A DNA stretch of 64,000 nucleotides, taken from an uncultured bacterium. GTDB lineage: Bacteria > Patescibacteriota > Gracilibacteria > Absconditabacterales > Absconditicoccaceae. Shown here piece by piece: positions 1-64,000 of this stretch. Under the pieces are notes generated by a model that saw only the letters and a list, made by a program, of their open reading frames with translations, did no database searches and was not told the origin of the DNA. The position numbers and the translations under genes were made by a program. The stretch lies in contig CAMVSQ010000003.1 of the NCBI GenBank assembly GCA_947170225.1, positions 1 through 64,000 on the forward strand, given 5' to 3'. The first letter of the stretch is position 1. Every line of letters begins with the position of its first letter.

Positions 1-76
1 AAAAGAAGTAGAACAATGAAGAAAAGAAGTAGAACAATGAAGAAAAGAAGTAGAACAATGAAGAAAAGAAGTAGAA
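1..76 (+). repeat. 21-bp tandem repeat, about 3.6 copies
   Basis: Units start at 1, 22, 43 and 64; the first three are identical and the fourth diverges after about 13 bases. The 21-bp period keeps the frame and gives a seven-residue repeat in the gene above. The array may continue beyond the left edge. It is too short-period and spacer-free to be CRISPR. Confidence 0.85.
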
Positions 77-295
77 GAATTAAACAAAAGTACTATGGCT
101 ATAGATTCTCTTTGACTGCAAGAAATGAATAGATTTTATAATCTTTATAAAAGGGAGCCAACTCTTGTAAAACCAGAGGAAATAGAAAAAATAAAGAAAG
201 CAGCAAATCATATTATTTCTGATTGTAAAGAATTTTGAATAGATTACAAAAAAATACTCTCGCCAGAAGTTCTTAAATTTTATGAAATAGAGTAA
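1..295 (+). CDS. C-terminal end of an unidentified repeat-containing protein (5' partial)
   Basis: The frame is open from the left edge (first full codon at base 2) to TAA at 293-295, about 97 residues, if TGA is read as Gly. It begins with a seven-residue repeat, K-E-V-E-Q-G-R, where the G is a TGA codon, repeated three to four times. A charged helical tail follows with no motif I recognise. The true start lies outside the window, so length and function are unknown. The charged repeat suggests a coiled coil or flexible spacer. It converges on the dnaK relic, with a shared terminator between them. Confidence 0.6.
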
Positions 296-330
296 TCTTA
301 TACTCACTAAATACAAAAAATTACACAAAT

Positions 331-358
331 AAAAAAGCCCACAGTCGTGGGCTTTTTC
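331..358. terminator. Bidirectional intrinsic terminator
   Basis: The stem AAAGCCCA/TGGGCTTT has a short loop and is flanked by A-rich and T-rich runs. It lies between the end of the repeat-protein gene (+) and the dnaK relic (-), so it can close both transcripts. Confidence 0.8.
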
Positions 359-378
359 TATTATTTACACAGATATCA

Positions 379-608
379 TTAGTCTGCATCAATTACTTCA
401 TCTGGCTGTGTAGCTTCTCAATTGCTTTCTGCTCAAGCATCTGTGCCAGTTTGTTCGCTTCCATTACTTCAGTTTGCTGGTTGCAATTCTGCACTGTGTT
501 TCTGGTACCAATCCGCAAATTCTTTGTTCAATCTTTCCAATTCTTTTTCACAATCTTGTTTTGTAGCATCTTCTTTGTCTTTCATTTCTTTTGCTGATTC
601 GATCAAAC
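379..608 (-). pseudogene. dnaK 3'-end relic (duplicate of the DnaK C-terminus)
   Basis: Read on the minus strand this encodes about 75 residues matching the C-terminal end of the intact DnaK at 9727-11637. The helical-lid stretch ([16 protein letters not shown], then [20 protein letters not shown]) is nearly identical. The Gly/Ala-rich linker has diverged, but the terminal QPDEVIDAD is the same. Homology stops abruptly near 608, 14 bp beyond the stop codon of the rlmN-like gene, and no plausible start follows. The frame is intact to the TAA and TGA still falls on glycines, so the copy is fairly young or was kept by conversion. It marks the far boundary of the six-gene islet. Confidence 0.9.
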
Positions 609-622
609 CTTTATAATGTTAA

Positions 623-1654
623 TTATTTAATGGCATTGTATAGTTGTCAACAACCGGCATTTATTTCTGTTCAAAATTGACTTCTAACACTGTTTGAAAT
701 TCATTTAGAGTTAAGTACTTCTATAAAGTTATTAAGTCTTTGTTTGTTACATTGTTTATAGTATGTTGAATTTTCACTCGAAGAGTTGTATGGGATTAAA
801 TCGATATGATAAAAAGACAAATCTACACTACTATGTTCGTGCAATAAGTTAAAAATTTCTTCTGCATGTTCTTTTGAATCATTAATTCAATTTATCAAAG
901 TGTATGCTAGATAAACTTCTTTGCCGGTTAATTTGATGTAATCATCTAATGCTTTTATTACATCATATAATGGAAATATTGCATTAATAGGCATCAATTT
1001 GGTTCTTTGTTCTGTAAATGGGGAATGTAAAGAAAATGTCAAATTAATATTTGGGAATGTATCAAATAATTTATACATATTGGGAATGATTCATATAGTA
1101 GAAATTGTAATTATGTCTTGATTTAAACCGAATAGTTCTTGGTCTGTTAATTCCTTTATTGCATTAAATATATTTGGATTTGAAAGTGGCTCTCACATTC
1201 ACATAAACGATATCCAGTTGATTTTTTTTCATTTAAGGTAAAAATATAAAATTTGATCAGTTATTTCCTCTACTGTAAGATTTCTTCTTAATCCCATTTT
1301 CCCCGTTGAACAGAAATCACATCCGAAGTTACATCAACATTGTGAAGAAATACAATAATCTTCCCAATCCTTCCTAAACGATAGATTTACAGTCTCAATC
1401 TTCTCTCATCCATTTATTTGAAAAATAATTTTGTTAGCTTTCTCGTAATTCTTTATATATATTGGATTTATACTACATATTTCATTTCAAAAGTTTTGCA
1501 TTATATTATCTTTTAAGTCTACTGGTATTCCAACAATTTCTTCATATTTTCAAATTTTTTTTCTAAAAATAGAATTTAATATCGATTTATATTCAACCAT
1601 AGAATAGCCATTATCCATAATAAAGCTTTTTAGCTTTTCAAATTTAGATTGCAT
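623..1654 (-). CDS. rlmN: RlmN/Cfr-family radical SAM 23S rRNA adenine methyltransferase
   Basis: This 343-residue protein belongs to the family that methylates an adenine in the peptidyl-transferase centre (C2 of A2503 by RlmN, C8 by Cfr) and, for RlmN, tRNA. The radical SAM cluster motif is C108-x3-C112-x2-C115, in the context [11 protein letters not shown], followed by K-M-G-L-R-R-N-L-T. The SAM-binding GMGEPL motif follows. The catalytic C-terminal cysteine (C335, in GCGQL) is present. Length is slightly below the usual 350-390. It is the last gene of the islet operon, 28 bp after the P-loop kinase and 14 bp before the dnaK relic. RlmN and Cfr cannot be separated by eye; the symbol is the conservative choice. 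A Cfr-type activity would give antibiotic resistance. Confidence 0.85.
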
Positions 1655-1682
1655 AATATTTAATGTAATATATAAAATTTAA

Positions 1683-2252
1683 TTACAAAATAGGATATTC
1701 CTTTTTTAAGGAATTAATTAATTTATCTATTTCTTTGTAAAAATCATTTATTCAAGTATTGTTTTGTATAACAAAATCTGCATTTTTTTTAAATTTTTGA
1801 ATATTTTTTTCAGTAATATTTTTATTTTCTCTAACAAATTCTTCAAAACTTTTATTTTTATCTCAAGCATTCTCATCTCTCGTTATTATGCGATTATATC
1901 TATTATTTATGTCGGAATCAATATAAATTAATTTAAATATTTTTTGAGAAGAAAATATTTTTATATCCGACTCAGTACGTATTCAATTAATTAATAAAAT
2001 CTTTTGTGTAGATTTCATGATTTTTTTTAAAATTGCTTTTGAAATTGCATCATTTCAGAAATATTCCCAAATTAAACCAGAAAATTTCATTAAATTATAT
2101 CTATTTGCTTCTATTGAAAATGCACTTAAAATTTCTCTAAGAATAGTAGATGTTTTAAATATTTCTCATCAAAATTTCTCAACAACATAATTAGCAAAAG
2201 TATCTTTTCCGGCTCACATTTTTCAACAGATTCACAATATTAACTTGTTCAT
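1683..2252 (-). CDS. P-loop kinase, dNMP/dephospho-CoA kinase-like
   Basis: The protein has 189 residues. The N-terminus is a hydrophobic strand followed by a Walker A loop, G10-K-M-G-A-G15-K16-D17-T18, typical of small-molecule kinases that use Asp-Thr after the Lys (deoxynucleotide and dephospho-CoA kinase relatives). A basic helical segment in the middle (NNRYNRIITRDE) resembles a lid. The C-terminus is Lys/Asn-rich. The start ATG lies 15 bp after the kinase/nucleotidyltransferase stop, consistent with co-transcription. The substrate cannot be named. Placement between a nucleotidyltransferase fusion and an rRNA methylase suggests it serves the same pathway. Confidence 0.75.
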
Positions 2253-2267
2253 GCGCTTTTATAAGTT

Positions 2268-4634
2268 TTAAATAACTTTTGTAAGTATAATGTTGTCAAT
2301 TATTTTATCAATAATTTTGTTGTTTTTATGTTTATTTATAGCGATTTTCTTTATATCTATCTGAAATTTTCTATGGAAGTAATATAAATAGTAATGATAC
2401 TTTCTAATGTTGAAATTATTTAACATTAGCTCTTGAGTTAAAATATTTGCAGCATTTTTTATTTCAGGAATTTCGTTTATTTCAGGGGTAGAAATATATT
2501 TATTTCGATAAAAAAAGTATATGATTCTATATATTGGAACATTAAATCATTTTATATTTTCTATTTTCCTTAATTTTTTCGTATTTACGGCATTTTTATA
2601 TTCATTATACGCAATTTTTGTCTTTCATAACTCATATTTATCTTTTAATAAATTAATATTTTTAATAAACTTATTGGAGCTATTTTTATCACCAAACACA
2701 TACTCAAAAACGTATCAGTAAACCTCATTGACAGGTAATTTCATTTCGTTTAATGTGTTTAATTTAAAAAATTCATCTAACATCTTTTCATAAAACATAA
2801 GAAATGTACCTACATCTCTTCTAAATTTATATATATCTAATAATCTTAGTGTAATATCTTCTGATTCATCGGTTCGTTCGTAATTTTTATAAGGAAATGA
2901 AATATTTTTCCTTTGACATAATTTAATTATATAATCATATTGTACATATTGATTCATTATTGAAAAGATATTTTCGTTAACAAATATTCCCACACACCCC
3001 AATGCAGCTTTATATTTTTCTATTAATGTTATGTTTGATTTAGATGCGATTCAATTAGTAAAAAAATATCAATCTAGATCACTAAAGAAATTCATATTAT
3101 TATGTACGTAACTACCTCATAATAATAAAAAAGTATTTTTATTTTTGCCAATTACTCACAACACCTTTTTGATCATTTTTTTATAGAAATTTTTAATGTT
3201 TTTATTATATACTTTTCCATTTTTAAAAAAAACTTTAATTATTTTTTTATAGTCTTTTAGTGATTTGACCTTTAAAGATATGAGTTTTTCAACTTCCTTA
3301 TTTTTTAAAATATTTTTTTTAATATATTTTTGTCCGTTCATGAAGCACAAAAATAATGAATATTCTTGGTATAAATCAAATTTTTCATTTTGTATATTAT
3401 TGAAAAATTTTTTTATGGAATTTAATATTCATTTGTTTCATTGTTTAATTACATCAATTAAATTTTTCATTAAATTAAGTACTTCTTTTTGACATCAATC
3501 TTGAAAATATCCAGTATTATAATCAAGTAAACAGCATTTCCCTACAAATCGCATAAAGTAGAAGTAATCTTTTTTATCCAATTCTTTTATAAATTTATAA
3601 ATAATTACTTCCTCTTTTGTTTCTAAATAGTCAGTTAAATATTGTCAAATAGAATGCCCATAGACAATTGTTCAGTTTTTTGGATGTTTTTTTTCTATTT
3701 CACTTGTTAGATAAAGAAGTTCTTCCCTTTTAACTTTAGATATAGTTTTATTTCCGAACCATGCTTCTTCAAAATCATCGGAATTTACTTTCAAATCGAT
3801 TTCATCAAGTTGTTCTTTTGCCCCCTTAATCCTATATTCAATAACATCTGAAAACCAAATAGGAATAAACTTTTCATAATAATCCTTTTTTTCTTTTGTA
3901 ATTTCATTTTTTGTAAAAGTTTTCTCAAAATCTATAAGTATCAATTTATTATTTTTATATATTATGTTTCTAGGTGCAATCGAATACCAGTATATACCTT
4001 TTTGATCCATTAATTCTAACAATAAATCAACATTCTTTACAAATTTTTGTATATTTATTTTTTTCCCTTCTTTAATTTCATCTTCTATAACCTTTCATTC
4101 CCAAGAAGTTATCATATATCCTTCATCTCCTGTTGTTCTAATAAAGGCCACATCTTTTGGAAGATGAAACTTTTTGCTTAATGTAATTAATTTTTCTATT
4201 TTCACAAAATTGTTTACCATCTCTTTTACAGATTTTAATTTACTAATGACAAATCTTTTATTTTTAATAAAGAAAACTTTAGGTCATTTTAATTGATTTA
4301 TATAATTATTAGAACTCGATATACCAGGACCTTGTTCAAATATATATTTAATTTTAGATAAATTATTTTTAATTCGTGTTTTAAAGGAGTCATCTTTACT
4401 AGCAATTTTAACTATATTGCAAGTATGCTCACCATTATTTTTTACTTTTATAATATCCATGTATAAGTTTTCTTTACTTTTTCAAAAAGGCGGCAAAGTA
4501 CAATTGCTAATATCAAGAAGTTTAAGTTTAATATAATCAGAATGCTTTCCTGTATGTAAAAATAAGTAATTATTAATCAAATGTTTAGTTAAATCACTAA
4601 TATAATTTTTATTCGTATTAGATGTGGTTAACAT
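2268..4634 (-). CDS. Kinase-like and nucleotidyltransferase two-domain protein
   Basis: A 788-residue protein with no TAA/TAG interruption. Residues about 210-240 carry an atypical kinase core: P-R-N-I-I about where the catalytic loop belongs and ID-F-E as the metal-binding DFG-like strand, as in APH/choline-kinase-type folds. The catalytic-loop Asp is not obvious (IAPRN instead of HxDxxxxN). From about residue 500 a nucleotidyltransferase motif appears, G506-G507-S508 then S518-D519-L520-D521, as in minimal/ANT-type NTases. A Lys/Asn-rich helical tail follows. It starts 5 bp after the TIM-barrel/NTase gene, so translation is probably coupled. Such a pairing could modify a small molecule (as aminoglycoside-modifying enzymes do) or a protein or tRNA. 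No exact family is recognised. Confidence 0.65.
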
Positions 4635-4639
4635 TTTTT

Positions 4640-5773
4640 TTATAAATTATTAAATCCTTTTAAATTTTTAAAATATTTGTTTTTATCTCAACATAAAAAT
4701 ATAGATTTCATCAAATGGGCGTTTTTTATTTCTTCTATATCCTCTTCGACTAGTCTTGTTTTTTTATCATTTACAATATTATTTACATTTTTTTCAGAAA
4801 AGAGTTCTATGGGATATGATTTATCTATAGTAAATCACAAGTTTTTACATAGTTTTATGTATTCTTTTATAAAAGATTTTTTATCAATCGTATGTTTTGT
4901 GCATAAAAATACATCTAGGTCGCTTCATTTATGACAATTGCGTTTTGCAAATGATCAATATATAAAAGAATATACAATATCTTTATTTAATTTCGCAGAT
5001 ATAAAATTTTTAATTTCAAATATTACATGTTTTTGATAGATAGGTAAATTTAAAATAAGTCAATTAAATGGTGGTATTTTATTTTGTAACATATATATAA
5101 TATTATTATAATAAGTTTTATATTTAACATTTATTTCCAATGATATATATTTTATATTGTGTATTTTTTTTATAAATTCTTTTGATATTATGCCTTTTCA
5201 ATTATATATAGAATTATGTGTGTCACATATTCAAAAATTATTATTAAAATGGAAATACAATACATTATTATCTATCCAGTTATCAATATTTTCTTTTTTT
5301 AGTATAGAATGTCACCAATCGATACATTTTTTTACTCACGGTAATAATCATAATAAATTTTGATATAATTTATTATATTTTTTACTAGAGTATTTATAAT
5401 TTTCAACTAATATAGTAGTTTTACTACGCTTAATATATTTATTTATTATTGTTAATACATTATGGTCAATATTTCATAGTACATTGTCATGGAGTATAAT
5501 AAATTTTGGGCTAAATTGTAAAGCAAACTTTATATCTTTAATTAATATATCAATTTTATTACTATCGTAATCATTCCTTAAATGTATTGTTAATATATCT
5601 TTAATCTTCTTTATATATCTTTTATTTTCATACAAGAAACATATATCAAACTCTATTCAAAATTTATTTTCTTCTGATAGTTTTATGTATTTTTTTAATT
5701 CTGATAATTCAGGATGTACAACCAAAATATTACCATCCCGCTGGTCAGGTATTATAGTTTTTTCATATAACAT
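4640..5773 (-). CDS. TIM-barrel (sugar-phosphate isomerase-like) and nucleotidyltransferase fusion
   Basis: A 377-residue protein. The N-terminal 250 residues alternate hydrophobic strands with polar ends such as ILHDN, ILVENYK, IDWGHS and YFHFNNNFG-x-x-DTHN. This pattern resembles xylose-isomerase-like/AP-endonuclease-2 TIM barrels, whose metal ligands lie in such strand ends. From about residue 268 there is a clear NTase signature: YGSFAKRNCHKGSDLDVFL, with G273-S274 and metal-binding D285/D287. The ATG lies inside the end of the decarboxylase gene (44-nt overlap in another frame), and the next gene begins 5 bp after the stop. The NTase call is firm; the barrel is inferred from strand pattern only. 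Substrate unknown. Confidence 0.65.
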
Positions 5774-7373
5774 TTTGGTCAAAATTTATGATATTGTTAA
5801 AATCATTTATAAAATTTGTTTCCTCTTTTTTTGCTTCATCAAAAAGCACCATTAGAGACTCCTTTATACTTTTTTTTGTAGTTAAAGGATTTCAACTTGA
5901 TATAGCCATTACAGTATATCTATCATCAATTGATAGCCCCACATTATTTGCTACATCATGTAATTTATACTCATCTAAACATACATTTCATTCAACATAT
6001 AATTTTTGATTTATTTTATGCGTATATTGGCTTATTAACTTTTGTATTTCAGCCTTTTTATCCAAATGCTTTTTTAAACAAGTTTTGATTTTTTTAGGAC
6101 AATAAACAAATGCCATTCTATAAAGTTCCATTTTATTTAATGGTATAAAAAAACCTGAATTATTTATTAAAGATTCTCAATATTTAGAAATATTATACCT
6201 ATGCAAGATTTCTTTTTCTATTCACTTTATTCACATGGTTTTTATCATAAGCCGAATAGGCAAAGAATCAAATCATCTAGATCATAAAAATGGAGTTATG
6301 TATCCTAAATCTCGACTGTTTCATGATTTACATTCTTCTTCATATCTACTGAATTGAGTTAATATATCTCTCCTTTTAAAAATAACATAACTTGATGAAT
6401 ATGGTAAGAATAATCATTTATGAGGGTCTATAGTGACAGAATCTGATGTTTCTATTCATTTTAAATACTGATTTTTTAATTTTTTTGCGAACAGTAATGA
6501 TCAACCATGACAGGCGTCAGTATGGAGCCATAATTTATTTTTTTTGCAAAATTGTCACATTTTTTCAAGATTATCAATATTTGTTGTTCTAGTATTACCG
6601 GCGACACTAACAACCATAAATGGTTTCTTATAAGATGGTAATGATTTTAATATACTATCTATTGCATCAAAATCGGTTGTAAAATTTTCTTTAACAGGAA
6701 TATCTATAATGTTATCTTTTCATATTCATAAATGATGGACAGCAGCATCCAATGAGTAATGAGATATTTTTTTGGATAACAAAATAATTGGTTGATAGTC
6801 CAAGGATGATAATCATTTATATTTTATTTCGGGAAATGCATAATTTAATGCTGACAATATTGCTATATGATTTGATAAATGTCATCATGTTGTCCACATT
6901 CATGAAACCTCCGATAATGAATTAACATCTTTTAGATTTTTATAATCATACCCTATCAAAAAGCGGAACCATTCTATTAATTGTATTTCAATAAAAGTAG
7001 CAATAGGTGCAGATCTATCAAAAGCTATTAAATTTTGATTTAAGAATTTAGAAAATATGGCTCACATCATTCAAGGCATAGAATTTGCAGAATCAGGGAA
7101 AGCTAAATAGTTTATATCTGATTGTGCTATAGAATATTCCCCAATTTTCTTTAATAGCTCTAGAACTTCTTCTAACTTAATTTTCTCTCTTGGTAGTTTT
7201 TGATCTATATTTTCTTTAAAAAAACATGGAGACCTATATTTGAGTATTTTGTTGTCTCTTAATTTTCAATCTATGAAATCCAATCATAACTTCACGACTT
7301 TATCGAGTACTTTTTCCTGTTGAGCATTATATTTTCAAATAAAAAAGTCATTTATACGATTAGAGTTTAACAT
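5730..7373 (-). CDS. PLP-dependent group II amino-acid decarboxylase
   Basis: A 547-residue enzyme of the glutamate/aromatic-amino-acid/cysteine-sulfinate decarboxylase superfamily. The PLP-binding lysine is K319 in TIDPHKGLFLPY. The upstream HTDACHGG holds D286, which pairs with the pyridine nitrogen, and VAGNTRTTNID is the typical Ser/Thr-rich strand before it. An N-terminal PDSANSMPGMMGAIF segment matches the substrate-side region of the fold. Length is normal. The gene starts 42 bp after argS and overlaps the next gene by 44 nt, placing it in the islet operon. The amino-acid substrate cannot be predicted; the adjacent ArgRS makes arginine or a derivative worth testing, but that is only context. 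Confidence 0.85.
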
Positions 7374-7415
7374 ATCATAGTGAAATATTAAGTAAAAATA
7401 TAATGTATAAAAGCA

Positions 7416-9539
7416 TTACATTTTATCCGGAACTGAAACGTTACAAATTCTTAATCAGTTAGTCAAAACTGTTACAAATGCCTTTGTTATATTTACTTTT
7501 GATTCTATAGCGATACCATTTTTAAGTACTCTATTTGTATTATAGTAGTTATTATAGTGTTGACATAGGTTCAACATAAATTCTACTAATACAGATGGAT
7601 TGTTTTTTTCTAATGCCTCTTTAATAACGAGCGGAAATCTATTCATTTCATTTATTAAAATTTTCTCTATTTTATTCAATGGTTCCTGAGCTTTTTCTAT
7701 TTTTGTATCTCAAATTTTTTTTAGTATACTATTTGCTCTAACCACAGTATATAACAAATAAGCTCATCATGATTCTTCAAATCATTTACAAGCAGTTTCT
7801 ATATTGTTATCTATTTTTACGGCAGCCTTTCTATCTGCTTTGATATCATTTATTATTATAGATCAAATAGCAAGCTGTTCTGATATTTTATTAATTTCTT
7901 CCTCAGATAATTCAGAATTTATATATTTGTTTTTAAAGTACTTTATTGTTTCCTTTATTAGGTTTTGTATATTAGAAGCTCAATCTCTACTTGATAGTTT
8001 TTTACCAGAATCTGCGTCTATATAAAATCCATGATCAACATGTTCAAATTCTACACCAGAAATACCCATTTTTTTAGCTGAGGCGAATAACTTAGTAAAA
8101 TGGTCTTCTTGTTCTTGTCATACTTCGTAAACTATTTTATCAGGTGCAAAATTTAAAACCCTATATGCTATTGCTCAGAGATCTCTTGTAGCATAAATAG
8201 AACTTCCATCCAATTTCATTATAACAAACCTTCATATTCCATCTAAAGGTATTACATAAGAATTTACATCTTTTAGTATCGCTGCTTTTTCTCTATCAAA
8301 TATTTCTTGTGTTATTTCTTTATTAAGAAGTTTTTTTTCTAGTATAGAAATATCTTTCTTTGCTAAATCATCCGTATACAAAACAGCAATTCATTTTTCT
8401 AATAATCATTTAATTAATCTTTTTCATATATTTACATAAAAACTTTCTCATATGCAATAATCTAGGTGAATATTAAGTGAATCGTAAAACTTATTAAAAT
8501 CTTCCATACTTCGATCCACCATTTTTTTCCAAATTTCTATTTCATCTCATCCGGACTCTAAACTTGAAAATATCTTATTTCAATTTGCGATAAAATCACT
8601 AAATATTTTTTTAAATTCATCATAACTATCGAAGTCTCAATAATATTTACTTAGTTCTTCTTTATCTTTTTGAGTCAATTTATTATATTCATCCTCATTT
8701 TTGTAAATCTTCTCTCATTTTCTATACATTGAATAGATAAAAAACAACATATCATTTTTTGTCTCGCAAGTAGGTATTTTGTCCTTTCGTCTATTATATC
8801 ATTCTATTAAATATCAAAAACCTCATCGATCATTAACATGGTTTATTCTGTGCGTAATATATCCATTTTGACGATATAAATTTGATAATATCTCTCAAAT
8901 AATGGTAGATCTTATATGTCATGCATGTAAATGCTTTGCCGCATTTGGCGAAGAATAATCAAGTAAAACCTTTTTTCATTTATTTAGATTGTTTTCTCAG
9001 TATTTATATCCTTTTTCAAAAACATTTTCAACAGTTTTTAATTGATATTCGTCTGATAAAGTAATATTTATATACATACCAATGGTTTCAATTTTTTCAA
9101 AAACTTTATTTTTCACCAAAGAGCTATCTTCTAGTTTTTTTAAAATCAAAGGTATAAATTCTGTAATATAAGTTTTTGGCTTATATTTTTCGAGCAATGG
9201 TGGTATTTTTATACATATGTCTGAATTAAATTTATTCCTATCTATAAAAGATATACTAATGTCATCATTACAGGTAATAAGATCATCGATATCCTTTATC
9301 GCATTAAATACCTCGTTTCTAATGGATATGATTGGATATGATGAATAATCTAGATTCTCTTCTGTACTACTATTAATTCTATCTCTAGTTTGTAAAATTT
9401 TTTTATGTAATGATGTATTAAGTAAATCTAACTTATTATCAGATTCTGATAATAACATTAATAAATCGTCGTTGGTGATGCTCACTTTTTGTGGTTCAGT
9501 CTCTATGCATTTGTTGTTTGCCATTGTTGTTTCTTTCAT
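7416..9539 (-). CDS. argS: Arginyl-tRNA synthetase
   Basis: A 707-residue class I synthetase charging tRNA-Arg. The ArgRS signature DYSSPNAAKHLHAGHIRST spans about residues 194-212 with the HIGH-type motif H205-A-G-H208. The KMSKS-equivalent appears as KLSSRDGA, as in other ArgRSs. The C-terminal anticodon-binding domain ends GLRICNVSVPDKM, the usual family ending. The protein is longer than typical (550-600) because of about 60-80 extra polar N-terminal residues; a second ATG five codons in is an alternative start. It is the first gene of the islet operon, preceded by its own promoter. Codon choice is visibly richer in TTA and ATA than in dnaK or rpoB. Whether this is the sole argS of the genome or a second, resistant copy is unknown. 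Confidence 0.9.
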
Positions 9540-9631
9540 AATTTAAACAATTTTAAATAAAATATTTTTATAGAAACATTAATCGTTTTTTTTATTTTTA
9601 TACATAAAATATATTCATATTATATGTGTAT

Positions 9632-9659
9632 ATTATAATGAAAATATTGTTTTTTGCAA
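9632..9659 (-). promoter_or_regulatory. Sigma-70-type promoter for the argS islet operon
   Basis: On the minus strand, TTGCAA (9659-9654) and TATAAT (9637-9632) are separated by 16 nt, about 90 bp ahead of argS and just past the dnaK terminator. The same TTGCAA-N16-TATAAT arrangement precedes dnaK. Confidence 0.7.
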
Positions 9660-9681
9660 GTAATAATGTCTAAAAATAATT

Positions 9682-9712
9682 AAAAAAGCTGAGCATTTGC
9701 TCAGCTTTTTAT
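9682..9712 (-). terminator. Intrinsic terminator of dnaK
   Basis: A perfect stem AAAGCTGAGCA/TGCTCAGCTTT followed by a T-run on the minus strand, 15 bp after the dnaK stop. It separates dnaK from the islet operon. Confidence 0.9.
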
Positions 9713-9726
9713 TTATTATTTAAATT

Positions 9727-11637
9727 TTAATCTGCGTCGATTACTTCATCTGGCTGAGCTGAATCTCATCCATTGTTCTCATTTCAAGCATCTGGAGTAG
9801 CTTGATTATCTGTTGCTCAAGCACTTGGTTGCAATTCTGCACTGTGTTTCTGGTACCAATCTGCAAATTCTTTGTTCAATCTCTCCAATTCTTTTTCACA
9901 TTCTTCCTTTGTGGCATCTTCTTTGTCTTTCATTTCTTTTGCAGATTCAATCAACTTGTTTACTTCATCTTTTGCATCATCAGAGAGTTTATCTTTGTTT
10001 TCATCTATAATATTTTGCATTTGGTAAGTCAATTGTTCCAATTTATTTTTTGATTCTACTAGTTCTTTTCTTTTTTTGTCTTCTTCTGCAAATTTCTCTG
10101 CTTCTTCTTTTGCCTTTTCGATTTCATCATCAGACAAGTTAGTTGCTCATTGGATGACTACATCCTGCTTTTTTCATGTAGATTTTTCTTCAGCACTTAC
10201 TTTCAAGATTCAGTTTGCGTCGATATCAAATGTCACCTCAATTTGAGGTTGTCCTCTCCTCATTGGAGGAATTCATTCCAAATTAAATTGCCCAAGAGAT
10301 TTATTATCCTTTGCAAATTGTCTTTCTCATTGCACTACATGTACTGTTACGGCGTTTTGATTGTCTGTGGCAGTAGTGTAGATGTTTGATTTTTTTGCTG
10401 GGATTGTTGTGTTTCTTGGGATCAAAACATGAGCCAATCCTCATTCAACTTCTACAGCCAAAGAAAGAGGAGTCACATCCAAAAGCAAGATATCTGTCAC
10501 ATTTCATTGGATGATTCATCATTGGATTGCTGCTCATTGTGATACGGCTTCATCAGGATTTACAGTAGCTTTCGGATCTTTTCCAAAGATATCCTTTACA
10601 ATAGTTTTTACAGCTGGCATTCTGGTAGATCATCATACCAAAATTACTTCATTGATGTCATTTTTGTCCAGTTTACTGTCTTTTAATGCTTGGATAACTG
10701 GTTGTTTACATCTATCCAGCAGATCTTTACAAAGATTTTCAAACTGTGCTCTAGTCAAACTTTCTGCCAAATTCTTTGGCTGTCATTTGTCATCTGTACA
10801 GATGAAAGGTATCATTATATCTACTTTTTCTGTTTGAGAAAGTTGCATTTTAGCTTTTTCTGCTTCGTCTTTTAGCCTTTGCATAGCCATTGCATTATCT
10901 TTCAAATTTATTCATTCTTTGGTTTTAAATGCGTCTACCAAATAATTTATGATTTTTTGGTCAAAATCTTTTCATCCAAGTTGGGTATCTCCACTTGTAG
11001 ACAAAACTTGGAATGTTCATTCAGATCCGATTTCCAAAATTGTTACATCAAATGTTCATCCTCAAAGATCAAATACTACAATTTTTTCATCTTTGTTTTT
11101 TCATTCTCCATAAGCCAAAGAAGCGGCAGTAGGCTCGTTGATGATCCTCTCAACCTTCAATCCTGCAATTTCTCAAGCTGCTTTAGTAGCATTTCTTTGA
11201 GAATCGTTGAAATATGCTGGTACTGTGATTACAGCTTGTGTCACAGGTTCTCACAAAAATTTTTCAGCATCTTCTTTTAATTTTTTCAAGACGAATCCAG
11301 AAATTTGTTCTGGTTTGTAGTCTTTTCCATCAATAGAAATCAAAACTCATCCATCTTTTCCCTCTTTCATGTCAAATGGAGAATCTTTGACTTCATTTTC
11401 TACTTCTTTAAATTTTCTTCAGATAAATCTTTTTGTTTCAAAGATAACATTTTTTGGCTCCAAAATAGCCTTTCTTTTTGCTAAATCTCACACCAACATC
11501 TCATCTCATTTGATATAAACTATTGATGGAGTTGTCCTAGCTCATTCAGAATTTGCGATTACTTCAGATTTGTCTCATAGCATGTATGAAACACAAGAGT
11601 TAGTTGTTCACAAATCGATTCAAATTACTTTTCACAT
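9727..11637 (-). CDS. dnaK: Molecular chaperone DnaK (Hsp70)
   Basis: A 636-residue Hsp70, the usual length, which folds client proteins in an ATP-driven cycle with DnaJ and GrpE. The N-terminus is MGKVIGIDLGTTNSCV, the phosphate-1 loop, with three of its glycines encoded by TGA. The nucleotide-binding domain, substrate-binding domain and a charged helical lid follow, and the tail ends [12 protein letters not shown] at 11637 is the only start giving the canonical N-terminus. It is transcribed alone: promoter and CIRCE-like operator upstream, terminator downstream. No grpE or dnaJ adjoins it. Its last 230 bp are duplicated at 379-608 on the other side of the islet. Confidence 0.98.
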
Positions 11638-11668
11638 GATAATTAAGAATTAAGAATTAAAAACGCAT

Positions 11669-11760
11669 TGTCATTCTGAATGTAGCGAAGCGAAATGAAG
11701 AATCTAATTTAATGTATATTTTTTTAGATTCTTCGGTCGTAAACTCCCTCAGAATGACAT
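11669..11760. repeat. Dispersed imperfect palindrome (REP/MITE-like), copy 1
   Basis: The left arm runs from TGTCATTCTGAA through AGCGAAGCGAAATGAAGAATC (11669-11704). The right arm runs from GATTCTTCGGTCGTAAACTC to CAGAATGACA (11727-11759). The arms are inverted and imperfect. The same ends and internal GAAGCGAA-type motif recur at 54236-54305. It lies in the dnaK 5' region, inside the leader. Confidence 0.7.
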
Positions 11761-11796
11761 ATTACATTGGTGTATCACCAAATGACTCTATGTGCT

Positions 11797-11824
11797 ATTA
11801 TAGTCATTTTTTTTTAAATTGCAA
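11797..11824 (-). promoter_or_regulatory. dnaK promoter
   Basis: On the minus strand, TTGCAA (11824-11819) and TATAAT (11802-11797) are 16 nt apart. This gives a leader of about 150 nt that contains the palindromic repeat. The -35 box lies 5 bp from the CIRCE-like element. Confidence 0.75.
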
Positions 11825-11829
11825 GAAAA

Positions 11830-11856
11830 ATAGCACTTTATTTTTTTGGGTGCTAT
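11830..11856. promoter_or_regulatory. CIRCE-like operator (HrcA site)
   Basis: ATAGCACTT, a 9-nt AT spacer, then GGGTGCTAT. The known consensus is TTAGCACTC-N9-GAGTGCTAA, so spacer length and the AGCAC/GTGCT core match and the arm ends deviate. It sits just upstream of the dnaK -35 box. HrcA repression of dnaK under non-stress conditions is the expected role. Its position upstream of, rather than overlapping or downstream of, the promoter is a little unusual. Confidence 0.75.
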
Positions 11857-11975
11857 ACATTTTTTTAAAAATATTAAATAGTAGTATGTACATTATCAAA
11901 AAAAATCATAAAAATAGGTTGTTTTTTTTTTGAATAAAATTATATATTGTCATAATCATATTTTATTATATAAAA

Positions 11976-13721
11976 ATGTTGATGTCAGAATTAGAAAAAA
12001 AATCCAATGTGGAAAATGTGGCTCAAAGTAAATGATCGGTCAGCCGTGTTGAGTTGGTAGAAATCCAAAATGAAATTAACAAAGCTATTTCTTCTACTCC
12101 AAATCCATCAAAAGCACCACTAAATTACATTGATAACATGGAGGAACGAGAAAAATCTCAAAAAGAATATGAGCAAAAAATAATTGAAAAGCAGATAGAA
12201 ATAGCGGAAATATTGCAAGCATCTGAAACCAAAGATGAAGAATTAAGTATATTTAGAGAAGAAAAAGCAAAATTAGATATTGAATTGCAAAAAACAATAT
12301 GATCTTTGTACAATAAATTGATCCCACATATTGACTTTCTCAGTGAAGTTGCAAATAAAATTAACGAATGAATGCAAAGTATGCTAAATTCCGATCTGAA
12401 ATGACAAGAATCACCACAGGAAGGAAAAAAATATAATGTAAAAGTAAAAATAAATGAAGATTGGTCTCAAGAAGACAAATCCAAACTGGAGCAAGATATT
12501 TTTTCACAATTAAAAGAGCAGTGAATAACTCCAGAACAAGTAATTTTAAGTTACGAGATTAAATCAAACGAAGAACAACAAAATGATAGTGAAGAATTAA
12601 ATACACAAAATGAAGAAGATAGTCAAAATATTCCATATATTTTGCAATTATATTTCCAGCTTACTAGCAAAGATTTCCAAAAATATTTTAAACCATTATT
12701 GGATGATATATATCTTAAATGAATGCAAAATTTGATGGAAAATGTAAAAGATTTAGAAGAAAAATACAAAGAATTACAGCACCAATCACATTTTTTATCC
12801 GAAAAAATCAATGAATTAGAATACGAATTATCAGATATTGATGAAAGTTATATAAAGTGTGAAAATGATAAAAAATCTCTAAATGAAGATAAAGAAAAAA
12901 GAGACCAAACATATTTTTTGGATTCTTATAAATCTACAAAAAAAGTTTCCTTGGACGATTTTGTTGCTAGTCCAATAGTGACAAAGCAAATAAATCATAT
13001 TCTTAATTTATACAAAAAATGATTATCAATCCCCAAAACAATATTGCTGTATTGATGACATAATCTGTGAAAAACATATGCTGCAAATGTGCTTTCTTCA
13101 CAGTTGTGATTAGCTATGTATCATATAAAATCTTACGATATATTCAATAGCGAATATTCAGATCCTGCTGAAATGTTGAAAGCTATATTTCATATAGCTA
13201 TAAAGAAAAATGAACCTTGCATAATATTTTTGGATGAAATGGAGAAATTTATTGGCGGTGCAGAATGATCTCCTTACCAAAAAATTTTGGAAAACACACT
13301 CAGACATCATATTTCAAAAATTAAAGAATCAAACAGAGAAATTATCATTATATGAGCACTATCTGAATGATGAAAGCTCGATCCAAACTTGTTGAAACAA
13401 GATGTATTCCAGAAACAGATAGTATTTGAAAAGTATTGAGAAAATGAATGCAGAGAGTTACTACAGCAAATTTTGAGAAAAAAGGGCTTAAATTTGTGAG
13501 ACGATATCAATTTAAATGATATTGTTTCAAAAATTTCAAGTTTAGAATCACAAAGAAATCCCGAGTATATCAAGAATTTGGTAGATGTAGCAGAGGATTG
13601 TCATCTTTTGGATAGTGAAGATCCAGAATTTGAAAACACTATTTTTGCATCAGATATACAAAAAGCAATAGAATTGATAAAAGATCGTAATCGTTCCAAT
13701 ACAGATCATATATGATACTAA
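11976..13721 (+). CDS. AAA+ ATPase with N-terminal coiled coils
   Basis: A 581-residue protein. Residues about 20-110 and 240-320 are Glu/Lys/Gln-rich and predicted coiled coil. A single AAA+ module follows: Walker A G360-G-H-N-L-G365-K366-T367, with two of its glycines encoded by TGA, and Walker B IIFLDE (D420, E421). A sensor-like strand REIIIIGALSE comes next. Overall it resembles single-ring AAA remodelling ATPases, but I cannot assign a substrate. It is divergent from dnaK, sharing a 338-bp intergenic region that holds the CIRCE site, and ends at a terminator shared with the slipin gene. A second in-frame ATG six bases downstream (11982) is an alternative start. Confidence 0.8.
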
Positions 13722-13743
13722 AATATATTTATTTCAATTACAC

Positions 13744-13772
13744 AAAAAGACGGAGCTAATTCCGTCTTTTTT
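13744..13772. terminator. Bidirectional intrinsic terminator
   Basis: The stem AAAAAGACGGA/TCCGTCTTTTT has a six-base loop. It lies between the convergent AAA+ gene and slipin gene. Confidence 0.9.
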
Positions 13773-13789
13773 AGTTCAATATCATTTTC

Positions 13790-14557
13790 CTATTTCTCTT
13801 TTTTCATTTTTTCTCCAAATCATTTGATGGCATCTAGCAACTCCATAGGGATCATCCAAACAGTAGTATTGCTCTGATCAGAACTAATATCATTGATAGA
13901 TTCCAAAGTCCTCAAATGCAAAGCTCATGGTGCTTCAGCCAAAGTCATAGCAGCTTTTCTCAAGTTTTCAGCAGCTTTTACTTCTCATTCAGAAGATATA
14001 ATTTTTGCTCTTCTTTCTCTTTCTGCTTCAGCCTGCTTTCAGATTGTCCTTTTGAGATCATCAGGGATGACAATATCTTTCAATTCTACAGATAGTACAT
14101 CTACTCACCAGCTGTCAGATTTTTCATCTACAATTTCTTTGATTCTTTTGCTAGCTTCTTCTCTATTTTCCAGCAACTCATCCAATTCAAATTGTCAAAC
14201 GATATTTCTCATAGTCGTCAAAGCAAATTGAGTCATGGCATAATCCAAATTTTTTACATTGATGACAGCTCTCTCTACCCATTTTTCTTCTATTTTGTAG
14301 TAAACTACAGCGTTTACGCTACAAGATATATTGTCTTTTGTCATAGCTTCTTGACTAGGAATATCTACAGCCTTTTCTCTAATATCCACAATATAAGAAG
14401 ACTGGATTATTGGCCAGACAAATCTCAATCACGGTTCCAAAATGGTTGTGTACCTTCACAATGTAAAAACTACACGCCTTTCATACTGATTTACTACTTT
14501 TAGTCACATCAAAAAGTAGATACCAAAGATAATAATAAATACAAATAGTGCATTCAT
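13790..14557 (-). CDS. Slipin/stomatin-like SPFH (band 7) membrane protein
   Basis: A 255-residue band-7 protein of the kind that scaffolds membrane microdomains, often with a NfeD-type protease partner (none seen here). One N-terminal membrane helix (MNALFVFIIIFGIYFLMG) leads into VVNQYERRVVFTLGRYTTILEPG, the typical slipin entry to the SPFH domain. The conserved core RFVWPIIQ, IDIPSQEAMTKDN, ALTTMRNIVGQFELDELL follows. A charged AEAERERRAKIISSEGE coiled region completes the fold. Length and order are normal for slipins. It has its own promoter upstream and converges on the AAA+ gene. Confidence 0.92.
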
Positions 14558-14604
14558 GTCTTTATATCATTAAAAAATAAAAATTGCACAATATATGCTG
14601 TACT

Positions 14605-14633
14605 AGTATACACAAAATAAATTATTTTGTCAA
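14605..14633 (-). promoter_or_regulatory. Promoter of the slipin gene
   Basis: On the minus strand, TTGACA (14633-14628) and TATACT (14610-14605) are 17 nt apart, about 45 bp before the slipin ATG and just downstream of the ileS stop. Confidence 0.65.
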
Positions 14634-14644
14634 ATTTTTGCCCA

Positions 14645-17600
14645 CTAAATTTTTACTTCCATTTTTGCAAGTGGTTGTTTGATTTTTATGTTGTTTTTTG
14701 ATCTAATAAACAATCCCAATGTAATTATTTTTCTCACCAATGCAATTTCTTGTATCAGTTCTGGGTCAATGTACCTTTCAGACAAAATAGGGAAGTGCTT
14801 CAAATGTACAGAATCTACATCCATTTTTCATTTGTTTGTAAAGTTTTGCAATTGCAGATAGATATACTCACTGATAAACGGTGCAAATGGAGCTGCAATT
14901 TTTACAAATGTCTCCAAAACTTCAAATAGTGTGCTATATGCGGAAATTTTGTCTTCATCCATTCCACTTGCCCAAAATCTTCTTCTACTTCTCCTTATAT
15001 ACCAATTTGTCAGACTATCCACAAATCACATCATAGCTTTGGTAGCATTGTCCAAATGATATTCTTCCATTTCTTTTCGCACTTGAATACCAACTTCATT
15101 TAAACTAGCCAATATCCATCTATCTAAATCATTTGTGATTTTGTAGCTTGGCAATCTGATTATTTCTCATTTTAAAAGATTATTTTTCTTTCAATACAAA
15201 TCTTTCCACAATTCTACAAAATTTACATCATGTGAAACTATCAAAACATTATTTCCCTTTTCTTGACCCAAGATTTCATTGTAATATTGTGTAGTTTTTT
15301 CATATCATTCTTGCCACAATTTTTCATTTTCCACTATTTCAATATCTTTGTTTATATATTCTTTGTATATTTCTCTGATTCTTTCAGCTGTTTGTTTTGC
15401 TCTCTTGGCATGAGAAGTATAGATCTTATCCAAATTTAATCTCAAAATTTTTGATACAAATATTTCTTTTTCCATGCTTGCGATTCATTCAGCTGTCAGT
15501 TCGTCATCTAATTCAAATCATGTAGCAGCCGCATGTCTCATAAAGTATACATGTGTATCATCAGTCTTGAAATTATCTACTTTTGCATAAGTTTCAAAAA
15601 ATTTATATGCATTTGTCAGTGAAGAAGTGAAATCTTTGTATACTTGGTCTACTCATTTTTCTGCAAATCTCATTGGCTCAGCTTTTACTGCTGGAGATGA
15701 TAGCATATAAAGTCTATATGCATCTGCACCATATCTTTCAAACAATTCTTTTGGATCTGGGTAGTTGTTTAAACTCTTTGACATTTTGCGTCCATCTTCA
15801 GCCAAAATCAAACCATTTATCACTACATTATTATACGAATTTTTTTCCATCATAGCATTTCCCAGTACATGCATCACTCTAAATCGACCTCTAGTCTGAT
15901 CCAATCACTCCATGATCCAGTCTGCTGGATAAATCAGAGGTTTGATTGTCCTTGTTGTTCAGTCTTTCCTCCTGATGTATCATACTTGTCCAAATGGCAT
16001 AGCTCCAGATTCAAACCAGCAATCCATGACTTCAGGTATCCTGTGATAAACTTTTCAATCAATATTAAACCAATATTTGTCCACATGTGGTCTGTGCAAA
16101 TCCAATTCTTTACCAGTATCATTGTCAAAATAGTGGATCCTCATCCTTTGAGATACAGATCAATTCATATGTGGATAAAAATAATCTCTCCTACTGCAAT
16201 AATCAAAATTTCTAAAGAAATGTATAGCAGAAACTACAACTTCTCAATGTGCATAAGTAATAATCGTCTTTGTTTTAAACTTTTCATTTATATCTTTGAT
16301 AAATGATTCAACTCTCTGGAATATGTGGTCTACAGTTTCTCCATCTGGGAATAATTTTTCACTTGTAGGTACACTAGTCATATTCATACAATGGAATTCT
16401 ACTCATTGCATACTTGGATAATATGTCTCATGTACTCTCATATCCACGTATATTCACTCATGTAATTCAAATAATTGTTGATTGTCTGGATTTGTAGTAT
16501 AGTCAATCAAGCTACCATCATGATACATTGATTGAAATTTTTCTACTATCTCATTGTATTTTGGAGTAATTTCATCGATAATGCTTGCTCCAAATTTTTC
16601 AATCAAAAATGGTGTAGCTGTTTCGAGAGTTCTTTTTAATGGAGATAAAACAACTACAAATTCATTTCACGGTTTCAATTCATAATCCAAATTTTCCTTT
16701 ACAGTTTCTGCTCGTTCTTTTCATTTTTCAGTCAAAGTTCATTCTCATAGACAATCTCACTTATGAGCTACATTAAATTCAGTCTGTCCGTGTCTGATAA
16801 AAATATTTTTGGTCAAATTCTTTGATCCATTTATTGTACCTTGATAGATTTCATCAAGTGTTCAAATAGAAAGCCTATCTTCACTATCTGTATCATTTTG
16901 CCGGATAGGTATTGGAGATCATCGATATCTATTTCTTCCAAGATTCCAGTCTGGAGCAGAATCCAATACATCCAAAAATCTCTTTTTTACACTTTCTGGT
17001 ACAAATCATATTTCCTTTGCATTGCTTATATTGTGCTCTTTCAGTGTTGGTTCTTTGATAAACCAAGAGTCCATAGCTTTGGATATCAAAGCAGTGTGAC
17101 ACCTCCAGCAGTGTGGATACGAGTGGTTGTGCGATTGTAAAAGCACCAATTTTCATTCTTTTTTTAATCTATCGTTTATATCCTTATTTACTTCATAAAC
17201 TCTCTTTCATTTGTAGTCTGGTACTTCATCGGTAAATTCTCCATAATCATCTACTGGCAAAAATAATCGGTCTCTAGCAAATTCTCTAGGGAATATATTT
17301 GCAACCACTTCAAAGTCTTCAATTCCAAATGATGGGGCAATATGCACAATTCATGTACCATCTTCTGTACTAACATAATCTCCAAGTATCATTTGAAAAT
17401 ATCTATCCTTGTATTCATCAGGTATTTTGCTCTGATTTATGTACTCAAATAGTGGTTTGTAAAATGTTCAAGACAATTTTGATCATTTAATCCTATTTAT
17501 CAAAAGATAATCTTCACTATTTTTGTAATATTTTTTCAACAAAGCTTCTCCCAATACATAGTATTCGTGACTCTCTTTGTCGTATACCATGCAGTACCAA

Positions 17601-18787
17601 ATTTCAGGTCAAACTGCCAAAAAACTATTTGATGGCAAAGTCCATGGAGTAGTGGTCCAAGCTAAAGCATAAACAGGAGCATCAGGCTTGATTTGACCAG
17701 CAAAATTATTGTGATATGTATACAAATCATAAAATTGATTTATGATTTCATCTGCATCATCAATTATTGTATTTTCTATTTTTACTGCCATTCAAATTTT
17801 ATTTTCGCTTTCAATAATTTCGGCCCACTGCAAATGGCTGGTTTTCTCCGGTTCCATATTTTTTATTTCTCATTCCACTTCAGTCTCCACATAAATCAGA
17901 TTCCAGATATTTCATTTCAGTATCTCTTTAAATTCTCATAGTACTTTTGTATTTGTCACCTCAACTCCAAGCTCTTCCATTACTTCTTTGCTGACAGTTT
18001 TTTCTATACTATCTCATTTTTCCACTTTTCATCATGGAAATACATATTTTTGGCTTTTTGTATGATATCCCAACAAAATTTTTCATTCATGCTTGATCAA
18101 ACAGCAAACTACATTTACAGCACCATCATTTACTGTTTCATAATTATCTTTTTCAGCAAAAGCTTTGTTTGTTAGCTGAAATTTTACCGTAATTGCTGGA
18201 TCTTGTCTATCTTCGTATCATTCATTTACTTCACTATTTGACAAAGCAGTAGCACACGATGGACAGAACCACTGTACTTTGAATCATTTATAAACCAGAT
18301 TTTTGTTATACAAATTATCAAAAACATTGATTACAGACTCCATAAAATCCAAATTCATAGTCATGTAAGCATTTTTCATGTCTGCTCGTCTACCTATATG
18401 ATCCACAAACCAAGTCCATTCATCGCTGACATTACTTACATAATTTCTACATTCTTGAGTAAATTTTTCTATTCCAAGTTTTTCTTCTATGTCTCTTTTT
18501 CAATCGATTCCAAGTTGCTTTTCTACAGCTTTTTCTACAGGTAAACCGTGGCAATCTCGTCACCAATCTCTGATTACCTTGTATCATTTCATGCTTTTGT
18601 ATCTTCCTACCAAGTCTTTCATAACTCAGACCAATCCATGCCCAAAATGTGGAGTACCACTAGCAAATGGAGGTCCATCGTATGTAATGGCTTCTAATCT
18701 GTCTGATCTTTCGTCAATTGATCTCTGAAAAGTATTGTTTTCTTTCCAATAGTTGATTAAATTTTCCATCAATTCTTTTTGATTCAT
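14645..18787 (-). CDS. ileS: Isoleucyl-tRNA synthetase with inserted Nudix and two histidine-phosphatase domains
   Basis: This IleRS is 1380 residues long; the family is normally 900-1050. Class I core: [12 protein letters not shown] (H47-F-G-H50) and KMSKS at 1001-1005. The editing-domain threonine-rich motif [14 protein letters not shown] starts near residue 372, and [18 protein letters not shown] is present. Three extra modules interrupt it. (a) Residues about 215-330, before the TTTPW motif: a Nudix domain with box G253-K-V-E-K-G-D259 through K267-E-V-M-E-E-L-G-V275 (Asp and Lys replace the usual Glu and Arg). (b) About 660-885: a histidine-phosphatase domain, IRHGQTEFN (H666), [15 protein letters not shown] (H847), placed between the post-NRYRGSPIP segment and DLHRPHVD. 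(c) About 1080-1195, after KMSKS: a second one, FMRHAAATG (H1085), [15 protein letters not shown] (H1186). One frame throughout, no TAA/TAG. Confidence 0.95.
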
Positions 18788-18927
18788 AATTTTTACGCTT
18801 TACTATAAAATAAAAACATTACACCCAATTATTATAAATAAACTTTTATAGCACATTTTCAAGAAAAAATTACCTTTTTTCAATATAGACAAACCAAATT
18901 TTTAAATATCCGAAAAGCTAAATTTAA

Positions 18928-18957
18928 AATTACCCAGCATTCTGGGTGATTTTTTTG
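18928..18957 (+). terminator. Terminator-like hairpin between divergent genes
   Basis: The stem TACCCAG/CTGGGTGA is followed by seven T on the plus strand. It lies between divergent ileS and the 19029 gene, immediately upstream of the latter's promoter. It may act as an insulator or stop antisense transcripts leaving ileS. Confidence 0.55.
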
Positions 18958-18958
18958 A

Positions 18959-18986
18959 TTGACATTTTTAAAAAAATAAATATAAT
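18959..18986 (+). promoter_or_regulatory. Promoter for the 19029 gene
   Basis: A consensus TTGACA (18959-18964) and TATAAT (18981-18986) with a 16-nt spacer, about 40 bp before the ATG. Confidence 0.8.
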
Positions 18987-19028
18987 ATGGCATTGTTTGA
19001 ATTTTATTTTTTTTAGTATATCCTTGCT

Positions 19029-20582
19029 ATGAAAGAATACCTAAAAATTCGCGAATCAATAATAAATACAGCACAATCAAATGAAAAAATAAATAAGACG
19101 ACAAATGATATAGTCCAAAACTTTGTGAATAATACCAAACTGGGTGGATTTTCCGAGCAAGATTATATCAATGCATGAAAGGAACTTCCACAAGAAAACA
19201 AGAATCTATCTGTCATGGATCTTTACAATACTCCAGAAATCAAAGATGATGATTTGAGTTTGTTGTCTTGATTTTTGTGATGATCCAAATTTGTTCGCAA
19301 AAATGTAGATGGAGAGCCATATATTACACATGAGTGATTTGTAAAACTAAATAATGTACTAGATATGGCATCCAAACATGCTAGGAGAAATTGACTTTGA
19401 GTTGCTTATTTTAGAAAATCATTTGGTAAAGATTGACTGGATATCATGGATTTTGTTTGAAAAGAGACAGAGAAAATAGACCAATCTGGAAATATTACAA
19501 AAATGGAAAGTAGTGGAGAATGAAAAATATATTTTCGTATAAAAACAAAGGAACAATACTTTGATTTTCTCGAAAAACTTACAGCTCCAAAAAATAATGA
19601 TCTTGCAAACAAAGAAAAAAATGGCTTTTTTCTAAAAAATGTATTGGCACTGTGATATTTGTGGAGAAATGAAGTCTATCTACAGAAAAGAAAATTATTT
19701 CAATATTTGATTACAGACCTTTTTGGTAAATTTTTTGATCATAAATTCAATGTACGAGTGGATACAGACAATCATGGAGACCATGGGCACAATATCACTG
19801 AAAGTTTTGATTGCACACTCTCTGGAAAAGAATTAAATGTAAAATTAAAATGAAATGTAAAGTCTGAAAAATCTACAGTAGACAAAATTATGAGAGAAAA
19901 AACAGCAAACGCCACCAATGATATCATCCGTTTTCAGCTTACTTTCAAAAATCATAAACAGATGGTGGATGGCCTGTATGCTTTTTTACAATTTTGTATG
20001 AATAATGATAGTCACATTTTTGATCATGAGCCATGAAATTTTTGAAATTTAAAAGGTATAGATAAATGATGACTAGAATCAGAAAATAAATATTATAGTG
20101 CACATATAGATTCTTTACCAGATGGTCAAATCAAAGATTTCATCAAGTGAATTGAATATAAAGTAAAAAACTGATCATCAAAAGATTACAAAGATGTAAA
20201 ACTTATAGTCCCTGTCAGACTAAAATGAGTTTTGTTTAATATAGAAGTCCAATTTCTTACACAAGACTATGGTCTAGACAATAATAGATGATATTCATCT
20301 CATGCAATACTAAAATGAGCAGAAAAAATTTGGACCTTGTGTAGACACAAAAAATTTGTCACAGAACCTGATATAAAAAAAATAGTACAAAACATCATAG
20401 TAGATAGCCCAGAATTGGTAGATCAATTGGCATCTGGAAACGAAAAAAGATTGTCTGATGAATTGTTTGACTATTATTTAAACAAATGCGAAAAAATCAA
20501 TATTCCATGACACAAAACTGTATATCTGTTTAAATGAGTAAAAGAGACATTGGACAATAATTCATTTTGGCCACATATTTAA
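19029..20582 (+). CDS. Unidentified 517-residue cytoplasmic protein (possible distant RelA/SpoT-like fold)
   Basis: There is no signal peptide or membrane segment. A central region reads KSEKSTVDKIMREKTANATN followed by DIIRFQLTF, then about 130 residues later IEVQFLTQDYGLDNNRGYSS and an Ala/Lys-rich stretch. That order loosely recalls the (p)ppGpp-synthetase fold: a Lys-rich loop, a D-I-I-x-F-R-like strand, and an E-V/I-Q-hydrophobic-T strand. The match is by eye and weak. TGA is used for Gly throughout. It has a strong promoter. The gene is followed directly by the truncated uvrB, so a rearrangement point lies just past its stop. Confidence 0.6.
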
Positions 20583-20757
20583 TTTTTTTTATACAAATAT
20601 CAGCTATTGATAATTTTTTGCAAAACATTATCATCAAGATACAAAGTGTATCCAAAACACAATTTTATTTGCACAAACAAAAATTTTGACCAATTCAAAT
20701 TTAAAAGATTTTTTGCAAAAAAAAGATGAAAATGTTTTGCCTTTCATCGATCACTTA

Positions 20758-21453
20758 ATGAAAAAATTGGACGAACATATTTCCAAGTGAGGTAGAGTCC
20801 TACTTTTGACATTGACAAAAAAATCTAGCGAAGAAATTACAAATTATTTAGTTTCTAAATGATACAAAGCGTACTATCTTCATAGTGAAATTGCCACAAT
20901 GGATCGTTGGGAGATTATCAAAAAATTGAAAACAGGAGAAATCGATATCATCGTTTGAGTAAATCTTTTGAGGGAATGAATCGACTTGCCAGAAGTTTCA
21001 CTACTTGCAATACTTGATGCTGATAGAGAATGATTCTTGCGTTCTACGACATCTTTGATTCAGATAATTGGTCGTGCTTCTAGAAATCCTGACAGTGAAG
21101 TAGTACTCTATGCAGATCAATTCACAGAATCTATGGTCAAAGCACTTCGAGAAACCTATCGCCGCAGAGAAATCCAAGATAAATTTAACAAAGAGCACTG
21201 AATCACTCCAAAAAAAGCTACTTCAAATGCAAAAGATTTGGAGTCAGTAAGGACAGATATGGACTTAAATCAACAATTTCAAGCTATGGCAAAATGAAAA
21301 GTCCAGGACAAAAAGCTCAAAAGAATGACCAAAAAAGAAAAAGATATGATTTCAAAAGATCTCAAAGCTCAAATGGATTTGGCTATCAAAGAATGGAGAT
21401 TTGAAGATGCAGCAGTCATCCGTGATCAAATCAAAGAGTTGGAAGGGGAGTAA
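20758..21453 (+). pseudogene. uvrB: N-terminally truncated UvrB (C-terminal helicase half and UVR motif only)
   Basis: The 231 residues from ATG 20758 match the C-terminal third of UvrB. They include [96 protein letters not shown], and a terminal UVR motif ending DAAVIRDQIKELEGE. The UvrA-binding region, Walker A helicase motif and beta-hairpin (about the first 420 residues of a normal UvrB) are missing. The frame upstream of 20758 runs open to about 20614 but no longer resembles UvrB. Either this is a relic or a stand-alone fragment that still interacts with UvrC through the UVR motif. A full-length copy may exist elsewhere. Confidence 0.85.
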
Positions 21454-21490
21454 AACAATTACTTATTATTTTAAAAGTTAAAAAAATATA

Positions 21491-21724
21491 ATGTTGTATG
21501 CATTTCTATTTGCTTTAAGACTTATTGTTTTTGATTTTATTCGGTGAATAGTTCTCCTTTTTTCTTATTTCCCATCTTGGTATCAATACTTTTTTGCAGT
21601 AATTTTACTTATTTTCGTTTTTTGTTTTCTCTTCAAAAATCAAAAAAGAATTATATGATTATTGTCATTGTGACTAACACAAATATTTTTGCTTTTAAGC
21701 GTTTTTTATCCATGGTATTTGTAA
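21491..21724 (+). CDS. Small membrane protein, first of an overlapping pair
   Basis: 77 residues with two or three strongly hydrophobic stretches (ALRLIVFDFIRGIVLLFSYF, FAVILLIFVFCFLF, SLGLTQIFLLLSVFYPWYL); the glycines in these are TGA. It ends 13 nt inside the next open frame, which is also a membrane protein. The pair could be two coupled genes or one gene split by a frameshift. No family recognised. Confidence 0.5.
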
Positions 21725-21993
21725 AGCCACCACGAACTTTGCAAAAATTTGGATTTCCAATCAAATCTTTCCAATTCCCAGAATGTGGAGCCTGTGGAAG
21801 TGATACACCGATAATGGATACATTCTTGCCATTTTTGTTAAATTTTGTTATTTTTTGAGCAATCTCATTTTTGATAGTTAAATTTTTACCAAAAAAAATT
21901 ACCAATTCAAAAATCACATGGCGAATTGTCTGAGCTTTAGCTGTTTATTCGCTTTTTGCTGTGTTTGGATGGCTGTGAATTGCTTATGATTAA
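21712..21993 (+). CDS. Small membrane protein, second of an overlapping pair
   Basis: 93 residues. A polar N-terminus with FPECGACGSDTP, a possible CxxC metal or redox motif, is followed by two membrane helices (FLPFLLNFVIFGAISFLIV and IVGALAVYSLFAVFGWLG). Several helix glycines are TGA, supporting this strand over the shorter minus-strand frame in the same place. Function unknown. See the preceding entry for the possible split-gene explanation. Confidence 0.5.
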
Positions 21994-22014
21994 AAATATT
22001 TATCTATTTGTATT

Positions 22015-23577
22015 TTAATTATTGAGATATTCCATAGCACATTCATGCAAATTCTCACCATGTAATTTAATATAATATCTTCTCTCTTCATTTGTCAGTT
22101 GTGAATTATCTTTTCCATCTTTCTCCAAAAGATCTAGGAATTTGTATCTCTCATTACATTCTTCATTTCTTTCTGTCCAGAATCCCCATGTAGTAAATTT
22201 ATCATTATCTAAATCTTGTTTAAATTTATCCATCCACTTGGAAAAATATTCATTTTTCTCGTTTCAAACAATTAGATTGTACATATACTTATCAACTTCC
22301 TTTTTGCATGTATCATCTTCCATAATATCCTTTCAAGCTTCACAATCCAAATTTTTTGCTATCTCATCTGTTGGCGAACCTCCTCGTAATCATCTATTGA
22401 TATATACTTTATTATCGGGATATTCATCGTAACCAAATGTCTCTTTATTGTATTTATAGTGAGTATGCCAAAAGAAAATTTCATCAGTATTTGATATAGT
22501 TTCACATGGATTATCTATAGATTTATATGTTAGATAATAGCCTCGTCATTCTCAATTTCATCCATAATTATATCAGATATATCCGTCTTTGTACAGTAAA
22601 ATATATGAGTTATTCGTAACATCCCAATCTTCACAACCCATGTCACAATTGATTGAATTATTGTGACAAATAGCCACTACATCATCCAAATTTTCAATGC
22701 TTGGAGTTCCTTCTGGATTTTTAATGATTTCTGGATCAATTTTTCTGATGTATTCATCGTAATAAAAATTTATTGGGAAATGTGTTTCAAAATCTCAATG
22801 GAAAACGAGTCAATTGTCTTGCAATGCTGTGACTACACTTGTGACATCATCTACTAGATTTTGTAAATTTTCTTGAGAACCATAATTTCCATTAAAAGTC
22901 ATCTCATCACAAACAGAGGCTGAACAATATACTTCAATTCATTTCTCAGACAATAGTTTATTTGCTAATTCTATATAATATTCTCTCTGATAAAAAGGAA
23001 TTTGATTGTACTTTTGTCGCCATATATCCAGTACTTGATTGTAATAATTATTACTATCTACTAAATCTTCTTCTGTAACTCAATTTTCAAAAGCAATATT
23101 TCTAATTATTTTTTGCATTTCTACCACGTCTTTATTTCAATATTTTTCTTTAAATTGCTTGTATGAAGCTACAAGATCAAAAACAGATTCAGCGTTTGTT
23201 CGTTGCTCATCCCAATTTTCTTGACTCAACTCATCATATAGAGACTGTAAATAAGATAAATCTATATTTTCATCATGGTTTTTTGCATAATCAACGATAT
23301 CTACGACTGACTCATTTCATCTGTATATGCACAAAAATGGGCGAGTTTTGTAGTTAAAATATACAGAACCAGTCACAATGGAGTAGTCAAAATAAACTCA
23401 TGAATGATAGTTTATATCTCCTGAAAATTCATATTCAGTGTCTCAAAATTCGTTTTGAACTAAATTTTTACAGTCAGATACAAAATCAAAATCTTTCTGC
23501 TGCTGAATTCGAGTTGTACATCCAGCGAATAGCAAGATATTAGCTAACAAAGTAGTCAAAATTCAGATTTTTTTCAT
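22015..23577 (-). CDS. Predicted lipoprotein, unknown function
   Basis: 520 residues. The N-terminus MKKIGILTTLLANILLFAGC is a lipoprotein signal with lipobox L-F-A-G-C, so the mature protein is predicted to be lipid-anchored on the outer face of the membrane. The body is acidic, rich in Asn, Tyr and Asp, with scattered cysteines (for example CHNNSINCDMGCED) that may form disulfides outside the cell. No domain recognised. It is followed upstream by a second lipoprotein gene on the same strand only 12 bp away, so the two are probably co-expressed. Confidence 0.75.
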
Positions 23578-23589
23578 ATTTATACTATT

Positions 23590-25233
23590 TTAATCTTTAA
23601 AACAACGAATTGGGAAAGTCGCTGCACGATAAGATTTAGGAGTCTCCACAATATGATTATCGTAAAAATGAAGGAATCTTCATGGACTAGACATCCAATA
23701 ATATCACACAAATTCTTGTTCATGTGGTGTAGCTTTTCCATCAAAACGAATTCATCCAGCCATGGGCCATAATAAGTCATCTCTAAATAACCTTCATATC
23801 CTATTTCTTCGTACTCATCATCGATTTATAGAATCTTGGATGCTCTCATCTCATGGAAATTCTATACTAGTCCAAATTTGCATGAGTTTGCAAATTTCTC
23901 AGAGACTTGGAACATGGAATCAATCTGGACATGGTCACTGTCTCTCTGTCCTTGGATTTCCTGTATCAAGTCTAAATTCATTCAAAGAATATACTCATGA
24001 AATTCATATTCTTTCATTATCTCCACTTCCTCATCGTAAATTATCATTTACCGCTGCTAAAAAATAGTTACCTAAATTCAGATTGCGATTTACTTCTTCA
24101 CTATTATCCATAATTACGAACTGTGTATCGCTATCATACCAATTATTTGGTCAATATTGTAATGCTATATCTCTAGTGACTAAATCTTTTCCTGTTTTTA
24201 CTTCTGAATTTAGTTGAAATCCGTGATTATTTCACCGCTGAAAATAATATCAAAATGATTTCTCTCATGTTCAGGCAATTTCTGCTCATAAATTTCTATC
24301 CATGATAGTGATAGACTCTTCTCAATTATCCAAGGTAATCGTACTATTTTCTATATCATGCTGAATACCATAATTTTGGATACTAATCTCTCTGATTTCA
24401 GGAGTAATATTTTTATCACTTAAATAAAATATATGACAAGCTAATTTTTTGGTCTCAACTATAAAATTATCTGCTCAAATCATTGAACCAATAAATCTAG
24501 ATGCTCATTTACAATTTGATTCTGGATACTTATCTCTAGGTATTAGATAGAGTGCATTTTCAAATCATGATCAAAACTCAAAAGGAGGAATATCATCTTT
24601 TGATATAGTATCATATTTATTGAGTTCAATTACACAGTTATTCTCCCGATTACTAATTGGTTCCATAACGAAAGGATATGGATTAACTTTGTAAACATAA
24701 AAATCTGTTATATTATTTATTGTCGAATAATTCACGGTTGGATAATATTCACCATTTTTTTCATATCACTGTTTTTCTTTTACTCAAGTTCATATTGGGA
24801 AAGAAATTCAATCATCTCTTTCTCTTCCAAAACAAGAGAGATCTGCTTTGTTAGTATTTTCCAATAACATCTCATTGTCACGAATCATAAGAGATAATAA
24901 TCAATTATTTATAAACAATCTCTTACCATTGTCCAAAATTGCAATTTTTTTATTCTGAATTTCAAAAGTTGTGACAAATTTGAAATTGATCGTATGAAAA
25001 ATATCTGTGAAATTAACTTTCAAGATATAGGAATATTTATTATCATTTTTTCATAAATTTTCAATTTCTACTGGCACTTTATTTCCATTTTTTATATCAA
25101 TAATTTCTCAAGAAAAAATTATAGGACCTATTTGTTCTTCAGTATCAATATCTTCCTGAGTTGTCTGATTACCACAACCAAGCAATAAAAAAAGAGAAAT
25201 AAATAATATAATAATAATTCAGATTTTTTTCAT
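23590..25233 (-). CDS. Lipoprotein with FISUMP-like C-terminal domain
   Basis: 547 residues. Lipoprotein signal MKKIGIIIILFISLFLLLGC. The last 230 residues carry the pattern of the FISUMP / DUF1566-type surface domain: TIMDRNLGAE near its start, GYYFQRGNNHGF, then GPCPDGFHVPSLREICKLMQ, and GYYWMSSPG plus a closing FPIRCFKD. Those domains are known from surface proteins of Fibrobacteres, Bacteroidetes and CPR bacteria; their ligand is generally unknown. The N-terminal half is beta-rich and unassigned. It forms a probable two-gene unit with the 22015-23577 lipoprotein and is divergent from typA. Confidence 0.75.
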
Positions 25234-25319
25234 GGTTCAATAAACTAATAAAGCTATATTTTTATATAGCCATTATGGTTAGAAATTCAAGTACAGGTAA
25301 CTTTTTGTATTCAATTTTC

Positions 25320-25347
25320 TTGTTTTTTTCGTTCAAAAGCATATAAT
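25320..25347 (+). promoter_or_regulatory. Promoter of typA
   Basis: TTGTTT (25320-25325) and TATAAT (25342-25347) with a 16-nt spacer, 40 bp before the typA ATG. The -35 box is weak and the -10 box perfect. Confidence 0.55.
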
Positions 25348-25386
25348 CCTTGCTGAATTTTTTTTAATTTTTGTGTAAAAAATTTC

Positions 25387-27183
25387 ATGGACATTAGAAA
25401 TATCGCAATAATAGCTCATGTAGACCATGGGAAAACCACTTTAGTAGACCAGCTCCTCAAGCAGTCTGGTACTTTAAAAAAGATGGACGATGCAAATTTG
25501 GTCATGGACAGCAATGATCAAGAACGCGAGAGAGGGATCACAATTTACTCAAAAAATACAGCTATCGAGTACAAATGAACTAGAATCAACATAGTAGACA
25601 CACCTGGACACGCAGATTTTGGTAGTGAAGTAGAAAGAGTTTTGAGGATGATTGATTCAGTAATCCTTGTTGTTGATGCTTATGAATGACCTATGCCTCA
25701 GACCAAATTTGTGCTAAAAAAAGCCTTAGAATTGGGACTAAAACCAATGGTTGTAATCAATAAAATCGACAAACCAACAGCAAGACCACAAGAAGTAATC
25801 GATATGCTTTTTGATTTGTTCATTTCGCTTTGAGCTACTGATGAGCAATGTGATTTTCCAATAATATATGCAAGTGCCAAATTTGGATTTGCTGTAAATT
25901 CTCTAGATGAGGAAAGAAAGGATATGACACCATTATTTGATGCGATTTTGAAATATGTGCCACTTGCTCCAAATTTCCCAAACAAAGATTTCCGCATGCA
26001 GATAGCCAATCTTACTTATGACGAATATCTTTGAAGGATGTGAATTGGTCGTGTATATGAATGAACAGCCAAAACTGGTGAATCTGTGACAATTGTCTGA
26101 AATGATTGATCAGTTAGGACAGGAAAAATTGGAAAAATTTTCACAACACTATGACTTCAGAGGATAGAAACATGAAAAGCGGATTGTGGAGATATTATCA
26201 CAATTAGCGGAATCCCATCCATTTTTGTTTGAGAGACTATTTGAATTTGAAATGTCCAAGCTTTGCCAGCTATCAAAATTGATGAACCTACCTTGAAAAT
26301 GGAATTTCTCGTAAATGATTCACCATTTGCAGGTAAAGAATGAAAATATATGACCACCAGAAATTTAGCAGAGAGACTAGAAAAAGAAACCGAAACAAAT
26401 GTGGGTCTCAAAGTAGAAATTGAAGATGGAAAATTTATGGTATCTGGTAGGGGAGAGATGCATTTATCAGTTTTGATCGAAAGTATCCGTAGAGAGTGAC
26501 GAGAATTACAGGTTTGAGCACCACAAGTAATTTTCAAAGAAATAGATTGAAAAAAACAAGAGCCAATAGAAAATGTAGTCATCACAGTAGAAGATTGATT
26601 ATCATGAACAATCATTGAAACGATATCCAATCGTAAATGACTAATGAAGGATCTCAAATCCAAAGATTGAATGAGTACGATAGAATTTGAAGTGCCTACG
26701 AGATGACTTCTAGGATTTAGATGAGATTTTACACTCATGACGAGATGAGAGTGAATTATGTATTCTTCTTTCTCTCACTACGAACCACGAAAATGAGAAA
26801 TCAAAAAGAGAGATGTCTGATCCATGATTTCATCCGCTACTTGAACGGCTATGAACTACTGAATTTTCAAACTTCAAGAGAGATGACCAATTTTTGTAGA
26901 TCCAGCACAAAAGATATATGAGTGAATGATAGTCTGAGAGCATTTGAAGTGATGAGATATGACAGTAAATCTTACTATCAACAAGCAGCAAACATCAGTC
27001 AGAAATAGCGGAAATGATGAAGCAATGATCCTCAAACCAATTCGCCACATGTCACTGGAGGATGCTTTAGGTTATATAGGATTAGATGAATTAGTAGAAA
27101 TTACGCCACAGTCTATCCGTATCAGGAAAAAATATCTCACAGAATTGGAAAGGACTACAGCAAGGAGACAGTGAAAAATCTAG
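25387..27183 (+). CDS. typA: Ribosome-associated GTPase TypA/BipA
   Basis: 598 residues, the normal length. TypA is a translational GTPase that helps 50S subunit maturation and growth under stress. G1 loop AHVDHGKTT, switch I with ERERGITI, G3 [10 protein letters not shown]4 NKIDK and G5 YASAKFG are all visible near the N-terminus. An EF-G-like domain II follows, and the TypA-specific C-terminal domain contains TRGLLGFRGDF and the diagnostic [13 protein letters not shown]. Many conserved glycines (for example in TRGLLG) are TGA. It is monocistronic, with its own promoter and a strong terminator. Confidence 0.97.
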
Positions 27184-27189
27184 ATAAAA

Positions 27190-27219
27190 CAAAAAAACTG
27201 GCAGAATTGCCAGTTTTTA
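27190..27219. terminator. Terminator of typA (bidirectional)
   Basis: The stem AACTGGCA/TGCCAGTT has a four-base loop and is flanked by A and T runs. It lies between convergent typA and the small membrane protein gene. Confidence 0.9.
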
Positions 27220-27232
27220 TATGTCATTTTTT

Positions 27233-27676
27233 TTATGATATAAATGCAGACCAAATCAATTTTACAATCACATATGCAAAAACAATAATCAATAGTCAAA
27301 GCACAATTTTTCAGATAGGATTATTTGACTCTGGTTTCAAGTTTTTTATTATTCTCTTGTATCCCAAATAAATTATAGCCAAGGCTCCTATGAGCAAAGC
27401 CACCTGTCCCACAAATTTGACCAAAAATACAAGATAATCCAGTATAGAATCCCAGCTCAATATTCATGATGCAAATTGGTCTCACAAACTTAAATTTCCA
27501 CTTTTTACTACAGCTCTATAATTATCCCACACCTTACCTCACTGCGAAACTCATTTTACTATATTTCATACATCTCATCATTTTGGTATTATAGAAATAT
27601 CTGTCTGTTGAGCACTAGCAAAAGAACTAAACATTCCTATCATCATCAATGTAAATACAGTCAAAATTTTTTTCAT
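27233..27676 (-). CDS. Small exported two-helix protein, VirB2/TrbC pilin-like
   Basis: 147 residues. A signal peptide (MKKILTVFTLMMIGMFSSFA, then SAQQ) is followed by a short Gly-rich region and two long hydrophobic helices near residues 80-105 and 120-145, separated by a basic loop (LGYKRIIKNLKPE). This is the size and topology of VirB2/TrbC-type pilins and related small proteins of type IV secretion and of CPR genomes; there is no sequence motif that proves it. It is the last gene of the operon led by the giant protein genes, 25 bp after the 27702-28631 gene. Confidence 0.6.
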
Positions 27677-27701
27677 TTTTGTTTTCTAAAATAGTAAAAC
27701 T

Positions 27702-28631
27702 TTAAGAGCATCTGGGTGTCAAGGTTATTATGGCCTTGTTTACTTCATATAGCGATGTGTTTATATCAAATACGAGTTTTTGCAAGTCAGATAGCTTATT
27801 GCTTACAAAATAATTACCCAAATAAGATTTCATATTTGATCACAACAATACATTTGCTTTTTGCATCAAAACAGTTTTTGTATATATATTTTCGTTTTGT
27901 ATCCTATTATTTGTCAAATTTTTGCACAGTACATATTCTTGTGTAGTTATCTTGTTTGCCTCACTTGTTTGAATCCGTATTCATCCAGTATTTAGTTCAC
28001 CAATATATTTAGCCACATCACATGCAAGATTGTATTTATCTCGCAATGTCCGAGAATCATTCAATTTTATAGCATTTTCCACACTTATTTTCCAGTTATC
28101 CATATCTGTTCAGTAGTTGCTAGAAAATTGAGATATATTTTGTGTGTATGTCCACATATTTTTATATTTTTCATTTATTTCCAGAGGCAAAGATCCATTT
28201 ATATCATTAGCACGATTTGTGATAAAATCTCTCCAGTCTTTTCCACTCAAATCAGGCTCCAAATCGTACAGCAAATCGTCTCAATTGTCATTTTGCTGTT
28301 TTGCATCCAGTCTCCTCAAATAAACATCCAAAATATGATCAAACAGAAAAATGGATTCTGGATAAAATTTATTGTCGTTTGTAATATTGCAGTTTTTGGT
28401 TTTTTTTGTAGCACAGCAATAAGCATTTAGATTGTCAAAAGCTTTTTCCAGTGCTTTGCGTGGCATTGCTTGTGCCAGATTTGCCACAATTTCATTTTCA
28501 TTGTTTTCATCCCATTTGGATAAAATATCATTTTTTGAAAAAATTATACTACAGTCTCAATCAGTATCAGCAGCAAATGTCACCGACACCAAAGAGAATA
28601 AAACAACTATCAATACACAAATTTTTTTCAT
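27702..28631 (-). CDS. Exported protein of unknown function
   Basis: 309 residues. The signal peptide MKKICVLIVVLFSLVSVTFA has an apparent signal peptidase I site after AxA-like TFAA. The mature part is mostly helical and charged, with cysteines in C-x-I, Y-C-C-A, K-N-C-N, L-A-C-D, V-L-C-K and a terminal PRCS that could form disulfides outside the cell. No family recognised. It lies between the giant surface-protein gene (62 bp upstream) and the pilin-like gene (25 bp downstream) on the same strand, so it is a likely accessory of that system. Confidence 0.65.
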
Positions 28632-28693
28632 CCATTGATTCTTTATGTAAATTATATCTCAATTATAACCGATTTTTTATTTTTTGCAAATTT

Positions 28694-31600
28694 TTAATAC
28701 TCAAGTAGATTTTTTATTTTAATTTTTACAGATCATATATTAGCGCCATTTGGATTTGTCCTAAAAGTATATATCACACTATTTGTCATGTTATCAAATC
28801 CATATTCTCCGTATAAAGTTGTATCTGTATATATTTGTCATATAGGCGAAACATATAGCAATACTTCTCCATTTCTTACTACGGCTTTTCATCCGTTAAA
28901 TTCTCCAAATCATTCATTTTCCAGTGGTACTACAGACGCATTATTTCAGTTTACATTCAAACTAACCAATTCTTTTCCAGAAAATATTACCCAAAACAAT
29001 GTTTTGTTTCATTCCATCACTTTGATTACAGGAATTTTTGGAGAGTAATCCAATTTTATGCTTATATTATTTTCAAAACCGGGAGTTATAGTAATTTTTC
29101 CACTTTCTGGATTTATTTTTGCTACTATATCTCCACTGGTAGAGTATAATCCAATATCATCACCCAAATCAAAATATCCACCATAAACATTTATCTGTTC
29201 AGCGGTAGTTCAAAAAGAGGAGATATATCTTCATCACACAGTTCCAGTTAAAATTTCCCATTTTTCATCATTTGATCTATCTCTCATAAACTGTACAAAT
29301 CCAGTATCAATATCCTGATCCATTTGGGCCACTATTGTCACAAAAGATTCACTATTTCAGACCGGAATTGCACTTGTACTTATAGGATTGTTTATGATAT
29401 TTCAGTTTAGATAGCTCAAATTTTGATTTCATTTCAAAATATTTGTGATTTGTATGTTTGGCACTTTGATTATCAGTCTTACATCAGATACATATTGATT
29501 TCCATCTATATCCACTCATCAAACATAAAATGTCAAATTTTTCTCTCCAGTAAAATATAGACCACTCAGCTCAATATAACCAGTTCTACTATTTATACCA
29601 CTTTCTCTAGCCAAAGTATTTCCTGCTTCATCAGCTATCCAAATTTCATTCAGAGCTACATTGTCTTCCCAATCTACCTGCAAAATATAATTTGTTCACA
29701 CATATCACTCCAGAGCAGATCACTCACTCACGATTTTGTCAGTAGCTGGTCTATACAATTTAATTTCAGGGCTTGGTCACTGCGTATCTGCTATTATTTG
29801 TGGTCCAGCCACTATTTGATTACTAGAGCTACTAGAAATTTTGTAAGTATTATCTACAAAATTCAGCGTATATATCTCACTATATTGCCAATTTCTAGGC
29901 AATTCTTCTACAGTCAAACTTATAGTATTGGCAGAGTCATTGTAGTACAAAAGATCAAATATCCTATTTCAAGTTCATATCCATCTTTCAGTATTATTTA
30001 GTGTTCATTCTTCCAGTTCCAGTTTTGTTCATGTCACTTCAGATCATTTAGGCAATACCAATACATATTTTTTATCAAAAAGGCTACTATTATTTCCCTG
30101 AGACAGCAAGATTTCACGATCATTAAATTGATCTACTCTGTGTATCATTTTTACCAAATATCCATCTACATTGTCTCACAAAATTTTGCTATTTAACCAA
30201 GAAACCTTGATAGTATCAAAAGTTTGCCCTGCATATTTAAAGTTTTTGACTTCTCGATTTGTATCCACTACTTTTACAAAAATAAATTTGCTAAACAATA
30301 CTCCTCAGTATCTTATCTTTACAAATCAATTTTCTGAATCAGATACCAAATCATCATAAGAATTTATTTTGTATACATAAAAGTTTGACGCATTTTCATA
30401 TTCAATATTTTCATAATTTGAATTTCATCATCTATATTTTACATAGATATTATTTTCATCCCACAAAATCAAATCAGAGCGACCATCCCCATTTATATCA
30501 GTCAACACAAATCTAGACTGAAATTTGTTTACATAATCATTATTTGCCAGCAAAAAACTACCTTCTTTTGTGTTCAAAGTATATCCATCAATATAATTTG
30601 AAATTTTTACATTACTATTGCTGTTTGTCATATTTGTACTACTATTTCATCATGCACTTCATCCAGCACTTTGAGCTAACAAAATTTTTGCACTATCACT
30701 ATCCATATCAAATAATTTTGCCGATAAGGTAATATCCCAAGAGTTGTCATTTACCAGAGAAATTTCATTGTCAGATACTGTAGCCAAAAATTTATCATAA
30801 TCATTTACTATCATATCAGCGATTTCCGAGTTGCTATTTTTGTAATTTTCCAACACAGTAGTATATCATTTTTCCACATTTTTTACAGCATCTATATTTG
30901 CCCCAATATGTCTATCCATAGCAATCAAAGACATAGATTCTTGAGCTCTATTTTTTATATCTTTGTTTGTTGCCCTTTGGTTGATTGCAGCCAAAGTATC
31001 GTGCAATATCCTAAAATTATTTTCATTTACATCAGGATCAAAATCTACATAAGATATAGGTTCTTCCACTTCTTTATACAGATTTTGTAGATTTTCAAAT
31101 CTCCTTTGCTTATCCAAAGTTTTTTTATCCTCAATTTCTTGTGCACCATCTTTTAGTTCAACATCCAAAATATTCAAACTTTCAAAATTTACATTTTGTC
31201 ATGCTTGTTCAATGTCACTGTTTATTTGATCCATCACTTGTTTTCCTTTGTTCAACAAAAGATTTTTCACTCCATCAAGTTCCTGTGATAGTGAATTATA
31301 AAGTCTTACCATCTCATTGTACGAATCAATCAATCATCAATATTTTCTGTTTAGCTCTTCAATTTCTGTTTGTAGACGTCTTATTTTTTCGTTGTTTTCT
31401 ACTATTTTTCCATTTAATCTATCTATTAGTTTTTGTGTATATTCAATTTTATCAGTCAGCAATTTTCTATCTATTTCAGTGCTAGCAGTGTTTAATTGAG
31501 CTCTATAGTCATTTAGTAGAGTAGTATTTTCTTGCAAATCTTTATTCCATTTTTCATTTTCGCTTTGCAAATTTTGGATTTGATCCCTTTTGCTTTCCAA

Positions 31601-33847
31601 TTCAGCTAAAACAGTTCCCAATCACTCAAATCAAGTTTCCAGTAATTTTTTGTATCTATCAAATCTTTGTTGCAATCCATTCAATCTATTTATGTCCTCG
31701 CTAGCTCAGACTCACTGACATTCAATAGAAAATATGTTGTTTACGCATGCTTGTAGATGATCAGTATATTCTTTGCTTATATTAGATACATAATTTGTAC
31801 CTACAGAAGCATAATCTGTCAATTTGTATGATACTCCATTTATCTCATTTACCACTCATTGCAAAAATGCATAAAAATCCTCAAAACTATATTGCAAATT
31901 TACATAAGTTTGCAAAGATAAATCAAATCATTTCAGCTTTACATCTCTAAACTGATTGGTCTGCAATAGGGCAGAAAATCCTGTAAACATATTTGCCAAT
32001 ATGCTAGGCATACCAGCACTTATAGTACTATTCCAGTCTGACAGTGTTTGATCAAATTGATCCCAGTATGCTACTTCGTAGTCTCTCTGAGTCATTTGCT
32101 CTACCTTTGCTTTGATAGAAGCTTCAGCAACTAATCCAAATTTTCATTTCACAATACAAAGGATTTTTCCAATGATTTCTGCGGCTTTTATCATAGTAGT
32201 TATTTCATTTGGTAGTCTAGGAATTTTTGGAGCAGGAGGCAACAAAGGTAATTCCATCTGCACACTAGGGATAAATGATGGTAAATCAGGCAAGACAGGA
32301 GGAGATGGGATTAATGGCAATCCTCACAAATTTCACATATTCAAGTTTAAATCTACCAATTTTAGTTGTGCTAAAATATCCAAACCAAATGCTAAAGTCT
32401 CATCCAAATTCAAAGACAAATCTATATCTGGAGGAGATGGGATATTTGGCAATTGAGGCAATGGTACAGCAATTGGATTAAATACAAAATTTGGCAACTT
32501 TATATCAGTCTCCAGATGTATTTCAGAAAAATCCAAGTATATGCTAGGTATCTTTGTCGGTGGAATCGGTATGACAGGCAAATCAATACCATTGCAGAGT
32601 ATTCCTAGCTTACATGTAAATTGGTCATAGTTATCATTTGTACAAGTGCTACAGTTTTCTGTCCAATCAGCAGACAAATCAATAATCAATTGGTATGTTT
32701 CCAGTGTGGTCATAAGCGTAATGATTGCATCTACATACTGAGAATATCTATTTGCATTGGTTTCCATCCACATAGATAGTGTTCACAGCACAGAATTTAC
32801 CAAACTAGAAATCTCTCCCAGATATCTATCTACTACATGTATCCACTCATATAGTTGCACTGGAAATTGCTTGTACATTTGTAGTGTTTCTATATTCTCT
32901 TTTACCGATCTCATCAAACTATCAGCGCTAGATTGTATATTCAAAAATCAATTTAGCATAGTATCAATAGTTCCATCCAAAAATATTTCTGAACAAGCAT
33001 TTCATACCACTTGGCTATCTTCTTTTATTTTTAGTCATTTAGTGCTTATAGCCTGTCAATTTTTTTTAATTGAAATTTTTGTTTTTCATGTGTTTATATT
33101 ATTTGATATCAAATCAAATCAAGATGTAAACATAGTCAAATCTGAAGTGCTTGGATCAAAATACAAGTACACATCAATTGGTATTACATTATTTACACTA
33201 TCAAAATATTTAGTATATACATAAAATCCTCAGTCTTGAGCTTCATATACTTTGTAATTTCACAGATCGCTCAAATTATATTTTTGCCTCAAATTTTGCA
33301 AAGAATCAATTTTTCACTGCAAATTTTCCAGCCTTGGACCATCTCAAATGCTTGATAGTATTTGTGAATCTGCTTGTCTGTATTGTTCTTTTAGACTTTC
33401 TATGGCTCTTTGTAGGTCACTGATTCAGTTTATATTTGTACTTCATCCACAAAATCATACCAGAGCTGTAAAAAAATTCTGCCAATCAGCCAAAATCTCA
33501 GTCTGTCTATTCATCCAGCTTTGGGACATACTAATATAAGAAGTAACATCTTCACTAGAAATCATAGGCACATCAATAGTGATATCTTGTGTGCTGATAT
33601 TTACTAGTGGAGTTTCGCTAAACAGTTCTTCCAGCTGTTCAAAAGGATTTGTATATTCCGACCAACTAGATACTTGGTCTCTACTCATCAAATTTTCCTG
33701 TCACCATGCATCCAATTGAGATAGTGCAGAATCATTAGCTTTACAGGTTTTTGTGCTACTGTCTCGTTTCAGACCTCTATTTTCACATTTTAGTTGCAAC
33801 GATGCTGGTGTATCTTCACAAAATCACGAAGAAGCATTCCAAACTCA
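28694..33847 (-). CDS. Giant surface protein, C-terminal reading frame (Ig-like and FG-GAP-like repeats)
   Basis: A 1717-codon frame from ATG 33847, in the same phase as the 3176-residue frame upstream but separated from it by a 48-bp stretch with three in-phase TAA codons. The N-terminus (MSWNASSGFCED) has no signal peptide. This suggests it is the continuation of the upstream protein: translating the gap one base out of phase gives a plausible bridge, TCENNKGV joining WNASSGFCED. Contents: Pro-rich linkers around 32.3-32.6 kb, a long coiled coil (about 31.3-31.7 kb, ESKRDQIQNLQSENEKW), an FG-GAP-like calcium motif DINGDGRSDLILWDENN near 30.49 kb, and beta-sandwich domains to the end. Probably extracellular. 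Either a separate gene or a frame-disrupted tail. Confidence 0.7.
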
Positions 33848-33895
33848 TTTATTATTTTCGCAAGTTTCCTTCTTTCAGTTTGTGGTCGATTGTAT

Positions 33896-36800
33896 ATTAT
33901 TTACTTTGCTTACAGGTGGCATTTTTCAGATAATTCATTCAAAATCTGGCCAAATTATGCTTATTTTGAAGTTTGTCAGATTGTTCATCACATATTTTAT
34001 CTGCTTGTCCAACCAAGATTTTACTACTTTTTCTATCAATCATTTTGCATTTGATCATTCAATTTTATTTTGAAAATTAGCACCCCCCTCCAATAATATT
34101 GCATCAATATCAAAAGAATTATCTTCTGTATAATAAGAACTAGTTTCGGGCTTCCTTTCTATGTTTATAAATCATCAAGCGAAACTACCATCAGGTACCG
34201 CTTTATAAAAATTTTGACTATTATTACTTGATGCACCAAGTACAAAAGGGCTACTAGATTCATTATTTCCTACATAGCAAGGGATATTTTGTTTACTACA
34301 TCATTTCAGCAATGTGTATTCATGAGGGATTTCAGTAGTTGCATTGAATCATAAGTTATTACTAGATCCTTCACCTCCACATGGTAAATGTACAGCAAAT
34401 ACTACACAGTTTCATACTATACTACCTACTGGATCTGGTATATTTGCTCATACATTGTATGGTCCAAAGCACAAAGCAATTCCCAAATCCAAAGTCAAAG
34501 TAGGCATCAAATACAGTCTAAATAGCGAATTCCAAGTTCATCCATAATTTCCCAAAAAGAATCCATCAGACGGTCATTTAAATGGGTATCCAAATATTCA
34601 AGGAGCAGGTATGTATCAAGCGATGGTAGGTCACCAGTTTCCAGGTATTGTTAGTACAGGCATTCATTTCCCCAAAGTCCTACTCAGAGGAGCTATTTCA
34701 TAGCATCCAAACAAATGATATTTTCATACTCACAAAAATGCTTGATTAAACGGTACAGGCAATCCACATCCACCTTGTCATCCCAATCCCAGAGTAGATA
34801 AATCAACTCAATTACACATTCATCATATCACTTTATCTATTTCTTGTACAGCATCACTTGTCAGACCATTTATTATTTCACTTCATATATTTACAGTATT
34901 AGAAACATTTAGTCACTGTGCTGATAGCATACCCCTTCGATCCATAGTTTCCACGAGACCAGCGAATCATCAGATTTGATCCCACAGTGCTTGAGCATCT
35001 TCACTGGCGGCACTACTTCACACACTACCAAAAACTTCGTCTTCAGCATTTGCTCCATTTTCTATACTCTGTAAATTGTAGTTATTTACAATTTTTGCCA
35101 AATCCATATATTTTTGACTATATTCTCTAGGTTCACTATTACTTGTTCAGTCGTTGAAAAATACAAACATAGAATCATTACATCCGTCTTGTGGCTGTAC
35201 GGTAATGTCTGGATATTCATCATAATCTAAATATCCAGCTAAACTATCTCCAGACATTATATATCATGCAAAATTGCTTCATGTCAATTTATTTATCTCA
35301 ATATCCATCACAGGACTATCATTGTATATCAGTCAGTAGCTAAATTTTATTCTATCTCATCTCCTCATATTTATATTGTCTATCATATATCTAGCATTGT
35401 CCAGATCCCGGTAGATATTTTCTGTCATGGATTCAATCTGTCATGAAGTGATATAACCCCTCTGTATATAAGAACTATCAAACCAAAAATTTTCAAAAGT
35501 CTTGTCATCATACTCAGACAGTGGGATAATCCAAGGACCAGAAATATTGTCAATAAATGTTCATCTAAAGCTTTCATTTGCCTGAATATACACAGTCACC
35601 CTTACCAAATCTCCATTTACCAAAGATCATGTATTATCTATTATTCCAGAGTCAATTGTATTATTATTTAAATCTTCGTAAGTTTTATAAACTTTTACAG
35701 GATCTTGTCCTGTCAGACACCCTATTTCTACATAGTCAACATCATTTGCACTTTCAATATCGGTTTCATACGCAGGTATTACTCCAAATCATGATTTTTT
35801 TAGCCTTTCATCTTGTTTATACAAATTTGTAGCCGCAGAAATATCAAAACCTCAAATTCAATCAAAAATTTGATTTATATTACCCAAGTTTATGTTTTCA
35901 AAATTGCTTGGATCCATCCCCACATCTTGTGCAGTAATTTCATCTCACTCATCTTGTCCAAGTCATCTCCAGCGGATCAGACTCTGATCCAAAATACGAC
36001 TATTGCTATCCACTTTGATTCCAAATTGATGTACTGTTTTTGAATTTTCTTCAATTCTTTCATACCAATTTTCATCACACATATATTTGTTTGTAGAAAG
36101 ATAATTTACATTACCATCACTTTCTCATCAGTAGAAAATTTTTATAAATCACAAACTATCGTTTGTCACTATATCCACAGCTCCATCCAGATCCATATCT
36201 TCCAAAAATATCTGATGAAGCCCAGAAATTTTTTCTGGATTGCTAGATATCTCTCATTTATTTACATTTATGTTTACACATACAGGATAACCATCTACAT
36301 CAAAAATTCACAAATTATTTTTGTAAACTCTCAATCATCCAGCTTCTGTCCATACTATCAGATCTTGATAACCATTTCCATCTACATCTCATACAGATAT
36401 ATCACTTATTCTATCAGCCAAAATTTTCAAAGCTCACAAATTTTGGAAAGGATTTGTTCATCCATAATTTTTCAAAATTTTTATAGTTCAATCCTTAAAT
36501 ACTACTATAATATCTTCCAATCAATCATTATTAAAATCAATATTTTTTACTTTCAGTATTTCTTTACCAGGTTCAGCATAAATTACTTCTCCAAGTCATA
36601 AATCAAATTCTGTATCTTTTTTCAGTGTACCATCTATATTGTAAATTCTGGCAGATTCATTGTCATTTATCCTTTTTAGTAGAGGATCTCAAATATTTAT
36701 CAGCAATTCAGAACCAAAAGGCAACGTAGCTTCTCATACGCTCATCCCTCATCCAAAATTTGTGATATTTTTAAATTTATCAGTAAATCATATTCACAAA

Positions 36801-39800
36801 GTAGAGTTGTGGCTATCTTGTATAGATTTGTATCCAAAAGAGTTGCTTGGCAATTGAGATTCTATTTCATAAAATCCTATTCAAAGTTCATTACTAGATC
36901 CATTTATCCAAATTTGAGAAATTCAATATTCATCACTAAAAGAATTTAGATCCACTGTAAATCAATCTCTGTCATCTGCAGCGATTATCACTTTTCAGAC
37001 AAAAGTCCCAGCAAAATACATATTCCATACTTGATATCTAGCAATGTTATCTTCTCCAAGTGATATAGTCAAATTTTGATCAAATGTAAAATCTCTAGTA
37101 TCAAAAACCTTGGAGTTATTTATATATATTGCTCAATTTCTCACATCATTTTCTTGGATTATACTATCAATTTGTTCAGGTACATAAAACAAAATATTTT
37201 TGTTCTTGTTTGGTCCAGCCATCCTTGCTGATATATATTGTTCCAAGACATTTTCACTTACATTCACTTTTTCTATTCTAAAAGAATCTGCAGATACCAC
37301 GATATTTCATACAGAATTTATATCAAATACAAATCATCCACTCAGCATCAGATTTATATCTTTGTTTGCCAAATTTTGTATCTGCAATCAATTGTCTACC
37401 ACTATAGGAAAGTTTTTTATATTTTCCAAATTTAATAGCTGTGTGGTCACAGTGATCAGTTTGTCAGAATTTTTTATCAAATTTTCAGAATATTTATCAT
37501 TTTCAGACATGTATCACCACTGATTTCATCGGTCATTTCCAAACAAATTTAGATACATCACATTCAAATTTTTTTCTGGCAACATATTTTCTTGTACAGT
37601 TATGGATAGTGTTGCAGGCTTTTGCTGATCCAAAGATACTTGATTTGCATTTATATGAGCATAAATATGTCACAGTCATCATTTATCATTTGCTACAATA
37701 TCAAAATCCAAATTACCTCCATCTACTTGTATGTTTCCGGCAGACGATAGAGACAATTTATTATTTGCAGATCTCAATATTACAGAAACTGGACTATTTA
37801 CCATATTACCCCAATTATCAAAAATTTTCAAATTTCCAGCCATTGATGCATTTGTGTTCAAAGTATCATGTTCTGCAGTTAGTCATACCACTTTTGGTGT
37901 AGCATGGCTTATATTTATAGGTATCTGTATATCTTCAGTTCATGGCATAGAAATATAAATAATATCATCTCCAGCTACAAAATTTGGCAATAAGTACACA
38001 GTACACCTTCATCCAGATAGCTCAAAATAATTTGTCTTGCTAAAACGATTTTGTATCACATCCAAAATTTGTCAGTTTAAATTTTTTGTCACAGTTCTTG
38101 ATGATATTGTTCATGGAGTTAGACGATGATTTTTTGTTTTTACAGATACAGTTCATTCCATATTTATAGTATTCCCATTTCTGTCTACCAATCTCAATTC
38201 CAATTTTGGCAATGTTCCAGTATTTGCTTGAACTAAATCATAATTATCTACTATTGTATAAATATTTTCATCAGGCAATTTGATGTCCAGCTGTGTATTT
38301 ACATCATTTCATTCGCTTATTTGATTGTTGCCAGAATAAACATCAATTCTTCATTTTTTTACATTTACCATGGCTCTGGCTTTTACACCATTCACTCAGG
38401 CAATTTCTCCAGATACTTGTACCATTATAGTTTGTCCATCTAGGTTTCCACCAGTAGCATCCAGCTCAAAATTAGATTTTACAAAATTGGAAAATTTAAT
38501 GCTTCCAGAACTGACGCCATTCAAAACTACTTTACCACTAGAGCTAGATGTCTCAAATCTCTGTGAAATTAGCTCTCATATATTATTTCCATATTTATCA
38601 GTTCACACAACCTTAAAAGGTATGCTAGCTCATTCCAGTACTGTATTTTTTTCCATTTGGATTGAAATATTTGCTACTTCTCCAGGCACTACATTTAGTC
38701 TCACACTATTTCTCACACAATTTTGGACATTTTGAGTATTGGGCAAACACATATAAAAGATAAGTATATTCATTCACTCTATAGGATTGTCTATTTCAAT
38801 AGTAATATCTTTTTGATTGTATGGATCAAATATTACTTTTCATGTATTATAAGCACCACTTCATACACTGATATTGTTTGAAATTATATTATCTCCATCC
38901 AAAAGTCTGATTTTGCTTTCTCATACATTTACTACATGAAATTCTACATTTCATAGCTGTGTAGAAGATGAAATTTCAATTTCTCCAGTAGGATTATCGG
39001 CAGATATACTAGTTTTTTTTGCTTTAATAGTAGTATATAACAGTATTTTTTGCAATTTTGCAGCATCTCATGGATTTGTCAAATCCATATTTTCTATTAC
39101 TTCGTTGTTTATTTCGCTTGTATCTAGCAATTTCATCTGCTGTACATATCCAAGTCATATATCTTCATAGTCTCATACATTAAATATATTTCCCAAATTT
39201 TGCCAAAATCAGGTAGAATTATCCAAAGCAAACGGAAATGTCACCTTAAATTCAAATGGTTTTTGTCTGATTGCTTCCCATCGGCATTTCATAGCCTCCC
39301 ACCAAGGAGAAGAAAAGCTTCCATCAGAAAAATCAAATAACAATACTCATCACTGTTCTGGTATATTACATTCCAGTATTAGCTGTTGCCCAAGTAATGT
39401 ATTTTCTTCGTCAGTTCATACGGGAGTTTCATAGCTCTGAGACAGATTTAGCATAGTATTTACGATAGGAGGAGTAGTCTCATAAGAGATATAATCATTT
39501 CAGTCAGAATTGATAAAAGCTACTTCATATCCATTTTCACGATAATCAGGAGTCAAAAAATTTCATTTATTATTATCCTTGGTGAGATAATTTTTCAATA
39601 TGTATGAAATTTTTTCATTCATATCAAAATCAGTCCTTTGATTGTCAAAATCTTGTTGTATAGTTTCTCATATAGTTTTGTTTTGCCGTGCAATATTTTG
39701 ATAATATAGCATATCGGCTATGAATCATATAGGGTCCGCTTGAGCCAATTCTTCACCAGAAAAATAAACACTATTTCTTATCCTATATTCCAGCTGATCT

Positions 39801-42800
39801 ACCAAATAATTTTCGTCAAATAATCTATATGGACGAGTTCAATTGTTTACTGCTTGTGGCGATGCCAAAGGATCTAGTCTAGCCAATGTATTGTATGCAC
39901 TGCTATTTGCATTATAATAAGCTTCGCGTTTTTGCACTTGTTCACGCAGATATTTATTATATTGTGTTGCTACACCTTTTAGATAGTCTCTGATTGCTTC
40001 AGCGATTTCTCCAGTAGATTTGAGCGTCAAAACTCATTCACTACTATCTCCAGAAAAAATTTCAGCTTTGTATATGTCTGGATATATAAAAGTCACTTTG
40101 TCTCATCATATACCTTTAAATGTCATATATCTAGGAGAGTCAATTGGTCTGTCAGAAGTGGTCATATTCATTCATGCGACATTTAGCATTAGATCTTCAT
40201 TTCAAGTTCATGGTATAGTGCCTATTGTATTACTATAAACTTCCCTAAATATAGTAGCGTCATCTATTTGTGTAAATATTTGACTTATCAATAATTTTCT
40301 AAAAATATTGTTTATCACGCTGTACCCTCCAGATGGTTCTCACTCATCATTAAATTCTTCAACTTTTAAATTATTTATGCCATTTTTTTCATCGTTTAGA
40401 TATTCCGTATAAGTATTATAATTGTAAATCAAATCATCTAGTGTATCACACAAGTCTTTATACTTTGTTTCACATCATGATCATTGCAAAAAATTACTAA
40501 TATTTTCCTTTTTTTCAGCCAATTTATCCACGACATCCAAAGATACAAAAGAAATTCCTCAAATTCAAAATTGTGATCAAATTTCACCTATAGTCTGATA
40601 AACCACAAATGCTTCGGCAACAATAGTTTTTAGTAAATAATAGTTATTTAGCATTGAAGTTATTGTTCATGCCAAATTTTCTTTCCGTCTATTTAAAAAG
40701 ATTAAATCCCGTCAGTTTACTATAAATTTTGTCTTTTCATTTTCTACAAAGTCAATTATTCAATAAAATAATCATCATCACATTTCCACAAATCAACTCA
40801 ACTCTAGAACTAGATCTTGAACTTCTCCAATTTTACCAGATAGATTTTCAATATCATTTATATCAAAAACATCTTGCCAAGTAGTAGCTAATGCATTAAT
40901 TTGTCAAGTATTGTAATTCTCCAGTGAATTTTCATCAAAATCTATTAAAGTTTCAAATCATTCGTTTATCTCATCTATTTTATCTTTGATATACAATAAA
41001 TTGTTTTTTAGTGATCATGTATTATTTCATACTATCTCATCAATACTTCCAGATATGGTGTCAATAAAATGAGATAGCTCATCATAAAATTGTTTTACAT
41101 GAGAATGATTATCTTGAAAAATCTTGTATGAAATTCCATTTAGTTCAGTTTCGCTTACAGAATCATTTTTTACCCTAGAATCCAGAGTCTTATATGTATA
41201 GATTTCTCCCGCTCATCTACAAGAAGCATCACCTCAAGCATTTGTTTTACTTATCTTTATTATATCTCACTCTCTTGTAGCACTTGAGTTGTATTTTTCA
41301 AAATAATTTATATCACTAGCTCTTATTACATTTTTGTTGATCCATCAGTTTATACTATTGCCATTAAAAGTAGGTATTTTGTTTGTAAACTTTACTTCAT
41401 AATCCATAGAAGAATCATATCCAAATCAATAAGTAGCAGGAGCTTTTTTTTGGGGATTTCATGCATAAAATTTTGGCCATCTAGTATTGGGGGAGAATCT
41501 CCTCAATATTAAACTAGAATACTTACTTATAGATTCAAAACTATTTGATTCATATTCTGGGGTAGAAACATCTAAGGCAAGACTTCCTGCTATATCAAAA
41601 ATTGGACTAGTAGCTCCAGTATAGGTATATCCCGATTTCCAAGAAAAATTTGTTCAATTTATATCCAAATTTAGTGGAGAAGCTCCTCACCATATCCTTA
41701 TTGCATATTCTTGTGGGGTTTCACATCATCATTGATCTCAGCCATCACTTAAATCGCATCAACGACCATTTGTATTAGATATTGCCCGTCTTCTCTTGAT
41801 ACATATACCTAAAAATTTTTTCACACAAGTTACATCCCAATTTTCCATTTTTGCAGTTTTATTTCCACTATATATCTCAAATTCTTCCACAGAGTTATTG
41901 TAGTTGTATCATCTATTTGCATCTACTTGAGTAGCAAAAATTTCATAAGATCATCATATAGATTTTTTGTTTAAGTCCAATCCAGATACATCAGTAGACG
42001 GATTTTGTGAATTTTGTATATCCTGTATTGTTAATCAGTCAATTCATATATAGTTTCTAAAAGTTCATCTATATGTACTGGCGTCTTCCATAGACAATAG
42101 ATATTGGGCATTTTCTCCAAAAAGATAATTTTCATAAGCGTCATAAACCTCCCAAACACATTTTCAGAGCCATCTAGATTTTCATTTATAATTTAAATAT
42201 GTCAAAGGTATAACCTCATTCATCCAGTATTTTTCATCATCCACTTTATTGTCCACAATTTCTTCCAATGCATTATTTATCATAATCAAAAAAGGTTCTG
42301 CTCATCAATTCATCCTCAGTACCGTTTCATCAGCGATTTCAGTTTTTATATAGTGAGTATCTAGGGCGTTTGTATATATAGCATTTCCATCCGATCAAGT
42401 ACGACTTTCTGTCCATCTGTTTGCAGTTTCTATATTGTTTGCTATTGTTTTCAAAAACTTTTGTCAAAAAAGAGAGGAATATTTAGACAAATATCCGTTG
42501 TCTAGTAATGCCTTTATTTGCATTGTTGGTGTGTTTGTTTCTTGTGTTATCAGAGACAAATTTCCCAAATCAAATCAAGTAGATCACAAATCAGCATAAA
42601 TATCATTTAACTCGTTCATTATCCCCTCAATTTCACTGTTGCGTTGTCATTGTAATACTTTTATCATCAGATCATTGTATCTGTGATACCCCAAATCTTC
42701 CGAAAAAATAAAATTATTGAGATAAAAATTTAATCAGTTTTCATTAAAATATTTTTTGTTTCACACAAAATCATCATACCAGATAGCTTTTCATATATAG

Positions 42801-43426
42801 CTACTAGGATTACGCCAATATTGTTTCAGCTTGTTAAAATAATCACCATAATCATCCATATTTTCTCCAAAATTTATCATTCAATGCCAAATTTCTGCTT
42901 GTCAATTTGGATTGTTGTTGTAAACAAAATATTTCGTCTCATCATCCCAGATAAATTTTTGTTCTTCAAAATCCACATACGGATATATTGTAGGGTATAT
43001 ATATCAATTTTGATTTACTACGGGTAGTGGGATATCTCAAATTAAAATTACTCAAATAAGCCTAGATGGTTCTCAACTAATTCAATCAAAATATATGTTT
43101 TCCAAAAGTTGTGAAATATTTTTTGCAGAAAAATTTTCTACATTAATTGGGAAAACTAGGGCTTTGCTATTGGATATGGCTGTGTATTTATTATTTCCAT
43201 CTCATTGTATATATTTTGTAGCGTACCGCTGCACATCATCTTTTATATTATCATAAATTTTGTCATTTACTATGATAGCAACTATATTTGTGTAGTCTAT
43301 CTGATCTTCACTATTTCAAGCAGCATAAACCGTATTACTTGCAAAAAATGCAGATTGAAAAAAATTAGTCAATAAATAAACCCCCAATACAATTGCTATA
43401 AATATTTTTTTTGTTTTGTTTCTCAT
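33896..43426 (-). CDS. Giant exported surface protein, N-terminal reading frame (3176 residues)
   Basis: A signal peptide (MRNKTKKIFIAIVLGVYLLT, then about 17 residues ending VYAAG) opens a single uninterrupted frame to TAA at 33896-33898. I read it codon by codon and found no other TAA/TAG. Visible parts: an N-terminal region rich in Trp/Tyr/Asn; helical stretches near 40.4-41.2 kb; Ig-like (Big/invasin-type) beta domains about 37.1-39.0 kb, for example FKVVGTDKYGNNIGELI; FG-GAP/VCBS-type calcium motifs DVDGNGYQDLIVW and DMDLDGAVDIVTND near 36.2-36.4 kb. Such composition fits a secreted adhesin. Joined with the next frame the product would approach 4,910 residues. It heads an operon with two small exported proteins. 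Confidence 0.8.
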
Positions 43427-43461
43427 ATTGTGATTTTATTATAAAAATACTACATAATACA

Positions 43462-43488
43462 ATTATACTTAATTAACTTTTTTAACAA
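43462..43488 (-). promoter_or_regulatory. Possible promoter of the giant-protein operon
   Basis: On the minus strand, TTGTTA (43488-43483) and TATAAT (43467-43462) are 15 nt apart, about 35 bp before the ATG. The spacer is one base shorter than that of most other promoters here, so the call is tentative. The rest of the 240-bp divergent gap is plain AT-rich sequence. Confidence 0.45.
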
Positions 43489-43668
43489 AAAATAAACTAC
43501 ATAAATACAAAAAAGGACTTGTATAAAATCAAAATGATAAAAAAAATACTTTACATTGTAAAAAATATCTCATAAATAAAAAAATAAAATAAATTATTAT
43601 CTAAAACTTGAATAAAATTTATAGATTATTATATCATAAAAATAGATTTAAATAGTAATATAAAAACC

Positions 43669-45015
43669 ATGAAAAGATTCATATTACTCCTTTCGCTGCT
43701 AATTTGTAGCATTTTGGCCATTGGCTGTTTCAATAAAGTTGAAGTCACTCCAGACAATATCCCAGATGAAATTACGACAGAAAGAAAATACTTTTCCGCT
43801 ATCTGAACTGAACCATATCGAGATTTACAAATTTCTGACTGAATCGCGAAATTTTCATCGCCTATGTATGATACAAATGTAGAAGTACCTGTAAACATCC
43901 GGAAAGAATGAGAAAACTACTATTTCTCATGAGAAGAATTGGAAGGGGAGTTTATCAAAAAAGACTGTATAGACTGATGAAAATGAGATTTACATTATTA
44001 CACAGTTTGAGTCGCTAAATTTAGAGAATATTACTACGAATGATGTGGCGATGATGAAAAATGAATCAAAATATCAGATGAAGATCATGAAAAAGGTTTT
44101 TCAAATTTTATAGCACAATATTCTGGAAATGTCCAAAATTGCGAAAAAGATATTATAAATAAATTAACGATGATAAGTGAAAATGCTTCAGGTGTTTCAT
44201 ATAGTTGGTATAACTACCTAAATCTCGGGAAATCATACAAGGTTGAATGATATATATCATATTCAATAAACGATACTTACCATACTAAAGATATTACTTG
44301 TGCTTTTCAATCTACAGATTTTTCAGATTGGTGAGAAAATTGAAACTGAAAAGTAGAATATCGGTGATACTGAAATATTTTGTGATTAGCTCGAAATGAT
44401 AAAGAACAAGCATGTATAGATTCATTAGATCAATATGGACCAGAACAAATGAATTGACATCCAGATACAATTATCTCAATCTGATGTTGAGCAGAAAACT
44501 ACTGAGAATATTATATAACATGATATATTTATACCACTACTTACCATGATTTATGAATCAGAATTTCTACGCCAGATGGATACGATACATTCCTTAATAA
44601 GTCCGACATACCAATTTTCACTAGAAGCTGAAATAGAATTTCTTACTTCAATAATTACAATTGAAAAGAACTAGAATATTTACAAGTTTTTGAAAAATCT
44701 GAAAGTGAATCTTTGAAAGATATTATATCAGATAAACATTTAAATGAATGATGTGTGATCAACGAGAACAATTATTTTCAACAAAAAACAATATTATGAC
44801 CATATCCATGAATTTTAATCTATGACATTTTTGATGAGTCTGGAAGTTTGCCATGAAAATGTATTCCAGATGATGAAGATATCTCATGAAAAAATATTTT
44901 CAATCCCGTTATGTATTTTGAGTCTCCAGACAAAACGAAATACTATAAATTAGTGATCACAGATTGATGTGCTCCTTGACCATGTTCTATGTTTGGAGAA
45001 GTAGAGCTTTTATAA
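43669..45015 (+). CDS. Predicted lipoprotein, unknown function
   Basis: 448 residues. The N-terminal signal MKRFILLLSLLICSILAIGC ends in a lipobox, so the mature protein should be anchored outside the membrane. The body is Tyr-, Gly- and Asp-rich with many TGA glycines and about a dozen cysteines (GCGDDEKG, GCGAENYGEYY, DGCAPGPCSM), suggesting a disulfide-bonded beta-rich fold. No family recognised. It is divergent from the giant surface protein. The TAA stop is followed in the same frame by another 120 open codons (next entry). Confidence 0.7.
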
Positions 45016-45075
45016 GGTAAAATAGTTTATTACAATACAATAGTACTTGACAAGACAAAATCAGACATTATATGA

Positions 45076-45381
45076 ATGGAAACACATCTAGTGCACAATT
45101 GACAAGATATATGAGAAATAAATTGATACGATGAGATGATTTGACTTTGAAAAATATGAAAATATACAGTTTATCTTTATAAAAGTAAATGAAAAGTTTG
45201 GTATAATATAAACTGATATGATTTTCAGACACCATTTACAGACATTTCTCATGATCAGTGTTGTGAATGATATTGATTTAATATATCTTTTGTAGATGAA
45301 TGAATCCTGTTCTATGGAAAACAGAAATGAAAATACTCACTAATTTTGTGAAGTTTGACAGGTATAAATTTAGCACAATAA
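45076..45381 (+). CDS. Small hypothetical protein, possibly the detached C-terminus of the preceding lipoprotein
   Basis: 101 residues from ATG 45076 to TAA, in the same frame as the lipoprotein that ends at 45015. The frame is open from immediately after that stop. No signal peptide. Contents: beta-like, aromatic and Gly-rich sequence (YTVYLYKSKGKVWYNINGYD, then a CCEGYG). The style matches the lipoprotein, so a single nonsense change may have split a longer gene. It ends 10 bp before dtd. Confidence 0.45.
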
Positions 45382-45391
45382 TCCAAAAACC

Positions 45392-45841
45392 ATGAGACTC
45401 CTAATCCAACAAGTAAAATCAGCGACACTAGACATCCAATCAGACAATATTCATAGAAAAATTGGCAGATGAATTGTCATCTATCTTTGAATTCATGACG
45501 AAGATTTGGAAAATTATCCACACAAAATTTCTAGAATCATGAAAAAAATACCGATTCTCAAATGTTTGACTTGACCAGACTGAAACATAAATACTTCGCT
45601 CCAAGATATTGATTGAGAAGTTTTGCTTATTTCAAATTTTACTTTGTACGGTAGGAGTATAAAATGAACAAAATTAGACTTCGTACATTCAGCTCCATAC
45701 CAAAAAGCCAAAGAAATTTACAACTATTTTATCCAAGAAGCAAAAACTCATGGTCGAAAAATCCAGACAGGGGAGTTTGGTGCGGATATGACGATTTCTA
45801 GTATAAACGACGGACCGCTAAACTATGTATTAGATTATTAA
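45392..45841 (+). CDS. dtd: D-aminoacyl-tRNA deacylase
   Basis: 149 residues, the normal DTD length. DTD removes D-amino acids, and in many organisms glycine, from mischarged tRNAs. Family landmarks: N-terminal MRLLIQQVKSATL, GRGIVIYLGIHDEDLE, LISNFTLYG in place of the usual S-Q-F-T-L-Y, AKEIYNYFIQEAKTHGRKIQ, TGEFGADM, and a final INDGPLNYVLD where the family has N-G-P-V-T. The key Gly-Pro pair is kept; the Gln-to-Asn and Val-Thr-to-Leu-Asn changes are notable. It is 10 bp downstream of a small ORF and probably co-transcribed with it. Confidence 0.92.
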
Positions 45842-45869
45842 AAATTTGGCAATTTTTTTGTTTAATTTT

Positions 45870-45897
45870 TTGCATAAAAAAATTTTTTATGTATAAT
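45870..45897 (+). promoter_or_regulatory. Promoter upstream of the 45926 gene
   Basis: TTGCAT (45870-45875) and TATAAT (45892-45897) with a 16-nt spacer, about 29 bp before the ATG. Confidence 0.7.
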
Positions 45898-45925
45898 TAT
45901 ACTGTTTTATATAAAAAAATTTATA

Positions 45926-46183
45926 ATGTGAAAAAAATTAAAAATGTTTGTGACAAGGATAAAAAAATTTAGGAAAAACTATAATTCAAATCGAAATTTA
46001 TTGTTGATTTTTGTATCCATAGTCATGGTTTGGAGATGAATTGGTAATTTATTAGATATGTATTTTTTCCCAAATTATCCTGTTGTGAGCAATTTGATTT
46101 GTATAATTTTATGAACTTTTATATTGATGTTGGATGATGGAAAACTTTGAGAATTAGAGTGAGATTTGCCAAAAAAAAGTTAA
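45926..46183 (+). CDS. Small two-helix membrane protein
   Basis: 85 residues. A basic N-terminus (KMFVTRIKKFRKNYNSNRN) is followed by two membrane helices: LLLIFVSIVMVWRGIGNLLD and NLICIILGTFILMLDDG, joined by MYFFPNYPVVS. An acidic end (LGELEGDLP) follows. Three glycines in the helices and loop are TGA. I have no family name; similar short WRGxGNLLD-type proteins are plausible in CPR genomes but I cannot verify that. It has its own promoter and precedes the L10 leader. Confidence 0.65.
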
Positions 46184-46261
46184 TATTAAATAAAGAAAAA
46201 TCAAAAAAGCCAAACAAAAATAAAAAATCCCTTGATTTTTATGTCCAAATTTATAAACTGA

Positions 46262-46373
46262 AGTCAACTTACCAGAGACAGTAGGCAGTCGATTTTACAA
46301 AGACATAAGTTCCCACCTAGGTTGTACAAAAATATATTTTTTGCTATGACCAATCTCTGAGTGGTCTTTTTTT
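46262..46373 (+). ncRNA. Ribosomal protein L10 leader with attenuator
   Basis: A structured 5' leader ahead of rplJ that has the hallmarks of the L10 leader: ACCAGAGACAGTAGG near 46271, a second arm CACCTAGGTTGT near 46314, and a terminator hairpin GACCA/TGGTC followed by seven T (46348-46373). CCAGAGA near 46273 can pair with TCTCTG in the terminator loop, giving mutually exclusive structures. Known role of this element: L10(L12)4 binds its own leader and represses rplJL. Terminator attenuation is inferred from the sequence. Confidence 0.75.
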
Positions 46374-46395
46374 AAATAGAAATTGAACATTTAAA

Positions 46396-46962
46396 ATGGC
46401 TATCACTAAAGAAAAGAAACAAGATTTGATTAAACAGTATGTTCAAGATTTGCAAGATGCAAAAAATTTGATCTTGATAAAAGAGTCAGCTTTGCCTGTT
46501 TCTACATCTACTGATGTGAGAAAAGAAATTAGATGACAAGAATGAAAATTCAATGTAGTTAGAAAAAAACTATTTTTAAGAGCTTTAAAAGAGGCTGGAT
46601 ATTCAGAAATAAATTTAGACCAAATGCCATGAGCGGCTGTTGCTGTTTATGCAAATTGAGATGAGTTTGGTCCTATGAAGACTATCAACAAATATATAAA
46701 AGAATTCAAAAAAAACAAAGAATCAAATGCTGAATTTGAGTTCTTGGGTTGATGGTTTGATAAGGAATGGAAAGACTGATCTTATGTATTGGAGTTGGCA
46801 AATACTCCTACAAAAGAAGAGTCTTTGTCAAAGTTGGTATGGTTGTTAAATTATCCAGTACAGCATTTTGTGGCTGCATTAGATCAAATTGCAAAAAAAT
46901 GATGATCAACTACAGCTACTGCAGAAAAAGTTGAAGAGGCTCCTGCTACAGATGCTGCTTAA
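46396..46962 (+). CDS. rplJ: 50S ribosomal protein L10
   Basis: 188 residues. L10 forms the base of the ribosomal stalk and anchors L7/L12 dimers. Landmarks: MAITKEKKQDLIKQYVQDLQ, VSTSTDVRKEIRGQEGKFNVVRKK (residues about 35-60, typical LRxxxxEYxVxKN region), and a C-terminal L12-binding helix followed by an Ala/Glu-rich tail. TGA codes Gly in RGQEG. It is preceded by the L10 leader and followed by rplL after 73 bp, as in the classical stalk operon. rplK and rplA do not precede it here. Confidence 0.93.
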
Positions 46963-47035
46963 ATTTAGTTCATGAAGTTGTCAGTAAATACTGGCTGCTC
47001 TGATTATATCATTTATTTATTAATTATATGTGAGA

Positions 47036-47422
47036 ATGGAATTGTCAAACAATGCACAAAAAGTTATGGATTTAGTAAAAGAAATGAGTGCTATTGAGTT
47101 AAATGGGCTTGTAAAAGCTATGGAAGAAGAATTTGGTGTTAGCGCTGCTGCTACAGTTGTTGCTGCATGAGCTCCTGCTGCAGGATGAGATGCTTGAGCT
47201 GCTGCATGAGATGCTGCTTCAAACATTGAACTTACAGAAGTGTGAGGACAAAAAATTGCTGTAATTAAAGTAGTAAAAGAATTGTTGGGACTTTGATTAA
47301 AAGAAGCAAAAGACTTGGTAGAAAAAGCTCCTTGCATCATCAAAGAAAATGCAAAAGATGATGAAATTGAGGCATTCAAAGCAAAATTAGCAGAAGCTGG
47401 AGCTACAGTAACTGTAAAATAG
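47036..47422 (+). CDS. rplL: 50S ribosomal protein L7/L12
   Basis: 128 residues. The stalk protein that recruits translational GTPases. N-terminal dimerisation helices ([19 protein letters not shown]), an Ala/Gly hinge in which five of six glycines are TGA (VVAAGAPAAGGDAGAAAG), and the conserved C-terminal domain [20 protein letters not shown] followed by DLVEKAP. The hinge alone, reading Ala-Gly only if TGA is Gly, is strong evidence for the reassigned code. ATG 47036 is preferred; an upstream ATG at 47028 is out of frame. Confidence 0.96.
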
Positions 47423-47495
47423 TTTTTGCTTTGGCAGATTTTTATAAATTTGCTTAAAAACTTAAAATTATTTATTTTAATTTAGAAAATTGATA

Positions 47496-48155
47496 ATGAG
47501 TGTTACTGTAAAAGAAATAGCAGATGCACAAGTACATATCGGTACACTAAAAAGTGAGGCTCATCCAAAGACAAAAGAATATCGATTGGATATAGTAAAC
47601 AATATGGTTGTACTAAATCCTGAGATGATTTTAAACCAATTGAATAATGCAAAGAAAAAAGTTCAAGAGGTTAAAAAATCATGAAAAGATATACTTATTG
47701 TTTGTGAAAAGAAAATGTACTCAGATGAGGTAAAATCTTTGGGAGAAAAGTATGGGGTATCATACTTAAACTACAAAGCTCCTGGATGATTTTTGACTAA
47801 TTTTGATACATTCAAATCTAGGATAAACTCAATGAACAAGATGAGTTCATTTTTGGAGTCTGAAGAATTTGAATCTCTTACAAAAAAAGAACAATCAATT
47901 TATAAAAGAAATTTGACTAGAGCAAAAAGAGTTTATGAATGAGTAAAATGATTGACTCAAAAGCCAGGTCTAGTTATCGTTGTAGATTGATCTATGATGA
48001 AAGGTTTTATTAGAGAGATAGAATTGCAATCAGATGTGGATAGTATCGTTATAGCATCTACAAATTACAATAAATATTTGTGAGAAAACGATATAATTGC
48101 AAATATGTTGAGCTACAAAAGCTTAGATTTTGTAATGAATTATATATTATCTTAA
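47496..48155 (+). CDS. rpsB: 30S ribosomal protein S2
   Basis: 219 residues, at the short end for S2 (225-260). Landmarks: QVHIGTLKSEAHPKTKEYRL near the N-terminus (the AGVHFGHxTxxWNPKM region), LIVCEKKMYSDEV, and YKAPGGFLTNFDTFKSRI, matching the family's R-W-x-G-G-x-L-T-N-F. A C-terminal VIVVDGSMMKGFIREIE corresponds to the P-D-x-x-x-x-x-A-I-x-E-A motif. Several conserved residues differ, so this is a divergent S2. A TTG at 47490 in frame is an alternative start. It is followed by a membrane-protein gene and tsf, keeping the usual rpsB-tsf neighbourhood. Confidence 0.88.
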
Positions 48156-48167
48156 TTCTAGGTCTAT

Positions 48168-48737
48168 ATGAAAATAAAAGACATCCATCTAGGAGAAAAT
48201 AATCAAAAGACAGAAAACAAAAACGAATATATCCCAGGTAGCTCAGAAAAAAAGAGAGCCAGTGTGATGTATCTGTTTTTTGGTATTATAGCCTCACTTT
48301 CCAAAACAGAATTTAGCCCGTTTGAGTATTATCATCTCAAGCAGTCTATTTGATTGCGGATTGCTATATTGCCAGTTGTCTTGATTTCTTTTGTCCCAGT
48401 ATTAAAATGGATTTGAATCTTGATTTTGGTCATTTTGATTGCTATTTTATGAATTAGTTTTTATCACGCTTGGAGCTGAAAGTATTTTGAAAATTCAAAA
48501 AATGTGGCATTGTCGTTGTTTTCTTGAGTTTGATGACGATTTATTGATTTGTTTGATTTGTGAATAAAATCTACAGCAGATGATTTACAAAATTGATCTA
48601 ATCAAAGTCAATCTTCAAAATCAGAAAACAAAAAAACCACATTAGATGAGTTGCAAAAACAAGACACCTCGCTACAGGAAGACTTTGATCTCATAAATAA
48701 TTCAAATTCTGATCAAAATACTACACAAAATAATTAG
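48168..48737 (+). CDS. Membrane protein of unknown function between rpsB and tsf
   Basis: 189 residues. A charged cytoplasmic N-terminus (about 60 residues) leads to two closely spaced hydrophobic helices (LRIAILPVVLISFVPVLKW and IGILILVILIAILGISFYHA). A short amphipathic region follows, then a Ser/Asn/Gln/Asp-rich, low-complexity C-terminus of about 50 residues. Five or more glycines are TGA. It is 12 bp after rpsB and 42 bp before tsf, so it is part of that transcript. I recognise no family; its place inside a translation operon makes a ribosome- or membrane-linked role possible but unproven. Confidence 0.7.
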
Positions 48738-48779
48738 ATTTAGACTTAAAATAATGATTTTATCACCAAAAATATACAA

Positions 48780-49580
48780 ATGGCTATAGATATGAATTTA
48801 CTAAAACAGCTTAGAGAAGCTACATTTGCTCCCATGAAAGACTGTAAAGATGCTTTGGTGGAGGCAAATTGAGATTTTGATAAAGCACAAGATATACTAA
48901 AAGAAAAATGAATTTTAAAAGCATGAAAAAAAGCAGATAGAGAGACAAAAGAGTGAACAGTAAAAATTATAAACAAAGATGGTAAAATTTGCTGAATCAA
49001 GCTTTTGTGTGAAACAGACTTTGTTGCCAAAAATGAATGATTTTTGGCTTTGTGTGATACATTATTGGACAAAATTATGTCTCAAGATGCATTTTTTAAT
49101 TCAAAAGATGAGGCTCCTGCTGCATTGGTAGAAGAACTTGATAAAATGGTAAAAGAAGCGGTTTGATCTTTGGGAGAAAATATGCAACTAAAAGATATGC
49201 TTTACACTGCACAAAAAGGTTTTGTTTACAATCACCCAGGAAACAAAGTTGCTTCTATCGTATTCTTTGAGTGAGAAGATGAGGAAGTAGCAAAAGAAGT
49301 TGCATTGCAAGTAGCGGCTATGAACCCTACATATTTGGATTTTGATTCTATACCAAGCGATTTGATGAGTTCTATGGAAGCGAAATTCCGCCAAGAGCTT
49401 ATAGAGTCTGGAAAACCAGAAAATATGATAGACCAAATATTAAAAGGTAAATTGAGTAAAGCTATTGCTGATGATGTTTTGCTAGAACAAGAATATATCA
49501 GAGATTGAGCCAAAAAGATAAAAGATATTTTGCCAGCATGATTTAAAGTGACATCTTATATAAGATTGGCTATAAAATAA
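48780..49580 (+). CDS. tsf: Elongation factor Ts
   Basis: 266 residues. EF-Ts releases GDP from EF-Tu. The N-terminal UBA-like module reads [40 protein letters not shown], matching the family's LRexTGAGMMDCKKAL. Here the glycine pair is Ala-Pro, a visible divergence. LCETDFVAKNEGF is the EF-Tu-contacting signature (family CETDFVARN). The C-terminal core includes AAMNPTYLDFDSIP and a terminal VTSYIRLAIK. TGA glycines are frequent. It follows rpsB and the small membrane protein. Confidence 0.95.
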
Positions 49581-49702
49581 GAAATTTTACAAAGTAAAGT
49601 TTCTGTCTCTAGTTGTTAGCTTTTAGTCGCTAGCTTATCAAGGTAAGATTAGTGATTTCGACTAATGACTATCGACTAAATTTAATTTATTAAATTTTTA
49701 TT

Positions 49703-50272
49703 ATGCAAAAGTACGAATTAGTTTTAATGTTAAAGTCTCAAGTACAAGAGTCAGAGAGAAATGACTTGTTGTCTAAATTGGAAAAAGATTTCAAAGACAA
49801 TATTTTGCTAAAAGATGAGATAGGTATCAAACAAACATCTTATGACATCAAAGGACAAAAAGGAAACAATTCTGTATACTATGTTTCTTATTATCTAAAT
49901 TTGGATAATGAAATGTTGCCAGAATTGAGAAAAAGCCTTTTGTATACAAATGTACTTGTCAGATACGATATCTTCAGATTATGACAAAATCAAGAAATGT
50001 TTGAATACGAAAAATTGCAAAAAGAATTGGAAAAAATCATGGATTCACGAGATGACAAGAGATTTGGAAACAAAGTCACATTTTTGTCTTTGCCAGAAAA
50101 TGATAAATACATAAATTGGAAATCTGTAGCAATACTAAAAAAATATCTTACAAGATTTGGAAATATCAAACCAAGAAGATATACAAAAAATCGCGTTAGT
50201 ACACAAAAGAAATTGAGACAAGAAATCATAAGAGCTAGAAACTTTGGATTACTAGAGTTCATAAAAAAATAA
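49703..50272 (+). CDS. rpsF-rpsR: Fused 30S ribosomal proteins S6 and S18
   Basis: One 189-codon frame joins both proteins when TGA is glycine. Residues 1-93 are S6 (MQKYELVLMLKSQVQESERN to LVRYDIFRL). Codon 94 (49982-49984) is TGA. A short linker (QNQEMFEYEKLQKELEKI) follows, and residues about 110-189 are S18: INWKSVAILKKYLTRFGNIKPR, RYTKNRVSTQKKLRQEIIRA, NFGLLEFIKK. S6 and S18 bind each other directly on the 30S platform, so a fusion is structurally sensible. ATG codons at 49997 and 50039 inside the linker could allow a separate S18 as well. The 120 bp upstream hold short inverted repeats (ATTAGT near 49650, ACTAAT) possibly for autoregulation. Confidence 0.85.
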
Positions 50273-50327
50273 TCACTTTGTGTATTTTTGCAAAATAATA
50301 TATTTTACTTCTAAATATTAGACAACA

Positions 50328-50483
50328 ATGGCTAGTAAGTTAAAAAGGATCAGAAAGTATAAATGGACAAAAAGATTGAGAACTCATTGATTCAGAGAAA
50401 GGATGAAAACATGGACAGGTAGAAGAGTCCTTGCAAATAGGAGAAGAAAAGGAAGAAAACAGTTAACACCACAAAGAGCTTAA
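50328..50483 (+). CDS. rpmH: 50S ribosomal protein L34
   Basis: 51 residues, highly basic. The family core KRxRTHGFRxRMxTxxGRxVLxxRRxKGR is present as KRLRTHGFRERMKT, GRRVLANRRRKGRK. The Gly of THGF is TGA. The N-terminus (MASKLKRIRKYKW) differs from the usual MKRTYQPSKRKR. Unlike most bacteria, where rpmH sits beside dnaA/rnpA, it is here between S6-S18 and rpoB. Confidence 0.93.
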
Positions 50484-50498
50484 TTTACAAAAATCACC

Positions 50499-50528
50499 AA
50501 AGACACATTTTGGTGTCTTTTGCTTTTG
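50499..50528 (+). terminator. Terminator after rpmH
   Basis: The stem AAAGACAC/GTGTCTTT with a six-base loop followed by TTGCTTTTG, 16 bp after rpmH. It separates the ribosomal genes from rpoB. Confidence 0.75.
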
Positions 50529-50582
50529 TAAAAACAAATAAGTTCCTCGTTTAGTTTACTTTCCCTAAATTTTTCAAATAAC

Positions 50583-54215
<3,633 letters not shown>

Positions 54216-54235
54216 TAGTTGCTTATTACCTTAGT

Positions 54236-54305
54236 CGTGTCATTCTGAACGAAGTGAAGAATATAATTAGGTTCTTCGTTTCGCTTCGCTACACTCAGAA
54301 TGACA
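54236..54305. repeat. Dispersed imperfect palindrome (REP/MITE-like), copy 2
   Basis: The left arm TGTCATTCTGAACGAAGTGA plus AGAAT (54239-54263) faces the inverted arm ATTCTTCG-like TTCTTCGTTTCGCTTCGCTA with CTCAGAATGACA (54272-54305). It occupies the rpoB-rpoC gap. It shares terminal GTCATTCTGA/TCAGAATGAC and the internal GAAG-repeat with copy 1 at 11669-11760. Confidence 0.75.
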
Positions 54306-54368
54306 AGTAAAAAAATCAATTATCAATATGCGAAGCGACCTATTTACATTCAAATAAAATTACTTCTC

Positions 54369-58238
<3,870 letters not shown>

Positions 58239-58260
58239 AAAATAAAAAAAACAAATCTCC

Positions 58261-58288
58261 TTGACAATAAGTCGCAAATCTATATAAC
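58261..58288 (+). promoter_or_regulatory. Promoter of rpmA
   Basis: TTGACA (58261-58266) and TATAAC (58283-58288) with a 16-nt spacer, 36 bp before the rpmA ATG. Confidence 0.7.
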
Positions 58289-58324
58289 AAACAACTGTTA
58301 AATTTATTAATTAATGTATTTATT

Positions 58325-58777
58325 ATGGCTCATAAAAAGGCTGCATGATCAGCAAAAAACTTAAGAGATTCACAACCAAAGTTTAGAGGTGTCAAAATAT
58401 TTGGATGACAAAAAGCTACAGCTTGAAATATCATTGTTAGACAGTGTGGAAACAAATATGAAGCTGGAAAAAATGTTTATGTTTCAAGTGATTTTTCTAT
58501 ACATGCATCTATTGACGGTGTAGTTAGATTTTCAAAGACAAACAAGACTAGATTTGATGGTAGAAAATATCTAAAAACTGTAGTAAATGTAGATCCTTGT
58601 GAAACTGCTCCAAAAGCTACAAAATCTCCAAAAACAGTTGCTGCAAAAGTGGAAAAACCAGTAGCTGAAAAAGTAGAAAAGAAACCAGCAGCAAAAAAAT
58701 CTACAACAAAAAAGGCAGAAACTGAAAAAAAACCAGTAGCAAAAAAAACTACTACAAAAAAGGTTGAAAAAAAATAA
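58325..58777 (+). CDS. rpmA: 50S ribosomal protein L27 with a long Lys/Ala-rich tail
   Basis: 150 residues; normal L27 is 85-95. Residues 1-90 are L27: MAHKKAAGSAKNLRDSQPKF (family AHKKGxGSxxNGRDS), GVKIFGGQKATAGNIIVRQ, GNKYEAGKNVYVSSDFSIHA, with TGA at several glycines. Residues 1-8 begin directly with the AHKK motif, so no Firmicute-type cleavable leader. From about residue 90 a tail of KPVAEKVEKKPAAKKSTTKK-type repeats, rich in Lys, Ala, Thr and Pro, resembles histone H1-like or nucleic-acid-binding tails. It is followed 40 bp later by rpmF. Confidence 0.92.
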
Positions 58778-58817
58778 TTACAACCAAATATTATTTACTA
58801 TTTTAGAATAATTTAAA

Positions 58818-59051
58818 ATGGCAGGAATTAGTCCAAGAAAAAAGATATCAGTACACAAAAGCAATACTAGACATTCTACATGGGAAAGATTGGCATTAAA
58901 AGATTTGTCTACAAAATACAATATCACAAAATGCTCAAACTGTGGAAAGGCAAAATTGTCTCACAGAGTTTGTCCAGCTTGTGGATACTACAAAGGAAAA
59001 CAAGTAATAACAATCAAAACAAAGTCAAAGGATAAAGTTGTTGAAGCATAG
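58818..59051 (+). CDS. rpmF: 50S ribosomal protein L32
   Basis: 77 residues. L32 landmarks: an N-terminal [15 protein letters not shown] (family PKxKxSxSRxxxRR) and a zinc ribbon, C-S-N-C-G...[15 protein letters not shown], so four zinc-binding cysteines. The C-terminal [11 protein letters not shown] is a short extension. It follows rpmA closely and precedes nusB by 122 bp. Confidence 0.94.
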
Positions 59052-59173
59052 TCTTTACCAATTAATTTGATTAGTTTATGAAGGTCTGAAATAGGATAAA
59101 TGCCAGAAGAGTAGTGTTGAGTTATTTTTATCAACGCTGCTTTTTTCATAATTTGCAAAAACAAAACAAAATA

Positions 59174-59623
59174 ATGTCTGAAGTGCTGGAAGTACAAAAT
59201 ATTTTTCCATCTCAAACACAAGAATTTGACCAGTGAAAAGCCGAATTACTACAAAAGTTTCAAGACGAACTGGCAATATCAAATGATGAAAATTATGACT
59301 ATTTTGTTAGAGTATTTTTTGATAAGCGAGGAATAGATGAGATAGATATGGATTATGTAGTCAAAGTTTGATGATTGTACGAAAAATATTTGCCAGAAGT
59401 AGTTGACACTATAAATAAATACACTCAAACTTTTACTTTTCAAGAAATGAATTCAATTAGTCAATCTTTGTTTATCTTGTGATATATTGAGCGAAAAGTG
59501 TTGGATACGCCCAAAGAGGTTATCTTAAATGAATTGATAGAATTGGCAAAAAGATATGATGATGACTGAGCTCAAAAACTTATAAATTGAATCATGCACA
59601 AAATTTTCAACAATATCGAGTAA
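59174..59623 (+). CDS. nusB: Transcription antitermination factor NusB
   Basis: 149 residues, all-helical. NusB with S10 binds boxA of rRNA transcripts. The conserved C-terminal half is recognisable: SISQSLFILGYIERKVLDTP, KEVILNELIELAKRYDDDGA, QKLINGIMHKIF, corresponding to the family's I-N-E-x-V-E-L-A-K-x-F and F-V-N-G-V-L-D. The N-terminal half is divergent. It closes the information-processing block and is followed by a terminator. Confidence 0.85.
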
Positions 59624-59653
59624 TCAAATACATCAATTTTATCATTTTAATAG

Positions 59654-59675
59654 AGCTGACATTTGTCAGCTTTCT
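59654..59675. terminator. Terminator between nusB and the RlmL-like gene
   Basis: The stem AGCTGAC/GTCAGCT with an ATTT loop and a following TTTCTTT. It lies between convergent genes, 30 bp after nusB. Confidence 0.8.
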
Positions 59676-60758
59676 TTATTTCTTCAAATAAACTTTTACA
59701 GCTTCACCATTGTTGTTTAGATTCTTGATCTTGAAATCGTATCAGACCATCTTGTCCGCATTTTCGTATGATGTGATGAAACAACCAAGATTTCATTTGT
59801 ACATATCAATTAGTTTTTCATACAGTCCATCCAAATTATAGTTTCTAAGCCTTTTCCCATAAGGCGGATTTGTGACGATAAAGCCATTTCGCTGTTTAGT
59901 TTTAAATAAATCTTTGCACTCAAATTTTATTGTGTCAGCAACTCATGCAGATTTTGCATTCATCTCTGCAATCTCAATCATTTTGGGGTTTATGTCTTGT
60001 CATACGATTTCATAATTTCATTGAAATATTTTTGATTTCAATTCTTTTTTCATGTTTTCAAATTCCTCTTTATCAAAATCTGCAAATGATTCAAAAGCAA
60101 AATTTCTATTCAAACCTGGTGCAATATTTCTGGCAATCATAGCTGCTTCTATACAGATCGTTCCACTTCCACACATTGGATCCAAAAGTGGCGTTTTGTA
60201 GTGCCAATTGCAGAGCCTAATCAAACTAGCAGCCAAATTCTCTTTCAATGGAGCATCTCCAGTTCACACCCTATATCATCTATTGTGAAGAGAATCTCCA
60301 GATGTATTTACCCAAATTGTACATTTGTTTTCAATTATTTGTACCAAAATATTGACTGGTCTAAATTTTGGATCAGAAAATCTTTGTCTACCATCTCAAA
60401 CTAACTTTTTCAGTATAGCTTTGTTTACTATGCTTTGTGTATATTTTTTGCTGTCGATTGTTGAATTAAAAATATTTGCATCCACTTTTACTTTGTGTCA
60501 TTTTGCAACATATTTTTCCCAGTCTATACCGTAAGCAAAATCAAAAAGCTGATCAAAATTATTTATAGTTGAATTACCAACCTCACAAAAAATTTTATTT
60601 GCAATTCTGCTATTTAAATTCAGTGTCCATATGTCTTTCTCATTTCACTGGACATACATTCAAGTAGAAAAATTATCAAAGGGTTTATAACCTAGAATCT
60701 TCAGTTCATTTGCCAATATTGGTGCTGTTCATTCAAAACAAGAGAGTAGTAATTTCAT
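59676..60758 (-). CDS. rlmL: THUMP-domain SAM-dependent RNA methyltransferase (RlmL-like)
   Basis: 360 residues. COG0116-type enzyme; E. coli RlmL makes m2G2445 in 23S rRNA. An N-terminal [20 protein letters not shown] leads to a THUMP region ending [25 protein letters not shown], the family's strong R-G-Y-R...APL-x-E-x-L-A-A signature. The catalytic SAM site is [19 protein letters not shown] and the target-base motif is NPPYGKR (family NPPYGxR). The C-terminal RlmK half of the E. coli fusion is absent, as in most bacteria. It is 4 bp after the PHP gene, so the two are translationally coupled. Confidence 0.88.
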
Positions 60759-60762
60759 CTTA

Positions 60763-61440
60763 TTACAAATTTTCTAAAAAATCATAACAACTTTTTCTTA
60801 GCTGTTTTATCTGTGCTAAATTATGTGCATCACTATTTACATATATTTTTTTTGTGTTTTTCAGGACATAAACCAAATTTTCCTCGATATAATCACCAGA
60901 TTCCAGTACACTATGATTGAATTCAATTGGAATATCGTATAGATTACACAATTCAACTAGAGCTTTTATATCTATAAATTCTCAATTTTGTTTCTTTGAA
61001 TATGGATGTCCTATGCAGTCAATCTGATCATGGTATTTTTCTATTGCAGACAAAAATCACTTTCATGTAGTAGTTGGCTCAGATTCGTAGACTTTACGAT
61101 GTATAGACAGTATTGTGAAATTCTGTGGATGTCATTGTGATTCAAGACACACATTCCCATCTTCATCCAACAAATCTCATTCTACTCAAAATTTTACTTT
61201 CACATCATTCCACACATTTTCCCAGTTGTTCAGTGAATATCTCGCTCATCATCCTGGAGTAATTTTATTTTTCTCTATTCAAACTTTTACAGCTTGATCA
61301 CTATGGTCTGTAATTGCAATCTCTTTCATTCATAGTATCCCTGCAAATTGAGTAATTTCTTCGATAGTTGAAACTCAATCAGAAAATAAACTATGAATAT
61401 GATAATCAGAATAAGGATCGTTGATTATATTGCTCCTCAT
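60763..61440 (-). CDS. PHP-domain phosphoesterase
   Basis: 225 residues. The PHP family comprises metal-dependent phosphoesterases such as histidinol phosphatase and nucleases. Motif I is DYHIHSLFSDG (HxH), motif II ITDHSD, then FGVEGDLLDEDG, ILSIHR, CIGHPYS, and a C-terminal IYVNSDAHN, giving the expected metal-binding set. Length fits small HisK/YcdX-type PHP proteins. No histidine pathway genes are nearby, so the substrate is open. It is co-transcribed with the RlmL-like gene and divergent from elp3. Confidence 0.85.
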
Positions 61441-61512
61441 ATTTTGTTTTTTTAAATAAAACATTGCATAATGGTAATTAAAATAATTATTTTTTCAATT
61501 GTATATTTCTCA

Positions 61513-61540
61513 TTGAAAACAAATCGCTATTCCTTACAAT
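61513..61540 (+). promoter_or_regulatory. Promoter of elp3
   Basis: TTGAAA (61513-61518) and TACAAT (61535-61540) with a 16-nt spacer, 9 bp before the ATG. The transcript leader would be extremely short or absent. Confidence 0.55.
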
Positions 61541-61549
61541 TTAAACACA

Positions 61550-63451
61550 ATGAATCCTTATCACGAATTAATATTACAAATCATCACTCAAAATTCTGAG
61601 CAAAAATTAAACCTTGATGACCTAAAAGACATCAAGAGGGATTTTGCAAAAAAACAAAAATTACCTGATATTCCGACCAATATCAAATTGCTTCGTGCAT
61701 ATCACGAACTACTTTCCGACAAGAAAATACAAAAAAATATTGAAATTGAAAATTTGCTAAAAAAAAGAGCGGTCCGCTCCGAGTCTGGAATCGTTGCTGT
61801 CCAAGTTTTGACCAAACCATATCCATGTCCTGGACAATGTATTTTTTGTCCAAATGAGCAGTGAATGCCAAAAAGTTACATCAGTTCAGAACCTGGGGCG
61901 ATGAGAGCACTTCTCAATCAATTTGATCCAATCAAGCAAGTCTACAATAGACTTCTTTCCCTTACAATGACTGGTCATCAAACCGACAAAATTGAGATGA
62001 TAGTGCTTGGAGGTACATGGGATTTTTATCCAAATGATTACAAGATTGATTTTATAAAAAATCTCTATGATGCTTGTAATACCTTTTCACAGCTTGAGAT
62101 AAAATTTCCCAAAGGTACTGAAACTGTAAATGATTCTGAGAATACAGATGAATATAGATTCAAATACGAATTAACAAACCTTGATTCAATCAAGTACTCA
62201 TCCACACTACAAGAAGCAATCAAAAAAAATGAGACAGCTGAAAATAGAATTATTGGTCTGACTATAGAGACTAGACCAGAATTTGCTACTGATGAAAATT
62301 GTAGGATGTGGCGCGAATTGTGAGTGACTAGACTTGAAATGTGAGTACAATCCATGTATGATGATATACTTGAAGTAAATCGCAGATGACATACTGTCCA
62401 ACAAATTCGTGAGGCAATTCATAAACTCAGACAATACGGATTCAAATTTTCAATCCATATTATGCCAGGATTGTATGGTTATACCTACGAAAAAGATTTG
62501 TGAACTTTCCAAAAAATATATTCAGATCCGTATCTCAAACCTGATGAAATCAAATTTTATCCGACATCTGTAGTAAAAAATACAATTTTGTACAATTTAT
62601 ACGAAAAGTGAGAATATAAACCACTGACAATTGATTACATCCAAAAGCTGATCAGACAAACTTTTTTGGAAATAATCCCACCATATACGAGGATCAAAAG
62701 GCTAATTCGTGATATTCCAGCTACTGAAATTACAGCTGGATCAAACATCACAAATCTCTCTCAGCTCACTCACAATGAACTAAAAAAAGAATTAAAATCC
62801 CATCCAGATAAGGCAAAAGCACTTTATTCTAGATTATATGGAGACTATACTTTAATAGCACCCCTTACTAAAGGGGATAGTGGGGATTTAAATCTTCCTT
62901 CAGTAAACACTATTTATAGTGATGATTTTCAAACCATAATTATCTGACAAAAACCAGACCTTGATTCCTATAGAAATTTTGTATGCTTGGACACAAGGAG
63001 CAGAGAAATTAGAAATAAATATGAAAAAAATAATCATCTAAATAAACAAGAAGAAACACAACCAAATCTCATAATCAGACAATATGATAGTTCAGTTTGA
63101 AGAGAATTTTTTATTTCCTTTGAAGATTTACAAGGATATATTTACTGATTTACAAGGCTACTTCTCCCAGAGCCAAACAAAACAATACAGCGAGATTGAT
63201 TGTGAAAAGATACAGCACTTATCCGCGAATTGCATATTTACGGACAGCTTGCGTGATTAAAGGAAAATATAGATTCAGACAATCAAAAACAACATCGTTG
63301 ATTTGGATCTCAATTACTTTCCATAGCAGAAAAAATTTCAAAAAACAATTGATACAAAAATTTGTCTGTGATTTCATGAGTAGGAGTAAGGAAATATTAC
63401 GAAAGGCAGTGATATTCTCTAGTTTGAACCTATATGGTAAAGGTTTTATAG
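61550..63451 (+). CDS. elp3: Elp3-family radical SAM / GNAT tRNA-U34 acetyltransferase
   Basis: 633 residues. Elp3 adds a carboxymethyl group to wobble uridine 34 using SAM chemistry and acetyl-CoA. The radical SAM cysteines are C93-x3-C97-x2-C100 in PYPCPGQCIFCPNEQG. KSYISSEPGAMRALLNQFDP is the family's Q-S-Y-x-x-x-E-P-A-x-x-R-A. Then LTIETRPE, RLEMGVQS and KFSIHIMPGLYG follow. The C-terminal GNAT domain has GREFFISFED, RELHIYGQL and QHRGFGSQLLSIAE, the acetyl-CoA loop, and ends YYERQGYSLVGTYMVKVL. Single Elp3 proteins occur in archaea and some bacteria. A GC-rich palindrome lies in frame at 62860-62887. Confidence 0.93.
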
Positions 63452-63457
63452 TTTTGA

Positions 63458-63573
63458 GTCATTTCGATCCCGCTTTAGCGGGAGATAAATCCATATACAA
63501 TTAGTGGATTTCTTCCCGCAAAGCGAGGATCCTCGACTATGTCGGGACAGTCATTACATTCCTTTGAAATGAC
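63458..63573. repeat. Imperfect palindromic repeat downstream of elp3
   Basis: The ends GTCATTTCGA (63458) and TTTGAAATGAC (63563-63573) are inverted. Inside are CCCGCTTTAGCGGGA, AAATCC/GGATTT arms and a second hairpin of CGAGGATCCTCG. It is similar in plan but not in sequence to the copies at 11.7 and 54.2 kb: TCATT-type ends facing inward and a GAAG/GCGAAG-like core (GCAAAGCGAGG). Noncoding. Confidence 0.6.
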
Positions 63574-63581
63574 TAATAAAC

Positions 63582-63610
63582 AAAAAACAGCCCAATAATG
63601 AGCTGTTTTT
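63582..63610. terminator. Terminator between elp3 and the right-edge gene
   Basis: The stem AAAAACAGC/GCTGTTTTT with a ten-base loop, flanked by A and T runs. It lies between convergent genes. Confidence 0.75.
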
Positions 63611-63630
63611 CATATTTTAGTACAAATAAA

Positions 63631-64000
63631 TTATTCCACAACTTCTTCAACCACTTCTCCAACAATCTCATCCACTACAACATCTTGAGCCAAGTCTTCT
63701 TCATGTATTGTTTCATCCAAAATGATTGATTCGCTTATATTGCTATCATTATACATTTCTTGGCTTGCAAGTTCCAATAATGTATTTTGCATTTCTTCAA
63801 AAACATCCCCCCAAATATTCAAAGCTCAATCTACACTATTTACATTTTCGTAGTCTTCTCAATATTTTTCTTGCATTTTTGCTTTAAATGCAGCCTCAAA
63901 TTTAGCATTAAACTCTTCATCGTTCATCAATTTCACTAAATCAGGATTTTCATTTACCCAATTAGAAAATTGTGTGATTGGAGATATCAACTCATCTTTG
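63631..64000 (-). CDS. Acidic protein of unknown function (5' partial)
   Basis: The frame is open from the right edge to TAA at 63631, 122 codons of the C-terminal part. Sequence: DELISPITQFSNWVNENPDL, then a helical EEFNAKFEAAFKAKMQEKYG, then a strongly acidic, Val/Glu-rich tail ending VVVDEIVGEVVEEVVE. No membrane segment or motif recognised. TGA supplies Gly twice. The N-terminus lies outside the window. Confidence 0.7.

Follow-up and report, generated by a model that had tools for sequence, protein, structure and literature searches.

An acquired island in a Gracilibacteria genome combines an apparently undescribed decarboxylase-nucleotidyltransferase gene set with arginyl-tRNA synthetase and Cfr-type methyltransferase genes

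Introduction

Biosynthetic gene clusters are, to our knowledge, not expected in host-dependent, gene-poor bacteria. Among the described systems closest to the locus reported here, Microcin C (MccB/D/E/F) follows an amino-acid/nucleotide Trojan-horse logic, and its pathway includes a PLP decarboxylase. In the case of agrocin 84, a second leucyl-tRNA synthetase, AgnB2, protects the producer and is encoded on pAgK84 alongside the agrocin genes (PMC5059758). A BLAST survey for resistance genes across candidate-phylum genomes reported many 'cfr' matches (PMC8651080); these may include rlmN.

The locus analysed here lies in a window of 64,000 nucleotides (positions 1-64000 of contig C3) of the 0.95-Mb, 94% complete draft genome of an uncultured member of the Absconditicoccaceae (Gracilibacteria); all statements on this genome refer to one draft assembly, without reads. 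A reading of the sequence only had proposed that six genes at 623-9539 form an undescribed pathway related to antibiotic modification, self-resistance or small-molecule synthesis. Like Microcin C, the locus combines amino-acid and nucleotide chemistry in its predicted enzymes, but its decarboxylase comes from another fold family, and no ThiF-type MccB-like adenylating enzyme was present among the six proteins and the neighbouring genes scanned.

Results

Six genes open under the TGA=Gly code

All six genes proved to be real: they lie on the minus strand at the positions previously given and are open under translation table 25 (TGA=Gly), and are interrupted by 98 in-frame TGA codons when translated with table 11. 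This code is typical of Gracilibacteria (PMC4032931). Contamination by a Bacillota contig was rejected because TGA encodes glycine in all six genes (98 codons).

In the direction of transcription, all on the minus strand, the block comprises argS (7416-9539; 707 aa, with intact HAGH (205) and KLSSR (514) motifs), a group II PLP decarboxylase (5730-7373; 547 aa) of a clade with a C-terminal PA(G/S/C)W tail, a TIM barrel (Endonuclease-IV/CbiR-like) fused to a Pol-beta nucleotidyltransferase (NTase; 4640-5782), an 'APRN' kinase-like domain fused to an NTase (2268-4634; 788 aa; assigned by motifs and homologues), a P-loop (deoxy)nucleoside-monophosphate-kinase-like protein (1683-2252; 189 aa; phrog_139, E 3e-18), and a Cfr-clade radical SAM 23S rRNA A2503 methyltransferase (623-1654; 343 aa). 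Domain matches among the six proteins were to ArgRS, Pyridoxal_deC, Polbeta/NTP_transf_2, radical SAM and the AP_endonuc_2 barrel, and no peptide ligase, NRPS or exporter was found in the block.

From argS to cfr, the genes are separated by 42 nt, an overlap, 5, 15 and 28 nt, in agreement with the gaps of 5-42 bp reported before. The overlap, between the decarboxylase and barrel-NTase genes, depends on the start codon chosen, and alignment with the homologue in genome G570 places the probable start of the barrel-NTase at TTG 5725, 4 nt past the decarboxylase stop, which would replace the overlap by a short gap. The shared promoter that had also been proposed gained no support, as a scan returned 84 sigma-70-like sites compared to 86 in shuffled sequences. 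Elsewhere in the window, a single 4910-aa open reading frame with a signal-peptide-like start (28694-43426, minus strand) probably encodes a giant surface protein.

The block is an acquired island between two dnaK ends

Upstream of the block lies an intact dnaK (9727-11637, minus strand), the sole full copy (95% self-match; 83% to that of the same-genus genome G001). Its final 228 bases (9727-9954) recur on the other side of the block as a duplicated dnaK 3' end (379-606, minus strand; 81% DNA identity, 72% aa), a feature missing from the sequence-only reading. Terminator-like hairpins were found at the two block borders only, one 3' of dnaK (9683-9710, minus strand) and an unrelated one 3' of the duplicated dnaK end (331-358, minus strand), with none internal. 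No second dnaK tail was present in any of the 14 relatives examined, and dnaK as a general insertion hot spot was rejected on this basis. The G+C content is 23.7% within the block versus 31.1% outside.

The block is thus an acquired island missing from relatives: a gene 3' end is doubled at its two borders and the duplication is absent from related genomes, as in an integrative element. No integrase was found among the open reading frames of at least 80 aa between the dnaK repeats. Because TGA is used for glycine in the block at the frequency seen in resident genes, a related organism sharing this code is the probable donor, and the block probably entered by recombination at the dnaK 3' end from such a close TGA=Gly relative. 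We infer from the layout that one crossover by a circle bearing a dnaK 3' end could have produced it. In addition, inverted copies of an intergenic repeat (93% over 42 bp) are located upstream of dnaK (11668-11709) and between rpoB and rpoC (54265-54306).

A decarboxylase and APRN proteins form a conserved core

Among plasmids, the decarboxylase best matched one of Roseibium aggregatum (40% over 89%), with the other listed matches below 29%, and a two-row decarboxylase profile then uncovered relatives in six other Patescibacteria. The resulting clade (100/99) unites the decarboxylases of the window, G570 (54%), G579 (52%), G388 (44%) and the Roseibium plasmid (40%), and all five are linked to an APRN protein, mostly fused to an NTase. 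In Roseibium, a 601-aa protein encoded 5 kb from the decarboxylase has a kinase-like and a Pol-beta NTase domain in the architecture of the 788-aa window protein, with the degenerate loop GFAPRN where the window protein has SIAPRN. In G579 and G388, the APRN protein follows the decarboxylase immediately, and in G570 the decarboxylase, barrel-NTase and APRN protein occur in window order with overlapping genes (143 and 82 bits); the G570 APRN protein ends in a true APH phosphotransferase domain and has no NTase. The expectation that the NTase fusions would recur with the decarboxylase elsewhere was therefore borne out, including in the order of the genes.

The barrel-NTase and APRN-NTase homologues were reached only by way of the decarboxylase, the Roseibium plasmid and the two-row profile. 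Plain sequence searches of viral contigs, plasmids and phages returned none, no full-length homologues of either protein were seen in class or phylum samples, and the APRN-NTase protein was found in none of 48 other genomes of the family. The APRN-linked clade does not include three further decarboxylases, which accompany a CobD-like PLP enzyme and a small NTase, and those of family genomes G012 and G014 form a separate clade. The CobD-linked clusters (L192 8726-13577, L193 7767-11019, L194 151-3170) encode a decarboxylase, a small MNT-type NTase and a CobD-like PLP enzyme, and that of L192 also has an APS-kinase-like gene. The PA(G/S/C)W tail is found at or near the C-terminus of the P0002, L180, L189, L190 and L191 decarboxylases and is missing from the other decarboxylases compared; it is a possible docking or modification site.

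The core of decarboxylase and NTase/APRN proteins is therefore a conserved and apparently undescribed gene set, and the six genes are a local assembly of this core with Cfr, the P-loop kinase and ArgRS. The view of all six as one pathway, as proposed before, finds support for the core but not for Cfr and the P-loop kinase, neither of which was seen in the other clusters. The complete six-gene set occurs in this genome alone among those compared, which, together with its argS being the sole copy, would be expected of composite acquired DNA that has no joint function and is retained for the cell's only argS. We consider such an origin improbable, as three contiguous genes keep their order in G570, the reading frames are intact and dense, and an ArgRS again lies near other clusters.

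The surroundings of the clusters bear on a further possibility, that a nucleotide-activated amine produced by the decarboxylase and NTase serves to decorate glycans or lipids of the surface or cell envelope and that ArgRS and Cfr are unrelated cargo. The Roseibium cluster is surrounded by glycosyltransferases and sugar-nucleotide enzymes and that of G579 by glycosyltransferases, and neither has an ArgRS nearby. However, glycan genes are missing from the window block and from the part of the G570 surroundings that was read, an ArgRS is close by in three of four clusters, and nucleotide-sugar and CDP-amine enzymes are not usually Pol-beta NTases, so that a role in envelope decoration appears unlikely.

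Near the G570 cluster (L189 4181-6342 and 7692-8174), we found genes for a GNAT acetyltransferase, an S66 LD-carboxypeptidase (MccF fold family) and a nucleoside deoxyribosyltransferase, the last immediately upstream of the cluster. The GNAT and S66 peptidase genes represent the folds of MccE and MccF of Microcin C, but the S66 protein best matches muramoyltetrapeptide carboxypeptidase.

Metal-site and NTase motifs are kept and the kinase-like domain lacks its catalytic Asp

The two neighbouring NTase fusions described before, one with a barrel and one with a kinase-like domain, were recovered, the latter by motifs and homologues. In the barrel-NTase, the putative metal ligands (H98, E127, D155, H158, H178, D187, H189, E216) and the NTase motif (GS276-277, D288, D290) are shared with G570, where they are invariant at an overall identity of 31%. 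The barrel resembles the CbiR cobamide-remodelling phosphodiesterase and Endonuclease IV in its TIM barrel and Endonuclease-IV-like ligand set but differs in its fusion to a Pol-beta NTase, and the similarity is weak (E 9e-5 to PF01261, under its cut-off; E 0.005 to CbiR).

Both the kinase-like and the NTase part of the 788-aa protein are under Pfam detection, and their assignment comes from motifs and homologues. Single-sequence AlphaFold runs gave no usable fold (mean pLDDT 39 and 32). The PRN...DF(E) motifs suggest a kinase-like fold as in APH and Bud32-RIO kinases. In contrast to these, the catalytic HxD Asp is replaced in all five APRN proteins (APRN/ALRN motif), with the Asn and the DF(E) Asp retained; in the window protein, S218 takes the place of the Asp, N223 and D235 are kept, and the NTase residues are GS507-508, D519 and D521. 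Because the catalytic Asp is missing in all members, aminoglycoside-type phosphorylation by this domain is unlikely, and the 'APH-like kinase' of the sequence-only reading is better described as a kinase-like domain.

Weak matches of the NTase domain were to MntA and to NTases of candidate defence systems, and the partner proteins ArgRS and Cfr work in translation. Both observations would suit a tRNA/rRNA-modification, defence or toxin-antitoxin cassette, in which tRNA or protein would be the substrate of the NTases, as for MNT or MenT, with ArgRS and Cfr acting on the same translation machinery. Yet no HEPN partner lies next to the NTase and no toxin was detected, and known systems of this type have no role for a PLP decarboxylase, making a cassette of this kind very unlikely.

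The last gene encodes a Cfr-clade methyltransferase

The methyltransferase of the block scored 460-463 bits with Cfr models (near, yet under, the curated cut-offs) and 233 with RlmN, and shares 43-49% identity with Cfr A-D and 44-51% with Bacillota Cfr. In a tree with 57 Cfr rows it is nested, on a long branch, within the Cfr clade, which is split with 100% SH-aLRT from RlmN rows including the native RlmN of this genome. The cysteines of the CX3CX2C motif and the two catalytic cysteines (C101, C108, C112, C115, C335) are invariant with Cfr A-D. At ten residues that separate Cfr from RlmN, six are Cfr-like, two RlmN-like and two neither, compared to none Cfr-like in the native RlmN, which is encoded on contig C14 next to valS. 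The tree and this native copy ruled out a housekeeping RlmN.

By its position in the tree the gene is a true Cfr-clade member, for which methylation of A2503 at C8 and drug resistance are predicted. Its clade placement and all five functional cysteines match those of Cfr A-D and ClbA; it differs in being encoded with TGA=Gly and in residing in an operon that is not of resistance type. The second rlmN-type gene for which a search had been proposed is hence present in the form of this Cfr-type copy, with the native RlmN on another contig, in keeping with self-resistance. Within a 242-genome sample of the class, none of the other genomes listed had two Cfr/RlmN matches, and the partners of the six-gene block were found at none of 80 Cfr/RlmN loci.

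A true Cfr, together with Pol-beta NTase domains with intact motifs, raises the possibility of a resistance or protection island without biosynthesis, in which Cfr shields the ribosome, ANT-like NTases modify drugs and ArgRS is drug-tolerant, guarding the epibiont against antibiotics of its host or neighbours. In line with this, cfr elsewhere adjoins drug-modifying genes, such as the aph(3')-IIIa of a Campylobacter plasmid. We nevertheless regard this explanation as doubtful: the conserved core is a decarboxylase with a pseudokinase-NTase and not a resistance pair, its homologues adjoin biosynthetic genes (radical SAM, sugar-nucleotide enzymes and glycosyltransferases), and the kinase-like domain has no catalytic Asp in any member.

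ArgRS recurs near related clusters

A second argS in this genome, for which a search had been proposed before, was not found, the block copy being the only one found in the assembly. The same-genus genome G001 has an ArgRS of a different type at a PBP-tyrS-argS locus; the matching locus of the window genome has the PBP (68% identity) and a divergent tyrS (42%) and is missing argS. As the sole copy, the island ArgRS probably serves housekeeping, whatever its other roles. ArgRS proteins of the family are of two types, and that of the window, on a long branch, groups with one of them (96/97); an AU test on a smaller tree rejected a single clade uniting all family ArgRS (p 0.04).

The tyrosyl-tRNA synthetase of this genome (G000 contig C14, L149, 2387-3616; 42% to that of G001) likely represents a xenologous replacement, and its strong divergence suggests that replacement of aminoacyl-tRNA synthetases (aaRS) may be common in the lineage. 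The isoleucyl-tRNA synthetase of the window (14645-18787, minus strand; 1380 aa) has a NUDIX domain inserted at 224-326 and two histidine-phosphatase stretches, the best from 662.

An ArgRS lies within 10 kb of the cluster in three of the four chromosomal clusters (window, G388, G570), and near none in G579 or Roseibium. In a simple length model, the chance of at least three of four is about 9e-5, a statistic that is post hoc and leaves out other genes that might have been picked. In G388, a series on one strand comprises genes for a radical SAM protein, the decarboxylase, the APRN-NTase, a SPASM protein, a glycosyltransferase-like protein and ArgRS, and this argS is a second, different copy, the other ArgRS of G388 being of Patescibacteria type. 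G570 has two ArgRS, one of them about 7 kb from the decarboxylase with divergently transcribed genes in between. The ArgRS of the window, G388 and G570 do not form one clade (AU p 0.008), which indicates that the association of cluster and ArgRS probably arose more than once. Near the CobD-linked clusters L192 and L193 (G297, G442), a methionyl-tRNA synthetase is encoded at 2-3 kb; it is not unusual to find some aaRS at distances of up to 10 kb.

A second aaRS beside putative biosynthetic genes, as in agrocin 84, was therefore found in G388 and, at 7 kb, in G570, and the window genome has a sole argS. In G388, the likeness to AgnB2 of pAgK84 consists in a second, non-native aaRS with genes hinting at nucleotide chemistry. 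The enzyme differs in being an ArgRS and not a LeuRS and, in the window genome, in being the only copy, and the resemblance to the agn genes drawn here is one of gene logic. The earlier proposal of ArgRS as immune target or aminoacyl donor is thus strengthened by the second copies near two other clusters but weakened by the single copy here.

Discussion

The decarboxylase, the barrel and NTase motifs, the dNMP-kinase-like gene of the window and the nucleoside deoxyribosyltransferase of G570 together suggest a nucleotidylated, amino-acid-derived molecule as the simplest common theme. In the pathway that we propose, the PLP decarboxylase would convert an amino acid to an amine, or modify it in some other way, giving a product to which the Pol-beta-fold NTases, the Endonuclease-IV/CbiR-like phosphodiesterase-type barrel, the APRN pseudokinase-like domain and the nucleotide kinase would add, or from which they would trim, a nucleotide. 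The outcome would be a nucleotidylated small molecule derived from an amino acid that disturbs translation. With AgnB2 as a model for self-immunity, ArgRS would be a self-protecting version of the target, its use as aminoacyl donor being less likely, and in this genome Cfr would add further protection of the ribosome. The acquired ArgRS would by now have become the sole ArgRS of this genome.

We tentatively favour the reading that the acquired island carries the core of a conserved pathway to such a translation inhibitor, with ArgRS and Cfr in self-protection, and hold it to be plausible, if short of probable. More speculatively, the clusters may represent a new class, spread over Patescibacteria and a proteobacterial plasmid, that makes an arginine-related nucleotidylated translation inhibitor through the APRN pseudokinase-NTase, that has repeatedly recruited a spare ArgRS, here also Cfr, and whose immune ArgRS once displaced the native one; we consider this broader view unlikely.

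The Cfr gene places a clinically important resistance clade in a candidate-phylum genome with the TGA=Gly code, on an acquired island. The conserved decarboxylase and pseudokinase-NTase set, with ArgRS attached, would point the way to a new translation inhibitor, the APRN domain would be a new enzyme family, and the cluster would offer a direct test of how an epibiont acts on its hosts.

Follow-up and report, generated by a model that had tools for sequence, protein, structure and literature searches.

An isoleucyl-tRNA synthetase with one Nudix and two histidine phosphatase domains inserted in its chain and a C-terminal domain encoded by a separate gene

The window, the whole 64,000-nucleotide stretch of DNA that was analyzed, contains a single open frame on the minus strand at 14645-18787, which runs from an ATG start to a TAG stop under translation table 25 and encodes 1380 aa. 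The frame is open only with TGA read as glycine, which is the case at 44 codons, and no such frame exists at this position under table 11. An earlier note, made from the letters alone, had described a 1380-residue isoleucyl-tRNA synthetase (IleRS) with three hydrolase-like modules inserted in one frame, and the ORF reading agrees with it. The protein, called P0001 below, has the following features.

14645..18787, minus strand: IleRS coding sequence with 3 inserted domains, 1380 aa, code 25, from ORF reading, Pfam and NCBIfam
18638..18649, minus strand: HIGH-type motif HFGH, residues 47-50
17675..18145, minus strand: insert 1, a Nudix domain with a C-terminal extension, residues 215-371, in the CP1 editing region (yeast IleRS 212-219)
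17963..18037, minus strand: Nudix box, residues 251-275, with Glu 268, 271 and 272 conserved in 31/31 proteins
17639..17656, minus strand: editing-domain motif TTTPWT, residues 378-383
16133..16807, minus strand: insert 2, histidine phosphatase HP1, residues 661-885, in CP3 (yeast IleRS 498), with R665, H666, R719, E817 and H847
15773..15787, minus strand: KMSKS motif, residues 1001-1005
15149..15559, minus strand: insert 3, SixA-like histidine phosphatase HP2, residues 1077-1213, between the catalytic and anticodon-binding domains, with R1084, H1085 and H1186
14666..15124, minus strand: anticodon-binding domain PF08264, residues 1222-1374, with the chain stopping 6 residues further on

P0001 is the sole full IleRS in its genome (G000, from a small-celled Patescibacterium, 0.95 Mb, 94% complete). 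It scores 751.4 bits against the ileS model TIGR00392, above the cut-off of 621.4. Pfam reports four families in the protein over the gathering score: PF00133 (1.3e-103), PF08264 (7.4e-32), PF00300 (2.2e-22, in three stretches) and PF00293 (6.7e-14; 52.5 bits against a cut-off of 21.1). The earlier note had proposed an HMM search for the last two, and both passed, which confirms the identities and positions that it gave for one Nudix and two histidine phosphatase domains. The residues it named (H666, H847, H1085, H1186, TTTPWT at 378, KMSKS at 1001 and a Nudix box at 251-275) were exact. A GTGIVHIAP motif is present at residue 477.

The insert sites were mapped on yeast IleRS by alignment, with domain limits taken from PMC7955072. 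The synthetase parts of P0001 are complete as far as the anticodon-binding domain, and the chain stops near yeast IleRS 855. Structure prediction had also been proposed, and an AlphaFold2 model of residues 1-1200 has a pLDDT of 85.7 (about 80-96 within the inserts) and a core that matches IleRS structures. The best PDB and Foldseek matches are the yeast, Candida and Priestia IleRS2 enzymes. P0001 has the complete catalytic, editing and anticodon-binding parts of the type 2, or eukaryote-like, IleRS (TIGR00392; PDB 7d5c, 8wnd, 8c8v, 1ile), from which it differs by three inserted enzyme domains and by a C-terminal domain that is encoded by another gene. Judging from its sequence, P0001 is probably a functional IleRS, present in one copy, in which whole enzymes are docked on the surface loops.

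Insert 1 has a Nudix box that resembles that of hydrolases of the MutT and CTP pyrophosphohydrolase type (PF00293; 2rrk, 1mut), and a profile of the Nudix inserts from the clade described below matches structures of these enzymes (2.4e-14). Unlike MutT-type enzymes, the clade inserts carry a C-terminal extension. P0001 departs from the consensus GX5EX7REUXEEXGU at two residues, with Asp (D259) in place of the first Glu and Lys (K267) in place of the Arg. Both positions vary within the clade, where the first Glu is found in 18/31 proteins and the Arg in 19/31, and one relative has Phe at position 259. The three later glutamates are invariant.

Insert 2 shares the RHG motif, the second His, the SPxxR Arg and the catalytic Glu with branch 1 of the histidine phosphatases (PF00300; PhoE, CobC, phosphoserine phosphatase 1, SixA), and insert 3 has an RHx motif, an Arg and the second His. 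In contrast to the branch 1 enzymes, the phosphatases here are embedded in a synthetase, and HP1 has an additional helical segment of about 60 residues. Modeled alone, HP1 gives a pLDDT of 92.8 and a pTM of 0.91, and its fold is confirmed as that of a histidine phosphatase. The 50 PDB matches listed for this model are all histidine phosphatases or phosphoglycerate mutases, and Foldseek matches it to PhoE at 2.3e-8. The R/H/R/E/H set of HP1 is kept in at least 27/28 clade proteins. The earlier note's reading of retained catalytic residues in the inserts was right. HP1 diverges quickly: P0001 and its nearest relative are 34% identical in this domain and 78% identical in the core. HP2 lies where the anticodon-binding part begins (yeast IleRS 667-685) and has a further Arg, R1129. 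The SixA model TIGR00249 matches it at residues 1079-1202 with 1.5e-11, which is under the model's own cut-off, and a profile of the clade HP2 domains finds phosphoserine phosphatase (1e-9) and SixA (4e-8) in the PDB.

The IleRS of relatives were surveyed. The Nudix, HP1 and HP2 domains are all present in 26 complete proteins within the family of 49 genomes, one of them in a genome that consists of a single contig (G042). On a tree of the synthetase core, the proteins with a Nudix domain, HP2 and a detached C-terminal domain form one clade. The dN/dS values are 0.00-0.31 for the inserts and 0.03-0.08 for the core, which indicates purifying selection on the inserts. The inserts evolve faster than the core. 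Chance, an assembly chimera and a frameshift artefact, each of which would have explained the insertions away, are ruled out by this selection and by the recurrence of the layout in 26 independent genomes. The three-insert layout that the earlier note described is thus real. Its implied uniqueness did not hold, since the layout is common to a whole clade and IleRS with a histidine phosphatase are widespread in the phylum.

The phosphatases have been lost in parts of the clade. HP1 is intact throughout except in L043, where it is dead, and in four members of genus g9 placed beside it (L042, L044-L046), where it is deleted. The active site of HP2 is intact in 22/30 clade proteins and the domain is dead or shortened in the other 8; in L014, L016-L018 and L025 the active site is lost and the domain is also shortened. 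Thus 5 of the 30 proteins have lost HP1, 8 have lost the HP2 active site and none has lost both. The absence of double losses is not significant (P about 0.18, with relatedness ignored), so a strict need for one live phosphatase is suggested at most. In 11/49 genomes, including that of P0001, the only PF00300 matches lie inside IleRS. Separately, genus g4 (G003, G006, G007, G010, G011) has a free-standing histidine phosphatase gene 2-5 kb from ileS.

The chain of P0001 stops at KQPL and lacks the C-terminal domain that usually follows, DUF5915 (PF19302), a point that the earlier note overlooked. All clade proteins with the Nudix domain and HP2 lack this domain, and in insert-poor members of the family it directly follows QPL in the same chain. 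A genome search found it elsewhere.

G000:C6:12448-12963 (L220 1441-2094): stand-alone DUF5915 gene

By eye, the neighbors of this gene are a PEP-synthase-like gene on one side and RecX- and YebC-like genes on the other. DUF5915 is a stand-alone gene across the clade, far from ileS, and the distance is 0.5 Mb in the single-contig genome. Each stand-alone protein starts at a Met of its own, a few residues ahead of a conserved IIKEEVNVKE, the segment that follows the QPL linker in the fused proteins. Together with a single origin of the detachment on the core tree, this start indicates that the split is clean and arose once. Simple loss of the C-terminal domain is ruled out, as the domain is present as a separate gene. 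At G025:C33:64310-65728, a stand-alone DUF5915 gene is directly followed by a UMPH-1 gene, an enzyme type that also occurs in one of the interrupted ileS genes described below.

Since DUF5915 is missing from the chain and is encoded elsewhere, the clade IleRS is probably a two-subunit enzyme, made of the 1380-aa protein and the stand-alone DUF5915 protein. Synthetases split between genes, such as the alpha/beta LeuRS of Aquifex, and genes split by mobile endonucleases, such as phage nrdA, are known. The clade resembles the Aquifex case in that one synthetase would come from two separate genes; compared to that and other split synthetases, it is here the C-terminal domain that is detached. No description of a split IleRS was found in a literature search. 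A C-terminally truncated yeast IleRS was reported to be unable to charge tRNA-Ile, with a truncation that is different and more distal (PMC7955072). By analogy, a working partnership of the IleRS main chain with the DUF5915 protein is plausible.

Two family members have an ileS gene that is interrupted by whole genes. In both G035 and G037 the break in the gene comes after AMPFGQEHY(V/L)G, and the second half restarts at its own ATG. The gap in G035 (L037 2790-3620) holds a UMPH-1 pyrimidine 5'-nucleotidase gene; HP1 is gone and zero PF00300 matches are left in that genome. In G037 the gap (L048 3387-5176) holds a DUF559 gene and a DUF4357 gene, the latter possibly GIY-YIG. Rfam gave no match for a self-splicing intron in either genome, and with whole genes in the gaps and a fresh ATG, a self-splicing intron is ruled out.

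Class-wide searches, domain scans and local models showed that IleRS of 1200-1750 aa occur in many families of the class, including families whose ileS reads under table 11. The inserts occupy fixed sites: site A in CP1 holds Nudix or GNAT domains, site B in CP3 and site C hold histidine phosphatases, site D holds a histidine phosphatase or a serine hydrolase, and site E holds DUF559. Histidine phosphatases thus recur at three sites (B, C and D), with up to three copies in one protein (L131), and the set RHG, R, E, E, H is invariant in ten site-B inserts across the class. Outside the class, a profile of the phosphatase plus its flank gave contiguous matches to IleRS with a histidine phosphatase in at least 39 genomes. 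In other Patescibacteria, valyl-tRNA synthetases (ValRS) also carry a histidine phosphatase, at a position homologous to that of HP1 (L180, L181, L186, L189-L192). L186 also has a serine hydrolase, as may L192, for which the local match is weaker. Of the long synthetase ORFs that were examined from the phylum sample, only those of IleRS and ValRS carry histidine phosphatases. Three further proteins from other Patescibacteria (L182, L194, L183) were read by eye as DedA-like or MFS-like membrane proteins with a histidine phosphatase fused to the C-terminus.

The core tree of IleRS requires 9 changes for the phosphatase at site B, 7 at site C and 6 at site D, and 7 for the Nudix domain. In the phosphatase tree, at least 6 changes are needed for site B under the starred branches, and the ValRS phosphatases fall in several places. 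Both trees therefore call for repeated gains or losses. A single origin of the phosphatase inserts in all lineages is not supported by the phosphatase tree, in which bootstrap values are unsettled and branches are long.

Other domains use the same gene. L055, from the same family as P0001, has a GNAT acetyltransferase (residues 217-395) at the site that the Nudix domain occupies in P0001, and L184 has a GNAT domain further along together with a histidine phosphatase. L099 (1748 aa) combines a Nudix domain, a serine hydrolase, a DUF559 nuclease, a histidine phosphatase and DUF5915 in one chain, and in L129 an IS200-like Y1 transposase is inserted in frame into the CP1 editing region (residues 288-559). 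An IleRS with an inserted enzyme is already known from the NCBIfam model NF040702, ileS_w_GNAT. P0001 resembles that family in this respect, but it reaches 281 bits where the cut-off is 1999, and no acetyltransferase (GNAT) match was obtained. A literature search found no relevant description of IleRS with Nudix, histidine phosphatase or domain insertions in CPR. P0001 is a genuine IleRS that stands out by an unusual and recurrent habit of insertion and by a C-terminal domain that has become detached.

IleRS and ValRS are textbook proofreading synthetases, and their domain plan has been regarded as nearly fixed. The repeated in-frame uptake of one phosphatase family into the same loops of two paralogous synthetases, with active sites conserved, points either to an unknown reaction tied to the charging of Ile and Val or to the storage of enzymes inside essential proteins, which would then be a general strategy of streamlined genomes. 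The split C-terminal domain would make for a natural two-subunit IleRS.

Because their active sites are conserved, the Nudix and histidine phosphatase domains are most likely working phosphohydrolases, an activity that we infer from the residues they retain. We lean toward the view that they are tethered phosphohydrolases kept for catalysis, with small nucleotides or phosphorylated compounds as their presumed substrates. In this layout the editing domain has a MutT-like Nudix hydrolase at its mouth, CP3 holds a branch-1 phosphatase of the active type, and the SixA-like phosphatase separates the catalytic from the anticodon-binding domain. In the picture that we favor, the inserts would work close to the synthetase, on by-products of adenylation or on analogues of them, with at least one working phosphatase required. 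A specific coupling of the inserts to aminoacylation by-products or proofreading is a more tentative proposal. The roles suggested in the earlier note, such as clean-up of aminoacyl-adenylates or AppppA, extended proofreading or regulation of charging, are likewise possible. Phosphohydrolases turn up repeatedly in both IleRS and ValRS, one phosphatase or both remain intact, and a nucleotidase is present where the phosphatases are gone (G035); these three observations lean toward a link with the synthetase. Extended to the phylum, the proposal is that the IleRS and ValRS of Patescibacteria are synthetases with built-in phosphohydrolases for their own products, misactivated adenylates or inhibitor analogues. 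We regard this as possible but less than an even bet. If true, it would add an extra layer of quality control or protection beside the editing domain, with retention so strict that a lost phosphatase is replaced, and in the P0001 clade it would be combined with a detached C-terminal subunit.

A tethered phosphohydrolase agrees with the conserved active sites, the recurrence in IleRS and ValRS and the complementary pattern of phosphatase loss. A platform that is permissive for insertions agrees just as well with the diversity of the other inserts (nuclease, transposase, GNAT, serine hydrolase) and with the 8/30 proteins in which HP2 has decayed. On the latter explanation, insertions are simply tolerated in the loops of IleRS and ValRS, and general-purpose enzymes are carried along by a protein that is essential and well expressed in a streamlined genome, where their activity serves the cell and is unrelated to tRNA-Ile charging. 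We consider this a conceivable, if doubtful, alternative. It accounts for the many unrelated domain types at few sites and for the genomes whose only histidine phosphatase domains lie within IleRS. The mixed inserts, the fast evolution relative to the core and the partial decay of the phosphatases also fit such a carrier and argue against a link with the synthetase: the DUF559 nuclease, the transposase, GNAT and the serine hydrolase are without an obvious connection to aminoacylation. The fusions to DedA-like and MFS-like proteins suggest that the phosphatase domain is generally promiscuous, which counts against a tethered role and for a carrier; the Asp at position 259 of the Nudix box also counts against a tethered role. 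A carrier does not readily explain why phosphohydrolases, both histidine phosphatase and Nudix, predominate among the inserts and arose separately more than once in the two synthetases, or why the other long synthetase ORFs examined from the phylum sample have no histidine phosphatase insert.

Another explanation concerns how the domains arrived. Insertion driven by endonucleases or transposases, with ileS as a hot spot and with domains that were once cargo and stay in frame owing to the essential role of the gene, would agree with the in-frame transposase of L129, the DUF559 domain of L099 and the split of G037 by DUF559 and DUF4357 exactly where its sister G035 has UMPH-1. Most inserts have no mobility gene, several sites are used, and Pfam found no intein (Hint) or homing-endonuclease domain in P0001. 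Such an origin would also account for arrival and not for retained active sites, and we consider this explanation improbable.

A structural role, in which the inserts are folded but catalytically idle, either stabilizing the fold or not cleanly removable, would suit the lineages with a lost HP2 active site and a shortened domain, as well as the dead HP1 of L043 right beside lineages that deleted HP1. It is hard to reconcile with the Nudix glutamates in 31/31 proteins, the HP1 residues in at least 27/28, the class-wide invariant phosphatase set and the purifying selection, and we give it little credence. Detoxification of synthetase-directed nucleotide analogues, as self-protection against Trojan-horse or adenylate-mimic inhibitors for which the microcin C immunity enzymes offer a lead, is similarly remote: GNAT, serine hydrolase, phosphatase and Nudix domains are enzyme types that could inactivate such compounds, but no biosynthetic or inhibitor link was found, and DUF559 and the transposase do not fit.

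The tethered phosphohydrolase remains our preferred reading of the three inserts in P0001. Elsewhere in the window, a 517-aa ORF at 19029-20582 without a Pfam match lies upstream of a plus-strand ORF of 255 aa (20686-21453) that corresponds to the C-terminal part of UvrB only, and the minus strand has a very large ORF at 28694-43426, which encodes 4910 aa.
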